This document shows, piece by piece, positions 1-64,000 of a stretch of 64,000 nucleotides of DNA. The stretch's first letter is position 1; each line of letters starts with the position of its first letter. The stretch is taken from positions 1-64,000 of the forward strand of contig VDMD01000082.1 in the NCBI GenBank assembly GCA_007026445.1. Direction: 5' to 3'. This DNA is from Schizophyllum amplum (Eukaryota > Basidiomycota > Agaricomycetes > Agaricales > Schizophyllaceae). A program made the position numbers and the translations under genes. The notes below the pieces were generated by a model. That model saw only the letters and a list, made by a program, of their open reading frames with translations. It was not told the DNA's origin and did not search any database.

Positions 1-193
1 CGTGCGTAGGCCGCTCCACCACGGCCGCACCGCAGACGACCATGCGGCGAGCGGTGGGGTTGTGCTTGTTGGAGGTGGAGGTGGGTGGAGGCGAGTCAGG
101 TGATAAGAGTCATGTGACAGCAGCGTGGACGTTGCATGAAGACGTGTAAGGCGAAGGTGGCTGTGCTACCCCCCTGCTGTGCGCCTACATCCC

Positions 194-1413
194 ATGCCGT
201 ACAACGAAGACTACTACTGGGCGCTTGTCCGTCGTGAGCATGACGACTGGGGTCGCATGATCATTGAAGAGGGTGCGGGCTTCGTGAACTGGGCCACCGC
301 GGTCAAGGACGCGAACGTAGCCGAAAAGATGGTTGCGAGCGCGAAAGCGCATATGAGGACGAAAGACGCGGCAAGACTGGCGCAGTTCGCAGACGAGATG
401 GCGAGCTCGACGGCGCACGAGGGAGCGCAGCTGAAGACGGAGCGGAGGGGATCAAGCGCCGATGCGCTGGTGGGCCAACCAGGGCGTCACCATAAAGGAA
501 GCAATGAGGCGAGTCTTTGAGCGCATCGCAGATGAAGAGAGACTGACGAGGCGAGCGAGCACAGGGAGCAGCTCGGAAGAGACGGGGAGCAGGCTCCAGT
601 GGACCCAGTGCGTCTGCAGCGAGAGAAGCGAGGTGAGTTGACGAGGACATGTGCTGGCAACAGCGAGTGCTGAGTGAATGCTGATCAGGGGAAGAATGGG
701 CCACGCGCCCAAGGTGGCGTCAACGCAGACGCCTGTGAAGGACTCGGCTGGTGAGGGGGGGAAAAAGACCAAGGCAGATAAGAGCGAGAGGCGGTTCGTG
801 CCTGTGAGTTTGTTCTTTTCCTTTTTCCGTGTTCAGCGCACTTGCTAACGGGTTGCAGTCGTGCACGCAATGCGTGGCCCGCAAAACAGGGTGCTACATG
901 ATCGAAGGGAGAGACGGTCCCACATCGAATGTAGCCTGCTACAGCTGCCGGATCAACGGTCGCGGGTGCGACTATTCCTACGGGCAGTACGAACAGATGG
1001 TGCGTGCTGCGAGGGGCGGAGACAGTGCCAGTACAGGGGAGACGGCGCAGGCGACGGATACGGCAATCGACAGGGACGACGTCAACGAGGGGCCGCAGCG
1101 TGGACGGAGCACGGCAGGGGCACGGACCAGCCGTTCTTCGAGGTCAGAGGCGGCCAGCGCATGCGGAGCGCGTAGGGCCCAAGGCCCATCGGCGGCTCTC
1201 CCCGACGTGGCAGACGAGGCCAAGGCGACGCAGGCAGAATGGAAGCAATTCGCCGACGTGGTCAACGGTGGATGTCTTGAGGTGCTGGAGAGCCTCGGAC
1301 ACATGATCCAGACACTGGGGCCGATTTACGGGGAGCTGAAGGGTCAGGAGGACAATGACGGCCGCGCTTTCGCTGACGGGGGTGCCGAGGCGCGCCAGAC
1401 GGTTACGGACTGA
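194..1413 (+). CDS. R1: Zn-cluster (Cys6-like) regulator-type protein
   Basis: I infer a nuclear DNA-binding or adaptor protein. The ATG at 194 opens a conserved N-terminal block (W-x-L-V-x2-E-x-DDW ... FVNWA) that recurs in R2 and more loosely in R4. An exon near 690-803 supplies a Lys-rich stretch. After an intron with a GTGAGT donor and TTGCAG acceptor (about 804-858), the last exon opens with a Zn cluster: C-x2-C-x6-C, about 15 residues, then C-x2-C-x6-C followed by DYSYGQY. That is close to fungal Zn(II)2Cys6 spacing. The rest is Ser/Arg-rich with a helical tail, stop at 1413. The gene faces the 3' end of Hel1 with about 400 bp between stops, the same arrangement as R2 with Hel2. The first intron (about 470-578) is the least certain part. 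DNA binding is not shown by the sequence. Confidence 0.6.
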
Positions 1414-1419
1414 AAGGGT

Positions 1420-1441
1420 GGGGGGGGGGGGGGGGGGGGGG
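1420..1441. repeat. Poly-G tract (22 nt) after R1
   Basis: An uninterrupted G run lies just 3' of the R1 stop, in the spacer between the convergent genes R1 and Hel1. The rest of that spacer (1442-1819) shows no gene. The tract may act as a transcription pause or be sequencing-prone. No function is claimed. Confidence 0.9.
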
Positions 1442-1819
1442 CACGACGACTTGATGTTGAGCATGTAAATAGTTTGTTGAACAAGCGACAACTGGGATTG
1501 TGTGCGATAAGAACAGCCGGGAGGAGGACAGAGGGAGAGGTAAAAGGGAGACAGGAGCAGGAGAGGCTTGCCCAGCCAAAGAGAAACGTGACCGTTCTGA
1601 GAAGCGACACAGTCGGCGAACGACGAAAAGGTGAAGGACGGTGCGGCGTATGTGGCGCGCACGACAGAGTGTTACATCCGTGGTACGGCGTGCGGATCAG
1701 GACGAAGCAGGCATTTAGCACAAGCCTGCAGGAACTGGCTCGTAGACGGCTACCACACAAACAAAAACGCGTGTAAAGCAAGTTTGTTGATGAGAGCTCG
1801 ATAACGGGGTACAGGGTAT

Positions 1820-4800
1820 CTACTCGCGTGCGAGATCGAAGCGGTCGCAAACAAAGTCCATCAACGCCATGCCGCTGACAGGGAACTGGGTCGCGTCGGG
1901 GTCAGACACCCATGCGGCCATGCCTTTGGCGTCATCCCAGTGGTGCCCCCGCTCGCCGCCGAGGTCGAACCTGGCCATGGCTTCGGAATACAGGTCTCGG
2001 GACACATGTCGGATGGCCCAAAGCATGGGCAGGATGAGGTTTCGATGAGCGTGCGGGGTATCCGAGCCAGTGTAAGGCGGGTGAAGGGTGTCGGAGCCCA
2101 TGGCAGGAAAGTGGCAGGTGTAGCACGGACCAGGAGTTTTCGACCGGTCGTAGTGGACGTTCTTGCGCACCAGGAAAAATGCTTTCTTCTCCGGTTCGGT
2201 GAGGTTCGGGCAATGGTTGGGATTGTGATGCAAGTCAGAGACCCGCTTCCCGCGCGCATCACTGAGAAGCTGGCAGACGAAGCAGTAACCGCAAGTGTCT
2301 TCGGTCATCTTGAGAAGCGCGGCGTAGCGGGCGAGCTCGTCGGCCTGAGTGCCGAGACGCTCGAGCGTGATCGCCTCGGAAGCCTCTTGCGCAGCACCGA
2401 AGCGTGAGACAAGCAGCTCCTGGAGCTCGGCCTGCGAGCGAACATCGGGCATGTAGTCCGAAGGCACGAGAGGCTGGAGGGGTGGCGGATTCATCTCGTC
2501 GATCGCGTACCGCTCGTTGCGACTCCGTTCCGACAGGTCCATATCTTTCTCACCTGGGATGAAAGGTCAGAAAAAAAAAAAAAGTGGACAAGAGAAACAG
2601 CGGCGGGAAACGCACACTGGACGCAAAACATGCACCGCTGGCAGTCGCGAACCTGAAGGCACGTCTTGCCGACGCCATCATTGAACAGGCCGAGGGCATA
2701 ACGAATGCAGCGCTCTGGGCTGCGGACGTCCATCCCTGGTGTGTCGTAGACAATGCGCCGAATAACGTCGGAGCCACTGATGTCCTTGATGTCTTGCGGC
2801 TGACGCGAGTCGGGCATGGTGCGGAAGGGGAAAATGGCTGCGAGAGCGTAACGACCGTCGCGGCCCGCTCTGCCGCTCTCCTGGATGTAGTCGATGGCGT
2901 TGTAGGGCGTGAAGGCGTGGAGAACGAAGCGGACGTGCGAGTAGTCGTTGCCGGCCGACAGAGCGTTGGTGGTGACGATACCCCGATTCTGGCCGGATGT
3001 CCAGCGTTTGTATATATCCGTCTGCATCTTCGCGGTCATCTTCCGACCTTTCGCTTCACTGAGTCCGTGGAAGAGCTCGATGCCGAGGAGGGCGGCGAGC
3101 TCCTGGCCGGCATCGATGGAAGACACAAAGATCATGTACCGATCCTCTGGTTCAGTGAGGAGCTTGTAGAGGTCCTTGATAGGGCGCACAAGGTCTGCAA
3201 ACTTTTCGAAATGCGGACGGACATCGTAAGCGATCTCCCTGCGAATGCTGAGACCGCGGATCATCAGCGGGTTCTGGACCGCAAACCGCTCGGTAAACCA
3301 AGGGACGGAAGAGGGCGGGATAGTGGCGGACATGAGAACGAGGGGACAGGGAGCGAAGCGCAGCTCGTGAACTTTCTTAAGGCAGGCGCGAAAGTTTTGG
3401 CTGAGGACCAGATGGATCTCGTCAACGATAATGCGGGTGATGACGGCCCCCTTGCTCTGGAGCGACTGGACGGCCAAACGCCAGTGATGCTGCTCTGCGA
3501 CATCGACAGAGACGAGGACGATCCGGACGAGGCCAGTAAGCGCGCTCTTGCCGCCTGTCTCGAATGCTTCGAAGGGGACGTGCATGGCCTCCAGGCGACG
3601 CTTCCAGTCAGCGAACAGAGCCCTGAGCGGTATGAGGATCACGGTGATGCCGGTTTCAACGTAGGAAGAGAGAATGGCGATGAGAGATTTGCCGGCGGCC
3701 GTCCTCAGCGAGATGAACACGTCACGATCCAAGCGAAGCAGGGCGATAACGGCGGCTCGCTGCTCGACACAGGTCCAGACGGCGGTAACGCACACAAGGA
3801 GCATGCGAACCCAGTGGATCATGTCGTTTGGGGAAATGGAAGGGGAGCGGGGGTAGGGCTGGTCGAACATGCACTCCAGGGTAGGCGGGACAGGAAGGAC
3901 TGCAGAAGGAAATGAGGGTAACGGATATGCCGTGAAGAGGAGCACGTACAGAGCACGGGCTTGTAGGGGGAAAGCGCAGTCGACCGCGGGAGCCCGACCC
4001 CGGAGGAAGCTGAGAGTTCGACAACGGGAGAGGGGGGACGATCGAACGGGTGAACGGAGGAGGATTGCGTGGACTGTCGAGGGGCGTACACGGGTGGCGG
4101 CGACTGCGACGATGGCTCCGAGTCAAAGGGGTGGATGGACGAGGATGGCGGGGGCGCAGGCGAAGGCGGCACTAGGTAGAGGTGAGCGCTGTCGCAAATG
4201 GACGCAGGAGAAAGGCACACCTGAGCTTATGGACTCCATGGACACGTCTGAGCGGGCGCGAAGGCGGGGTGGGTTCTTCCAGTTGAGCGGACGGAGAGGG
4301 CGATCAGCGGAAGGAGAGCCATCTGGTGTAAAACATGCATAAGCATCACATCGACACGCAAGGCCGTGGAAGCGATTACCAATGCCTGTGGAATGCCAAG
4401 AGGGGGAAAACGGGACCTCTAAGGCGCCGAAGTGAGTGGAGGGAGATAATCGGGGGGCGTAACGAGCGCACCTGGAAGGGAGAACAGCCCATCATCCGTA
4501 CGTGACGCGTGCGAGGCGAAAACGTCTTGCTCATCTGAATGATGTCAGGGTCGCATCAGGGGATAGGCGAGGGGAACAGACCGTGGGGAGGGGTCGACAA
4601 CGGCGACAGCGACGTCCCTGCAGACAAGCGTGAGCGACAAACACTAGATACGGGCACAAAGAGAAGCACCGGACGCAGCAGAGTGACTCTGACGAGAAGG
4701 CGTCGCCGGGAAGGACGGCGGAGCGGGAGACTTGGCCGCCGCAGAAGCTTTCGGTCTGTACGTATAGATCGCGGGACTGGGTGGCTGGACGGGAGCGTGC

Positions 4801-7800
4801 GCGACAGCATGCGCGGGCGACGGGAAGCTGGCCTGATCGCTGGTCGCCGCCGCGTGTGGTGAAAGGACGTGTGGCGAGGGAACATCTAGCAGAGAGTCAG
4901 CGAGCGAGTAAGAGATGGGAGGAACACCCCAAAGCGCACAGGGGAAGGAGGACGACGGCAGTTGGGGCGGGGCCGCCTGAATGATGGGGGCCTGCTGGTG
5001 GGGCTGGGCGGGCGGAGGGGCTGCAGCCAGCTGGGCCTCCAGACGGTGGACGTGAGCAGCTGTGGCCTGCAGATCCGAACGCAGGTCGACAACCTGGGCA
5101 CCGAGGGTCGCGAAGCCGGAGGACATGAGCTCCGCAACGCTGGCAAGGGTGGGGGGAGCCGCGGCGGCGGCAGCGGCGGACGCTTCCTGCTGCGACTGAA
5201 GAAAGCGCGTGGTGGTGACTTCGTAGTATGGCAACCCCTGGCCGCCAGGGCAGAGATGAACGTTTTTGCAGTGCATGTCGCTGTTGTCGGTGAACGCGCG
5301 CATGGTGTCCTCGTCCGCACCTACAAAGGTCTGATGGGAGAGGCCGTAGTGGGCGCGTCCCATCGTGCCAGTATGACCCGCCTGATTAGCGTCTACCTCC
5401 TCCGCGTCCTCGCCGTCCTCATCGCGCTGATGCAGCAACTTGCGAGCGAACGCGACGTATATGTGCCGGTACGCGCTGACAATGAGCGCCCAACCGCAAA
5501 TGGGGACGGAGAGGGCCGTCATCGCCTTGCTGATATCCTCCGTCGTGAACAGGTGGCCAAAGTCGACGAACAACATGTTGTAATAGAGCTGAGACACCTC
5601 TGCCGCGCGCTCGGGCCAGACATGCGGAGCGATGTAGGCAGCAATGGGGTTGAAGAAGAGCGCTTTGCGGAAGATGACGTCCCCGGTGACGGCGTCGAGC
5701 GAGTTCGGGATGACCTTGTCCCGCTGGTGATTGCTCGTCGTCTTGTTGTACGAGCGGAGGATGCATGGGCGGGTGCCAAACATATATAAATTGCGGAGGC
5801 GCTCGGCGGTGTTCCTAAGCATCATGCAGGTGAGCTCTGTGCCTCTGGGTGGCCCGCCACTGCCCATGTGAACGGCGAGCATGAGCGCACGATCGAGGGC
5901 AGCGAGGCGGCTAAGGAACTTGCGACACGCGAGGGAATCCAGCTTTCCGGTGTCCTTGTCGAGCAGTCCGTGGGCGGCAATGATGCGGCTGCTGACTTGC
6001 TCGAACCTCTCGCGCAGCGCGGGTCGTAAAGGATCAGCCGCCGTGTAGCCGTTGTCCCGACTGCGGGGGTCGTCCATGAGGTCATCGTAGCAGAGGTCGG
6101 TGTCAACGCCGGCGGCGAGGGACTCGAAGGATGAAATGACATCGGCCTGAATCCGGGCTACGATGCGGCGAAGGTGATCGAGGGTGAACTTGCGGCCCCT
6201 GTAGAGCAGCGAGTGCCAGGTCTTGGTGTCCGTCCACCAGATGCGCGGGACGTTGATGGAAGAGTACGAGATAGAGGTGGCGTAATGCTGGAGGGAGCGC
6301 ACAGACGCAAACGTGGTCAGCTGCGCCTCCTGAACGAACCTCTCCAGGTGCTGCGCTTGCTTGAGCTGGAAGCCGACCGTCTGCTTGCCGGTGACGCTCA
6401 TCTGGCCGTGGATTTCGTAAAGCGCCGCGAGCTGAATGGCGCGTGTTAGCTTCGCGAGGATGCCGGTGAGGCCTTGCGCGTCCACAAAGCTACCGTCTGG
6501 CTTGAGGGCGAGAAGGGTCAGAGAGGCCAGGGTGGGATCGACGACGGTCTGTGCGGGAGCATCCCTGCCCCATTCAGTAAACCATAGGGCGTAGAGAACC
6601 TCGTGGAGGTGCTTGAGCCTGATGCGGGCGCCGTCGCGCAGCTTGGAGCGCAGGGCGTCAACGGCGGCAGTAAGGGCTACAGATGACGGGATAGGATAGG
6701 CACCCGTGGCCTGCCTCAGGAGGATGGCCATAATGTTCACGACGGGGCGAACGTAGGCCGCCAAGCTGCTGTCGTGCTCCTGAAGGCGGTGGAGGGGTTC
6801 ATGATTGATGCCACTAAAGGGAGGTCAGCGTACAGAGCGGATTGGATGATGGAATAACATGACTCACGTGCGAGCGGGCTCGGGAGTGTTCAGCTTCTGC
6901 AAGACGAGGCGGTCCGTGCAGGGCAGGAGGTCGGTCGCACGTTGAAAGTATTCCAGCACGAGTTGGGCCAGACCCGGATACTCATCCTTGTCGGGATACG
7001 TCGACGCAGCGAGCAGAGCAGCGATGTCATGCCCTGCGACCTGCTGATGCCAACCGGTGCGAACGAGAAGCGGGCTAACGAGACGCAGGTTCTGCTCCTC
7101 CTTGCGCAGCTTCTGAACCTGGTCAGCCTGAAACTGCACCATGGCGCTCACGAGAGGGGCAACAGCGGGGTTCGGAGGCGGCTGAATGAGGCGAATATAG
7201 CCCATGTTTTGCATGGGACGCTGAACACGGAGGTCGAGAACATGAGCTTCAGAGCCCGCGGTGCACAACTTGCGGCAGTGCTTGTCCACCTTGCGGCGCT
7301 CAGCGCAGTGATAGACACACGCGCTGCAGCCATATACGGAAAACACAGGGACGCCTGCGATGGGCTCCCGATGGACGATGGAGGGCGACAAATCGGGAAG
7401 GCCGTCGGGAACGCCCATCGCACGCAGCTCCTTCACAAGCAGGGCAAGGCGGGCACCCGTGTCGGAACGACCTTCCGAAGCGTGGTTGGCGAAGTGGGAT
7501 GTAAGCCTGACAACGTCGACGAAGTGACCGCAGTGGCAGACGACGACGCGAAGCTTGGTATTGAGCACAACGGAAAGGCTGCGCATAAGGTCGGTGGCGT
7601 AAAGGTCGGGCGACTGAGAGGACAGCATGAGCGGGAGCATAAAAAGCATAGCGGAGGACGCACGTCCGCGTCTGAGGCGCTGGGTGCACCCATACCCGGA
7701 GGCGGGGGGCCCTCGTGCTGCGCCCTTGCATGAGCTGGTGCTGATGCTGAAGCTGTGGGATGCGCACCTCAGGGTCATGCATATCCACGTCTGCGTCCAT
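1820..7800 (-). CDS. Hel1: OrsD-like zinc finger / tyrosine recombinase-like / RecQ-type helicase fusion
   Basis: Very large multi-exon gene, about 1,700 residues if spliced as one. The ATG at 7800 starts a short first exon (MDADVDMHDPE). The exon ending at 6868 carries an OrsD/DUF3505-like Cys/His domain (VVVCHCGHFVDVV ... GCSACVYHC ... H). The exon from 6813 has a tyrosine-recombinase-like core. Counting from the Met at 6764, Arg307 lies in PPRGTELT, the Arg-His pair at 433-434 in SAYRHIYVAFAR, His464 in QAGH and Tyr473 in AHYGL. The Tyr lies 9 residues after the His, as in known recombinases. A coiled coil and Pro-rich linker follow. The helicase exon starts at 3899: RTAAGKS (motif I), DEIH (II), SAT (III), SAGNDY (V), QESGRAGRDGR (VI, RecQ type), then a RecQ-like CQRCMFC. 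The exon 2542-1820 is a Cys/His C-terminal domain (CGYCFVC ... CYTCHFP). An intron with a poly-T tract precedes it. Mobilisation is inferred. Confidence 0.75.
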
Positions 7801-7875
7801 CAGAGGAGGGCGGAGGGGTCCTAAGGCAGAGGAAGATGGGAGTAAGAAGGAAGAAGGAATGTACAGCACTGGGAG

Positions 7876-7883
7876 CTTATATA
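7876..7883 (-). promoter_or_regulatory. TATA box of Hel1
   Basis: On the minus strand TATATAAG sits 76-83 bp upstream of the Hel1 ATG and is followed by CTCCC. Hel2 has the same TATA-to-CTCCC context. The rest of the gene-free stretch 7801-8325 shows nothing else recognisable. Confidence 0.6.
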
Positions 7884-8325
7884 CCACCACAAGAGATGAA
7901 ATTCGGAGGGATTAGTGATATTAGTCATACGGGCAAGCCAACTTGCCCGGGGGTTCATTGGCAGGCGACGAGGTCGGGTTGAACACTCGGGCTGCGGCCG
8001 GGGATCGGCAACGGGTTTGAATACGACGGGTTTACACGTTAGGCGTAAGCGACTTGTAAGCGAGCGCACACGATGAGGGAGAAAAAGGAATGGGGTAGTG
8101 TAACATGTGAAGCGTGACCGGCATTGGGCGAACTCGTGTAACGCTGCGGGTCTGCACCTCGAGCGAACACGCATACAGATGTATTCTGAGAGACCGGGGG
8201 CGATGAGATGCAAATCGGAACAAGCAGGAGACTAGACAACGGGCATCCATTTAGAGTCCATCGGGGAACAATACAGCGCAGAGCTATCTAAATACAGAGA
8301 AAGATACGGTAAGGGAATGCAGCCG

Positions 8326-11300
8326 CTAGGACGCCGAGCGCAGGCGCTTGCGTGAAGACGAGTCGGAGAACAGGGCCGCGGGGTCGAGCGTTCGCTTGAG
8401 CGAAGAGGGTGCATGCTCCTGGTCAGACTGCTGATCATCGCTTGAGTGTACAACGGCTGGGGTCTTGAACGCGGCCTTCTTCTTTTTAGACGGCTTGGCG
8501 GTGGAACTCAAATCCGCCTTCAGAGTGCCCAGGAAGAGAGGATGGTAGTGATGAAGGCAGTACGCAATGGCATCCCGCCGGAAGCCAGGATCCTCTCTGC
8601 GGAGGTGACGATCGGTGAGCTCCTGGAGGAGGGTCTGAAGGTGTAGTGAGCAGCCTGCAACAAGAAAGAGCAGGTGCACAGTGGGACGCACCAGGTAATG
8701 CAACTTGCAGAGACGAAGGGCAGTTCTGTTCAGCAGATAGCGTTCCTTGACGTCGCGCGAACCAGGCATGTTCTCTTGACCGAAGGGGCCGGCTTGAGTA
8801 CCACCGGCAAGGGCTTTGGTCATTGCGTGTGAGGCGTTGGATGTGACGGTGACGTCGGTCAGATATCGCTGACCGTCAGGCGAATTCATCCACTGGACGA
8901 GTAGCGGATTTTCGCGATCACCAGTGTATCCATCTTCAGCGGACTCGTCGCTAGAGATGCCGTCGGGTGCTGCGAGCCGGGTCGCCGAAGACGGACGCGC
9001 GTTGCCGGTTTGCGAGCGGGTCCTCCGCGCGGAATCGATAGGCAGAGTGGGATGGCTCGGGGAACGGCTTGGCGAACGGCTTTGGGAACGGCTTCCGGCA
9101 CGGCTTCGGGCACGGCTTCCGGCAGGGCTCGGGGGACGGCTGGGGGAAGGGATTCTGGGAGTGACAGAGAGCCGGGGGTGGGAGAGTTCCCTATAGGCGT
9201 CGGGAGGGCTACCGGAACGAGGTGAAGAGGGACCATGGATTGCTTCGAAAGCGCCCCCAGGAGCGCCACCAGGAGCGCCACCAGGAGCGCCACCAGGAGA
9301 GCCACCAGGAGCGCCACCAGGAGCGGGAACGTCGGGAAGCGAAACAGATGCATGGCGAGTCTGCGGCTCTCCGCCGACCTTCTTAGCAAGAGATAGTTTG
9401 CCAATGACACGCGTGCGATCGACCTGTCTGATGGCGGACGGCTTGCCTTCAAACAGTTCCAGAGAAGCAAACGAGGCCGGCGAGTCGGAGGCGTAATGAA
9501 CGAGCACATCGTACCGCGTGCGCCAGGGTTGGGGGGCTCCCACAGGACGACGGAGGGGGTCGAGAACAAGCTCGCGCAGATCACCAAAGCACTGGTAGGC
9601 TTTGAGCACCTTGACGGTGGCAGAGGCTTGATGGTGGAAGACAAGCATGGAGCGCACGACATTGCGCACGTGCCTGTCAGTCGAGGAATGCGCCTTGGGG
9701 GACGGATGGTTGAGAACATTGAACGGGAAGATCGCGAGAACATCGTGGAGAATGTGTTTGATGAACTGCTCTCCGCCGCTTGGTAGGCGCGGCAGGCTCC
9801 GTTGCTTCAAGCGCTGGGCAGCACTAACGTCGCGATCATAAAGCCGGATGGCTGCCGAGGGAATCTCGAACGACTGGCGAGGGTCCGACGAATCAACGCG
9901 GGCGAGAGAGCACGAGGCGACCTGTGACTGGCAGGTTCTCCACAGCCCAATCAGGTGAAGGAGATGGACCTCAATCGCAGAGCCTGCCTCCGAGAGCCGA
10001 GAAGGTGGTTCAGCAAGACACTCTTTGGCAGCGTTGATGACCGCCTTTGTGGCATAAACTTCACGGTTGCGCATGATGAAGCTGGCGACCTGCGAAGGGT
10101 GTGAGCCGGGCGGGACAAAGAAGAAGAGGTGGAGAGCATAAACGCACGCTAAAGAGGGTCGCATCTGCCAAGAGAGCGTGCTGATCTTGAGGGTAACCGA
10201 GCACGTTGCGGTAGACGGTGTGAAGCCACATGCTGAGAAGCGCAAGGGAGTTGCGGTAGTCGGGCATGTCGATATTGGACACCTGGACCTTGGTGGTGGG
10301 CATGTAGCTGTTGACGCCGGGGATGAGGGTGTTGAGGAGCTGATGGGCGATGAGAATCCAAAGACAGATGGAGAGGATGAAGGTGCTGACCAGAGCGACC
10401 ACGTCGTTTACGTTCGCGGGAGCATGCTTGAACCACCGCATGAGGTCGCACACCAGCGTCGGGCACAGGAGGACTGCGGGTGGGAAGGTCGGCCGCACAG
10501 ACAGGGAGCCGGCATGAAGCAGGTACTGAAGAGTCTTCGGAGCGACATCTTGCCGGCGGAGGAGAGCCTCGACTTTTTCGGACAGCGATTCGGATTCCTT
10601 AAGGAGGATCTCGTCTACGCGAGCGCGGTAGAGGAGGACAAACTGATCGCGATAAAGGCGGTCAAAGTGGACGAGGTCCTCTGAGATCTGAAGGACTGGA
10701 CAGACGAGTACGGTGAGTGAGGGGGTGATGGCGTGAGGAAAAGGGCTGCTGACCTCCAGGGCGTTGGGATTGATAGTCTATCAGACTGGCGACGGACAGG
10801 ACGCCACGCGTTTGGGCCCATTGCGCGTAAATCTCCTCGGACACCATGAGCATCTGATTGAACACGAACAGCTCCTCTGGTTCAAGGCGGAGTACAGACA
10901 CCTGGTGCCACGGCAGAAGGTACTGCTCGATCCAGCGAGTGGATGCCAAGGCGCGATTGGGTTGGCCAAAGTACGCCGGGACCTGGGCCGCCTGCAGCCC
11001 AAACAGCAAGGCCGCCTTGCCGACAAGATGAAGTACGCGGAGAATCTGGGTGGACGGATGAGGCCATCGGGCGAGACGCGGGGCACGAACGGGACCGACC
11101 TCGAACGGTGCTTTGGCAGATTCGACCAAGGCGGGCCCATCAAAGAGCACGGGAGCGACGCTAGGAGCGACCATGCAGGTGATCTCGCTCATATCGACGA
11201 CAAGGCTGCGGACTGGAGGGAAGTTGCCAAAGACCTTCTTCACAGACGGATGATAGTCTTTGCCGATGACCTCCTTCGCCGCGGAATCCTCGTCCAAATG

Positions 11301-13335
11301 GCGGTGCACGGCACTGCCAGAGCGGATGAGCTGAGAGGAGACAGGATCTTGGTGGGAGGTAATCTCGTTGTTGCTGGACAGCGACATGATTATGCGCCGA
11401 CCGATCGGGTCGTTCTCCAACCGACCTGAGAAGACGTTGTGAGCCGGACGCCAAACGCAGGGAGGTTCATGACCTACTAATGTCATATATTTTGGCGACG
11501 ATACGAGAGTGTGCCATGGCGAACTGGCGCTGTTCATCGGTCCACTTGAAAACCTCTGGTACGGAGAGGCAATTAAAGCGGGTCATGAACTCCTTGGAGA
11601 ACTGTTGACGACGTATTTTGATACGATGAGTTCCGTTGACTAGGATGACGGAAACGTGTGGGCGGTTGAGCCTGAGAATGTGGTGCTTTTGTGTGAGGTC
11701 GCGGATGACGGACGATACGTCGACGTCGGCCAGACTGATGAACAGGGTAACGGCGTTATCAGAGTCGAGCGGAGCGTAAGCGCCTGCTTCCGCAGCGAGA
11801 GAAAGTTTGGCGATGATCATGTCATCAACCGCACGCTGCCACAGTTGCTTGACAACTGCTGCACCGCACCCGTAGTCATCAAACGCGACCGCGAGGTCTG
11901 CGAAGCCGATGAGGCTCATGCGCTTGAGCTGCTCGAACGCGGTTTCCTGCTGGACTTCAGCGACAGATAGAGAGATGAACGGGGGAGAGGAACGAACCAG
12001 CTCGGGAAACTGCTGAGTGGGGGTCGGGACATCGGGCTCATGAGGGGGAGCGGCGGTGGCAGTGGGCGAAGAGATAGGACGGGCACCGGGAGATTGCGAA
12101 ACGCGAGTGGGATCACCGGTGTCAGCTGGCGGATCGGGGGCGCCGGCGAATGCGGAGGATGGGTTGGGGTAGGTGTCAGCATGCTGCACGCCATGGACAT
12201 GAGGTGGGAGGCGGGGGGCGGCCGAGGCACGACGACCAAGGTCCGAGGGCTGTTCATGAGAGTCGCCCTGTTCTTCCTCGCTGTCCGAATGATCCGAGGG
12301 CTGGGTGGCGTCCTTCGGGTCCACAATGCGGAGGCGGCCAGTGAGCGGCTGGTCGTCTTCAGGAGAGGGCGAACGAGGTGTGCGCTCGGGGGCTTCATCC
12401 GAGCTGCCGTCCGACGCAGCATCGCCGCCGTACCCATCATATGCGTCCTCCTTGACGTCCTCGCTGGGACCATCCTTGGGCCGGCGGTCATGCTGGTCCT
12501 CGTCCTCATCCCCGTCTGTGTCCATATCCTCCTCATCATCGCCATCAGCGTCCATATCCTGGGACTGGGCGCTGACGTCGTCAGAGCGATCGCTGCCGTG
12601 TTCGTCAACAGAGGGGCGGTCGACGGCCTGAGGTGCGGCAACGGCAAGGGGGGGATGCAGAGAGAGCAAGCGCGGATCGATGCAAGGAGGATCGGAGCCA
12701 ATCAACGCATCCTGAAGACAGGGGGGATGACGGTTAGCAGGAGAAAAAAAAAAAAAAAAAAGGAGCGCACGGCGGCGGGGGAGCGTACAAGGGAGGGAGG
12801 AGATATCGTCGGGGGCGGGGGACGAGCGGGGTGGAACAGAATGCGTAAAGTGAAACGCACGTGAGACAAAGTCGGAAAGAAAGCGTCCGTAAGCGACCGG
12901 CAGGCGGCGAGACCTCCGTGGATCTCATCCGGGGTGCTCTGAGGTTGGGAAGACTCTGGGGTCACAAAGGGGTACTGGTAGGGTTGGGATGCAGCCTGAT
13001 GAAGCGGGGGTGGGAAGGTGGACTGGCGGAGCAAATGCGAAACACGAACCTGGGAGGGCGATGCGCCGAGGTGGCCGGTGGGAGAAGACGCAGGCGGGGA
13101 TGAGGAAGGCGTGTGCGGTGGACTCGATCGGCCGTCGGGCAGGTCCGGTGGGGGGCCGCTTTGCTGCCTAGAGAGCCCTTGCGCGTCCGCCGTGCCAATG
13201 GGTGACACGGGAGGTTGTGGGCTGAGCTGAAAGCGGGTCAGAGAAGAGCAACCCTGGACAAAGCGTGCGAGTCACCTGGGCGGGGGCCAGAGGGAGGGGG
13301 TCATCACCCTCCTCGATGTCCGACTGTAAATGCAT
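8326..13335 (-). CDS. D: giant hypothetical protein (about 1,500 aa) with PGGA repeat and RS-rich segment
   Basis: I do not recognise a family. The ATG at 13335 begins an acidic leader. Clear exons are 13335-13276, 13226-12861 (Pro/Ser-rich) and 12711 to about 11485, with introns of 49 and about 149 nt; the second intron holds a poly-A run. The third exon has an Asp/Glu-rich stretch, then a folded-looking region with VNGTHRIKIRR. Exons around 11.4-10.7 kb and 10.7-10.15 kb encode helical sequence, including one hydrophobic segment (VALVSTFILSICLWILIAHQ) that could cross a membrane or be buried. The last exon (about 10.08-8.33 kb) has a PGGA repeat, an Arg/Ser repeat tract, and near the end KPSKKKKAA and KRLRSAS, which look like nuclear localisation signals. 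It follows Hel1 on the same strand, 525 bp away. It may be element cargo; the function is unknown. Confidence 0.55.
9251..9335. repeat. 12-bp coding repeat (PGGA/PGGS) in gene D
   Basis: A tandem 12-nt unit, about 6-7 copies, encodes Pro-Gly-Gly-Ala/Ser repeats on the minus strand. It is collagen-like only in composition, since the Gly is not every third residue. It is probably a flexible linker that varies in copy number. Confidence 0.8.
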
Positions 13336-13938
13336 GGTTAGCTTTGGGACGGCAACGGTGCAAAGTAGAGAGACCGTAGACGGAACCTGGACAGGAGCGT
13401 CAGATGCGATTGCAAGGGAGAGCGAGCGAGCGAGGCGCACCAGAATTCTAGGCTGGCAGAGGGCGAAAATTCAGAGCGCGCGAGAGAGAATGCGAAGGTA
13501 CAACTTACGTTGCCCTAGAGGAACATGCGACATCAGCAGATGGCGCAGACAAAACGAGGGGTATGAGGCTCACGGAAGGCATACACCTGAATGCGAGGGA
13601 GGCGATGAATGTGTACGACGAGGCGAGAGCAAGAAAGGGCCGCGAACCGATAATCAGCAAGATAAATGGGAAGAAAATCGGGGTCAGAAAGCCGCCAAGT
13701 GAATTTGAATGGCATGAGATAAGGACATCGGCCGATGCGATCGAGCGGAAACGCAACACCAACAGCAAGTGCCGAAAGTGGATGTTGCGCGGGAGAACGA
13801 GTGACAAGCGTGGGGTGATCAGGCGCTTAGCGCGGGCTACAATTGACTGTACTGGGAGTAGTAACATACGTAGCGAGAACGCTTCCTAAAGGGACGGTGA
13901 GAAGAGGACACGGCGGTGGGCCGAACCTGACGCACGGA
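13336..13938. other. Gene-free spacer between gene D and the C-terminal-domain gene
   Basis: About 600 bp upstream of gene D. Open frames exist on both strands but have no homologues in the window and no convincing composition. I see no repeat or RNA gene. It should hold the gene D promoter; no clear TATA box was seen. Confidence 0.4.
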
Positions 13939-14511
13939 TTAGGGGGAAAGATGAAACTCGGCTTGCAGGAAGCGGACAAGGCCGACAGCGCTGTTTCCAT
14001 CTGCCGTGGCTTGAGAATCCGCTATCCAGTCCGCCATCTCCTGGGGGGTGTTCCAGGAATGCCCACGCGCTTCAACACATAGCAGGTCCATCGCCGCGCG
14101 GCACAGATGTCTGTCAATGGACCGGATCGCCCACAGCGCTTGAGGGATGAGCCGGGCGTGAGGATGATTGCTGCGGAGGGGCATGGGCGAGAAGGGAGGA
14201 TGGGATTCCCTCGGCAGGTGGCAGACGTAACACGTCCTAGGCGATTGGTGATGGATGCATACGATGAGGCGCTGAACTACCGCACGCTCCCAGACGGGTA
14301 TGGAAGGACAGTCGGATATGTGGTGCTCGACTGATATGGCAAGCGGGAGCGTGCCGTGGGATAAGAGGTTGTGGACGACGCAATAGCCACACGAGAACGA
14401 CAGGAGGAAGAGCAGAGGGGACCTGCTGTCGAGCGACGCCATGTAGATCACGACGGTTAGACGCAAAAGGGGGGCGGAACTGTCGCAAACACGCTGATAG
14501 ATGTCACGCAT
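13939..14511 (-). CDS. Stand-alone paralogue of the Hel C-terminal Cys/His domain (about 190 aa)
   Basis: One open frame from the ATG at 14511 to the stop at 13939. It aligns to the C-terminal domain of Hel1 and Hel2 and lacks the helicase. The shared order is SCGYC, a His-rich HHISDCP, PRTCYVCHLP, a run matching the helicases' LPMLWAIR (here IPQALWAIR), then HSWNTPQEMADWIAD. The Cys/His ligands are kept, so this looks like a maintained metal-binding module rather than random decay. It sits between genes E and D on the same strand. It could be a partner, competitor or regulator of the helicases, or a relic of a third Hel copy. An upstream exon is possible. Confidence 0.6.
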   Translation of the reverse strand: MRDIYQRVCDSSAPLLRLTVVIYMASLDSRSPLLFLLSFSCGYCVVHNLLSHGTLPLAISVEHHISDCPSIPVWERAVVQRLIVCIHHQSPRTCYVCHLPRESHPPFSPMPLRSNHPHARLIPQALWAIRSIDRHLCRAAMDLLCVEARGHSWNTPQEMADWIADSQATADGNSAVGLVRFLQAEFHLSP

Positions 14512-14592
14512 ACAGGGGATGCCGTGACGAGAAACCACATTAGATGGGATTACAGTACGAGATACAAAGAACAAGACCATGTGACAAGTCCA

Positions 14593-17500
14593 CTACCTCT
14601 GGCGCTTGGACGCCCCGTCTGGTTTCAAGCGCGTGCTTCGCCTGGCTGCGGCGGCCGCCGCTCCGAGCTGCTTGGTCGTTGGCTGAGCGGTAGACTTGCG
14701 AGCACGCTTGCCGTCCTTGATGCCTGACCTGGGGCGCGGCGCCGCCTGGGTGAGCGGAAGCGCGCCTTCGGCTGGTGCGGTGCGCTGCGACTTGTGGCAC
14801 GTGCGACAGTTGCACTTGGGCTGGACGCACAGGTCGCACTGGCACCAGCCGTAAGAGGTAACGAACAAGTGAAAGCACTTGCTGTACTTGCACAGCGCGT
14901 GCTCGAAGGTGAGCGGGTTCCAGCTCCATCCCTCCATCTCGTCCTCCGTGAGTTGGGCGGAAACGGCTTTGTACAGTGCGTCGTAGCTCGCCGAACGGGC
15001 GGGCACGGACGTATGCGGGAGACCAAGCCTGCCGAGCGCGTGGGCGGCGCCCGCGTCGAGAAGGGTAGCGATCTCTGTAAAGTCGGGCATGGGGGCCGCA
15101 CCGCACAGGACGAGGTCGGCGGCGATGAGGAACGCGACGAGGGGACCGAGAGTCGGAATCTTGAATTCAAGCAGCTTGGTGACCAGTTGCGTGAACGTGT
15201 AGCGGGGACCGTCCTGCGCCGAGGGATTGCCCTTGCGAACGAACTCGGCGAGAAGGGGGGCCTTATCCCAGCACGATCCTGAGTGAGCCCATGACCGATG
15301 GTTGGTGCGACCATAGGCGGACGGATTGACAAACTCCGAGTCGGGCAGCTCAGCAAACTGTGCGCGAAACTGCTGGGCGTCGTCGTCGTGCGCGAAGACC
15401 ACGGAGTGCTTGAAGGCGTGGGGGGAGTTGAAGAGGAGAAGCCTGCCGATAAGAGCCGAGTAGGCACCCGACCGAGTCTGAGCCAGCTCAAGCGTGAGGC
15501 AATGACCGGCGCGGGTAGCGTGCTGGCGGTACGGCGCACGCTCCTTGATGGGGAAGAACGAGTCACGGTTAGAGTCGATGTACGTAAGCTCGCGACTGAT
15601 CGACGGATCGCAAGAAGGGTCGAGAAGCTGGGCGGCCTGGCGGAGGAAGCGAACGAGGTGAGTGGATGCTGCGGGTATGAATTCCAGGGATAACTCGCGG
15701 TCTGCAACACCAATGTGAACACATGCACAAACTCAAAAGCTGGATCACTCACTGCACATGAGACCGTCTGGGACCGACATGCGGACGGGGGCGGCCATTG
15801 GAGCACGCAGCGAGAGGAACTCGTTGAAGAGCGAGGTGAGGCGCTCCAGGTCGACGAGCGCCTGATGATAAAACGGGTCGTCCAGGGACGCGAGTGCGCG
15901 GAGATCGTTGTACAGCTCCTGACGATGACCAGGGAGCAGCATTTTGTACTGTCGGGCGGGCGTCTGGACGTATTTGCCATACGGGTGGTCGAAGACGTGG
16001 GCAACGATGGGGGCCAAAAGGATGAGCGACGTGCCGTAGGCGAGGAGCAGCGCCTTGCAGAGAGTGTAGCGAGTGCGGCGACGAGCGGTGGGTTCGCCTG
16101 GCGACAGCCCGAACCAAGCAGAGAGCACTTCGTATATGAGGTCAGACGTGACCCGGCTGCGTCCTGTGATCTCGGTAAGGATCTGTCCTGGAACGCATTC
16201 GACACGGATCGAGAACGAGGCTTGGTCGAACGCAGCATCCCACGACGACGGACTGAAGGCGAGGTCAACGTATTGCTTGCTCTCGCTGGCGCGAAGGCAA
16301 TCAATAGACGCGACAGCCCATAGGTACAGCTTGCGAACCCAGGGTATCGAGGGGGAGTCGGGGGAGAAGCTCGCGAAGAGGGTGCTCGAGAGGTGGTCGA
16401 TGAAGTGCTCCAGCCCCAGCTTCGCGGTCATCGCACAGTACCGCAGGAGAAGACCATCGCCCTCAAGGACTTCACTGGCGGATGTCATGCGGCAGAGCGA
16501 ATGTGCGGCAGGAAGCGCAGTGCGTACGACATACGCGGCTGAGAGGTCCACGTTGCCCATTGGCTGACCGTAAACAAACGCATGGACGGCGGGTTCGAGG
16601 GGGCGGGCCAACGCGTTCAGCGTCGCCATGTCGGTCTCGCGCCCGGGGAGTTTAGCAGCCGCGATCGCTTGCGAAAGCGTGCGAATAGGGACGTCAAACA
16701 GGCACTCTGTTCGCAGCATGCCGCCGAGGACAGTACGACCTGCAACGCGAGTGAGAGACCGGTAATTGATTAGGAATAGAACAACGTACCAGACGATATC
16801 TGACCAGAGGATGTCTCCGCCTGTTCTCCGGCTGAAAATGATGTGGACGGTTAGAGTGAGATACAGTTCGGTAACAAAAGACCTACGCACCGCCGTCTGT
16901 GGCTAGCGAACTATCAACGTCCATGGGGGTGGGATCAGGCAAATCAGCGAGCCCATGGACAATAAGGGCCTGCTGAGAAGCAAGCGTGCCGTCTGTAACA
17001 TCAGCTGGATCGCCTGTCAAGAGGGGATTCGGAACGCTAAAGGTGAAAGAACGTACATGTGAGGCCAGAGGAGGAGATCAGACTGTGCTGGACGTTGTAC
17101 GCGGTGAGAGTGTCGTCACATCCAACTCTGGAAGGCGGGCATCAGCGGTGCAATGAGGGGACATTGACGACAAACGACTTGCAGATCTTTGAGCGGTTGC
17201 CAAGTACGTTCACCGCTCTCCCACAGGATGCGATACTCGAGCTCCTTGCCGTTCTAAACAAGGTCGAGGTGAGTAGGGGGGAAGAAGAGATGACTTGTGC
17301 ACGCACTGTGTGAAGCCGGTGGCCGATGATGGAGCGCACCGAGTACTCGATAGAGTCTTCCTCCATCGCAGACTCATGACACGATGATGGGGCGGAGTCT
17401 GCGGATTCACAGGTAAGGCGCGCTGATGGGGGAAACAGGAAGAGACGCGACGCACCGGACTCGGACTCAGAATCGCTATCGGGGGGAAGGTGTCTGGAGG

Positions 17501-19908
17501 AAGATGCCTTAGGAGGTGCCTCACGCGGGCGGAGAGTGCGATCGGGGCTGCGACGCGAGGCTGGTGACGGAGCGCTGGGCTTGGAGCCCTTTTGGACTCC
17601 GGCCGCTGTGGCAATGCGGGAGCGCTCCTTCTTGACAATGGCGGCGCAGACGCCGTTCTGCTGGAGGAAATGGGACGCAGCGGGAGCAGGGTCTGCGACC
17701 GCGCCGCTGGCCTTCTTGGGCATCGACGACGGGCCCGAACCGGGAGGAGGAGCAGCCTTGGGAGCAGCATTGACCTTGCGAGAAGCGCGGGGGACCGCCT
17801 TCTTCGCAGGGGGGATCGCTGAAGAACGTCAGACCTGGAGCGGGGCCAGCAGAGGGTGACGTACATGAAGTGCTGTCGTTTGCTAGGAGCGCGGAGAAGC
17901 GATTACCATGCACATCATACTTGTCAGCGGTCTGGGGAATCATGCGCGCGCGCTGTGCGCAGAGCTGGAAGTACTGGTGCATGACCGAGTCCCGGGTCAG
18001 GGGCGCGTCGGGGCTGAGGAGAGGGGCGGCCTCTGACGCAGAACATGAGGGATGCGCACAAAGGAGTCAGGTAGGGTTACGCACCTTGGGACTCCAGTCG
18101 GTGCAGTTTGAACACGTCGCCGTTTGGACCCAGAGGCCATGCGTCCGGAGTCATGACAGCGCCCTGCTGGGGGAAGAGCTGAATGGCGGCCAGCATCTGG
18201 GTGGCATCCACACGGACAGGGTGGCCCATCTGACGAAGGACACCGACGAACAGCTGAACCATGGAACGCGCGACGTAGTTGAGGTGGGACTGAGGAGTCA
18301 TGATGGAGGCGCCATCGCGGACGAATATAGACTGCGCTGCCTGCGCGTGAGGGAGGACCGTCAAGGGCTCGAACCTACCGTGCGAAAGTGAGCAAGACAG
18401 AGAAGAAGAGAAAGAAGGCGCACTGACACCGGACATGAAATCGCCGCCGAGATTCGCAGGACGGGATCACCGGCGTCGGCACCGCCCGCACGGCCATCCG
18501 CTGGTACCGCGGCTTCTTCGGTCTCGACATCAGACTCGGCGGTGTGGGCACCGCTCGCGCGCCTGGGAGCACCGGAGAAAGTCGCAAGCGTGCTGAATGC
18601 GGTGTTCTCCAGCATTTGCTGGTGGGAATATAAGATGATATTGAGGCGGACGGCCGCCAGGGAGGGGTTAGCGCAGTTCTTTGGGGCAAGAGGAGGCGTT
18701 CCCGAATGCTTGAAGAGGGACGAGAATCCAGCGATGGTCGGCTTGTCGGTTTTAAAGTACGTGCCCAGCATGAGGACGTGAAAGCGCCCGCCCTCGTAGC
18801 CTTCGGGAAGGAACGGGTGGCAGAGCATGGTGCTCAAGAGAGCGTGCGCATCATGCGGGTCGACGTGGTTGTCTCCGCTCTTGCCCATTTGCTCCTTGAG
18901 CGACTGGACTGAAAGAGGCAAGCGGTCAGCTCACGGTAAAAGGTCCACGGCGGAGATCGCGCATACGGGAGTCATGGGTAACAGCGTTCGCAGTGTTGAC
19001 CTGCGCGGCCGCATACAGGCAGTTGTCTGGGACCCCGATCCTCGGCGAGTTGACTACCTCGCTGTAGTTGCGGAGAACTTGATAAGCGACAGGGTCGTGA
19101 ACGCGCAAAGCCTTTGACGCCACAGAGACCGCGTCCTGGTGAAGGAAGGTCAGCACGCGGGATTGGGCAAGGGGTGAGGGATACACTCACAGTCAATATC
19201 TTGTTGCGTACGATGCGTGAAGCCTCGGGCGACTTGCAAACGCAGTCAGACGTGCAAGGGCCCATGCAATTCCTGGGCGCCTGCCGGGCAACACCGATAG
19301 TGAAGCAGCTGCGGCCCTGGCGTGAGCAGACGTTGGCGGGGTTGTCGGCGAAGGGACCCCTGCCACCGTGGGTCATGCGGTACTCGGCTGTGCCGAGGAC
19401 GATTGAAGCAATACCGGCCATGCGATCGGCATCGCTGGGGTCTAGGTCCTTGGGGCTGAATACGGGTAAGAAGGGGAGGGAAGCGCAGCGACGAGCACGC
19501 ACTTCATGACATACTGCAGGAGTACGTCGTCTTGACATGTTTGAGCACCAATCTGACGACCGAACACAATGTCTCCGTAGCACAGCTCGAGGAGGCCTGA
19601 GAACTGGATCAGGTATGGGAATGGCAGCATGGCCGGATGCACGCACCAGAGTCACGGAGGGACTCGTCTGGGCCTAGAGGAGCCTGCAGGTCGGCGGCCG
19701 CGGCCTTGCGCGCGGCCATGGCGTCCTTGTCCAAATCCATGGACAGGACATAAACGTTGTTCACATACTTGAGCAAGTCTCGGCGAAGTTTCGGGTGATC
19801 TTTGCGGCAGATTATGGGGGGGAGGGATGTATCGCGCGTGGGGAGGTGATGGTACCACTCGCCTTCCGCACCAATAACGTGCAGGCCGGGGGGGAGAGGA
19901 CGCGTCAT
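14593..19908 (-). CDS. E: giant chromodomain protein with C-terminal Cys cluster
   Basis: Many exons on one strand read as one protein of roughly 1,400 residues. The ATG at 19908 opens MTRPLPPGLHVIG, followed by PTRDTSLPPII and a block ending NNVYVLSMDLD. A Lys/Ala/Pro- and Ser-rich basic region (17.8-17.4 kb) leads into a chromodomain split by an intron: DSIEYSVRSIIGHRLHT, then NGKELEYRILWESGERTWQPL. This matches the chromodomain pattern EY-x-V-x2-I ... LEY-x-I-x-W ... TW-x-P. A large helical region follows (exon ending near 15750, with AHVFDHPYGKYVQ). The last exon (about 15.69-14.59 kb) has a Cys cluster (CQCDLC ... CNCRTC) and a basic tail. Chromodomains typically bind methylated histone H3. 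No reverse transcriptase or integrase is visible. It could be two genes; the split would lie near 16.9-17.1 kb. Confidence 0.55.
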
Positions 19909-20757
19909 CTGAGTGATAATGATCAGTATCGCAAGGGCAATAACTGAAAGACCATGTTCACCGTGAATTTACTGACGGAAAATAACAAGCGCGCAAGGCA
20001 GGCTAATACGAGGCGGGAACTACAGGCGGGTCGAAAAAAATGAGCGCAAGCAGAGAGTTCGGATCTTGGGTCCAAGCGCAAACGCGGCGTGGGAAAACCA
20101 CTAAAAGGACATGTGTGACTCATGGACGCCGAACAGCAGAAACCCAGCTTGCGGAGAAAGTACGAGGGCCATTTTGAGGGAGAAAATACAGGAAGGAGAC
20201 AATGGTCGCCCGCAAGCTGGGATAATGCGAATGTGCTGACAAAAGGCGGTGAAGATCGCATTTGAATCCGTTGCGGGCGGGAGATTTATCGCATTCACCA
20301 AGTTTAAATCGCGCAGGCGACAGTACGTGCGATGGGGAACGTGTACAGGAGGGACACATCAAATGCGAAGGAACGGGTGTGAAGCGTCTCTGACGAGGTG
20401 GCAGTGCCTGAAAGTGCGCACACAAAGGAAGAGAGCTTGCGGTGACGCCACCGGAATTGGCATCTGCGCGTAAACCCGGACGCAAGACATTGGGAAAACG
20501 TTGGATAGGATTGCGACTGGGAGTAAAGGTACTGTAAGATGTATGTAAAGTACCCGTGCGCGCTGGCCGATGGACGTTTGGGCGTGAGGACAGCGGCCAC
20601 ATCCAGACGACCCTACCGAGAGACAGGGGAGTAGAGCGAACGGGGTGCGTTGTGCGTGCGACCAGACGCCTGCTGGGATGCTTGCGAGGGGGGAGAGACT
20701 GACTTCGGGGACGGGGGGAGGGTAGATATAGCTGCTGGCTCCGGCGCGTGCGCGGCT
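19909..20757. other. Gene-free spacer between genes E and G
   Basis: About 850 bp upstream of gene E. Only short frames with no similarity to anything else in the window. It presumably contains the E promoter; no TATA box or repeat was recognised. Confidence 0.4.
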
Positions 20758-21221
20758 TCAGGGCTGCAGGACGTTGAGAGACAGTAGGACAGCTGGTGCG
20801 AGAGACCAGAAGGCGTACCGGGTCACATGCATCAGCAGTACGTCGTCTTCGGTCGTGCGAGAGCCGTACGGACGACCAAAGAGCAGATCACCTGGGATCA
20901 GCTCCAGACAACCTTGGGGAGAGGTGAGATGGAGCGATTGCATAGATGGACGATGGACGCACCGAGTCCGACAGGCTCGTAAGGAGAAGGGGGAGCCAGC
21001 CGAGGAGCGGCAGCGTGCGTGTCAGCATCCTTGCGAAAGGCGTCCAAGTCGATCGAAACCACATAGACGTTGCGTACGTGCTCCTTCAACTCCGGGGGGG
21101 TCTTTGGATGCGCGGTACGAAAGATGATGGGTGGAAGGCTGGTGGGCCTGTCTGGGATGATAACGCGCTGCTCGTTGTCCTCTGCGATCAGGTGCAGGCG
21201 GGGGGACGGCTCAAGTGTCAT
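20758..21221 (-). CDS. G: short paralogue of the first two exons of gene E
   Basis: The ATG at 21221 starts a protein that parallels the N-terminus of E: a short leader, PTSLPPIIF, then a block ending VRNVYVVSIDLD. After an intron (donor GTGCGT, acceptor CCAAG) comes LELIPGDLLFGRP and TTEDDVLLMHVTRYA, matching LELCYGDIVFGRQ and CQDDVLLQYVMK in E. It then stops at 20758, so it encodes only the first domain of E, about 135 residues. Either it is a truncated duplicate under decay, or a deliberately short form that could compete with E for a partner. The conserved residues in both exons argue against complete decay. Confidence 0.55.
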
Positions 21222-21734
21222 CTGGGCATCTTATGAGAAGTGTGACGAGCGGGGAACCAAACTGACACGCACTCGGAGGAGAAGAATGGACAAGCGGCAC
21301 TGGGATGTAGAGCAAACGGGAGGCAGCGAGATGGAAGGCTTTGATGCTGGCAGGTAGGCAAAAGGAGCGCACAATGAGGCAAACGAAGACCGACAAGGGT
21401 CCAAGCGGCACTGGTTGTCCAAAAGAGGAAACCACAGGGTCGCGGGACAATGGGGTGCAGCTGGTCAGACAAGGAGCGGCCAAGAAATGACAGGGCAGCG
21501 GGAGATGTACAGGTCAAAGGGAGAGTCGCGGTTGGTCAGCCGAGAATTGCATGGGCGTGAGCAAGCTTGGCAATACATACTGTATGCGAGCGGATGTGTC
21601 CGAATAAGGAACAAGGTGTGTGCAAATGTGCGGCTACATGGGCTACGACAGTTTGGGGAGAAAACAGGACGGCTCGCCTATGGCGGCGGTCGCGATGTAC
21701 GAGGGACAATGCGCGACGAGGAGCCTTGCTCATC

Positions 21735-22409
21735 TCAATCACCAAACACCTGACGACGGAAGCCATCAACGAGACCGACCAGCATTTCATGACGCCTCTC
21801 GAGGTCATCCTTCTGGAGGCGGGGTGTTGGCACGACGGGTTGCAGACGAAGGGTGTCGCTCACCTCCTGCTTCACCGAAGCCAAATCCGCCCGTAGCTGG
21901 GCGCACATCGGGCCGCAGACCGGTGTACTGGATTGCTGCTGCCGCAGCTGATGGCGAAGGGACTGCAGTAGGGCTGACTGTTTGGCAACCGCGGCGCGCA
22001 GCTGGTCGACGGTGGTGGGCTGTCCGTCCAGACAGCGAAAGGACTCGGTTAGGGCGCCCGGCGGGATCGGAAGAGCAAGCCCGGATAAGGGAGGCGCAAA
22101 TGGGTTGTCCTCGCTGTCCATATTGTCCTGCGCACAGCCTGAGTACGCGGCATGACCCGGCGCACTGGGGTACGGTGACGGAGAACCAGGGAGGGCGCGT
22201 GGGGGTATAGGAGGAGAGTATTCGGAGGGCTTGCTGTCAGAGCTGAAGGTAAATGCAGATGGTGAGAGGGACGCCCTGTAAGGGCTTCCAGATGAATGCC
22301 TGCGCTCGCCGGCTGCGCTGAGAGGGCGCACAGGCTCCTGCGCTACGGGGTAAAGCGCGTCAGAAAAGGCAAAGCAACAAGGAGATGGAGACATACCTGG
22401 AGTGGACAT
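21735..22409 (-). CDS. C3: coiled-coil paralogue 3 of the C1-C3 tandem family
   Basis: Ser/Pro-rich N-terminal half, then a conserved coiled-coil unit: FRCLDGQPTTVDQLRAAV, a Gln-rich helix, then CGPMCAQLRADLASVKQEV. An intron (GTGAGC to CCAG) precedes the final exon KDDLERRHEMLVGLVDG. The start at 22409 is the first Met that fits. Upstream coding exons up to about 22906 are possible and would place hairpin H1 inside the gene. The C-x3-C in the helix is shared with C2. No known family is recognised. It is probably a homo- or hetero-oligomerising protein. Confidence 0.5.
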   Translation of the reverse strand: MSTPGMSPSPCCFAFSDALYPVAQEPVRPLSAAGERRHSSGSPYRASLSPSAFTFSSDSKPSEYSPPIPPRALPGSPSPYPSAPGHAAYSGCAQDNMDSEDNPFAPPLSGLALPIPPGALTESFRCLDGQPTTVDQLRAAVAKQSALLQSLRHQLRQQQSSTPVCGPMCAQLRADLASVKQEVSDTLRLQPVVPTPRLQKDDLERRHEMLVGLVDGFRRQVFGD

Positions 22410-22678
22410 GGGTGCAGAGGGATATCGCGTGCCAGAATAGCAGGTGGAGGGAGCGGACAAGAGGTACTCCAGGGCCAAATTGCGATCGGGCGGTATCAAC
22501 ATAACGCAAAAGTCGAGACCCGCTTAGCGTGCGCACGTGGTCTTTGAAGCACTGGGAGGTACGAATAGCCGGAGACATGCGACGCAGGCTGCGGAAGGCG
22601 CTGGCAATGCTGCGTGTTTGACTGGCCTGAGGCAATAGGAGGGACAGGTGCGCAAACATTTGTGGCAAATAGCGTGAC

Positions 22679-22729
22679 GTGACGGTTCCAGGTGGTGGAA
22701 ACTGGATTTCCACCACCTGGAGGCGTCAC
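22679..22729. repeat. H1: perfect hairpin with conserved flanks
   Basis: A 14-bp perfect inverted repeat (22688-22701 and 22707-22720) with a 5-nt loop (22702-22706). It is enclosed by an outer GTGACG/CGTCAC pair (22679-22684, 22724-22729) with a 3-nt symmetric internal mismatch. The flank 22722-22752 recurs in inverted orientation beside hairpin H2 near 50.65 kb, while the stem sequence differs. It lies between C3 and C2. The role is unknown. Confidence 0.85.
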
Positions 22730-22978
22730 ATTTGTGGCGTTCCCGCCGGTGGACAGAAACACCTTGGCGACCATTTGGGGAATAGCACGTAGGCCTGGAT
22801 GACACCGCACACAGGTGTATGCAATGCGAGACTCTGGTGCGGTGCTCGTACCGCTCCACGGACGTACCATCGTGCAGGACAGGTAGGACGCAAGCGAGGT
22901 GCTCATACAAGAGTTAATTCTGGCAACTGGAAACCGCTGCCTGGTGGAGTACGACTGAAGACACACGGAGCCCGGCGA

Positions 22979-23615
22979 CTATTCTGGGTCACTACCAAGT
23001 GCGGTGATCTTACGATGGATGCTTTGGACAAGGGCGGCAGCGGCTGCGGCGTGCTTGGAAATCTGCTCATTCTGGTGGGACGAGTTAGCTGATTTGGTAT
23101 GGCAAGTGCGCAAGAGTCACGCACGGCTTCAAGGGCTTGAGCGAGATCCGCCTTGCGCTGCGCGCAGGACGGGCTGCACGCACCCGTTTTGTGCTGCTCC
23201 CTGCGAAGGGCCTCCCGTAGGTATATGACCTCGTTCTCCTGTTCCACGAAGGCTTTCCGCAGCTGCGCCACAGTGGCCTGTTGGCCTTCCAGACGGGCAA
23301 AAGAACGTGCGATGTCAAGGGTAGTGGTTTCGCGCGGGGGTGCGGATTCTGAACTTGGTTCTCGGTCGTCATGTGAGGGCGCGGCATGGGGTGCGCCATC
23401 ATCCGAATGCGACCAGGCATGTGCGGTGCGTCCGCGATCCGAGGGGGGCCTATCAACACTGGACGGCGGGCCAGATGTGGAGTGCGCGACTGTGGAAGGA
23501 GCGGGTGACGAATCTCCAACACCATTCAGCACGGATGCGCGCTTCGTTTCTGAAGGGTCGAACCATTAGTTGTGTTAGAGGCAGGCGAAGTGGCAGACAA
23601 ACTCGACGATGACAT
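22979..23615 (-). CDS. C2: coiled-coil paralogue 2
   Basis: The core reads FARLEGQQATVAQLRKAF, then a Glu-rich helix and CSPSCAQRKADLAQALEAV. It aligns residue for residue with C3 and C1. The donor GTGACT after EAV and acceptor CACCAG join the last exon, NEQISKHAAAAAALVQSIHR, with the stop at 22979. The Met at 23615 (MSSSSLSATSPAS) is the likely start, but a frame change near 23555 is not explained by an obvious intron, so the 5' end is uncertain. It is Ser/Asp-rich before the coil. No family is recognised. Confidence 0.45.
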
Positions 23616-23880
23616 GCGAGGGACGGCGCCGTGGGGACGGCAAGGCGTGTGTGTGTGCGGGAGGTGGGTCTTGATGAGAGGTTCAAGACAAAAGGCAGAG
23701 GAGCGATCGGCGAAAGACAATCGGGGCACAAGCGTGAGAAATCTATACGGCACAGCATGACACAATGCCGGCGCTCGCTTGCGGAAATGCGCTGGGAGGC
23801 GCGGGATGTTCAGACATCAAGGAAATGATAAATTCTGAAGCGGGTACATTGGGTCAGGTATAGCACTATAAGCAGATACG

Positions 23881-24769
23881 CTAGTCAGAGGAGCGGGCCT
23901 GGCTAAGGGTTGCTTTCTCGACGATAGATGCCAGCTGGACCTTGAGGGCGCGCACAAGGACGGCCACACCCCCAGCACGCCTCTCGAGCTCGACCCGCTT
24001 ACGGATGCATGTCAGCGCAGCTGAAAGGCAAGAAGGCGCATAAGCTCACATCATGCAAAGCGACATCCAGATCAGATTTGAGGCGCGCAGCATCTGCATC
24101 CCGCTTTTCCTTTTCTTCTTTGAGGGAGTCTGAAAGGTCGCGGACCTTGTTCTCCTGCTCGGCGACCGCCTGACGCAGCGGAGCGATGGTTGCCGCCTGC
24201 CGATCAAGGGTGTGGAGCAGCTGGGCTATAGCGTCAGACACGGAGTCTGCATCTTGGTCCGAATCGGCGTCGCCGTCGGAAAGAACGCCATATGTGAAGC
24301 GGACTGCTCCGTCGAAGGCGTCCTGGTCCGCATCAGGGGAGGATGGGGCGCTGGTGGTCGTAGCCGTAGGACAAAGGTGGGCTGGCACAGGTGACCCGGG
24401 CGGGAGGGAGGGACGGGCGGCTGCGTTGAATGCAGGGGCAGGCGCACCGGCCATGGCGGGAGAGATGCTTGCTGTATAGGGTTAAGCGAATTACCGGAAG
24501 CGAAGATAGGCGCGCGCACCGTGATCGATGGGGGGCGAGGGAGATACCGCATGGGAGGCCGCGTTCCGGCGACGCGAGAGAGTTCCGATGATATCAAACG
24601 TGCGCGTGCGCTCACCGCCTGTCCGAGGTTGAGAGAGGCCTGCGGAAGGGTTGAAGTCGCCAACACTCGGAGATGGGCTGGGGACTGTGGGTACGAGGAC
24701 CAACGGCTGCGACCCACCGCGGCGCTTGTTGGTCGCAGGGGCAGACGGAGAAGCAGGGCGCTTGGGCAT
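23881..24769 (-). CDS. C1: coiled-coil paralogue 1
   Basis: The ATG at 24769 starts MPKRPASPSAPATNKRR, a basic Pro-rich head that could be a nuclear signal. An acidic stretch (DADSDQDADS) leads into the shared coil LHTLDRQAATIAPLRQAV, then a Lys/Glu-rich helix. An intron follows LHDV, and the last exon RKRVELERRAGG ends at 23881. C1 lacks the C-x3-C pair seen in C2 and C3. The intron structure in the 5' half is approximate. Three adjacent same-strand paralogues indicate tandem duplication. Confidence 0.5.
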
Positions 24770-24970
24770 CTGGGGGGCGGAGTCAACATCGTGAGGCGCA
24801 TGGACGGATTGCACAGGCACGCACGGACAACTGGGGGGGACGACGTCGCCCAGGCGAAGGACCGAGGTGGTACGTGGTTGAGAGGGGTGAGGGGCAAAGC
24901 GGCGATGTTGGGCTGACCTAAAGGGTGGGAATACTTACGTAAAGACGAAGCGGCGTGGGAAAGTCAGGAC

Positions 24971-25021
24971 ACCGCCGTTCGGCTTGCACCGCCGTTCGGC
25001 TCGCACCGCTGTTTGGCTCAC
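24971..25021. repeat. 17-bp tandem repeat, three copies, upstream of S1
   Basis: Three contiguous 17-bp units (accgccgttcggcttgc and variants) end about 50 bp before the S1 ATG. They could be binding sites in the S1 promoter. Confidence 0.75.
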
Positions 25022-25072
25022 ACCATATCCTTCGCTTGCCCACAATAGTCGCGAGCGGGCGCCTCATAAACC

Positions 25073-25459
25073 ATGTCTGCCAGTCTAGTGAGAGAGGACG
25101 TTTGCGCCGAGTGCGGGAAGAGCAAGAACGCGAAAGACGCTCGCCAGGTGAGCTTCGGGGCCGCTGGTACTGGGCAACGAGCTGACGTGAGGAACACGAA
25201 TGTGAAGTGGCAAGAGACATGCAGGAAGCTGGAAAGGATCAATCAAGAGCTGGTGGAGAGCAACAATCGCATGCAGGAAGAGCTCGAGTGGATGCGGCTG
25301 CAGTACGAGACGGACACTGACGAGGGGGATCCAACTGGCATGGATACAGATGACGAAGAAAACGCAGTGGCCGACGCCGACGGCGGAGAGGAGAACAAGG
25401 TGAAGGCAGCAGAGGAGGACGTCGAGGAGCACGAGATGAGCGACGGCGAGGTCGAGTAG
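25073..25459 (+). CDS. S1: CxxC mini-protein with coiled coil and acidic tail
   Basis: First member of the small-gene array. The ATG at 25073 is preceded by a leader (GCGCCTCATAAACC) shared with S3. The N-terminus is MSASLVREDVCAECGKS, so the CxxC lies about ten residues in rather than at position 2. A candidate 60-nt intron (25148-25207) is a multiple of three, so the frame is open with or without splicing (128 or 108 aa). The second part is a coiled coil (CRKLERINQELVESNNRMQ) and a long Asp/Glu tail. It is probably a metal-binding, self-associating acidic protein; the function is unknown. Confidence 0.6.
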   Translation: MSASLVREDVCAECGKSKNAKDARQVSFGAAGTGQRADVRNTNVKWQETCRKLERINQELVESNNRMQEELEWMRLQYETDTDEGDPTGMDTDDEENAVADADGGEENKVKAAEEDVEEHEMSDGEVE

Positions 25460-25630
25460 GAAGGCGTTCGGCGCGTGGCAGGGCAGGACGCGTGGGAAAA
25501 TGCCAAGGGGGGATAGGCACTGAATATGGAAGGAGGACGGATAACAATCAGTAATGGATCCCGGAAGCGTCGAGAAGACAGGCACGGATTTGGTGCAGCG
25601 CGCAAAAGCCTTGTGCGGCATGTGTATCGC

Positions 25631-25700
25631 GAAAATTCAAAGTCCCGCTGTCAAAACAGAGCTCGAGAACGTTTTGAGTGCGGGACTCTGAAATTTAGAA
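25631..25700. repeat. Foldback (MITE-like) element, copy 1
   Basis: Arms AAAGTCCCGC and GCGGGACTCTG face each other around a centre containing TCAAAAC ... GTTTTGA. The same layout recurs at 33.92 and 34.18 kb. It lies in the spacer between S1 and S2, which otherwise shows nothing. Confidence 0.65.
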
Positions 25701-25877
25701 ATTGTGGCGGACACCGGCTGCCATGACTAAGAAGGATTGAGTTGAGGGATAAGCGGGTGATGGTCATGCCCGAAGTGGAAAACGGATAGCGGTGACAATG
25801 TGCGTACAAACAAATGCACACTCCGGGGCAAAGGCTCGTGCTTCCTGCATCCATCACGTCGGCCGACTAAAACGAGC

Positions 25878-26274
25878 ATGTGCGAAATGTGTACATCAAA
25901 GGCCTGCCCGGTCTACGAGCTGCAGAAGAAGGTCATCATGCTAGGAATGGTGAGCAGCCACAGGTGCACAGACGCTATGGGCTGACGAGCGTGTGTGGCA
26001 GACTTACGGCGAGCTTGTTCGCGCATGCGAGGAAGAAGAGGAGCTCTGGAAGAAGGCGTCGGCCAAGATAGTGATGCTGAAAAAGAGTCGGACGCGATGG
26101 GGGGACATATACACAGACATGTTCAACGAAGGCGACAATACCGAAAAAAAGGTGGAGGAGGCAATGCGCGCGGAAGGCGCATTGGAGGAGAGCGAAGAAG
26201 AGGAGTTGTCAACCGCGGCTGAAGGAATAGACAGGGTGGAGAGCAAGGGTGAGGATGTTCAGAGGGACAGTTAG
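25878..26274 (+). CDS. S2: MCxxC mini-protein
   Basis: Exon 1 is 25878-25949 (24 codons, MCEMCTSKACPVYELQ...). The 52-nt intron 25950-26001 has a GTGAGC donor and GGCAG acceptor in phase 0. Exon 2 is 26002-26274 (TYGELVRACEEEEELWKK). The product is 114 aa: a Cys triad C-x2-C-x4-C at the extreme N-terminus, a charged helix and a Glu-rich tail. Its exon 2 start matches that of S6 (TYAELWEEY). Three Cys alone would need a fourth ligand or a partner to hold zinc, which suggests dimerisation through the metal. That is an inference. Confidence 0.65.
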
Positions 26275-26415
26275 ATTAGCGGACCTCACAGTGCCGGGGA
26301 GGTAGCAAAGGAAATTTCATATGCTGTGAAGCGGACGGTGAGAGTTCTCAGAGATGTGCCTTAGACCCATCGGGGAACTGCAATCTGCCTCCCACGACCA
26401 TCGCGCCTCATAACC

Positions 26416-26783
26416 ATGTGCAAGAACTGCAACACAGAAGGCTGTATCATCCGCGCGTGGATAACTGAAGCGGCCCTAAAAAGAATTGTGAGCCGCTGAG
26501 GCCCGAGCTGAACGATAAACCTGACTGGCAAGGCGGAGAGCGAGATAGAGCCGTGGGACGAGGAGATAACTGAGGAGGACGCGGTGGCGGAGGAGTACAG
26601 CGACCAGACACATTTAACGGTGCGACTCAATAACCTGGTGGGTAGCTAGCCCAAAGTGCTGATGCAGGAGCAGGAGAAGGAGAGCAAGGAGGGGGTTGAT
26701 GACTGGAGCGAGGAGGTCTCGGACGCTGAGAGTGAAGCCGAGGTGGCTCGCATGCTTTGCACGAACGGCACCGAGGGAAAAGA
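26416..26783 (+). pseudogene. S3: MCxxC mini-gene with an in-frame stop
   Basis: Exon 1 is 26416-26487 (24 codons, MCKNCNTEGCIIRAW...), with a GTGAGC donor at 26488. The second exon is homologous to that of S5, but where S5 reads NLVGTYPRL, S3 reads NLVGS and then a TAG. After this stop the frame continues with S5-like sequence (EVARMLCTNGTEGKEA). So S3 is either recently inactivated or makes a shortened protein of about 70-75 aa without the acidic tail. It shares its 5' leader with S1 and S5. Confidence 0.6.
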
Positions 26784-27080
26784 AGCGTAGAGAAGTGTAG
26801 AAGGAACTGAGCTGGCAGGTCGGGAACATTGTATATCAATGCAAAGCGCAACTTGGGTTATCCGTCACGATCGGCTGGAGAAGTGGAAGCGCGCTACGCA
26901 GCCATGGCACCGAGCACGAGGAGGAGGGGTAGGCCGTACGGACTGGAGAAATAAACAAAAAGCGTGTTGACCGCATTACGTAAGGCTGGCATGCAAAGGA
27001 AATGAAAGGCGTTCGCGGGGCATCAGGCTTACCTCTTACCATCATCATCGCAAGTAAACGGTACGGCAGCAACTGCAGGA

Positions 27081-27345
27081 ATGTGCCAGCTCTGTAACAA
27101 GAAATCATGCGAGATGGCACGATTCATAGGACAAGATGTGACATTGGAGGTGCGAGGGCGCCGGGTGACCATGGACGGGACGCTAACACGTTGAGCAGGA
27201 ATACGAAACAATGGAGGGGAAGTGGCGCAAAATGCGGGCTAACAGGAAGAAGCGACAGGAGCAGGAGAGCGACCTGCTGGACGAGATTGAGTATTACAAG
27301 AAGATGGTTAGGCGGGGGATAAGCGTGAAGAGGGAAGCGGAATAG
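27081..27345 (+). CDS. S4: short MCxxC mini-protein (71 aa)
   Basis: Exon 1 is 27081-27149 (23 codons, MCQLCNKKSCEMARF...), intron 27150-27198 (49 nt, branch GCTAAC, acceptor AGCAG), exon 2 27199-27345 (EYETMEGKWRKMRANRKK...). The second exon is basic and helical and lacks the acidic tail of its neighbours. The Cys triad and the intron position fit the family exactly. Confidence 0.65.
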
Positions 27346-27690
27346 GAGTGAGTGAGCAACCATGACAGTGGTGTATAGGACAGGTCTGACAACAGAGGAA
27401 AAGGATCCAGCTCACGTATACAAGACGTTACAGTACAAGCAGTACTTGACAACAGAGGGAACGGAGGACTCGCTTGTACACATAGAACAGATGCGTATGA
27501 AGTCGAGGAGCGAGTACACACCGATGAGAGTCGTGAGACTGGTCAAGCATGTGCCTGCCGCTGCGCGTCGGGACGTACCTGCGGCACTGCGGGGGCTTCT
27601 GACTGCTGGTCCTGAACGTCGTCCTACAACGCGAATGCGAAAGAGCAATTCGGCAGGGGCTCTTGATCGCCACAGGCGCATTTGGGCAGA

Positions 27691-27773
27691 GAGGAGACGA
27701 CGAGTTGACAACCGCGGCTGAAGGGATCAAGACGGTGGAGAACAAGGATCAGAATGTCCAGAGGGACAGATAG
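27691..27773 (+). pseudogene. Remnant of an S2-like 3' end
   Basis: About 80 bp match the end of S2 (LSTAAEGIDRVESK ... VQRDS in S2; LTTAAEGIKTVENK ... VQRDR here). The following spacer also resembles that after S2. No matching exon 1 is present. S2-S3 and this remnant plus S5 therefore look like two copies of an ancestral two-gene unit. The stretch 27346-27690 shows no other gene. Confidence 0.6.
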
Positions 27774-27906
27774 CTTGGCGGGGCATCCACTGCCTGGGAC
27801 GTGGCGTAGGAATTCGCGTAAGGAGTGGGGTGGGTCGTGGGACATTTGAGAGGCGTCCCTTTTGGAAAGTGCAACTTGCTTTCCACCAACATATTGGCCC
27901 ATAACC

Positions 27907-28302
27907 ATGTGCAACGTATGCGACAGCGAAGGCTGCAACCTTCGCGCGCTATTAATGGAAGCGGTACAGACAAGGATGGTGAGCTGCTGATGGGCGGGCT
28001 GGACGATGCACCTCGCTAACAAGGTGTAGACCGACATAGACGTGTGGGAGGACGATACAGAGGAAAGAAAGGCGGCGATAGAGAGATACAGAGAGCACGA
28101 ACGCTTAATGGTGCGTGTCAGTAACCTGGTGGGGACCTACCCAAGATTGCTCACGCTGGAGCAGGAAAAGCAGCAGGAGGGGGAGAACGATGAGGGGGCG
28201 GAAAGTGAAGATTATCAGAGCGAAGAGGATGGGGCGGCCGACAGTGAAGAGGAGGTGGCTCGCATGCTTGGCGCAAACAGCACCGATGGAAAGAAGGCGT
28301 AG
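27907..28302 (+). CDS. S5: MCxxC mini-protein with acidic tail
   Basis: Exon 1 is 27907-27978 (24 codons, MCNVCDSEGCNLRAL...), intron 27979-28029 (51 nt, branch CGCTAAC, acceptor GTGTAG), exon 2 28030-28302 (TDIDVWEDDTEERKAAIER...). The product is 114 aa. It is the intact relative of S3. The C-terminal half is rich in Glu/Asp and ends VARMLGANSTDGKKA. No family is recognised outside the array. Confidence 0.65.
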
Positions 28303-28732
28303 AGAACTCTAGAAGGAACGGAGAGCGAGAAGCGCAACTGGTGCTAGAACGTGCTCATCAACGTGATCAACAGCTGGAACCCAACCACACCACCTGCGGG
28401 AACGCATGGGGAGACCAGAACGTAAAGAATCACGCGGATGCCGGCCCCGCGCTAGATGGAGCGCGCGCAGCCCTGCGTCAACGGTGGGTAGCAAGCGAGC
28501 AGGCAGGCGTGCGTATGGAGCAAACAACGCTTGACCTGCGGCGAGTAAACGAGCTGGGAGCAGTGATCAATTTAGCAAAGAGAAGCTATGTGCCACGTGA
28601 GGATGGTGATGGCGAGTGATGGCGAGTGATGGCGAGTGATGGCGAGTGATGGGCGGTGATGAATGACGGATCGGGACAGTAACCCCGGTTAGATACAATA
28701 GGTTGCATCAAACGGTCATCGTGTACGGCGGC
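28303..28732. other. Spacer between S5 and S6 with a 10-bp tandem repeat
   Basis: A 10-bp unit (ggcgagtgat) is repeated four times at 28611-28650, flanked by decayed copies. A short plus-strand frame before it (28341-28619) has no family features. Nothing else is recognised. Confidence 0.6.
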
Positions 28733-29073
28733 ATGTGCGAAATTTGCATCTTTTCCAACTGCACAGCGAGCGAGTTGTTGAGGGAGGTGCTCCGCACGGG
28801 CAAGGTGAGGGTCGTTACAACTAGAAGGAGAGATGACGCATCTGACAGGACGAGACCTACGCCGAGCTCTGGGAGGAATACAAAACAGAGCTGGCCGCGC
28901 TGGACAAAGTGTACCGCGCAAAAACCATGCTGGACCTGAGGATCAAGAACCTGGCAGAACTTTGCCCAGAAGCACTTGAAATGGACGAGGAGGAGAATGG
29001 ACGGCAGTTGACCGCAGAGGAGGCGGTGGGGATGACAGGAGGTGTGGAGAACAAGCAGAGCGCAAGGTCGTAA
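28733..29073 (+). CDS. S6: MCxxC mini-protein
   Basis: Exon 1 is 28733-28804 (24 codons, MCEICIFSNCTASELL...). The intron from 28805 ends at 28848 (CAG) or 28854 (GAG); both keep frame. Exon 2 runs to 29073 and contains TYAELWEEYKTELAALDK, similar to S2. The product is about 98 aa, mostly one predicted helix with an acidic patch. The exon 1 length and phase match the other members. Confidence 0.62.
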
Positions 29074-29207
29074 AGTGTGACCGAAGCAGTGGAGGGCATG
29101 CGCCTCACAAGTGACTCTAATTAGTAGGGGCTGGAAACAAATTTAAATGTGGAGCCGGGAGTGAACTTGCTGTCAACGCCCATCATCAAAATCAGAGACG
29201 ATTGGCG

Positions 29208-29495
29208 ATGTGCGGAAAGTGCGACAGGAGCGAGTGCAAGCTCAAAGAAACAATGGAAACAGGCGTACGTCTACAGGTGAGTTGCGCTCGTTACACAACG
29301 CCAGCTGCTTAGTGTGCAAACAAGAACTACATGTACGCCGTGCAAGTGCTGGAAAGGATGCGGCAGGTCAAAGCCGAGCAGGAGAAGGACAACAGGAGCG
29401 CTGAGATCCGTATTGGCATCTACAAGGAGCGCATAAAGGGTCTGCGGAGCGCAAAGAAGGCAGCCATTCAGCCAGACGGGAAGGCGGCAGCGTGA
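29208..29495 (+). CDS. S7: MCxxC mini-protein, basic coil
   Basis: Exon 1 is 29208-29276 (23 codons, MCGKCDRSECKLKET...), intron 29277-29324 (48 nt, GTGAGT donor), exon 2 29325-29495 (NYMYAVQVLERMRQVKAEQ...). The product is 79 aa. The C-terminal exon is a basic helix ending in Ala/Lys-rich sequence, without an acidic tail. Confidence 0.63.
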
Positions 29496-29685
29496 AGGCA
29501 CAGTCGAGGATGATCACAACGCAGACAAAGGAAGGAAGTGTAGAGGTTGAGGTGAGCGCAGACCGTTGGGTGGGTGCGGGGAGGTGGAAAGAGCAGGTGT
29601 ATGGATTGGCTGGATGACAGGACGTGTGGGGTATTTGGGAAGCCCGTATGAGCAAGAAGTCGCTTACACCACCTTGTCTCTTAAG

Positions 29686-29757
29686 CCGGTGGAGAGTAGG
29701 AAGGGGGCTACGGTGCGTGGATGAATTCTCCTTGGCAACGGCGGCTGATTTCGCTGT
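29686..29757 (+). pseudogene. Remnant of an S10-like 3' end
   Basis: About 70 bp, nearly identical to the S10 stop region and downstream sequence (31983-32057). The upstream gene is missing here. It marks a past duplication or unequal exchange in the array. Bases 29758-29956 show nothing more. Confidence 0.65.
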
Positions 29758-29956
29758 AGAATTTAAATGATTCTCAACGACTCGCCTGAATTCGTGCCAC
29801 CAAACGTTGCAGCCAATCCTTCAGCGGGTCTAATGCCACAATGCCATCCGCTCCTTGTGTGTCCAGTATTCTGCATGGCTGCTGTGCTATCCGAGCAAGT
29901 AGCGCACTCTGCGTGTCAACTCATCTCTGAATTAACTGCCCCTCCTCTTTATCCTG

Positions 29957-30339
29957 CTAATTGCCGTCTTTCTTGCCCTCCCCTTCTGTGCCCTTGATGT
30001 GCTCGTCATTGTTGCTGAGGTCTTCTTCACCCTCCTCGTCTTCCTCATCCTCCTCGTCTTCCTCCTCATCCACGTCCTCCAAGGTCTCATCAAACAGGTC
30101 GGGATATCTGGATCGCAGGTCCTTCATAGCCTGACGTACACTACGTATCTCCTCCTCAAGCTGATTGCTGTGCTCGTGTTCTTTGTGCATGGCCTCTTCG
30201 ACAGCGGGGGCGGTCTAGTAAAGAATACTCGTGTCAGACAAGATTTCCTGAACACAATATAGCTTACCATTCCTGACCGAATCATAACCTGCAGATCTTG
30301 ATTGACATCGCATGTCTTACTCCCGCAAATCAAACACAT
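29957..30339 (-). CDS. S8: MCxxC mini-protein, left member of divergent pair 1
   Basis: Exon 1 is 30339-30268 (24 codons, MCLICGSKTCDVNQDLQVM...), intron 30267-30215 (53 nt, GTAAGC donor, CTAG acceptor), exon 2 30214-29957 (TAPAVEEAMHKEHEHSNQL...). The product is 109 aa: Cys triad, helix (LEEEIRSVRQAMKDLRSRYP), then an extremely acidic tail. It is homologous to S11 and S13, and all three are minus-strand partners of a plus-strand gene. It shares a 216-bp promoter region with S9. Confidence 0.7.
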
Positions 30340-30555
30340 TGTGGTGTGTACTGACAAGGTGGAAGAGGATAGCGTGTCCGTGCGCTGAATCCTCGACGGT
30401 AGGAAGAAGCGATCAAAATGATTGCACGTGATAGGTGAAAGCGATTGATGATTCACGAGCAGCTTCCTCACGCCTCAAAGGCTGTCTCCTGCCATCATCA
30501 CCGTTACAAAAACTTCACCGTTTGAGCATAACCACCTCACCTGCTGGTGCACATC
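30340..30555. promoter_or_regulatory. Bidirectional promoter of pair S8/S9
   Basis: 216 bp between two divergent start codons. A CCATCATCACC-type stretch before the plus-strand gene recurs in pair 3. No clear TATA box was seen. Confidence 0.5.
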
Positions 30556-30859
30556 ATGTGCAAACCTTGTCATTCGGAGGATTGCGCGCTCGCCCAGGCG
30601 TACCCGCTCCGAAGCGATTATGTGCGTTAATTGCACATTGTTTTTGTAGAGACCTCACCTGTCTCAGTGTCGTGGATATGAAATGAAATTGCTTGCGCGT
30701 GCAACAAAGGCCAGAAAGGGCAAGGAAGAGGAACTGAAACACATGCGAGCGGACCTCGACGAAATGGAGGAGATGTTGGCGGGATGGAAGGAAGCAAAAC
30801 AGCGTGGACAGTCAATGAAGGAGTGGAAGGCCGCTTGGTGGGCTGACATATCGGAATGA
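30556..30859 (+). CDS. S9: MCxxC mini-protein, right member of divergent pair 1
   Basis: Exon 1 is 30556-30621 (22 codons, MCKPCHSEDCALAQAYP...), intron 30622-30667 (46 nt), exon 2 30668-30859. The product is 85 aa with no acidic tail. It ends in WKEAKQRGQSMKEWKAAWW. S10 (WEIAKAQGKTISEWNEEW) and S14 (WESARRNGITTTQWKAS) share this W-x2-A-x3-G ... W pattern, defining a sub-family distinct from the minus-strand partners. Confidence 0.68.
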
Positions 30860-31071
30860 GAATCTAGCTACTTGTCCTCTTAATGCATGTATCGCATGTC
30901 TCGCACAACACCAACATAGAAGCGCTGCATATTGCGGCATAGGCAAGCACCAAACAGATTTGATCTATATACCTTAATCCTTGCACATTTGTTGATTATA
31001 GTCCTCACGCTCGCATGCGTAGTGGCGGTCGCAGACGTTTACCTGCCGGCACAAGTGAGAATACGAGGGAT

Positions 31072-31095
31072 AAGGGCCGGACTTTGACTTTTTAA
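31072..31095. repeat. Fragment of the foldback element (copy 4)
   Basis: GGACTTTGACTTTT, followed by sequence like that after copy 3 (34225-34290), directly adjoins the 59-bp repeats. The spacer 30860-31071 shows nothing else. Confidence 0.5.
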
Positions 31096-31272
31096 TTGGC
31101 AAGGCCCAAAGCGGTGTCCCGCGGACGACGCGGGATGCCAAAAAAGGTAATACATTGGCGAGGCCCAAAGCGGTGTCCCGCAGACGACGCGGGATGCCAA
31201 AAAAGGTAATACATTGGCGAGGCCCAAAGCGGTGTCCCGCGGACGACGCGGGATGCCAAAAAAGGTAATACA
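31096..31272. repeat. 59-bp tandem repeat, three copies
   Basis: Units start at 31096, 31155 and 31214 and are nearly identical. Each contains a small palindrome (TCCCGC ... GCGGGA). The array ends 13 bp before the S11 stop codon. Confidence 0.9.
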
Positions 31273-31285
31273 TTGATGCTGGGCC

Positions 31286-31583
31286 TCACTGCTCTTCGTC
31301 TACATCCCCCTCGGCGGCATCGCGATCCAGACAGTGGAACAGCACCTCCCAGTACATGCCCTCAAGGTCATCCACAGCCTTCTGGGCATCCAGCAAGTCG
31401 CGCTGAACGTGCTTGAGGTGCTCGCGCTTGGCGATGATGGCTTCCCCTATATTGAAGGCGCTCTGGAAACGGTGATGAGAACCGTAAGAAGGACGACAAG
31501 AGAGTCTCTACCGTGCCCAGCCGGATCATTGCGCATAGTCCTTGGTTGATATTGCAGGTCGATTGACCGCAGATGTTGCACAT
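31286..31583 (-). CDS. S11: MCxxC mini-protein, left member of divergent pair 2
   Basis: Exon 1 is 31583-31512 (24 codons, MCNICGQSTCNINQGLCAM...), intron 31511-31463 (49 nt, GTAGAG donor, TCCAG acceptor), exon 2 31462-31286 (SAFNIGEAIIAKREHLKHV...). The product is 82 aa with a short acidic end (GDVDEEQ). It is homologous to S8 and S13. The donor is weaker than in other members but the phase and length are right. Confidence 0.66.
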
Positions 31584-31697
31584 GACGAAAGCGTACCAGA
31601 TGAAAGAGGGGGAAGAGAGGCGTGCGATCGGCGCATATTGGCAATCAGCGCAGACAGATGTGCCGCGCACCACGTTTTGCCTTCCACAACCATTAGT
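31584..31697. promoter_or_regulatory. Bidirectional promoter of pair S11/S10
   Basis: Only 114 bp separate the two divergent ATGs, so both genes must share control elements. Confidence 0.5.
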
Positions 31698-31998
31698 ATG
31701 TGCACCGCTTGCGCCGAACCGGACTGCCAGCTGGCAGAAGCGTATCCGATGCATGCCGCCTTTGTGCGTGTCCTGCGCATGCAACAGCGAACATTAATCT
31801 GACCTGGGCTAGATGCAACAGGTGCAGGAGCTGCTGCACCTAGACGAGCAATTGCGCCTCACGCAGGAGCAGTGGGAGGTGGAGAAAAGCAGGCTTGCGA
31901 GTCTGAGGAAGGCCACTGTGTCTTGGGAGATAGCCAAAGCGCAGGGAAAAACAATAAGCGAGTGGAACGAGGAGTGGCTGAAAGCCGGTGGAGAGTAG
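31698..31998 (+). CDS. S10: MCxxC mini-protein, right member of divergent pair 2
   Basis: Exon 1 is 31698-31763 (22 codons, MCTACAEPDCQLAEAYP...), intron 31764-31812 (49 nt, GTGCGT donor, GGCTAG acceptor), exon 2 31813-31998 (MQQVQELLHLDEQLRL...). The product is 83 aa, a coiled coil ending AQGKTISEWNEEWLKAGGE. Same sub-family as S9 and S14. Its 3' end was copied to 29.69 kb. Confidence 0.68.
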
Positions 31999-32174
31999 GA
32001 AGGGGGCTACGGTGCGTGGATGAATTCTCCTGGGCAACGGCGGCTGATTTTGGTGTAGAGGGCTACAGGGTACAAGATTACGTGACAGTACATGGTCTTC
32101 CGCATGCGACTGCTGCTCGCGGCGTTGTGCGAGCCAGCGCTAGGATGACATGAGAACCAATGTTGTTCGCGGCG

Positions 32175-32494
32175 CTACTCCTCCTCATCAGTTGTGGCAC
32201 TCTCCGCCAGCTCCTCCGCATCCCTCGCATCCGTGTCCTCATTGTCGTAGTACGCTCTGGGATACGTGACGTGGAGGTCGTCAATCAGACGCTTCATCGC
32301 CCTCATGTTTTCCTCGAGCTGTTTCATACGCTGGCGTTCTTTTTCCAGGGATTCAGCGACGATGGCAGGGGTCTGGGGAAAGCTGTCAGCCTTCTGCGGG
32401 TAGTGCGCAGGTCATCTCCCACCCTTTCAGACCGTATCATGAACTTGAGCAGTCGGATGACTTCGCACTTGCGATCCGTGCAAATGACGCACAT
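32175..32494 (-). CDS. S13: MCxxC mini-protein, left member of divergent pair 3
   Basis: Exon 1 is 32494-32423 (24 codons, MCVICTDRKCEVIRLLKFM...), intron 32422-32373 (50 nt, GTGGGA donor, CCCAG acceptor), exon 2 32372-32175 (TPAIVAESLEKERQRMKQL...). The product is 89 aa with a helix (MKRLIDDLHVTYPRAYY) and an acidic tail. It aligns with S8 over its whole length. Confidence 0.68.
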
Positions 32495-32622
32495 GGTGGG
32501 ATGAGCTATGGTGATGATGGGATGAGAAAGAAAGGGAAGACGTTAAGATAAAGGGTTAAATAATCGCGCTTCTGCTTTCTCACGCATTGCAGGTTGCTTC
32601 CAACCACCATCACCTTTCGCAT
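32495..32622. promoter_or_regulatory. Bidirectional promoter of pair S13/S14
   Basis: 128 bp between divergent ATGs, with a CCACCATCACC stretch before S14 as in pair 1. Confidence 0.5.
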
Positions 32623-33036
32623 ATGTGTCAAACCTGCGCTGCCCCGGACTGTGCGCTGTCGCAAGCGTACAACCACCCTGATCGAAAGTCGTTTGTGCGT
32701 GCGGTCCACCTTGAGGGGTTCGCAAGCTTACACGTCCCAGGATGTTGACATCGAGCAACTGCGCCGTGCAATGAAGGAGAGAAGGAAGATGGAGATCGAG
32801 CGGAGGAGGTTGAGTCAGGACATGCATGACGCGCTGAGGACATCGAACGAATGGGAGTCCGCTAGGCGCAACGGCATCACCACAACCCAGTGGAAGGCCT
32901 CGCGGGCTGAGACGAAGGTCAGAGACAGTGATCCTATGGTGCGCACGTGAACACTGCTGCTCATCGGTGGACTAACACGGGGCAGGACGGCGCGCAGGCA
33001 TCAACCTCGACCTCTACCTTGGCTTCGACGGCGTAA
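32623..33036 (+). CDS. S14: MCxxC mini-protein, right member of divergent pair 3
   Basis: Exon 1 is 32623-32694 (24 codons, MCQTCAAPDCALSQAYN...), intron 32695-32740 (46 nt), exon 2 from 32741 (DVDIEQLRRAMKERRKM...). Exon 2 can stop at 32950 (93 aa). Alternatively a second intron 32939-32985 (GTGCGC, GGACTAACAC, GGCAG) leads to a third exon ending at 33036 (DGAQASTSTSTLASTA). Same sub-family as S9 and S10. It is the last gene of the array. Confidence 0.66.
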
Positions 33037-33225
33037 GGATTGGCCATAGTGCGAGCATTCAGTGATGGCGGCCAGATTCATGGGCTGGTGTATGTGGACT
33101 TGGACAGGTGATGCTGGTACAGCATTGCCCTTAGCATGCCTTTAGCTAAGCCATGTCACACCCGCACCGCTGCATGATTAGCAGAGCGATGGTCATACAC
33201 CCTTTCGTTGGATGAGAGACTTCCA

Positions 33226-33545
33226 TGTGACGGTCATGCGCGCATCCGTAATGCGACGGCCATGCGCAACGCCACGGCCTCAATCCGAACAATCAGCAGA
33301 ATGCGACGGTCATGCGCGGATGCGTAATACGACGGTCATGCGCGCATCCGTAATGCGACGGCCATGCGCAATGCGACGGCCTCAATCCGAACAATCCGCA
33401 GAATGCGACGGTCATGCGCGGATGCGTAATACAAAGGCCATGCGCGCATGGGCAATGCGACGGACATGCGCGCATCGGCAATGCGACGAGCATGCGCGCA
33501 GCGGCGATGAGACGAGCATGCGCGCAGCGGCAATGCGACGGCCTC
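33226..33545. repeat. GC-rich minisatellite (102-bp unit plus shorter units)
   Basis: A 102-bp unit occurs twice (CATCCG anchors at 33243 and 33345), followed by shorter units built on ATGCGACGG and CATGCGCG words. Confidence 0.8.
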
Positions 33546-33915
33546 AAGCCGAACTATCAGCGGTGGTATGCAGATTCTGATGCCGATGGTGCCTGTCAAA
33601 GTGACAGGGTGAACGGCTTTGACATCCCGAACAATGGTGACATCAACGGATTGTGACGATCAATATGCTTATCAGCCGAATACTAGCACGCATTAAACAT
33701 CGGGTGAGAGCTAATGAAGGCTCACAGGGATACGGGCACCAGGGCGAGCAAAGAGAAGCTAATCAAGACTACCCAGCGGCAGAAGCCATGCGCAGATGTG
33801 AAAGCCGACTGACGCCGAGCAACTATGGACTGCGCATGTGGGATTAGACGTGACAAGGATCAGCAGATCATAATAGCGTGAGGTGCATGTGCGCTAATGG
33901 CACACAGAGTGGGTG

Positions 33916-33985
33916 AAAAAGTCAGAGTCCGGCTGTCAAAACCTCGACAGAGGACGTTTTGAATGCGGGACTTTGACTTTTGAAC
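33916..33985. repeat. Foldback (MITE-like) element, copy 2
   Basis: AGAGTCCGGCTGTCAAAAC faces CGTTTTGAATGCGGGACTT around a short centre with CTCGACAG. Same design as copies 1 and 3. Confidence 0.7.
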
Positions 33986-34175
33986 TTTTCAAAGTCGGCG
34001 TGGTTACCCATCCAGCAAAAGTAGTGCGCAGGTAAGAAGCAGCGTGCGAGGTGCGATGCGGAAGCCGACGCATGGCGGGTGAGCATGGATCGGACATGTG
34101 TGATGAGATTCGATAACGATCACCGAATGATGAAGGAATATGGGGGATGAGGCCGAAAGGCACATTCGGTGAGCT

Positions 34176-34250
34176 CAAAATCCAGAGTCCCGCAGTGAAA
34201 ACCTCGACAGGCGGTGTTTTGAGAGCGGGACTTTGACTTTTGAAAGTTTC
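34176..34250. repeat. Foldback (MITE-like) element, copy 3
   Basis: AGAGTCCCGCAGTGAAAAC faces GTTTTGAGAGCGGGACTTT, with CTCGACAG in the centre. It lies only about 190 bp from copy 2 and in the same orientation. Confidence 0.7.
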
Positions 34251-34748
34251 AAGTCCAAAAGCGGTGGCGCGGGCTGACGCGGGTCAACCAAACAAGGGCA
34301 GATGTGGGGTTCCACAGAGAATGCAAACACGTTATGCTGTAGAATGCGAGTCGCAATGGGTAAGTAACTAGAGATGTAAGAACGCACAGCAAGGCTAGCT
34401 GGAGGTAAAGCGGAAATTGGTGCGCATCAGCAGAATGGGAGCGCAAGTTGAAAAACTGGACCCTGACATGAGGGGAGGGCCTGCAGGTAGGAGAGGCATG
34501 AACCAAGGGTAGAATAGTAGACGCACATATGAGCGAAAGCACCACAAACAGACGAGGTACATGCGCGCAAGGACGAGCGGAGGCGCTGGAAATGAGTGAC
34601 ATACCTGGGCGCATGTCAGCCGAACAGTGGCGGTGCATTGCAATGGTAGGGTAATCGCAAATCAGCATTGACAGCAGACAAGGAACAAGGTGTGGTAAAC
34701 GTCAGTGACCACCGATACACAATTGGGGGACAGATAAGCTGAACCGCA

Positions 34749-34857
34749 AAGGTGCGAAGAAGAACCACCAAGGTGAGAAGCAGCACCACCGAGGTGCGAA
34801 GAAGGACCACCGGGGTGCAAAGCAGAACCACCAGGGTGCGAAGCAGAACCGCACAGC
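34749..34857. repeat. 21-bp tandem repeat, five copies
   Basis: A unit like aaggtgcgaagaagaaccacc is repeated with few changes. The period is a multiple of three, so frames stay open, but I see no gene around it. Confidence 0.8.
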
Positions 34858-35240
34858 TGGATGAGAATAGAGTGAATGCGCAAAATGAAGAGATTGCGGC
34901 AAGGATCAGTATCTCAAAATCATGAAAATCAGGACGGCACTGGGTTTGGCAACGGTAACAGCAGGGCGACGGTGATGAAACACCTTGCAATGTCAGCCAA
35001 AGTGGGAAGTTCATTGCGATGATTGAAGAACTTGGTTGCGGTGGGGAGAATATGGTGTTCAGAACAGCGACGAGGGGCGTGAAACCGACGACGACGCCAG
35101 GAAACGTGAGTTGATGACACCTTAAATGGGTAACAACAGCCAGCTTATTGCATATTAAATCCAAATTTAATTCCCTATTATTAGCAGAACCAGCCACGAG
35201 CAGAACCGGTTCTGATAGCAGAACCACGGATAAGGGGGAT

Positions 35241-36215
35241 AGGAGTACCTCACGATAAAGTCTAGCCGGGCAGCCGCCATCGCCATGATGGACGCATGGC
35301 GAGAACGGGTGGCGAACTTGGAGGACGTGGAGGAGCGTTCCGCAGGCGCAGGGGAGCCCAATGAACAGGGATCGGGCGGGGAGTCCGCGATGGCGCACGA
35401 TGAGAAGGAGCTTACAGCTGGCGATGTCGACACTCCGCGGCGGGCGAAGGTATCGTACGGAAAGAAAAGGGCCGCAAGGGCATCCACGGTGCGTCACCCG
35501 CACACTGGTCCCAGCTGTCGATCTGATGAGCACCTGGCTAGACGGCACATGAGACCACGCCGACGGTGAGGCGCACGAGGGCCGGGTGCGTGAGACGTTG
35601 ATCTGTAGGGATGAGGCGAGACACGCGCTAAACGCTTGCAGGCTTTCCAAGGCGGCCGGCAGAGGCCAGGATCGGTCCCCCGTCAAGGCTGCGACCGACA
35701 AGGAGCTGGACGAGGAGGAGGAGGAGGAGGAGGAGGAGGAGGAGGTGGGGCTTGTTGTTGGCTTGGGTATGCAGACGGCGACCGTGATTCGAGCGACAAA
35801 CCGCTGACCTTTGGACGCAGGGAATGAGACGGTCACAGAATCCGACGAGGAGCCAGACGTGCAGGCGATCAGCACGTCTCAGGAGCCCAACGACAGCGCG
35901 GATCACTGCAACGCCTGTGGGAATTCTCTGAGCGCCCGCACATCGACCGAGGGGATCAATCTGCTTCGCCACGAGCTCGAGAAGGGGTACGAGCGACTGA
36001 ACAGCAAGCTGGACATGCTGGAGGAAACCCTCCGGTGGCTGGAGGACAGCGTGGACGGGCAGGTGGGGAGCGATGTGACGGCGCCTCCACTTGGTGCGGC
36101 CCTCTACAGTGGCCTTGACGGGGGCCGATCGTCCTCTCGGGCCTCGCGCTCAGGCGCTCGGGCTCATCCTCATCTCGCCAAGCGCCCGCGCACGGAGTCG
36201 GAGGACAACGAGTAG
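35241..36215 (+). pseudogene. R3a': 5'-truncated copy of R3a
   Basis: Same sequence as R3a but missing the start codon and first ~50 residues, which lie outside the duplicated segment. The remaining exons are intact: the Glu-repeat tract at about 35709-35742, CNACGNSL and the C-terminal coiled coil ending TESEDNE at 36215. It could be expressed only if a new start is supplied upstream. Confidence 0.75.
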
Positions 36216-37366
36216 GCGGGCGTTCGGACACGCTCAGGATGCTTGGGTCGGTCGTTTGTAGCGTGCGGTGGACGCAGACCTCCCTTGCGCCTTTCCTTTC
36301 TTGTTTTGTTCGGTTACATTTGTTTCTTTATTACATTTCGCTTAACGAGAAAGACGAATGCAAACGTGTGGCGCAACGCTTGGCGCGCCAGCGCATAGGG
36401 AACAATGATGTCGAACACGTGCGTCCGACGTCAGATTTCGGCGCTGCGCTGTGCCGAAAGGAACCACAGGGATTCGCACGGGCCTCGGGGCAGCCTCGTG
36501 GCCTGGGATGAACGCGCGTCTTGTGTCCTAACCATCATTCGTCGGCTTGCAGACTCGAGCGACAGCGCCATGCAGCAGTCCAACTTCCTGAAAAAGTTGC
36601 CGGAAGACAAAAGGCAGGCCTATGCGGACTTAATTAACGATTGGGTAGCAAAGGGGCCCGCCCGGCGGAGCGTGGCTCAGGCTAAGCACCTCAAGAAGCA
36701 AACCGGTGACTTTTGGGAATTTACGTCCGACGAGTACGGGAAGGAGTACACCGCCAGGTTCAAAGAGCAGATTAACACCGTCATCGAGGACGGTGACCAG
36801 CCCGCTGTGATAGTGAAGAAGGCGACTCGTGCGGTGAAAAAGGTGTGTAGGGCGCCGGCCAATGACCAGACGGCGAGCTGACAGGTGATGGGCAGGAGCC
36901 GAAGAAAGGAAAGGAGTCACGAAGCGGTCGCGCAGGCGATAGCAGTCGCACGCGCGATAGCAGTCGCACGGGCGCACGGTGCGTGTCCTGCTTGGATCGG
37001 CGGCAGCCGACGTGTGCGCTCAACTACCAGCAGTTTACAGGGCTCGGACGCTAAACGTTCGGACGAGGGCGAGAGAGGTGAGGACGCGATGGCCTACAAC
37101 GCGCAATCTATAAGCTGATGGGTGCTCCAGGGAGCACCGCGAGGGCATCCGTAGCTTCGCCCGCATCCGGGAGGTCGACAGGGGGTAGGGACGCACTCGC
37201 CGTCACCAAGTACGCTGCCGCGAGCAAGACGGACAAAGCCCGGATTCCTACGTCGCTCACCGGCTCCAGCGCCAAACCGGGCACGGCGTCAGAGGAGGTC
37301 GCGAAGCTCTTGAACGTCCTGGTCACCTCCTTCAACAAGTGGGGGACTTTGATCGCTGAAAGCAGG
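35241..37366 (+). repeat. Left arm of 2,126-bp inverted repeat
   Basis: Every position p here matches 84063 minus p on the other strand, without indels. I found four mismatches (two near 35464-35466, one near 35924, one near 36244), so identity is about 99.8%. The left boundary cuts gene R3a after YLTIKSS and the right boundary cuts R3b after LIAES. This arm is therefore probably the derived copy, since the right arm keeps natural gene ends on both sides. Confidence 0.93.
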
Positions 37367-37615
37367 TCTCCCGAGTTTCGGTCCGCGCTTCAAGATCCCA
37401 TCCAGGCGTACACCCTACTCAAGAGCCGTGTTGACGCATTGGAGGCGCAGAAGCATGCTATGCAGGATTTGCGTCTGGCGTTGCGCCAGTCGGAACAGGA
37501 TGTTCGAGACCATGTGCAGGCGTGCGACAACCTCAGGTCTGAGCTTGTCCGCGCCAAACAGACGGTCCGTGCGCAGTCTACCACCCAGCGCAAACACCTA
37601 ATAACGGCAGTGTAG
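36570..37615 (+). CDS. R3b': copy of R3b with an altered C-terminus
   Basis: Identical to R3b up to 37366 (start MQQSNFLKKLPEDKRQ, then an exon with CVSCLDRRQPTC, then MGAPGSTARAS...). Beyond the repeat boundary it reads into different sequence that stays open: SPEFRSALQDPIQAYTLL, then a long helix, ending HLITAV at 37615. The duplication thus created a chimeric last exon with a coiled coil in place of R3b's acidic tail. Splicing of the middle exon is uncertain. Confidence 0.45.
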
Positions 37616-37935
37616 ATATCTCGTCTGCAGATGGAGAACAAGCGGCTGTCTGTCTTTGCGCAGTCAGCGCAAGGTCAGGATAACGCCGTTGTCGGCAAGT
37701 GAAGCCGTCCATGGTCTGCCAACGTAGTGTGTGTAGCATAAAATCACTTTGCTCCTCATTGCCAACGTCCACGATATGATAAGCCGGACCGTGTGCCCTG
37801 GTCGCCGTTTTCCCATTTGTGAATGTCAAACGCATGTGCCTCTCGTCCGCGTTCCTATTTTGTCCCGCCGTGATTTTGAGCTCCCTTTCTCGTTCGGATC
37901 ATCTGACCCTTGCTTCCTACCGCCATCCACCGGCC

Positions 37936-38555
37936 ATGTCGGCTGTTCCTTTGCCAGATCTGCAGGTTCGCATCCCTCCCTGCCTTTAGTGTGCGTGCAT
38001 TTAACGCGCCTCCCTCCCAGCAGCTGCCTTCCTCAACGTCACCGCCGCCCGCGAGCAGCCCGTTAGTTCCGGTGTGCTTCCTGCCGTCGAGCAGAGGTTC
38101 CGCTGCTAACGACCTCCAAGGAACTCGCGGCAACAGCGCTCATGCGCAGCTTCTCCATCGCCCTCAACACCAAGCTCATGGTCATCATCTGCGGCTGCTG
38201 CGAGCACGTGGTGGACCTGGGCAAGCTGGCGTCCCACTTCAGTCGTCATCCCCCCTTCAAATGTTCTCCGGACGCGGCAGAGCGGTTCAATGCGCTCACG
38301 CAGGAGCTCCAGGCGCTCGGCGTCCGACGAGGCCTGCCCGATCTCACTCCCTCTGTCGTCCCACGTGCGCCCATCGCGGGCCTGCCACAGCGTGCCATGT
38401 ACGGCTGCAGCGCGTGCCCGTTCAATCATGCCCAGAGACACAAGGTCGCCCGCCACTGTCAAGGCGAGTGCGAGCACATGCCCTGCTGTGTGATCGACTG
38501 CGATGTCCAGCATCCTCTGCACCACCAGCGTTACATACGCGTTGTTCGGATTTAG
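37936..38555 (+). CDS. Z1: OrsD-like zinc-finger domain alone (truncated Hel paralogue)
   Basis: Exon 1 37936-37965 (MSAVPLPDLQ), exon 2 38021-38071, exon 3 38121-38555. The exon pattern and sequence parallel the first three exons of Hel2 (MSDVPMQHIE, then a Pro-rich exon, then LMRSFS-x-LNTKL). It keeps the Cys/His ligands (IICGCCEHVVD, GCSACPFNHAQRHKVARHC) and stops after YIRVVRI, before any recombinase sequence. It is about 170 aa, directly upstream of Hel2. It may be a decoy or regulator of Hel2, or a fragment. Confidence 0.6.
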
Positions 38556-38715
38556 GAAACTGAATGGCCTAGCACATGTACGCAGCGTGATGTAATAATA
38601 AGCACATCCAAACACACGATCCAAGTGATTTCGCGCGATGCGTACGCTGAGTGGTAACAGCCGTTTGAGCTCCTGCTTCGCTGACTAATCTGATCATTTC
38701 CAATTCTTCCAGCTG

Positions 38716-38725
38716 TATATATAAG
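38716..38725 (+). promoter_or_regulatory. TATA box of Hel2
   Basis: TATATATAAG followed by CTCCC, 56-65 bp upstream of the Hel2 ATG at 38781. It matches the Hel1 TATA context. Confidence 0.65.
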
Positions 38726-38780
38726 CTCCCTGCTCCACCGGCCGCTCCCTGCTTCCTACCACCATCTACTCTTTCCCATC

Positions 38781-41700
38781 ATGTCAGACGTTCCCATGCA
38801 GCACATTGAGGTTGGCGTCTCTCCGTCTCGACACTGTCGTTCGTCCCCAAGCTCACGCGCCCGACTCAGGAGCCCTCTGGGACACCACCGCCGCCGGTCA
38901 CGGCGCAGGCGACCTCGTCATTTCTGGTGTGTGCGCCTTTGGCCTTGAGCCTAGCCGCTTGCTCTGCTAAACGCCCCCCCCCCCCTTTTTTTAGTCCAAG
39001 GATCTCATGGCGACGCCGCTCATGCGCAGCTTTTCCCTCGTCCTCAACACAAAGCTCATGGTCCTCATCTGCGGATGCGAGCACGTTGTTGACATGGGCA
39101 AGCTGGCGTCCCACTTCAGTCACCATCCTGCCGACAAACATCCGGATACTGGAGAGCGGTTCAAGACCCTCATGGAGGAGCTCCGGTCGCTCGGCGTTCG
39201 AGAAGGCCTTCCTGATCTTGCTCCTTCTGTTGTCCCATACACGCCCATCGCGGGATTGCCCAGGTATTCCATTTACGGCTGCAGCGCGTGCCCCTTCAAT
39301 CGCATCCAGAGACACAGGGTCGCCCGCCACTGCGAAGACGCATGCGAGCACAAGCCCTGCTATGTCATCGACTGCGACGTTCAGCGACCTCAGCAACACC
39401 AAGGCTACATCCGCATCATAAAGCCTCCCGTGAACCCCGCCGTCGCCCCTCTGGTGAGCGCCATGGTTCAGTTCCAGGTCGATCAGACGCGGAAGCTGCG
39501 CGTCGAGCAGCAAGATCAGCGCCTAGTCAGCCCGCTCCTCGTGCGCACGGGCTGGCACAGGCATGTTGCCGGCCACGATCCTTCCGTCCTCATCGCCGCC
39601 TCTCGCTATCCGGACAAGGACGAGTTCCCTGCGCTGGTCAAACTCGTTATTGACTACTTCGACCGGGCAACGAACCTGATCTCGTACACGGACACCCTTG
39701 TGTTACGCATGTTGAACACCCCGGAGCCTCAGCGAACGTGCGTTGTGTTCTTCTCTCCCTCCCTCTTCTCCCGCGTGCTCACGCCTCCCATATAGCGGCG
39801 TCAACCACGAGCCTCTGCACAGGCTCCAGCAGCACGACAGCACTCTGGCGGCGTACGTCCGGCCTGTCGTCACAATTCTCTCCATACTCTTGCGCCAGGC
39901 CACGGGCACTTACGAGATCCCCTCGTCCCCGCACCTCACGGCTGCGGTCAACACCCTCCGTCACAAGCTGCGCAGTCAGCAGACCGTGCGTCCGATGGAC
40001 ATGCACGATGTCTTTTTCCAGCTCTGGCACAAGGAGTGGCAGCGAGATGCGGCAGGGCAGGCGGTTGTCGATCCCACGGTCGCCGCGCTGACTCTTCTCG
40101 CTCTCAAGCCGGACGGGAGCTTCATGGACGCCCAAGACCTCACCGGCGTCCTCGCCAAGATCACGCGTGCCATCCGGCTCACCGTGCTCTTTCAGATTCA
40201 TTCCCAGATGGCCGCCAGTGGGGACAGGACCGCCGGCTACCAGCTTCAGCAGGCTAACGCGGCCGCACCGTTCGTAGAGGAAGCCCGTCTCTCCACGTTT
40301 GCCTCGCTGCGCTCGATTCAGCACTACGCGACCGCCATCTCGTACGGCTCGCTGAATGTGCCCCGCATCTGGTGGACGGACACCAAGACCTGGCGCGCGC
40401 TGCAGTATCGCGGCAGGAACTTCACCCTCGACCACCTCCAGCAGATCGTCGCCAAGCTGCAGGCCGACGTCATCTCTTCTTTCGAGTACCTCACGGACGG
40501 CATCGACACGGACCTCTGCTACGACGATCTCATCGACGACCCTCGTAACCGCGACAACGGCTACACGCCCGCGGACCCCATGCGACCTGCGCTCCGGGAA
40601 AAGTTTGAGCAAGTCAGCAGCGGCCTCCTCGCCTCTCGTCAACACGGCCTTGTCGACCCGCGCACCGGTGAGATCGACAGAATGGCCGCTCGCAAGTTCC
40701 TCGCGCGCTGCGCAGTTCTCGACCGGGCGCTCATGGTCGCCCTCCACATGGGCAGCGGTGGGCCCGCTCGGGGCACGGAGCTCACCTCAATGATGTTTAG
40801 AAACACCGCTGAACGCCTTCGCAACGTCTACATGTTTGGCAACCGGCCGTGCGTCATTCGCTTGTACAACAAAACCACGAGCGTCTTCCAGCAGGACAAG
40901 GTCATCCCCAACTCTCTGGACGCCGTCGTCGGAGACATCATCTTCCGCAAGCTGCTCTTCCTGAACCCGCTGATGGCCTACCTCGCACCGTACGTGTGGC
41001 CGGAGAAGGCCGACGAGATGTCCAAGCTGTACTACAACATGCTCTTCGTCAACTTCGGCACCTTGTTCACCACGGACGACCTCAGCAAGGCAATGGGGTC
41101 GGTTTCCGAGCCCATCTGCGGATGGCCGGTCATCGTCAGCGCTTACAGGCACATCTACATCGGCTTTGCTCGCAAGCTCATCTATCAGCGCGATCAGGAG
41201 GCAGAGGACGCCGAGGAGGTCGATGCAAATCAGGCCGGTCACTCTGCCTCGATGGGCCGCGCTCACTACGGGCTCTCGCATCAGACGTTCCTCGGCACGG
41301 ACGAGGACTCGATGAGGGCCTTTACCGACAACAGCGACACGCACTGCGCTCACGTGCACCTGTGGGCGGGTGGCGAGGGCTTGCCGTATCACCGCTGCAC
41401 GACCAAGCACTATGCGGAGAAGCAGCAGGCTGCCGCTGCCGCTGCCGCTGCCGCCGCCGCCACGGCTGCTCCCACCATCGCCAACGTGCTCGAGCTCCTC
41501 TCCGGCGGGTTTGGCGCCATTGGCGGCCAAATCGCCGATGTCCTTTCATCGCAGCGTGCCCTGCAGGCTCGCGTGGAGAGCCTCGAGGTCCGTCTGGCCG
41601 AGCGTCCTCCCAAGAACTCTTCCCGTCTCTCCCCCCCCGCGGCGCCACCGCCAGCGCCGGCCGCAGCGCCAGCTGCGGTGCCTTTTCCATCGCAGGCCGA

Positions 41701-42766
41701 CCCTGCACCCCCGTCCCGTGGTTCGTTCGCCCGTGCAAGTCCACCTCACGTCGGCTCACCGTTTCCCCCACAGATCTTGGAGTGGTGTTCCCTGTGCAGG
41801 CACCCTCCCCTCATCCGGCGTCTCCTGCCGCGCAACCGCCTGCCCTCTTTCCGTCTCGCCCGACAACCCCCCTCTGCAGTGATCCAGCCCAGACCCTTGC
41901 TGACGAGCAACCGATTGCTCCTCTCAACTTCCCTACAAGTCCTCCCCGTCTAGGTCCTCCTCCCGATCACGGTGAGCCGCTCACTGCCCGCCCCTCCATG
42001 TTCTCAGCTGATGCTCACCATCCTCCACTCTCAAAGATTCGCCGCGCACGCCTTCGTCGTCTTCGTCCCCGGCTATGGCTCCTCCCGCTGAGCAAGGTAG
42101 GCGTGTGCAACCGGCATCACGTGTCCGACTCCTCACCGTTAAATCCCCCCTCTCCAGTGCCCGTGCCTGTGTTCCTGGACCCCAATCTTGGACTGACGTC
42201 GTCGGAAGGCGATTGCTCTGGTCCGTCCACACTTCCTCTCCCCTGTCCGCGTCCCCTCTCACGCATGCCTTCCCAGAGGACGTCCGCATGCGCCGTTCCT
42301 CTGATGCGTCCATGAACAATTGGTCGGATGCTTCCAGCGATGGTGAGCGTCCATCATCTCTCTCGTCGTGCAAGCGGTCAGACTGAGAGATTGCTCGCAA
42401 GCGTACTCACCCTCCCCGGCGGTCGCGCTCGCCCGCCTCAACTGGCGCAACCCCCCGAGGCCTCGCGTCAGGTCTGACGTGTCCATGTCATCCATACACT
42501 CTTGTGCGTGTTCTTTGATCCCCTCAACACCCTCGCGCACGCTAACATCACAGACAGTCCCGTCCTCTCCTCCACCGGCCCCCGACTCCCCTATTCACGC
42601 GTTTGACACGCAGTCGTCCCCTCCGGCCGTGTCCTCTCCTTCTTCCCTTGCTCCGTCTAGGAGCGACTCGTTCATCCAAACTGTTGGCTCCCAACCATCG
42701 AATGCGGAGCCAGACATCGAGCCCTTGGCTGTCGGTGCTTGGCGCCCCGTCCTTTGTGCGTTCACC

Positions 42767-42821
<55 letters not shown>

Positions 42822-44847
42822 GGCCGTCGTCAGCTCATAAACGCCTGCAGTGCTCTCTGTGCCCGCCAGCCTGAAGTGCATGTTTGATCGACCTTACGCC
42901 GACTTTGCGTCCATACCGCTCGAGGACGCCATCCGCGTTATTCGCGACCTTCTGGACCGCCCCACCGCGACCTGGACGTGCGTGGAGCAGCGGGCGGCCG
43001 TTATCGCGCTCCTTCGCCTCGATAGCGACATCTTCGTCTGCCTTCGAACGGCTGCAGGCAAGTCGCTCGTAGCGGTCATACCTTCCTATTACGAAAAAGG
43101 TATCACGGTCATCATGATACCCCTCAGGGCGCTGGTGGCGGACTGGAAGCGCCGCCTGGATGATATGAAGGTCCCGTACGAATGGTTCCCCCCTGGAGGC
43201 AAGGGCACGCTCACTGGCAGCACCAAGATCGTCCTGGTCTCCGTGGACGTCGCCCGTGGGCATTACTGGGCTTCCGCCATCCAGCACTTGCAGAACCTGG
43301 GTTGCGTCATCGCACGGATCGTTGTCGACGAGGTCCATCTCGCGCTCACGCACAGCTTTCGCGAATCTCTCCAGCACGTTCACCAGCTCCGATTCGCTCC
43401 TTGCCCGCTCGTCCTCATGTCCGCCACCATGCCGCCGGCCTCGATCCCGTGGTTTACCGAGACGTTCGTCGCCCGGGACCCCCTCGTCCTCCGTGGTTTG
43501 AGCATCCGCAAGGAGCTCGCGTACGAGCGAATGTGTCCGTTCAAAGCAACCGCCGATCTGGTGGCTCCCATCCAGCGCCTGCAGGCCGAGCTGCTTGTCG
43601 AGCCGCAGGACCGCTACATGATCTTTGTGACCTCCATCGCTATCGGACAAGATCTCGCCCAGCTCCTCGGCATTGAGCTCTTCCACGGCCTCAGCGACGA
43701 GCCAGACCGGCTCATGGATGACGAGGCGCAGAAGGCGATATACACGCGTTGGACCTCGGGCGCGCTCAAGGGCATCGTGACAACCAGCGCGCTCTCCGCG
43801 GGCAATGACTACCCGCACGTGCGCTTGGTCGTCCACGCGTGCACGCCCTACAACGCGCTCGACTACCTGCAGGAGAGCGGGCGAGGGGGCCGTGACGGGC
43901 GCCCCGCTCGATCCCTCATCTTTCCATACCGAACCATGCCGCGGTCCACCGAGAGCGAGGAGATCCAGGCCATCACAGGCGTGCACGTCATGCGGAAGAT
44001 CGTCTACGAGCTGCCCGACCGCGATGCCACGGACAACGAGCGCTGCATCCGCCACGCCCTTGGAGCCTTCAACGACGGTGTCGGCAAAAGGTGCGATCAG
44101 GTCCGCGACTGTCAGCTCTGCAGCTTTTGCAAGCAGCGTCCGTCCTCGACGTCGCCCTCTGTGGAAACTCTCTACGAGGACAACCATCCTCCGCTCCAGC
44201 CTCTGCTCCCGTCCACTCACATGCCCAATGCGCGAACGAAAACGGAGCTGGGTGACCTTCTGGTCGCTCGCTTCGGCGACGCGCACCGCGCGTCCCAGGC
44301 CGTCACGCTCGAGGGACTCGGCACTCGCGCGAACGACATCACCCGCTACGACAACTTTCTCACCTTTGCAGGCAGCGCCTGCGGTCACTGCTTGATTCTG
44401 GCCCTCCTCAAGCTCACGGACAATCGGCAGCCGTCGAGCATGGAACACGACCCTCAAATGTGCCCCACGATTTCCGAGGATGACAAGACCGAGTTTTTCA
44501 AGATTCGCGGCAGCGTCAACTACAACCGCGCCAGGAAGCCAGGCCCTTGCTTCACCTGTCACTTTCCGTCCATGGGCCGGGACACCCTCCACCCAAAGTT
44601 CGTGCCGCGGGACGAAAAGCACAAGCATCGCAACCTGGTTCTGCCCATGCTCTGGGCCGTCAGATACGCATCCGAGGACTTGTACGCTCGAGCTGTCTCT
44701 CACCTCAACCTCGTCGGGCGCAAGCACCACTGGAACGACCCGCAGGGCATGGCCGCATGGGTCGGCGACCACGACGCAACCACCTACCCGGTCAGCGGCC
44801 TAGCTTTAATTGATTTTGTTTGTAAATACTTTGATATCGGCCTGTGA
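38781..44847 (+). CDS. Hel2: OrsD-like zinc finger / tyrosine recombinase-like / RecQ-type helicase fusion
   Basis: Second full copy of the Hel architecture. Exons 1-3 are 38781-38810, 38870-38926 and 38995-39737. Exon 3 is the OrsD-like domain (LICGCEHVVDMG ... YGCSACPFNRIQ). The exon from 39796 is the recombinase-like part, with PARGTELTSMM, SAYRHIYIGFARK, QAGHSASMGRAHYGL and a coiled coil. Pro/Ser-rich linker exons (about 41.77-42.77 kb) are uncertain. An intron ending in a CT repeat precedes the helicase exon 42850-44847: RTAAGKS, DEVH, SAT, SAGNDY, QESGRGGRDGR, then CQLCSFC, and the Cys/His C-terminal domain (ACGHC ... GPCFTCHFP) ending FDIGL. The helicase and C-terminal domain are one exon here but split by an intron in Hel1. 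Clear but not close paralogues, so this is an old duplication. No catalytic residue appears lost. Confidence 0.78.
42768..42819. repeat. (CT)n microsatellite in a Hel2 intron
   Basis: About 26 CT units form a polypyrimidine tract just before the acceptor of the helicase region. The length is probably polymorphic. Confidence 0.9.
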
Positions 44848-45023
44848 AGCGCCCTCTGTTTCACCATCACGCGCTCAATCTCACCCCGTGTGCGGTAACT
44901 CAAAAGACGGCTGCAGGCCATGTGCATATGTGTACAAGCGCAAATCTGAACCCAAGAGAATGTAAAGAGAAAAACATAACAGCAACAGCCAACAAAATTA
45001 CAAAGTCCGGAGAGGCGGAAACA

Positions 45024-46363
45024 TCACACGCCGTCCACTTCCATTGCGTCGCTCTTGCTCTCCTCGTCCGTCGCCTCGCTGTACTCGAACTCGTCACCTG
45101 CCTTGTTGCTCCCACTCTCCCCGTCCTCCTCGTCGTCGGATTCCTCAGACTCCTCCGACTCCTCCTCGGACTCCATCCGACCTGGCACGGCGTCTTCCTC
45201 AACCGGGCTACCGACCGCGCGCGCCGTCGCCATCGCGGCTCTCAAGTCGAAGCCCATCTTGACCGCGACGGCCGTCAGGCTCTCGAACTCACCCTCAACA
45301 AAGTCGATGCCCGACCTCAGGTGGCCCAGCCGAGCCACCCAGTCGCCGAGAGAAGACGCGTCGTCGATGCCGGCGGACGCGCGGGCGAGCACCTTTGCCG
45401 TGGACGAGGTCGCGAGCACTGAACCAGCCGTAGAAGAACTGGCGCTCGCCTGACGTTTGGCAACGTTTGGCGCCGACGCCCCCTCTCCACGGTTGCGCTC
45501 GCCCTCGTCCTGCGCCGCCTGCATGGCTGCGTATGTCCCCTTGGCGTAGTTGCAACCTTTGCCCCCCTTCCTGCACGCGTAGCAGGCGTACGACGGGTTA
45601 GCCTTGCCGTCGACGAGCAGCATCATGCATTCCGCCTTACGCGATTTGCATCGCTTGCAGGGCTGCAGCCTGTTAGCGTATGCGCTGCCGCCCTGGTGCG
45701 TTCCGAACTCACTGTGGCAAAAGGAATGTCGCTGCTCACAACCTTGCTGTCGCTGCTCACAAGCTTGGTGTCGCTGCTCGCATGCTTGGTGCCCTCGCCC
45801 TTCGTCGCGTCCTTGACGGCCTTTTTGTCGGACCCATCGTCTGCACCCGTTGTTTTTGATCTGCTGGAGGACTGGGTTCGTGTGCTGGTGCGACGTGAGC
45901 ACACGCCCGCACGCGCTCATCCAGCTTACCTCATGCGAGCCTGCGGCTGCTGCCTCGCTTCCGTGGGACGGCCCCTCTGCGTTGGCTGCGTCTGCGTTTG
46001 AGTTAGCGCTGCACGACTCACGCTTTTGCCGCTCACCGTCCTCCCCTTGCTGGCTGTTTGGACGGAAGCTGGCTTTGGTTGACCGCGTGCCGCTTGTCGT
46101 CCACGCAACGCGTGAGCTGGCACAGGAGGCGGCGGCATGCTGCTCGGGAGGCTTTTCGTCAGGATGTCAAACCGCTTCTTGTCGTTTTCGGCCTTTTTCA
46201 CCCTGCCAGCCTCCAGAAACCTGTTGACCTCTTCCTCGTTTCCTCCGCTGACCGACATCGCCCAGTCGACAAAAGTTTGGCCGAGCTCCATCATGCGCTC
46301 AGCCCAGTCGTCCCTCTCTTTTCCCATAATGCTCCACATCAGCTTGGTCATTTCGGCATCCAT
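45024..46363 (-). CDS. R2: Zn-cluster regulator-type protein convergent with Hel2
   Basis: The ATG at 46363 opens MDAEMTKLMWSIMGKERDDW with FVDWA, matching the N-terminal block of R1. Middle exons are Ser/Lys-rich with a SSDTKLVSSDSKVVSSD repeat. After an intron (acceptor GCTAACAG) the Zn exon reads C-x2-C-x6-C, a spacer, then CYACRKGGKGC followed by NYAKGTY, aligning with R1. A helical region and a long acidic tail end at DAMEVDGV. The stop is 177 bp from the Hel2 stop, tail to tail, as for R1 and Hel1. It may regulate or assist the element. That is inferred from position only. Confidence 0.62.
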
Positions 46364-46592
46364 CGCCTTGCGTTGTGTCGAAAGAGAGCGATAGAGAGAG
46401 AGACAGGATGAGACGAATGTATGCACAGCCACCCATGCGCCGCGTCAGCCTTCCACGTTGTTCGCACGGTCGCTATCACAAACCTCTACGTCATCGTCGG
46501 ATTTTTTTCTGGCGCCGGAAGCCTGGGCTTCGAGATCGCGACAATTCTGCATTTGTAGGCAAGCAATTAGAGCTGTACACGTCTACTAGTCC

Positions 46593-47493
46593 ATGTCTAT
46601 ATCGTCCCCACTCGTCAAGCGTGCATCAACGACACCACCGCCTCTGCCGCCGCTCACCCCTTCGCCACCGACCTGCACGTCCGCCTCCATGCGCGCCCTG
46701 CTTTCAGCGATCAAAGTCCCCCACTTGTTGAAGGAGGTGACCAGGACGTTCAAGAGCTTCGCGACCTCCTCTGACGCCGTGCCCGGTTTGGCGCTGGAGC
46801 CGGTGAGCGACGTAGGAATCCGGGCTTTGTCCGTCTTGCTCGCGGCAGCGTACTTGGTGACGGCGAGTGCGTCCCTACCCCCTGTCGACCTCCCGGATGC
46901 GGGCGAAGCTACGGATGCCCTCGCGGTGCTCCCTGGAGCACCCATCAGCTTATAGATTGCGCGTTGTAGGCCATCGCGTCCTCACCTCTCTCGCCCTCGT
47001 CCGAACGTTTAGCGTCCGAGCCCTGTAAACTGCTGGTAGTTGAGCGCACACGTCGGCTGCCGCCGATCCAAGCAGGACACGCACCGTGCGCCCGTGCGAC
47101 TGCTATCGCGCGTGCGACTGCTATCGCCTGCGCGACCGCTTCGTGACTCCTTTCCTTTCTTCGGCTCCTGCCCATCACCTGTCAGCTCGCCGTCTGGTCA
47201 TTGGCCGGCGCCCTACACACCTTTTTCACCGCACGAGTCGCCTTCTTCACTATCACAGCGGGCTGGTCACCGTCCTCGATGACGGTGTTAATCTGCTCTT
47301 TGAACCTGGCGGTGTACTCCTTCCCGTACTCGTCGGACGTAAATTCCCAAAAGTCACCGGTTTGCTTCTTGAGGTGCTTAGCCTGAGCCACGCTCCGCCG
47401 GGCGGGCCCCTTTGCTACCCAATCGTTAATTAAGTCCGCATAGGCCTGCCTTTTGTCTTCCGGCAACTTTTTCAGGAAGTTGGACTGCTGCAT
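46593..47493 (-). CDS. R3b: CxxC-containing regulator-like protein with acidic tail
   Basis: The ATG at 47493 starts MQQSNFLKKLPEDKRQ, a helical block with NDWVAKGP that loosely resembles the DW/WA block of R1, R2 and R4. An intron near 47218-47165 leads to an exon with CVSCLDRRQPTC and LNYQQF, like the second half of the R1/R2 Zn cluster. The frame then meets a stop unless another intron is used. The last exon 46945-46593 (MGAPGSTARAS...) contains LLNVLVTSFNKWG and ends DDIDMD. All but the last part (46593-46696) lies in the inverted repeat. The middle structure is uncertain. Confidence 0.45.
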
Positions 47494-48822
47494 GGCGCTG
47501 TCGCTCGAGTCTGCAAGCCGACGAATGATGGTTAGGACACAAGACGCGCGTTCATCCCAGGCCACGAGGCTGCCCCGAGGCCCGTGCGAATCCCTGTGGT
47601 TCCTTTCGGCACAGCGCAGCGCCGAAATCTGACGTCGGACGCACGTGTTCGACATCATTGTTCCCTATGCGCTGGCGCGCCAAGCGTTGCGCCACACGTT
47701 TGCATTCGTCTTTCTCGTTAAGCGAAATGTAATAAAGAAACAAATGTAACCGAACAAAACAAGAAAGGAAAGGCGCAAGGGAGGTCTGCGTCCACCGCAC
47801 GCTACAAACGACCGACCAAAGCATCCTGAGCGTGTCCGAACGCCCGCCTACTCGTTGTCCTCCGACTCCGTGCGCGGGCGCTTGGCGAGATGAGGATGAG
47901 CCCGAGCGCCTGAGCGCGAGGCCCGAGAGGACGATCGGCCCCCGTCAAGGCCACTGTAGAGGGCCGCACCAAGTGGAGGCGCCGTCACATCGCTCCCCAC
48001 CTGCCCGTCCACGCTGTCCTCCAGCCACCGGAGGGTTTCCTCCAGCATGTCCAGCTTGCTGTTCAGTCGCTCGTACCCCTTCTCGAGCTCGTGGCGAAGC
48101 AGATTGATCCCCTCGGTCGATGTGCGGGCGCTCAGAGAAGTCCCACAGGCGTTGCAGTGATCCGCGCTGTCGTTGGGCTCCTGAGACGTGCTGATCGCCT
48201 GCACGTCTGGCTCCTCGTCGGATTCTGTGACCGTCTCATTCCCTGCGTCCAAAGGTCAGCGGTTTGTCGCTCGAATCACGGTCGCCGTCTGCATACCCAA
48301 GCCAACAACAAGCCCCACCTCCTCCTCCTCCTCCTCCTCCTCCTCCTCCTCGTCCAGCTCCTTGTCGGTCGCAGCCTTGACGGGGGACCGATCCTGGCCT
48401 CTGCCGGCCGCCTTGGAAAGCCTGCAAGCGTTTAGCGCGTGTCTCGCCTCATCCCTACAGATCAACGTCTCACGCACCCGGCCCTCGTGCGCCTCACCGT
48501 CGGCGTGGTCTCATGTGCCGTCTAGCCAGGTGCTCATCAGATCGACAGCTGGGACCAGTGTGCGGGTGACGCACCGTGGATGCCCTTGCGGCCCTTTTCT
48601 TTCCGTACGATATCATCGCCCGCCGCGGAGTGTCGACATCGCCAGCTGTAAGCTCCTTCTCATCGTGCGCCATCGCGGACTCCCCGCCCGATCCCTGTTC
48701 ATTGGGCTCCCCTGCGCCTGCGGAACGCTCCTCCACGTCCTCCAAGTTCGCCACCCGTTCTCGCCATGCGTCCATCATGGCGATGGCGGCTGCCCGGCTA
48801 GACTTTATCGTGAGGTACTCCT
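46697..48822 (-). repeat. Right arm of 2,126-bp inverted repeat
   Basis: Mirror of 35241-37366. The gene R3a continues past its outer end to a normal start codon at 48928, and R3b continues past its inner end to a normal acidic terminus at 46593, so this arm looks like the source copy. The spacer between arms is 9,330 bp and contains Z1, Hel2 and R2. Confidence 0.93.
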
Positions 48823-48928
48823 CCATGCTGGCGCACGTCAACACCTCAAGCAGCTGCTTCTTGCTGGGCTCCTTCAGGGAGTTGAACCAGCTGAAGGTAG
48901 TCTCGGCTTTGTCCATGGATTCAGACAT
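47848..48928 (-). CDS. R3a: CxxC coiled-coil protein with Glu repeat
   Basis: The ATG at 48928 starts MSESMDKAETTFSWFNSLKE, followed by LLEVLTCASMEEYLTIKSS. A middle exon has a Glu run encoded by a GAG repeat (about 48321-48354). The last exon contains CNACGTSL and a C-terminal coil (LRHELEKGYERLNSKLDML), ending TESEDNE at 47848. R5 has the same CxxCG-then-coil ending. I infer a metal-binding, oligomerising regulator-like protein. No established family is recognised. Confidence 0.55.
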
Positions 48929-49188
48929 GGTGGTCGGAGTGCAGATGCGCAAGCCTGTCGCGTGTGAGGCTGCCCACCAGGGCAGCCAGCCTCGAGGTGG
49001 CTTGCGTCATGATCGCGCGAGGCCTCTGGCAGTGCATGACGGCTGATCTTATTGATATACTATTGGTACGTCCCCCAGGATAATTCGAGAGTAGATGCAT
49101 GTATACATTTTCGCGCGTGAGGGATGCATAAAAACAAAAAGCACTGTAAATTCAGCCGCAAGAGCTGTCGCCCCGTCAGCGTGTGCGC

Positions 49189-50265
49189 CTACGCGTCTGC
49201 CATCTCCGTGTCCTGCACGTCAGGCACAGCTTTCCCGGCGATGATGCCGGAAGAGCGCTTGTTCCGCTTTCCACCCAGCGTCTCCATCTTGAGCAGGAAC
49301 TGCTGAAGCTTGCCCCCGAAGGCTGATGCACGCTCCTCAACAACAGAGCGTACCCCGGCGATCTGAGCGGCTTCTGACTGATGCCTCGCCCCCCGCCCAC
49401 CTCCCGACTGCCTAGCGCGCGCGCTGGCTGGCCCCCAGCCGGCGGCAGAGCTGGGTCCTGCGTCTCGACCTGAGCTCGGGGTCACGCAGTCGCTGCCTGC
49501 ATCACCGCATTGCAGGCAGACGGCGGCCATATGACTGCGCCTCGTAACATTCTTGCGCACGCATTCGATTCCCTTTCGCAGGCATCTCTCGCACGGCTGA
49601 CGACGGATGACGGGTCAGCTGCATGTCGCGTAATCGGGTATGCGCGGCGCACCTTCTCCTGCGCCTTTTCCCCCGTCCGCGACGCACTGGCCGCTCTGCT
49701 GCTCACAGCCGGCGACGATGAGTACGTCGATCTCCCTCTGCTCAAACAAGTCAGCTTTTCTTCCCCTCAGGTCAGCAGCCAGTATGCGCTCACCCAGGAG
49801 GCACCGTCTCAATGTACACGCTCTCGAGGCGGACACGGCCTGAGACGTTGGTGGATACCGAAGTGGAGCGGCTCCTGCCGATGGGTCTGTCTCCGCCGGT
49901 TCGGTCTGTGTGCCAAGAGAGCGCGCTCTCAGCTTCCTCTACTCCGTGCTACTGTTTACCACACCGCTCACCCCAAACGCGCTAGACGCGACGTCCGTCA
50001 TCTCCTGATCTTCGTCTGCACCTTCCCTCTTCGACCTGCCTGCCCACATGAGCTCGTCATCTCTCTCCGATGTACCGCCTGCGACCGCCGCACGGCGTCC
50101 CATGGCCTCCTCGTTCAGCTCCCTGATTTTGTCAGGTGAGTAATTCTGGCTGGCCCACTTGCGGAAGGCCTTGTTGGGCTTAGCCAGGAAGGCCTCCCAG
50201 TCGCCCTCTTTGTTCATGACCCCCCGCCATTTCGCGATCGTGGATGAGCTGACCTGCGCTGACAT
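49189..50265 (-). CDS. R4: Zn(II)2Cys6-type regulator
   Basis: The ATG at 50265 starts MSAQVSSSTIAKWRGVMNKE followed by GDWEAFL and FRKWASQ, the same W/DW/WA block as R1 and R2. The final exon carries the cleanest zinc cluster in the window: CERCLRKGIEC, 13 residues, then CLQCGDAGSDC, that is C-x2-C-x6-C-x13-C-x2-C-x6-C. This is typical of fungal binuclear cluster DNA-binding domains. The tail is helical (FGGKLQQFLLKMETLGGKR) and ends in an acidic VQDTEMADA at 49189. Middle exons (49.57-49.93 kb) are not resolved. Unlike classic activators, the cluster is in the C-terminal half. Confidence 0.6.
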
Positions 50266-51037
50266 GGTGGTGGCTGGGAAGTGAAGAGTTATGTTTTCCC
50301 CCACACGTGGCGCCCCTGATTTCACGTCATTCTCCAAACACCGCTCTTTCCCCCCCCCCCCCCCCCCCGGCCCTCCCCCCTCCGTCATCGCCTGTCTAAC
50401 CCCGGTCAATGGGCGCACGCGCGCCGTGCGAACCCCGCTGGTTTCTCGGAGACACACAGTGGCAGGCGACCTTCGCCTGAGCACGTGTCACGCCTCTTTC
50501 CGCGCCGATCCTTCTTCCGGTCTGTTAAGCGCGTCTGCGCGCTCCCGCGCAACCTCCCGCACGCTCAGTGTGGATCCGACATGTCTAGGGAGGTCCAGCT
50601 ACGCCCGAGTCCCACCTGCCGTCTCATCACGCAGGTGTACACCACCACCGGCGGAACGCCACAAATGTGACGCCAAAATCTGGTGCAAAACAACTTTGCA
50701 CCAGATTTTGGCGTTACGTCACGTACGCGGCACGTGTCAGCCAGCTGCCGGCCTGCAAGCCTTGTACGCTGGGCTGCTCTCAGCGCAGCGTTATTACAAG
50801 CACATGCCCCTCATCCCAATGTCATTCTAACGACCCTTTGCTGCGCGTGTACAGCTGGCGTCACCGCGGTGATGGATGTATCCCAGCTTCTCGACGCGCT
50901 GCTGTGCATGCCAAAAATGTGTTCATCAAAATAAAAACCAACGTTACACGCTATATACATTGACCCGCGCCGGAGGCGCCCGCCGTCGCATCCTACGCGC
51001 CAGCGTCTTGACGCCCACGCGCGTCCCCGCCAGCCTG
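50266..51037. other. Gene-free spacer between R5 and R4
   Basis: About 770 bp. It contains a 20-nt poly-C tract (about 50350-50369) upstream of R4 and the hairpin H2. Short frames around the hairpin resemble those around H1 only because the DNA is similar. No confident gene. Confidence 0.45.
50667..50722. repeat. H2: perfect hairpin with conserved flanks
   Basis: A 19-bp perfect inverted repeat (50671-50689 and 50695-50713) with a 5-nt loop (50690-50694) and an outer GTGA/TCAC pair. The flank 50645-50674 is the reverse complement of 22722-22752 beside H1, apart from a 1-nt indel. The stems of H1 and H2 are unrelated in sequence yet both perfectly self-complementary. Confidence 0.85.
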
Positions 51038-52042
51038 TCAGTCGTCGCTCTCGTCAGCCTTCGTGAACTCTGGCTTATAGACCGCTGCGTGCAGCCGGTC
51101 CAGGCGTTCGATGGCGTCCGTGCACCTTTCCATGTACCTGTCCAGCTTCTCAAAGCCGTCCTTCAGCTCGCTCTTCAGTCGCTCTAACGCATCGGCAGGG
51201 GTCTTGGTGTCAGGTCCCCAGCCACAGGCGGGGCATCCTTCGACGCCCCTGGTGGGGGCAGCCGATGCCGAGTCGACCGCCTTCCGCTTGCCTACGTCTG
51301 CTGTCAGCGAATCCCGTGTTGTGCAACGGCGGCCGACATGTCACCATCGGCTCGCTCACCTTGACGAACGACCTGCTTCTTCGTCTCGACGGCCTCCAGC
51401 GCCTTCTTCTTCTGCCTGTGCCCGGCCGCGTTGGCGCTTGTGTTAGCCGTCCGCGCCACGCGCTCGCTCTCCACGGCTGGCACTGTGATTGGCGACTTGG
51501 GGGTGGTGTTACGCGCAAGGGAAGCGAATGCCTTCGACGCCGGCGTCCCCGACACCCTGCGACCAAGGCGTCAGCGCTGCATCCAAAGTCGGGTCGCATC
51601 AGTCACGCACCTTGAGCTAGGGCTCATCACCATCGACGGTGCCTCGCTCGTGGCCGTCGGCATCGATGTCATCTCATTCGTGTGCTATACACTGCCCGTC
51701 AGCCTCCCGATCGCTCAAGATGTACAGCCCACGCACCTCCCCCATCTCAGAGTCCGCGCGACCTTGGGGCATGCTGCTCGGCAGGATCCCCACAACACCT
51801 GCATTTGGCAGTTCCAACCCCCGGTCTTCATCTCGAGTGCCTTTGTCCTTGTGGCCTGCTAGGAGCAGCATACGCGCGTCAGCCAGTTCCTTCCCCGCGT
51901 GACTATGGCCGTGCTCGAATGCTAGATGCGCGTACACCGCCTTCTCGTGGGTCAACAGCGCGCGAGCGTCGTCCGCTGTCGGGTTCTGGATCGCTTTGTA
52001 TATGGCATACGCACCCTTGCCAATTTTCCTGTTGCCCGACAT
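51038..52042 (-). CDS. R5: CxxCG coiled-coil protein
   Basis: The ATG at 52042 starts MSGNRKIGKGAYAIYKAIQN. A middle exon is basic (HRQKKKALEAVETKKQ). The last exon has CPACGWGP, then LERLKSELKDGFEKLDRYM and a second helix, ending KADESDD at 51038. The ending matches that of R3a (CNACG, then LRHELEKGYERL). It has only one CxxC pair, so it is not a full binuclear cluster. It may bind metal as a dimer. Intron borders are approximate. Confidence 0.52.
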
Positions 52043-52284
52043 GATGGTCAGTCGCAAGGCGTGTGCACCTGCCCGGGCGCGTGGCTTGTCATCCGCTGAC
52101 GTCACACATCCGTGTAGCCGGTCAAATCCCAGCGCCCATCATTGCGTGCCAGGCTGATGAGCCGCCTACACATCTCGAGGTTTATGCTGGGCACCACCCT
52201 TTGGCTTGTGTTTGTCGAGAGCGAATGACACCGCGAGCAGCTGTCGAGAGCGTGTTTTATTCTCATGCGTATCTGGACTCAGTC

Positions 52285-53654
52285 CTACATCACCGCCGCG
52301 TCGTCCTCCTCGTCCTCGTCGTCCACCACAAAACTTCCCACCGAGTATTCGTCCTGAGCCCTGTTCGCGGTGGACTGCGTATGTAGGTCTCGCCACGCTC
52401 CAGACGCCCTCGCGCGCAGTTCGCGCGCTCCTCCAAAGGGACCGTTTCGCACGGGTGGCGCCTCAAATTGTGGTCCTCCAATCGTGTTCTGCGATAGCAG
52501 TCCCACCACGTGATCGACCTCACCAGTGCCCTGCCCGTCGTCCGCGTCAGATAACGTTATAAAGCCCTCCAGGCATCCAGAGGCCCCCTTTTCGTCGACC
52601 TCTTCCCCGCTTGACGTATCCGACCCGGAATGGTCTGCTTCCATGTCGAGCCAAGCTTCAACATCGTGCTCGAGGGCAGCCGCGGTCGGCGCTCCCTGCA
52701 ATGCGTATCAGTCAGGAAGCAATCTCAGCGCTCCTCGTGCGCGCCCTCAGCTCGACGCGCACCGTAAGCAGAACAGGCTGCGCTGGTGTCTGTCCTTCCG
52801 GTGAGCGTGATGCCCTCCGAAGCCGCTTCAGACGTCTCCCGTTGTCCTCGTCCGGCTGAAGCAGCCGTCAGCAGCGATCGGACAGGTAGGCGGTCTGGAG
52901 ACCCGCTCTCACCGTGCTCGTTGGCGTCTCTGTCGCGTGACGGCGCCTCCATCGCTTGCGATTCAGAGCTGGCGGGGGAGAACACTGACTCTGCTATTTC
53001 CTGATCAGAACTTGCTTCCAGCAACTGGGCATACAGATAGTCTTACCGTCTCCATCATGTGTGCGTCCTCCCGGCTGTGCTCACGTGGGCTCCCGCTGCT
53101 TAGTCGGCCGCGGCCACGCGGAGAGGGTAGCTGCCCGCGCGCAAAGGCTTGCTCGGCCATGCGAGCCGCTTCCTCGTACTCGTCATCCCACGGCTGTTCA
53201 TCTTCGACGGCCGCCCACAGATTCCTCTCGTCGTTGTCGCCCATCACCAAGGCAGGTGTCCGCTCGCTAGCCATCACTCGCGCCTCCTCGTCTCCCCGGC
53301 GATGCTCGACGTTCACGACGTCCAGGCAGGTCTTTTGACCATCGTCATCAGCGCCTCCTTGCAGCAGAATGCGCATCTGATGTTCGTGTTAGCTCGTTGG
53401 CAGCTACAGCTTCAACATCGCACCTCTTCCTCTCCCCATAACTGTTCGCGATCGACAGCGTCCCACAACGCCTGTTCGTTGTCGACCTCTTCGCTTTTGG
53501 CATCAGGCTTCGGCTCGGGAGCTAGCTGAAGTCCGTTCTCAGCACAAGCACACCGGTCCGTGTTCGTCCTGCGTACCTTTACATTCAGCGATCTCGTCGG
53601 CTGTTCCTGTCGCTCATCCGCGTCTCCCTCCTCGGCATGCGAGAGCACGTTCAT
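52285..53654 (-). CDS. F: acidic protein with repeated LW-x-AV-x2-EQ-x-W motif
   Basis: Exons read from the ATG at 53654 (MNVLSHAEEGDADERQ); further 5' exons are possible. One exon carries NEQALWDAVDREQLWGEEE and the next NLWAAVEDEQPWDDEYEEA, so a short motif is repeated across an intron. The rest is Asp/Glu/Ser-rich, with DVEAWLDMEADHSGSD, and ends VDDEDEEDDAAVM at 52285. Introns have good borders (for example GTAAGA to GATCAG after HMMET). No known domain. It may be an acidic chaperone or activation-type protein. Confidence 0.5.
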
Positions 53655-54082
53655 CAGCGACCTGCACCTGAAGCGAAGCAGTCAGATAATCGACCACTCC
53701 TGCGCCTGTTCGATGAACCCTGCAGTTGATAAGATGGATGCAAGAGGCAGGCTCCGCTCGCGGAAGTCGCGCGGGTGAGAAAAACGCCACATCTGTTGAC
53801 TTGATTGGCTCAGCAGCTGACATCTCCATTCCATCTCCTGACCCAAGTACCGCGTTCACCCATTATCCCACCCCTCGACTCCAGCTGTGCGCCGCCTGGG
53901 CGAGCGTCCCACCTGTCTTTGTGCCAGTCTGCGCGCCACACGTGCCGCATGAGCGCCCTCGGCTTTTATCCCCGCTGACGACGCGCCTTTGATAATATCC
54001 GTATTTGTTTTTTCGCTGATGATTACCCTCACACCCTACGATTTAGATAACTGCCGCCGATCTTTGCTCTCCTTTAACCATC

Positions 54083-54573
54083 ATGGACGTTCAGCCTCCG
54101 ACCCCCACCTGCAGCCTAGCTATCGTCCTCCTCATCGGCGATCGTGATCAGACCGTAAGCGCTCGCACCAACCCTTTCACCCTTGCTTACCGAATATTGT
54201 GCAGTTATCGTCCCAGACGCCCGCCCATCAAGTTCCCGCGCCATCTCGTCTTTTGGCGTCAGCCACGGTGCGTGCGCCGTTCCGTCATTCCTGCACTCGT
54301 CTCATCATGCTCAAGGGCGCCGACCTTGAGCCTGAGCTCACGTATGCGCCCCTGGACCCTCAGCGTGCGGTTTTCACCCAGGCGCGGATGTCGCCAACGT
54401 CTGCTCGGGACGTGCCCGCCACAATTGTCAACGGAAGCCATCGTCTGTCCCTCAGAAGACACCCATCTCGATGGCTTCGCCTAGAGTTCGATGACATGCG
54501 TCAAGAGGCGCTGCACCGCCTGATTGAAGAGGTTGCACAACACCCAAACTACACCTTGATGCGTCTTGAATGA
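54083..54573 (+). CDS. H: small hypothetical protein (146 aa)
   Basis: Exon 1 is 54083-54154 (24 codons, MDVQPPTPTCSLAIV...), intron 54155-54204 (50 nt, GTAAGC donor, GTGCAG acceptor), exon 2 54205-54573. The protein contains MLKGADLEPELTYAPLD and ATIVNGSHRLSLRR, the latter resembling VNGTHRIKIRR in gene D. It ends HPNYTLMRLE. The layout (24-codon first exon, phase 0 intron) recalls the mini-gene array but there is no Cys triad. The family is unknown. Confidence 0.5.
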
Positions 54574-55994
54574 ACGAATGGCACAGAGTCAGGGTCGCTG
54601 TCGCTGTAAATCACGTACTTACCGTTTTTTGCTGTATAGTACGACATCTGCTTGTCTAGAGGCTTGGTTTCCACCAAAGCCGTTGATCTGCAAAGACCGC
54701 TCTCGTGCCTTTGTCCCCGGACCTTGCTGGCCGCCCCCTGCGCCAACACACCGGCGTCAGCACAAAGCAGCCAGCGCGAACTCAGCGAGAGCGGCGCGCT
54801 CGCACGCGATCGGCGCATGCCGTTATACGATCGACCGCCGGCGATCGGCCCGGATCTCCGTGTCTGAACTTTAGATCGCCTGTTGACTTCCCCGGTCATC
54901 GTCGCCCACACTCTCTTCGTGCGCTGCTAGCGAGCGGCTCCTCTGCGCCTGGGAATGTGTTCACTCAAAGCGTCGGCGTTGGCTTGCGGCGTACACGCGG
55001 CGCTCGCTTTCATCCAGGTGCGTTGTGTCATTGTCCCAGTGGCGTTCGTGCTGAGTCACTTTGCAGCCTTGAGAAGAACACCGAGACTGTCGAAACACCG
55101 TAATTGCCCTCGCGGATCGCCATCCCCAGCTGCCTGTCGTGCCAGCCATCGCGGCCGCCGACGGTGGCGCACGAGAGCCCCCGCCATCGTTACCGCATCA
55201 ATTGCCGGCGCCTGTTGCAGATATTCCCCTCCCCCCTGCTGCCTTCTGCCCCTTGTTCCACACGGCGAATACCGTGCACTCTTCCACACACCCGACTGTT
55301 GCCGAATGGGCGCGTGTTTGGCTCCCCACCACGGCGCTCGCATCCGGGACGCGTCGTTCGTCTGAGAACTATATTGCATACCTGACCTTGCTGACTGATC
55401 GGCCAGGCTCTGTTCACACCGTAGATGCTTGCCGTAAGCGCTCGTCTCACCCAGAATGTTCGTATTCCTACAAGTCTCTGTCGTACGCCGGTTCACCTAC
55501 TTTGTTGCGATCCGCTAGTGCTGGCGCGCGATCCCACGCGCGCTTGTCGTCGCTCGGGCGCGGCCTTTGCTCGGCACGTGGGCGCGCGTGCGGAAGACGA
55601 CGTTCGTGAGCTCACATATTCCCATACATCATCATACTAGCACATTGACCGCGGTTTTGTGAGCTCGCGTGATATTCTTGACGCCCGACTCTCGTCCCTC
55701 GGACAACCATCGTTTGTTGACCGTCACCGGGCCCGTGTCGACAAGATCTTGTTTGTGACCCTGCGTTGTTGTGTCGTGCACCTCACTGATGACTTTCTTA
55801 TGTTCAGCAGCTACCTTTGGCCGTCCCCCAGTCCCAGCGTTCATCTAGTGCTCGCTCCTCTTTCGACCACCTCCGGGGGCGCATCGGCAGGGTCATATGT
55901 GTAAGCCCGGGATTCCGTGTCGTACGCCCCACTAATCGCTTCAGCTGGTACGGGTTGATTATCGTCGAGCTCCGGTATCGCGGATCAGACATGC
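54574..55994. other. Gene-poor stretch before the satellite
   Basis: Short frames on both strands without matching exon structure or paralogues. A possible minus-strand exon (YYTAKNGKYVIYSDSDPDS, near 54.6 kb) could not be tied to a gene. Nothing else is recognised. Confidence 0.35.
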
Positions 55995-57115
55995 GGTTTT
56001 TTGGCCTTGGTCGGTCGGCGCGCCGACTAGTTCGAACTCGTGAGCCCTCCCCTTTGTGTCTGTGACTGATCTAACACTTTTGCTAGGTTCTGGCAGTGCA
56101 AGTGCTACTCCCTGAGCCGCAGATTCACGGCGCGCGCGCGTTTTTTTTGGTCGTCGTCGGGGGGCGCGTCCCCTAGTTCGAACTCGTGAGCCCTCATCTT
56201 TGTATCTTTGACTGATCTAACAGCTGTGCTAGGTTCTGTGAACGCGGGTGCTACTCCCCCAGCCCCAGATTCGCGGCTCGCGCGCGGTTTTCTTTGGTCG
56301 TCGTCGGGGGGCGCGTCGGCTACTTTGAACTCGTGAGCCGTCACCTTTGTATATGTGACTAATTTGACAATTTTGCTAGGTTATGTGAACGGGGGTGCTA
56401 CTCCTCGAGCCGCAGATTCGCGACTCGCGCGCGGTTTTCTTTGGTCGTCGTCGGGGGGCGCGTCGGCTACTTTGAACTCGTGAGCCCTCATTCTTGTATC
56501 TTTGACTGATCTAACAATTTTGTTAGGTTCTGGGAGTGCGAGTGCTACTCCTCGAGCTGCAGATACGCGGCTCGCGCGCGTTTTCTTTTGGTCGTCGTTG
56601 GGGGGCGCGTCCCCTAGTTTGAACTCGTGAGCCCTCACCTTTGTACCTTTGACTGATCTAACAATTGTGTTAGGTTCTGGGAGTGCGAGTGCTACTCCTC
56701 GAGCCGCAGATTCGCGACTCGCGCGCGTTTTTGTTTGGTCGTCGTCGGGGGGCGCGTCCGCTACTTCGAACTCGTGAGCCCTCATCTTTGTATCTGTGAC
56801 TAATTTGACAATTTTGCTAGGTTATGTGAACGGGGGTGCTACTCCTCGAGCTGCAGATACGCGACTCGCGCGCGGTTTTTTTCGTCGTCGTCGGGGGGCG
56901 CGTCGGCTACTTCGAACTCGTGAGCCCTCATCTTTGTATCTGTGACTAATTTGACAATTTTGCTAGGTTATGTGAACGGGGGTGCTACTCCTCGAGCTGC
57001 AGATACGCGACTCGCGCGCGGTTTTTTTCGTCGTCGTCGGGGGGCGCGTCGGCTACTTCGAACTCGTGAGCCCTCATTTTTGTATCTTTGACTCACTGCG
57101 TTTCGACCGATTTTG
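55995..57115. repeat. 146-147-bp tandem satellite, about seven to eight units
   Basis: The anchor CTCGTGAGC occurs at 56037, 56183, 56330, 56477, 56624, 56771, 56917 and 57063, giving a period of 146-147 bp. Each unit contains GTGAGC, then CTAAC or CTAAT, then CTAG within 47 nt on the plus strand, which looks like a complete mini-intron. On the minus strand, runs of units give a 49-residue repeat (DAPPDDDQ ... AARGVA ... MRAHEF), but units with GGTTATG carry a stop. The first and last units are diverged. Confidence 0.88.
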
Positions 57116-57703
57116 TCGCCGCGAGACAGAGCGGTAGAAAGAAAGCCTGTCGGCCGCGCGGCAGTATAGCCTTTGCACACGGCGGAATACCCCTGGGGTC
57201 AGCAGCAACATTTTGCTATTTCAAGTTGGTCTAGTCGTGGCGGATAGATGGGCTGTGTTCCGGTAACCGTGTCAGGTAGTACAGGTCCGACTCGCGAGGG
57301 CTCGACCGGCAACCAGACTGGATTTCTCTAGACTGCTCGATAGATACAACGTAGACTAGTTCCGTCGCGGACAGCGCGAAATAGGTGATATTGTATAGAG
57401 CGAATATGCGGTCATTCACGCACGTAGCTACTGGTTACGGGTCCCGAATCGTGCTCCCGCGCCGTCCCGCGCTGCGCGGCCACAGCGCGCGGCTCCCAAT
57501 ACCGCACCCGCCCTTGACTGGCATGCACTGTATGAGTGCTCGATGCGTCGCGCCCGCTGCTGGGCCCGCTCAAGGCCGCTCTCGTCGGCCATCACAATTG
57601 GAGTCAATGCCAGTATATTCAGGGAAATATGTCTCGGACGTACCACGTCGCTACTGGCGGCCAGATTCGTGCCCATATCCAGGGACGAGATCACTGTGCA
57701 AGG

Positions 57704-57711
57704 TATATAAG
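57704..57711 (+). promoter_or_regulatory. TATA box of the CACTA companion gene
   Basis: TATATAAG about 32-39 bp upstream of the ATG at 57743. The region 57116-57703 shows no gene and no clear terminal repeat. Confidence 0.6.
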
Positions 57712-57742
57712 TGCTCGAGCAGCGAAGCGCAAGTCACGCACC

Positions 57743-59585
57743 ATGTTCGCCTCAAATCCGCAAGGCGGACTGCCGAGCGCTCCATTTCCTTCTCAAGTGT
57801 TGCCCACAACCCCTGCTGTACAGCAGCAGTATGATGCCTTCTATCGTCAGATGGCAATAATGAACCAATACGGGCTACCCTCCAATATGTCTGGCAATAT
57901 GATGGTCAGTACGCTCAGTGTGATAGGCGACAGACACTGCTCACCTTCACCATGTGTTGTGGTAGCCCGACGGCATCCCGATGCAGGCCCAAATGGCGCA
58001 ATTCAATCCGCAGGCAGCTGTAAGTCATTGTTCTCTGTTCCTTGTCAAGCAACGCCTTACTGTGTTGTTGCAGATGCTGAACATGATGCTCTCGGTGAGC
58101 GATCTGTCGCGTTCTGTCGCATATCGTGCCTGACGCCTTTGTTAGGGCAATGGCCAAGGACGGCCGGAAACACTCACCGCTGCGAGATTGGCCGATACGT
58201 CGACCCCCGTCGTCGACGCCGATACAGTACCACCTTCCGCAGTTAATGGCGGGGTCATGGGTGATATCGGCAACCGCCGCAGCGCAACGAATGCGCCTGC
58301 CGCCGCTTCCAGCCGTGTACTCAGTGTTGAGGTGCCGACGTTCTCTTCCGAGAAGGAAATGTTTGCATTTCTCGTCAGTATATCGGTCTACATCATTGGA
58401 AAGCTCACTTACGGATGACCTCCAGCGCGAGAAGGTACATAGCCTCATGCGAACGACCATCGGTATCGCAGCTCGTGGCCCCTGGGGTACGCTGCCCTCT
58501 CCACTGGATGAAGGTATGGCGCGTCGACTGGCACCGGACGGCAAGACGAAGTTCTTCAATCCCAACTTCGCGAGGGGAATCACCGACCCCGTCAACGCGG
58601 AGTGGGTAGAGCATATTATTCTCCTTCTGTCAGAGCAATATGTGAGCTGTTTGTTTGTTGATGCAGGAGTCGAGTTACTCACCCACGCGTACACCACACG
58701 TAGCCGTCTATCGTCCCTGGTGTCAAACTTAGCAAGATAAGAGGCTTGATCAGGACTTACCTGAAGACGATGCGAGACAAGTACAAGGAGCAGACCACAG
58801 AAGGGGGCAAGGCTCGTGCTCGTACTAAGCGGATCTATAACAAGCGCCGCTCGCGCAAATGTGAGGTAAGCTGTGTGGCAATGAAGGTTCAGGAACAAAG
58901 GCCTTACCATGTCGCAGAAAGCGGCACGTCGCCGCGAGCAGGTGCCGGCTCTTGTCGCAGCTCATCGCGCCCAGGATGGAGCAGACAATTTTGTTGGTAT
59001 TGACGAGATCCTGGATACCGACTACATGAGTTCGGAGCACTCGGACGAGGGTCAGATCACGAAGGTGGAGTGGGATGCACGTCGCCTGAAGTATAGCGGT
59101 GGCGACTCGGCGCTGGAGGTTCGGAAATTACACTGGCGCTCCGAACATGTGAGTATTTGACGAGAAGTCCGTCAAAACTTGCACTCACCCGACCTGATTA
59201 GTACAATCGTCTACTGGGGGCTCTCGACACGCTCGCACGACAACAAGAGGCGGCCAGGAAGGCAGCCGGCGTGGATTCGCACGGCCGGCGGCTTGGCGGA
59301 CCGCATTACAGTCGTTTCCCTGGCCATCGTCTCAACGCGAACGACAGTGATCCGAAGACGATCCACGGCCTTCGTCCGTTCATTGGGCTGGTAAGCCGGG
59401 ACTGGGTTGTCTCACAGCACAAGGAGACGACACTCCAAATGCGTGACAACCCGCCCGCATACTCTGTGCTCTCTGTTGGGATGATGAGTATTAAGGACAA
59501 TGAGCTGGACAAAGACGCGGAAGCATACCTCGGTGATGACGAAGCAGATGAATCAGACGAGGACAGTGTCGTGCATGGGGAGTGA
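57743..59585 (+). CDS. Companion protein of a CACTA-type element
   Basis: Multi-exon gene with clean borders. Exon 1 (MFASNPQGGLPSAPFPSQ...) ends at NMM near 57904; small exons PDGIPMQAQM and MLNMMLS follow, then one with VPTFSSEKEMFAFL. Later exons read REKVHSLMRTTIG, PSIVPGVKLSKIRGLI, a basic stretch, VEWDARRLKYSGGDSALEV and finally HGLRPFIGLVSRDWVVSQH, ending acidic (SDEDSVVHGE) at 59585. It converges on the Tnp2 transposase gene, as accessory genes of CACTA elements often do. The basic middle part could bind DNA. It is probably a transposition accessory protein, but I do not know the family. Confidence 0.6.
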
Positions 59586-60846
59586 GCGGGATCTGGATAC
59601 GTACACATACCTATCACCCTCCTCTCACTCGATATACATCCTTGTCCTTCCTTACAGAATGTCTAGCTTGGAGCATTGATGTTATGGTTCAGTCTGATAC
59701 ACAGTTCCAGCGTCCACGGCCACGCCTGCAATCACCGCCGTTTGTAGTATGTGGGTCTCGCAGAACCTATTGGGAAGATGATGCACGATGGTATAAGACG
59801 GGGCGTGCCCTGCTCACCTTCCGCTCGTTCCTTGTGCTGGGCATCCTCTCCTCTCGTCCCCCTTCTCACTCCTCGTCTCCCTCCCCATCTCCCCTTCCCC
59901 TCCCCCTCGCTCCTCGGCATCCGCTCGCCCCTACTACGCGTTCCTATCCTGTCACCAGCGCCTTCTGCGCCTCTTCGCCTCGTCGATCACCCTCCCTTCT
60001 CTCCACTCGTGCATCCCCCCTTCATGATTCTCCTCTCCCCTCTTCCTCCGCAAACGTTCATCCCCTAGCCGTCACCGTGCGCGGACCCTTTCGAGCGCGC
60101 CCCTTCGAGCGCCTTCGACATCGTCAACCACCGGTCGCCGGGCGTTGAGCCCTTGCGCCCTCTCACCCCTCCTTCTTCCCCCTACCCTGCGGCGCATTGC
60201 GTGTGGACTGTCTGACTGCCTCCGCCTCCGTGAGGTCCCCCCGCCTTTGCCTCCTTCCCCGCCTTGATCCTGCGCCTCAAGCGCGTCTGCGTACCCTTTC
60301 AATTTGCTGCCGAGCCGAGCCCTTCGAGGGTGACCGCCCGCACGCAAGCCTCTTCAGCCGACCACCCTCCTCCACCTTCACCTTGCCGGGGAGCCCGCCT
60401 CTGGAGTCTGCGGTTCCCACCATCCGCGGCGCCATCACCACCAGCGTGGGGCAGACCCCGCGGGCCCCTGAGAGTGGGAGGAGAGCACGCCGCGACGGCT
60501 CACCGCGAAACGCCGCCTCCGCGTGCCCTCCGTAGGTGAGGAGACTGCGTCTTCGCGCTCCGACAGCCCGCCGCCTCCGCGTCTCCACCTCGACCCGGCC
60601 TACGTGCCCGCCACCTCGCCTCGAGTCAGTAGATGAAGGGCGGCACCTCGGTATCTGTCGATATAGCTGAGTGCATGATCTTCGACTCTTCGCTCGCAAA
60701 GTAACGTTCGTGACACATTGTCACACATACATCGCGAGCAAGACGCAAGTTCCGCCGTGTTCCTGACCCATCCTGTACCCATCCCTTAGCATATATATGT
60801 TGTTTGCTGTCGAAATGAACACAGGAAAATGTCAGACTGAAAAAAA
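59586..60846. other. Pyrimidine-rich spacer between convergent CACTA genes
   Basis: 1.26 kb, strongly C/T-rich on the plus strand from about 59.83 to 60.6 kb. Several long frames exist, but they look like composition artefacts (Pro/Ser or Arg/Gly-rich). No gene or repeat is supported. Confidence 0.45.
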
Positions 60847-63800
60847 TCAGAATACTGAGGGAGGAACAAGGGTGAACTTACGGGGAACCCGGAACCCATA
60901 GCAGTGGCCCGTCTCCGAGAAGTCCTTCCTCCGTAGCTCGTACACCTTGAGTGGATGCTCACAACGATGGTGTAGCACCGGGTTCTGAGCGCGCGGATGG
61001 TGTAACGAACGGTTGATATGGCCTGAAAGTGCTTTAAGCACGGAAATTAGCGCCGCGGCGCCTACCTAATCAAGGAGGACTGTCGCCCAATACTCCTTGT
61101 TGCCGACGTGAACCTTGGTTCGCGCGGTTTGACACGCGATGTCTCCGACAGGTATGAAAGCTTCTGGACCTTGAGCAAGGTCGTCTGCCTCCTCATCTAA
61201 GCACCACAAGGACACCGTTAAGCGTTCACTAGAGGTTAAACAATGTCAGCCTCTCAAGCAATCGTAAGTTAGTGTCACTCACAAATCCTTCCAGAGGGTC
61301 CCCTCGAGAGCGCTTGCCGGCGACGGCTTGAACCACTGTACGTGCGCAAGGAGCAGATTGCCACGGCCACCGGGATGAATGATCTCCAGTATATGTTGCA
61401 GCTTTCCTGCCCACCATCGCGTGAGCCCATTGTTCACGGTCTTCTTCGCGATGAGACAGTCAACAGACGAGGGTAGACGTGACGCTGCAGTGTACCGACG
61501 GCCCTTGAGAACAACGTAGTCGAAAGATAAAGCAACAGTCGAAAGGGCCTTGCTCTCGGGCACCGGCGCGCGAGCGATGGAGGGATGCAGGGGAGTTGAT
61601 GGAAACCGGCTTTGCAAGTAGCTCAGCAGATCGTAGTACGTTTTTTGATCCAGCTCGCAGCGATCGGCACGCATGCTGAGCTCGTACATGACCCCCTCTA
61701 TCAGAATACAATGAGTTCAACAGACATGGTGTAAGGGACAGGCTTACCATCCGCTCGGGCGTTGTCGAGCTCTTGACTAAGCTCTTGTACCGTGCCGCGC
61801 GCGTCGGAGGCCGCTTTGTTCATGGCCTCCGCTGCTAAGCGAACACTGCTGTTCGCTGGCTCACGCATTGCTTGCTCAAGCTGGAAGGGCGAAAATAAGC
61901 AATGAAGTGAGTTCAAGAAATCCTCATTGATACGCACCAGTCTGGCCTTCTGCACAGTGCGATGGAACTCCCGGAAGAACGAGACTTCCAATTCCCCGCC
62001 GCCGTGATTCGATGTACTGTAGCTTTTGAGCACCTTGTTAAGGCGTTCGAAGAGAAATGTCCAGAATTCTTGAAGAGGGCCGTAGTTGCGTGCCGCTTCA
62101 GCGGTGTGTGTGGCGTAATGGTGGTTCGGGCGAATGACGCCTGGTCCATACAGCTGTGTGAAGTTCAACAAACAAGGCCGAAAAGCGACTGGGAAGACTT
62201 ACATCGATCAACTCCTTCATGTATTCACGTAACAGGGTATCGGCGGTGTCAAGGTCGCCGTCTGTGAAGCCGTCTGGGCAGCAAAAGATCTTGAGTGACT
62301 CGCATAGCTTCATAAAGTTAGCTGGATCGTCCGGGTGCAGATTCGGCGGTAGCTCATCGTCGGGCTCCTCATTAAGCGCATACGTCGCCCATTGATGCTT
62401 TGTTTTACGCTTCTTACGGGGCCGGGCATGATACACGTCGCCGCGCTCCTCCGTAGCGCCCGCATCGACCAGACCATCATCAGCATCGTCAATATCCATG
62501 GCCTGTACGTTAAAGTATTGCATGAGTATGACGGTATCATCCGTGGCAAGGGAAAAGGCTCACCGCTACCTTAGCGGTAGGCTTGTAGGTCCGCCGTGGG
62601 CGTCCCGAAGCGCTGGCTGTGGGAGCTGCAGTGCTACTGCTTGCAGTCGGGTGTTTACGAGCCTCAGCTTGTTGCCGACGTGCCTCAGCAGCTTGCTCGC
62701 GCTTTTCGTGCATACGTGCAGTGATTGCCTCGCGGCGTCTCCGAGCGATAGAAGCGGGTAGCTCATCGGGAAGGTACTCTGACCAGAGCTGAGGGATCTA
62801 AGCAGTGGTCAGTACGTATACGATACAAGGTAAGTATCTTACCACAATTGGGGCGATGTCTGTTGCCAAAATTCGCCACTGGTCAGCAGTCAGCGATCCT
62901 CCAGCAGGTTCGCCGATGAGCGTGGGAAGGCGTCCAAGCCGGGCAGGAAGGCTCATCTGGGATTTATGTCGTCAGAAGCAGTGCAAAGCTCACGAAATGC
63001 CAGCGTACCTCCCCAAGCATGGAGTGTAGCCGTCGTAGCTCCTTGTTCTTGCGTAAGACATCCTGTTGCACCCATATGTGATAGAAATGGGTCTTCACGA
63101 CACCTGAAGGTGATCGTCAGTCCCTTCGATGGCAGATTTGGTCCAAGACAACTGACCGAGAAATAAATTATGCATTGGGTCGACGACGACCATGCGGCAC
63201 ACGTCAAAGTACGGCAGGCGAGAGAGCTCCGACCACCGAGTAGCATGCTCCTTGACGAATTCCGCACGTGCCGTCTTTGTTTCGCAGGCCACGTAACGCT
63301 CTTGAAGCTGTCGATGTTCTGCATTGGTCCGAGCAGGAAAAGCTGATGGAATGTAAGGCATGTGTCGTGCTTCACATTGCTTAGATCCTACCATCACGCT
63401 CGAAGGAGCGCTTCGACGTCTTGTCCTCCTGCGTGATCCAGCACAACGTGCAGAAGCAGCGATGGCTATGGGATCCGAAGCCGCCGAGCTTGTGCGCCGC
63501 AGGTTTATCACAGATCACTGCAACCAAAGCGACGCGAACAAGGCGGCCTTGAGGGTATTTGGCCGTTTTGATCAGGACGCCGTCCCGCCAGAGTCGGAGC
63601 AATTCATTGACCAGTATGCGCAAAAAGCGCTGTACTTGGTCTCCGTCAGGCTCAAATGGGCCAGGCATAATGCCAGCAAGTAGGAGATTAGCGGTACGGT
63701 AGCTGGAGCTCATTCAGAATATGCAGACAATATTTTAGGTGGCCTTGCACGTACCGTAAATGAGGCGGGAGGTTAATGAGACTGTACGACATGGGACCTG

Positions 63801-64000
63801 AAGTATAGGACGGCGAGATAAGGCTGCGATGATACGAAAACCTAACAGGAACTCAGCATGACTGTGCACTCTCTCGTGTAGCAGACGACGTACCAGTCCA
63901 CTCCAAGAGAAACACCGATGCGCAGCTCACCATCTTCGCGCTGCTTCTCCGACAGGAAGAAGAACTTGTCGTCGTCGGCCGCACGAAGCTCTTGACAGAC
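60847..64000 (-). CDS. Tnp2-family (CACTA/EnSpm) transposase, 5' part outside the window
   Basis: DDE-type transposase of the Tnp2 family (Pfam Transposase_21), which excises and inserts CACTA elements. In order from the right edge: ELRIGVSLGVDW, MSYSLINLPPHLR, ANLLLAGIMPGPFEP, LLRLWRDGVLI, ALVAVICDKPAAHKLGGFGS, CFCTLCW, then YFDVCRMVVVDPMHNLFLGQ. Downstream are NHHYATHTAEAARNYGP, FLFERLNKVLKSY and ELEVSFFREFHR, all Tnp2 landmarks. The C-terminal exons include KEYWATVLLD and RRKDFSETGHCYGFRVP near 60.85 kb. Many short introns. The visible part looks intact; I saw no in-frame stop in the conserved blocks. The element's terminal repeats were not found. Confidence 0.82.

Follow-up and report, generated by a model that had tools for sequence, protein, structure and literature searches.

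Short spliced genes for MCxxCx4C mini-proteins form six classes in a recurring cassette in Schizophyllum amplum

A family of very short spliced genes, the proteins of which begin with Met-Cys-x2-Cys-x4-Cys, was found as an array in the window, i.e., the whole 64,000-nt stretch of Schizophyllum amplum DNA that was analysed. The genes form six classes, T1-T6, which recur in the same order and fall under two deep branches, A and B. Because the six classes are kept in this order under purifying selection, the family, judged from its sequences, very likely does something. As the best explanation, we tentatively infer (probability about 0.4) that helical chains of A and B form matched pairs, in which cysteines of both chains hold a metal.

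Gene models of the window array

Twelve ATG-TGY-N6-TGY-N12-TGY starts were found in the window, against 0.04 expected from dinucleotide shuffles. All of them lie within 25,878-32,652, nine on the plus strand and three on the minus strand, and the array of MCxxCx4C mini-protein genes proposed in the original prediction is thus real. Fourteen genes (S1-S14) had been proposed; thirteen were counted, i.e., S1 and twelve MCxxCx4C genes.

25073..25459, plus strand: S1 (T0), start MSA without the full Cys triad, helical exon 2, acidic tail
25878..26274, plus strand: T1 (branch A), 114 aa; exons 25878-25949 and 26002-26274; equals database protein P0002
26416..26649, plus strand: T2-like gene (branch A); exon 1 26416-26487, exon 2 from about 26539
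27081..27345, plus strand: T4 (branch B), 71 aa; exons 27081-27149 and 27199-27345; spliced model
27907..28302, plus strand: T2 (branch A), 114 aa; exons 27907-27978 and 28030-28302; spliced model
28733..29073, plus strand: T2 (branch A), 96 aa; exons 28733-28804 and 28855-29073; spliced model
29208..29495, plus strand: T3 (branch B), 79 aa; exons 29208-29276 and 29325-29495; spliced model
29957..30339, minus strand: T5 of pair I (branch A), 109 aa, long acidic tail; exon 1 30339-30268, exon 2 30214-29957
30556..30859, plus strand: T6 of pair I (branch B), 85 aa; exons 30556-30621 and 30668-30859; spliced model
31286..31583, minus strand: T5 of pair II (branch A), 82 aa; exon 1 31583-31512, exon 2 31462-31286
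31698..31998, plus strand: T6 of pair II (branch B), 83 aa; exons 31698-31763 and 31813-31998; equals database protein P0011
32175..32494, minus strand: T5 of pair III (branch A), 89 aa; exon 1 32494-32423, exon 2 32372-32175
32623..33036, plus strand: T6 of pair III (branch B); exons 32623-32694, 32741-32938 and 32986-33036; three-exon database protein P0003

S1, which begins with MSA and had been rightly named as the exception to the Cys-triad start, has an uncertain border between exons 1 and 2 because its intron, too, is open in frame. The T2-like gene at 26416 has an early stop relative to its sister at 27907 and is probably damaged. In pair I, the T6 gene lies head to head with the T5 gene at 30339 with 216 nt between the starts; the distance is 114 nt in pair II and 128 nt in pair III. 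Database proteins of the family were identical letter for letter to the spliced models in 7 of 12 cases. The Cys start is omitted in 2 of the 12, including P0006 (T5 of pair II), the start of which is a Met inside exon 1.

Gene structure was described in a curated set of 34 genes, which were spliced models from several arrays chosen by the Met-Cys motif. Exon 1 has 22-24 codons, as predicted, and exon 2 is charged. Introns are always in phase 0, again as predicted, and are 43-57 nt long (about 50 nt in the window). The modelled first exon has 24 codons in 17/17 branch-A genes and 22-24 in branch B, and intact models encode 69-128 aa. The two-exon layout is real for the family, but the gene at 32,623 has a third exon in P0003.

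The motif cysteines are placed at residues 2, 5, and 10, i.e., three motif cysteines per chain, in exon 1. When exon-2 matches were sought without requiring the Cys motif, 97 were found, with the triad upstream in 83. Among the 14 matches without triad, five were a third-exon module and two were truncated at stretch ends. The triad, predicted for every gene except S1, proved near-constant; one T5 gene of the beta lineage lacks it in all five copies. The four copies with a readable start begin with MSTC and keep one of the three cysteines.

Six classes, their order and selection

Branch A consists of T1, T2, and T5, which are acidic except for one T2 with a shifted tail. Branch B consists of the less acidic T3, T4, and T6; the charge of T3 and T4 lies between -1 and +7, and that of T6 is mixed. 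The acidic tail often ascribed to exon 2 was confirmed for T1, T5, and most T2, but not for T3, T4, and T6. Helical periodicity exceeded that of shuffles at the 5% level in 5/7 T5 and 1/6 T2 genes, was borderline in T1 (47-53 of 1000 shuffles), and was no better than shuffles in any T3, T4, or T6 gene. The predicted structure of T6 is a 46-residue helix between two short ones (pLDDT 86), and that of T1 was poor (pLDDT 60).

In the tree, the split of A and B was supported at 100/100 and may be sharpened by amino-acid composition; T1, T5, and T6 were starred. T5 and T6 share the pair lineages I, II, and III, with some forks weakly supported, and this agreement is expected from linkage alone.

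In the recurring cassette, T1-T2-T3-T4 run in one direction, T0 often stands before them, and one to three T5/T6 pairs, each head to head, come after them. In the beta and delta arrays, relatives of S1 (T0) lie upstream of T1; none was found in the gamma array. T5 is placed head to head with T6 in 20 of 21 motif-bearing cases, with 114-216 nt between the starts; the exception is a delta T5 that faces no T6. The family has four diverged lineages (alpha, beta, gamma, and delta), each with all six classes, and T3 was not seen in the second delta set. In the upstream stretches of the curated genes, the word CCATCATC was found in 8 of 34, with a maximum of 4 in 30 shuffles preserving base composition only. 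This word may be a general start-site feature.

All six classes are under purifying selection. In NG86 counts, which are gene averages, pN was lower than pS in 89 of 90 within-class pairs, and the ratio was 0.25 among near-identical recent copies. Third codon positions were the most diverged in 6/6 classes. Diversifying selection, which had been suggested originally, was therefore rejected at the level of gene averages. Much of the apparent divergence results from pooling six old paralogous classes as one. Synonymous divergence between sets was often above 1.

Chromosomal setting and searches for relatives

Of 309 S. amplum contigs, 10 were found to carry the family, in the four diverged lineages; the contigs have no chromosome assignment, and this 10-contig copy count may include both haplotypes. 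Different lineages are placed on one contig in C291, C243, and C254, which indicates paralogues rather than simple alleles. Many genes of the family exist as near-identical copies, and some copies are broken. The copies on other contigs, like the six classes, the A/B split, and the recurrence of the head-to-head T5/T6 pairs, were beyond the reach of the original prediction.

The array on contig C275 extends to 131,292, and telomere repeats (134,173-134,305) follow at a distance of about 3 kb. Telomere repeats were found on five contigs (C7, C172, C240, C248, and C275), of which only C275 has a listed array. A gene resembling telomere-linked helicases was found on 5 of the 10 array contigs, and the window has two copies.

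42841..44844, plus strand: helicase open frame with DEAD and Helicase_C domains, a neighbour outside the cassette
1823..4122, minus strand: second helicase copy in two open frames, 2494-4122 and 1823-2566, in opposite orientation

By resemblance, the window helicase is presumably a telomere-linked RecQ-like enzyme. Passages of one study place telomere-linked RecQ helicases at the chromosome ends of Agaricus bisporus var. burnettii (PMC7473861). The chromosomal setting of the mini-protein genes may be comparable to that of these helicases and of fungal subtelomeric families, but the mini-proteins are no helicases and do not figure in those passages.

A 2.1-kb inverted repeat (35,241-37,366 and 46,697-48,822) was considered as the means by which a mobile element could carry the array, and this was rejected for want of a target-site duplication at the repeat borders. 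Lacking such a duplication and matching only at its own locus, the repeat resembles a local inverted duplication.

A search of about 5.8 billion proteins gave no relative outside S. amplum, and no Pfam match above cut-off was found in the 10 window proteins scanned. Sequence profiles of the PDB gave nothing beyond weak matches (best E 0.016 and 0.014), most of them to helical or coiled-coil regions, and Foldseek with the T6 model gave 0 matches. In viral contigs, none of 166 pattern matches for T1 was confirmed. Literature searches found no paper on this S. amplum family. The protein, Pfam, and PDB searches agree with the earlier remark that no described family with such a layout was known, and the family appears to be undescribed.

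Proposed pairing of chains and alternative explanations

In the reading preferred here, A and B chains would pair via their helices into heterodimers or higher hetero-oligomers. The pairing would bring two N-terminal C-x2-C-x4-C triads side by side, and cysteines of both chains would hold a metal, most simply zinc. Such a clasp would make the assembly dependent on metal or redox state. T5 and T6 may be co-produced from one short two-way promoter, which would keep the partners balanced. The lineages, coexisting and diverging as matched sets, suggest partner-specific assembly. The role is the least certain part; it may be self/non-self or chromosome-end-linked sorting, served by several non-cross-reacting sets. 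Charge complementarity between A and B is weak because the T6 charge is mixed, being negative in 5/9.

The Rad50 zinc hook is a metal site common to cysteines of two coiled-coil chains, and on sequence grounds the three cysteines per chain fit a shared site of this kind, which was guessed at originally. In Rad50, a large SMC-like ATPase, the long coiled coil has a CxxC at its apex, whereas the mini-proteins have an N-terminal three-Cys motif, only 69-128 aa, and, in the 10 scanned, no Pfam match above cut-off.

Zn2Cys6 proteins combine a zinc cluster with a dimerising helix, and their clusters are basic between the cysteines for DNA contact. The mini-proteins could accordingly be small expression regulators, in which each chain is half a Zn2Cys6 cluster and the dimer rebuilds a six-Cys, two-zinc DNA-binding cluster. 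Two triads make six cysteines, helical dimerisation is plausible, and, in passages of one study, some basidiomycete clusters have C-x2-C-x4-C as their second half, i.e., type A, 8/66 in Pleurotus ostreatus (PMC7295025). However, the spacing C-x2-C-x6-C-x5-12-C-x2-C-x6-8-C of the one-chain cluster was not found in the mini-proteins, which have three motif cysteines, and in the scan of 10 proteins neither Zn2Cys6 (PF00172) nor any other Pfam domain scored above cut-off. The residues between the cysteines are neutral to acidic (mean net charge -0.6; positive in 8/34 and negative in 18/34 curated genes), and this explanation is quite improbable. A sensor based on the N-terminal cysteine is the least probable of all. 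Cys at position 2 permits Met removal, so Cys2 would be exposed, oxidised, and arginylated, and the degradation that follows would read out oxygen or nitric oxide. The Met-Cys start is present in 34/34 curated genes, a set itself chosen by that motif, and an arginyltransferase match (ATE_C) is present. No thiol dioxygenase match (PCO_ADO) was found in the S. amplum genome, and control genomes were equally silent. Cys5, Cys10, and the six classes are left unexplained by this sensor.

The short genes could also be passengers that multiplied along with unstable chromosome ends and were kept without an important function. One array near a telomere, the near-identical and broken copies, and the lack of relatives found outside S. 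amplum agree with this. It is already weakened by purifying selection, seen in comparisons both old and recent, by the recurrence of the class order, and by the retention of the Cys triad in classes that have diverged strongly, and we regard it as very improbable. Somewhat better, though still unlikely, is nonself recognition or a selfish killer-rescuer system, in which partner-specific chains decide nuclear or spore compatibility, with T5/T6 acting like HD1/HD2. The HD1/HD2 genes of mushroom A mating-type loci are head-to-head pairs of two protein classes in several co-diverged pair lineages. T5/T6 are likewise divergently transcribed genes of two protein classes (20/21 cases) in three co-diverged lineages. 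Several diverged sets in one genome, the high synonymous divergence, the retention of all six classes in each lineage, and the many near-identical copies point the same way. However, no homeodomain or other Pfam domain was matched above cut-off, T5/T6 lie inside a larger six-class cassette with several cassettes in one genome, the lineages that share contigs are paralogues, not simple alleles, and selection is purifying on average.

The paired-chain reading may be extended to a two-sided system of six co-inherited classes, three acidic and three less acidic, that match partners only within their own cassette through a cysteine-metal clasp, the sets having diverged at chromosome ends, possibly for nonself recognition. 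In this full form it is unlikely, if a little less so than any of the alternatives above.

The ends of fungal chromosomes are difficult to assemble, and very small spliced genes are easily overlooked. With proteins this short and A/B genes in head-to-head pairs, small recombinant proteins would allow direct tests of metal binding and of the choice of partner. S. amplum, a wood-rotting mushroom, is the only species in which these searches found the family. If partners are matched within a cassette, the family would represent a new way to build several non-cross-reacting pairs in one genome.

Gene models and search for relatives

The window is positions 1-64000 of C291, a contig of 110,227 bases in the assembly (49.65 Mb, 309 contigs) of Schizophyllum amplum, a wood-decay mushroom. 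The nucleotide pattern ATGTGYN6TGYN12TGY, i.e., the MCxxCx4C start of the mini-proteins, occurred 12 times in the window, all within 25.8-32.7 kb, against 0.04 expected, and the array of about a dozen genes in the original prediction was thereby confirmed. Genome-wide, 167 occurrences were counted versus 68 for the reversed control pattern, the places among the matches listed reaching up to contig C254.

The predicted short phase-0 introns also agree with the gene models. By GT-AG border modelling, they were obtained in 34 curated genes, with lengths of 43-57 nt, and seven of the 12 database proteins retrieved by searching (P0001, P0002, P0007, P0008, P0010, P0011, and P0012) were identical letter for letter to the spliced models. 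P0003 was the same over the first 90 residues and P0004 at its beginning, each with a third exon added. P0009 has an MC start and resembles a T1-T4 fusion. The Cys start is missing from P0005 and P0006, and all 10 proteins that retain it begin with Met-Cys. A further upstream in-frame ATG was present in 12 of the 34 curated genes.

In protein search, the window T1 protein was found as a hypothetical protein of S. amplum. When about 5.8 billion proteins were searched with profiles (E limits of 1, 5, and 5), matches came from S. amplum only. Since the method relies on annotated proteins and on shared words of five residues, relatives that are diverged or lack annotation, e.g., in Schizophyllum commune, could escape. 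No above-cut-off Pfam match was obtained for 10 window proteins, and PDB profiles gave weak hits only.

Six classes in a recurring order

The window and 12 further stretches from nine contigs were surveyed, and the genes fell into six classes, T1 to T6, by exon-2 similarity. In a maximum-likelihood tree of the 34 proteins, T1, T2, and T5 (branch A) were split from T3, T4, and T6 (branch B) at 100/100. Every class but T4 formed a single group, with T1, T5, and T6 starred. Modelled first exons were 24 codons long throughout branch A (17 genes) and 22-24 codons long in branch B. T1, T2, and T5 are acidic, save one T2 with a shifted tail; the charge is -1 to +7 in T3 and T4, and -7 to +13 in T6.

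The arrays belong to four diverged lineages, i.e., alpha (in the window), beta, gamma, and delta. The full order T1-T2-T3-T4 followed by T5/T6 was found in beta (C243, C164, C301), gamma (C30), and the first delta set (C275). T1 was not seen on C249, and neither T3 nor T6 in the second delta set. Alpha has all six classes, with additional T2 copies and T4 before T3. Between T4 and T2, a fragment at 27674-27780 resembles the T1 gene tail (26,175 onwards) and is a remnant of duplication within the array. In 20 of 21 cases that bear the motif, T5 stands opposite T6 in head-to-head orientation (spacing 114-216 nt; sole exception C275:129414). The pair lineages I, II, and III are common to T5 and T6 in the tree, and delta adjoins III in both, some forks being weak. 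The gene S1 (T0; 25073..25459, + strand), which lacks the full Cys triad, has relatives on the upstream side of T1 in beta and delta; in the gamma array, no relative was found.

Selection and the cysteine triad

Diversifying selection had been proposed, and the comparisons do not support it: averaged over genes, selection on the family is purifying. In 89 of 90 within-class pairs between arrays, pN was lower than pS, with synonymous divergence often above 1 and near saturation, and in each of the six classes divergence was greatest at the third codon position. In near-identical copies, the first 180 nt were compared for 20 gene groups. Of the codon differences, 14 were non-synonymous (about 2,846 sites) and 15 synonymous (about 754 sites), which gives a ratio of 0.25; one T5 gene accounts for five of the 14.

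Because the 34 curated genes were picked by the motif itself, their invariant triad proves little. For a test that does not require the motif, the 13 stretches were searched with exon 2 alone, the queries being drawn from genes with the motif; of the 97 matches, 83 had the motif at most 330 nt upstream. The 14 motif-less matches were five copies of one beta T5 gene, five third-exon repeats of the T6 module, two cut by the stretch end, one gamma T2 copy with a replaced start, and one T0. The beta T5 gene starts with MSTC in the four copies with a readable start:

L043 (C243), about 14.65-15.0 kb: beta T5 of pair II without the Cys triad, exon 2 still open; sister copies on C164, C223, C249, and C301

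The claimed constancy of the triad thus holds for most members but not for this gene. Besides Met and Cys, the most frequent residue of any exon-1 column occurred in at most 18 of 34 genes.

Chromosomal place and proposed assembly

In genome search, T1 protein matches were on at least seven contigs and T6 matches on at least nine, with no matches to these queries on other contigs; counting T6 of C275 from the motif search, the family is on at least 10. Copies are 86-99% identical over kilobases within a lineage and about 67-73% between lineages. Some copies may represent both haplotypes of a dikaryon, and assembly errors may explain some of the broken ones. Contig C291 itself also carries, in opposite orientation and about 70 kb from the window array, a gamma-type cassette with T1 and T6 at least (102327-105199). 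A tandem satellite of about 158 nt lies beside pair-I T5/T6 in L045 (C249:232219-233333, extending to the contig end), L041 (C242:11386-12399), and L039 (C223:2207149-2207586). Further features of the window were as follows:

1.8-7.6 kb (-) and 39.0-44.8 kb (+): two telomere-linked-helicase-like units, about 70% identical, flanking the array
35241-37366 / 46697-48822: inverted repeat of 2,126 nt, 99.8% identical; the 9.3 kb between its arms contain a helicase gene
55962-57141: 147-nt tandem repeat, about seven copies
61704-62198 (-): open frame with a sub-threshold DUF4218 match, perhaps a transposon gene remnant

The inverted repeat has no target-site duplication at its borders and no further copy matched in the genome; therefore, it is probably a recent local inverted duplication. 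Base-composition skew switches near 37 kb.

The C275 array extends to 131,292, and the first telomere repeats follow at 134,173, so this array is subtelomeric. The other arrays, including that of the window, may have a similar place, although as a general rule this is spoken against by the telomere-repeat contigs (C7, C172, C240, C248, C275), since among the matches listed only C275 carries an array. Helicase relatives were found on C30, C164, C172, C223, and C254, with two on C291; arrays occur on five of these six contigs, and the helicase on five of 10 array contigs (E up to 1e-20). The C172 match stops about 0.45 kb from telomere repeats. Subtelomeric RecQ helicases are described in Agaricus bisporus var. 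burnettii (PMC7473861).

The biological role of the family is the weakest step of the proposed mechanism. That each chain has three Cys, placed right at its N-terminus, speaks for a metal site shared between chains. It is possible that a Zn2Cys6-like cluster is rebuilt from two chains; C-x2-C-x4-C is a known half of such clusters in Pleurotus (PMC7295025), but the inter-Cys residues of the family are not basic. Heteromers are favoured by the division into branches A and B, by the occurrence of both in every lineage, and by the pairing of an A with a B gene head to head. In the proposed assembly, A and B chains would pair, and the Cys of two chains would form a metal clasp.
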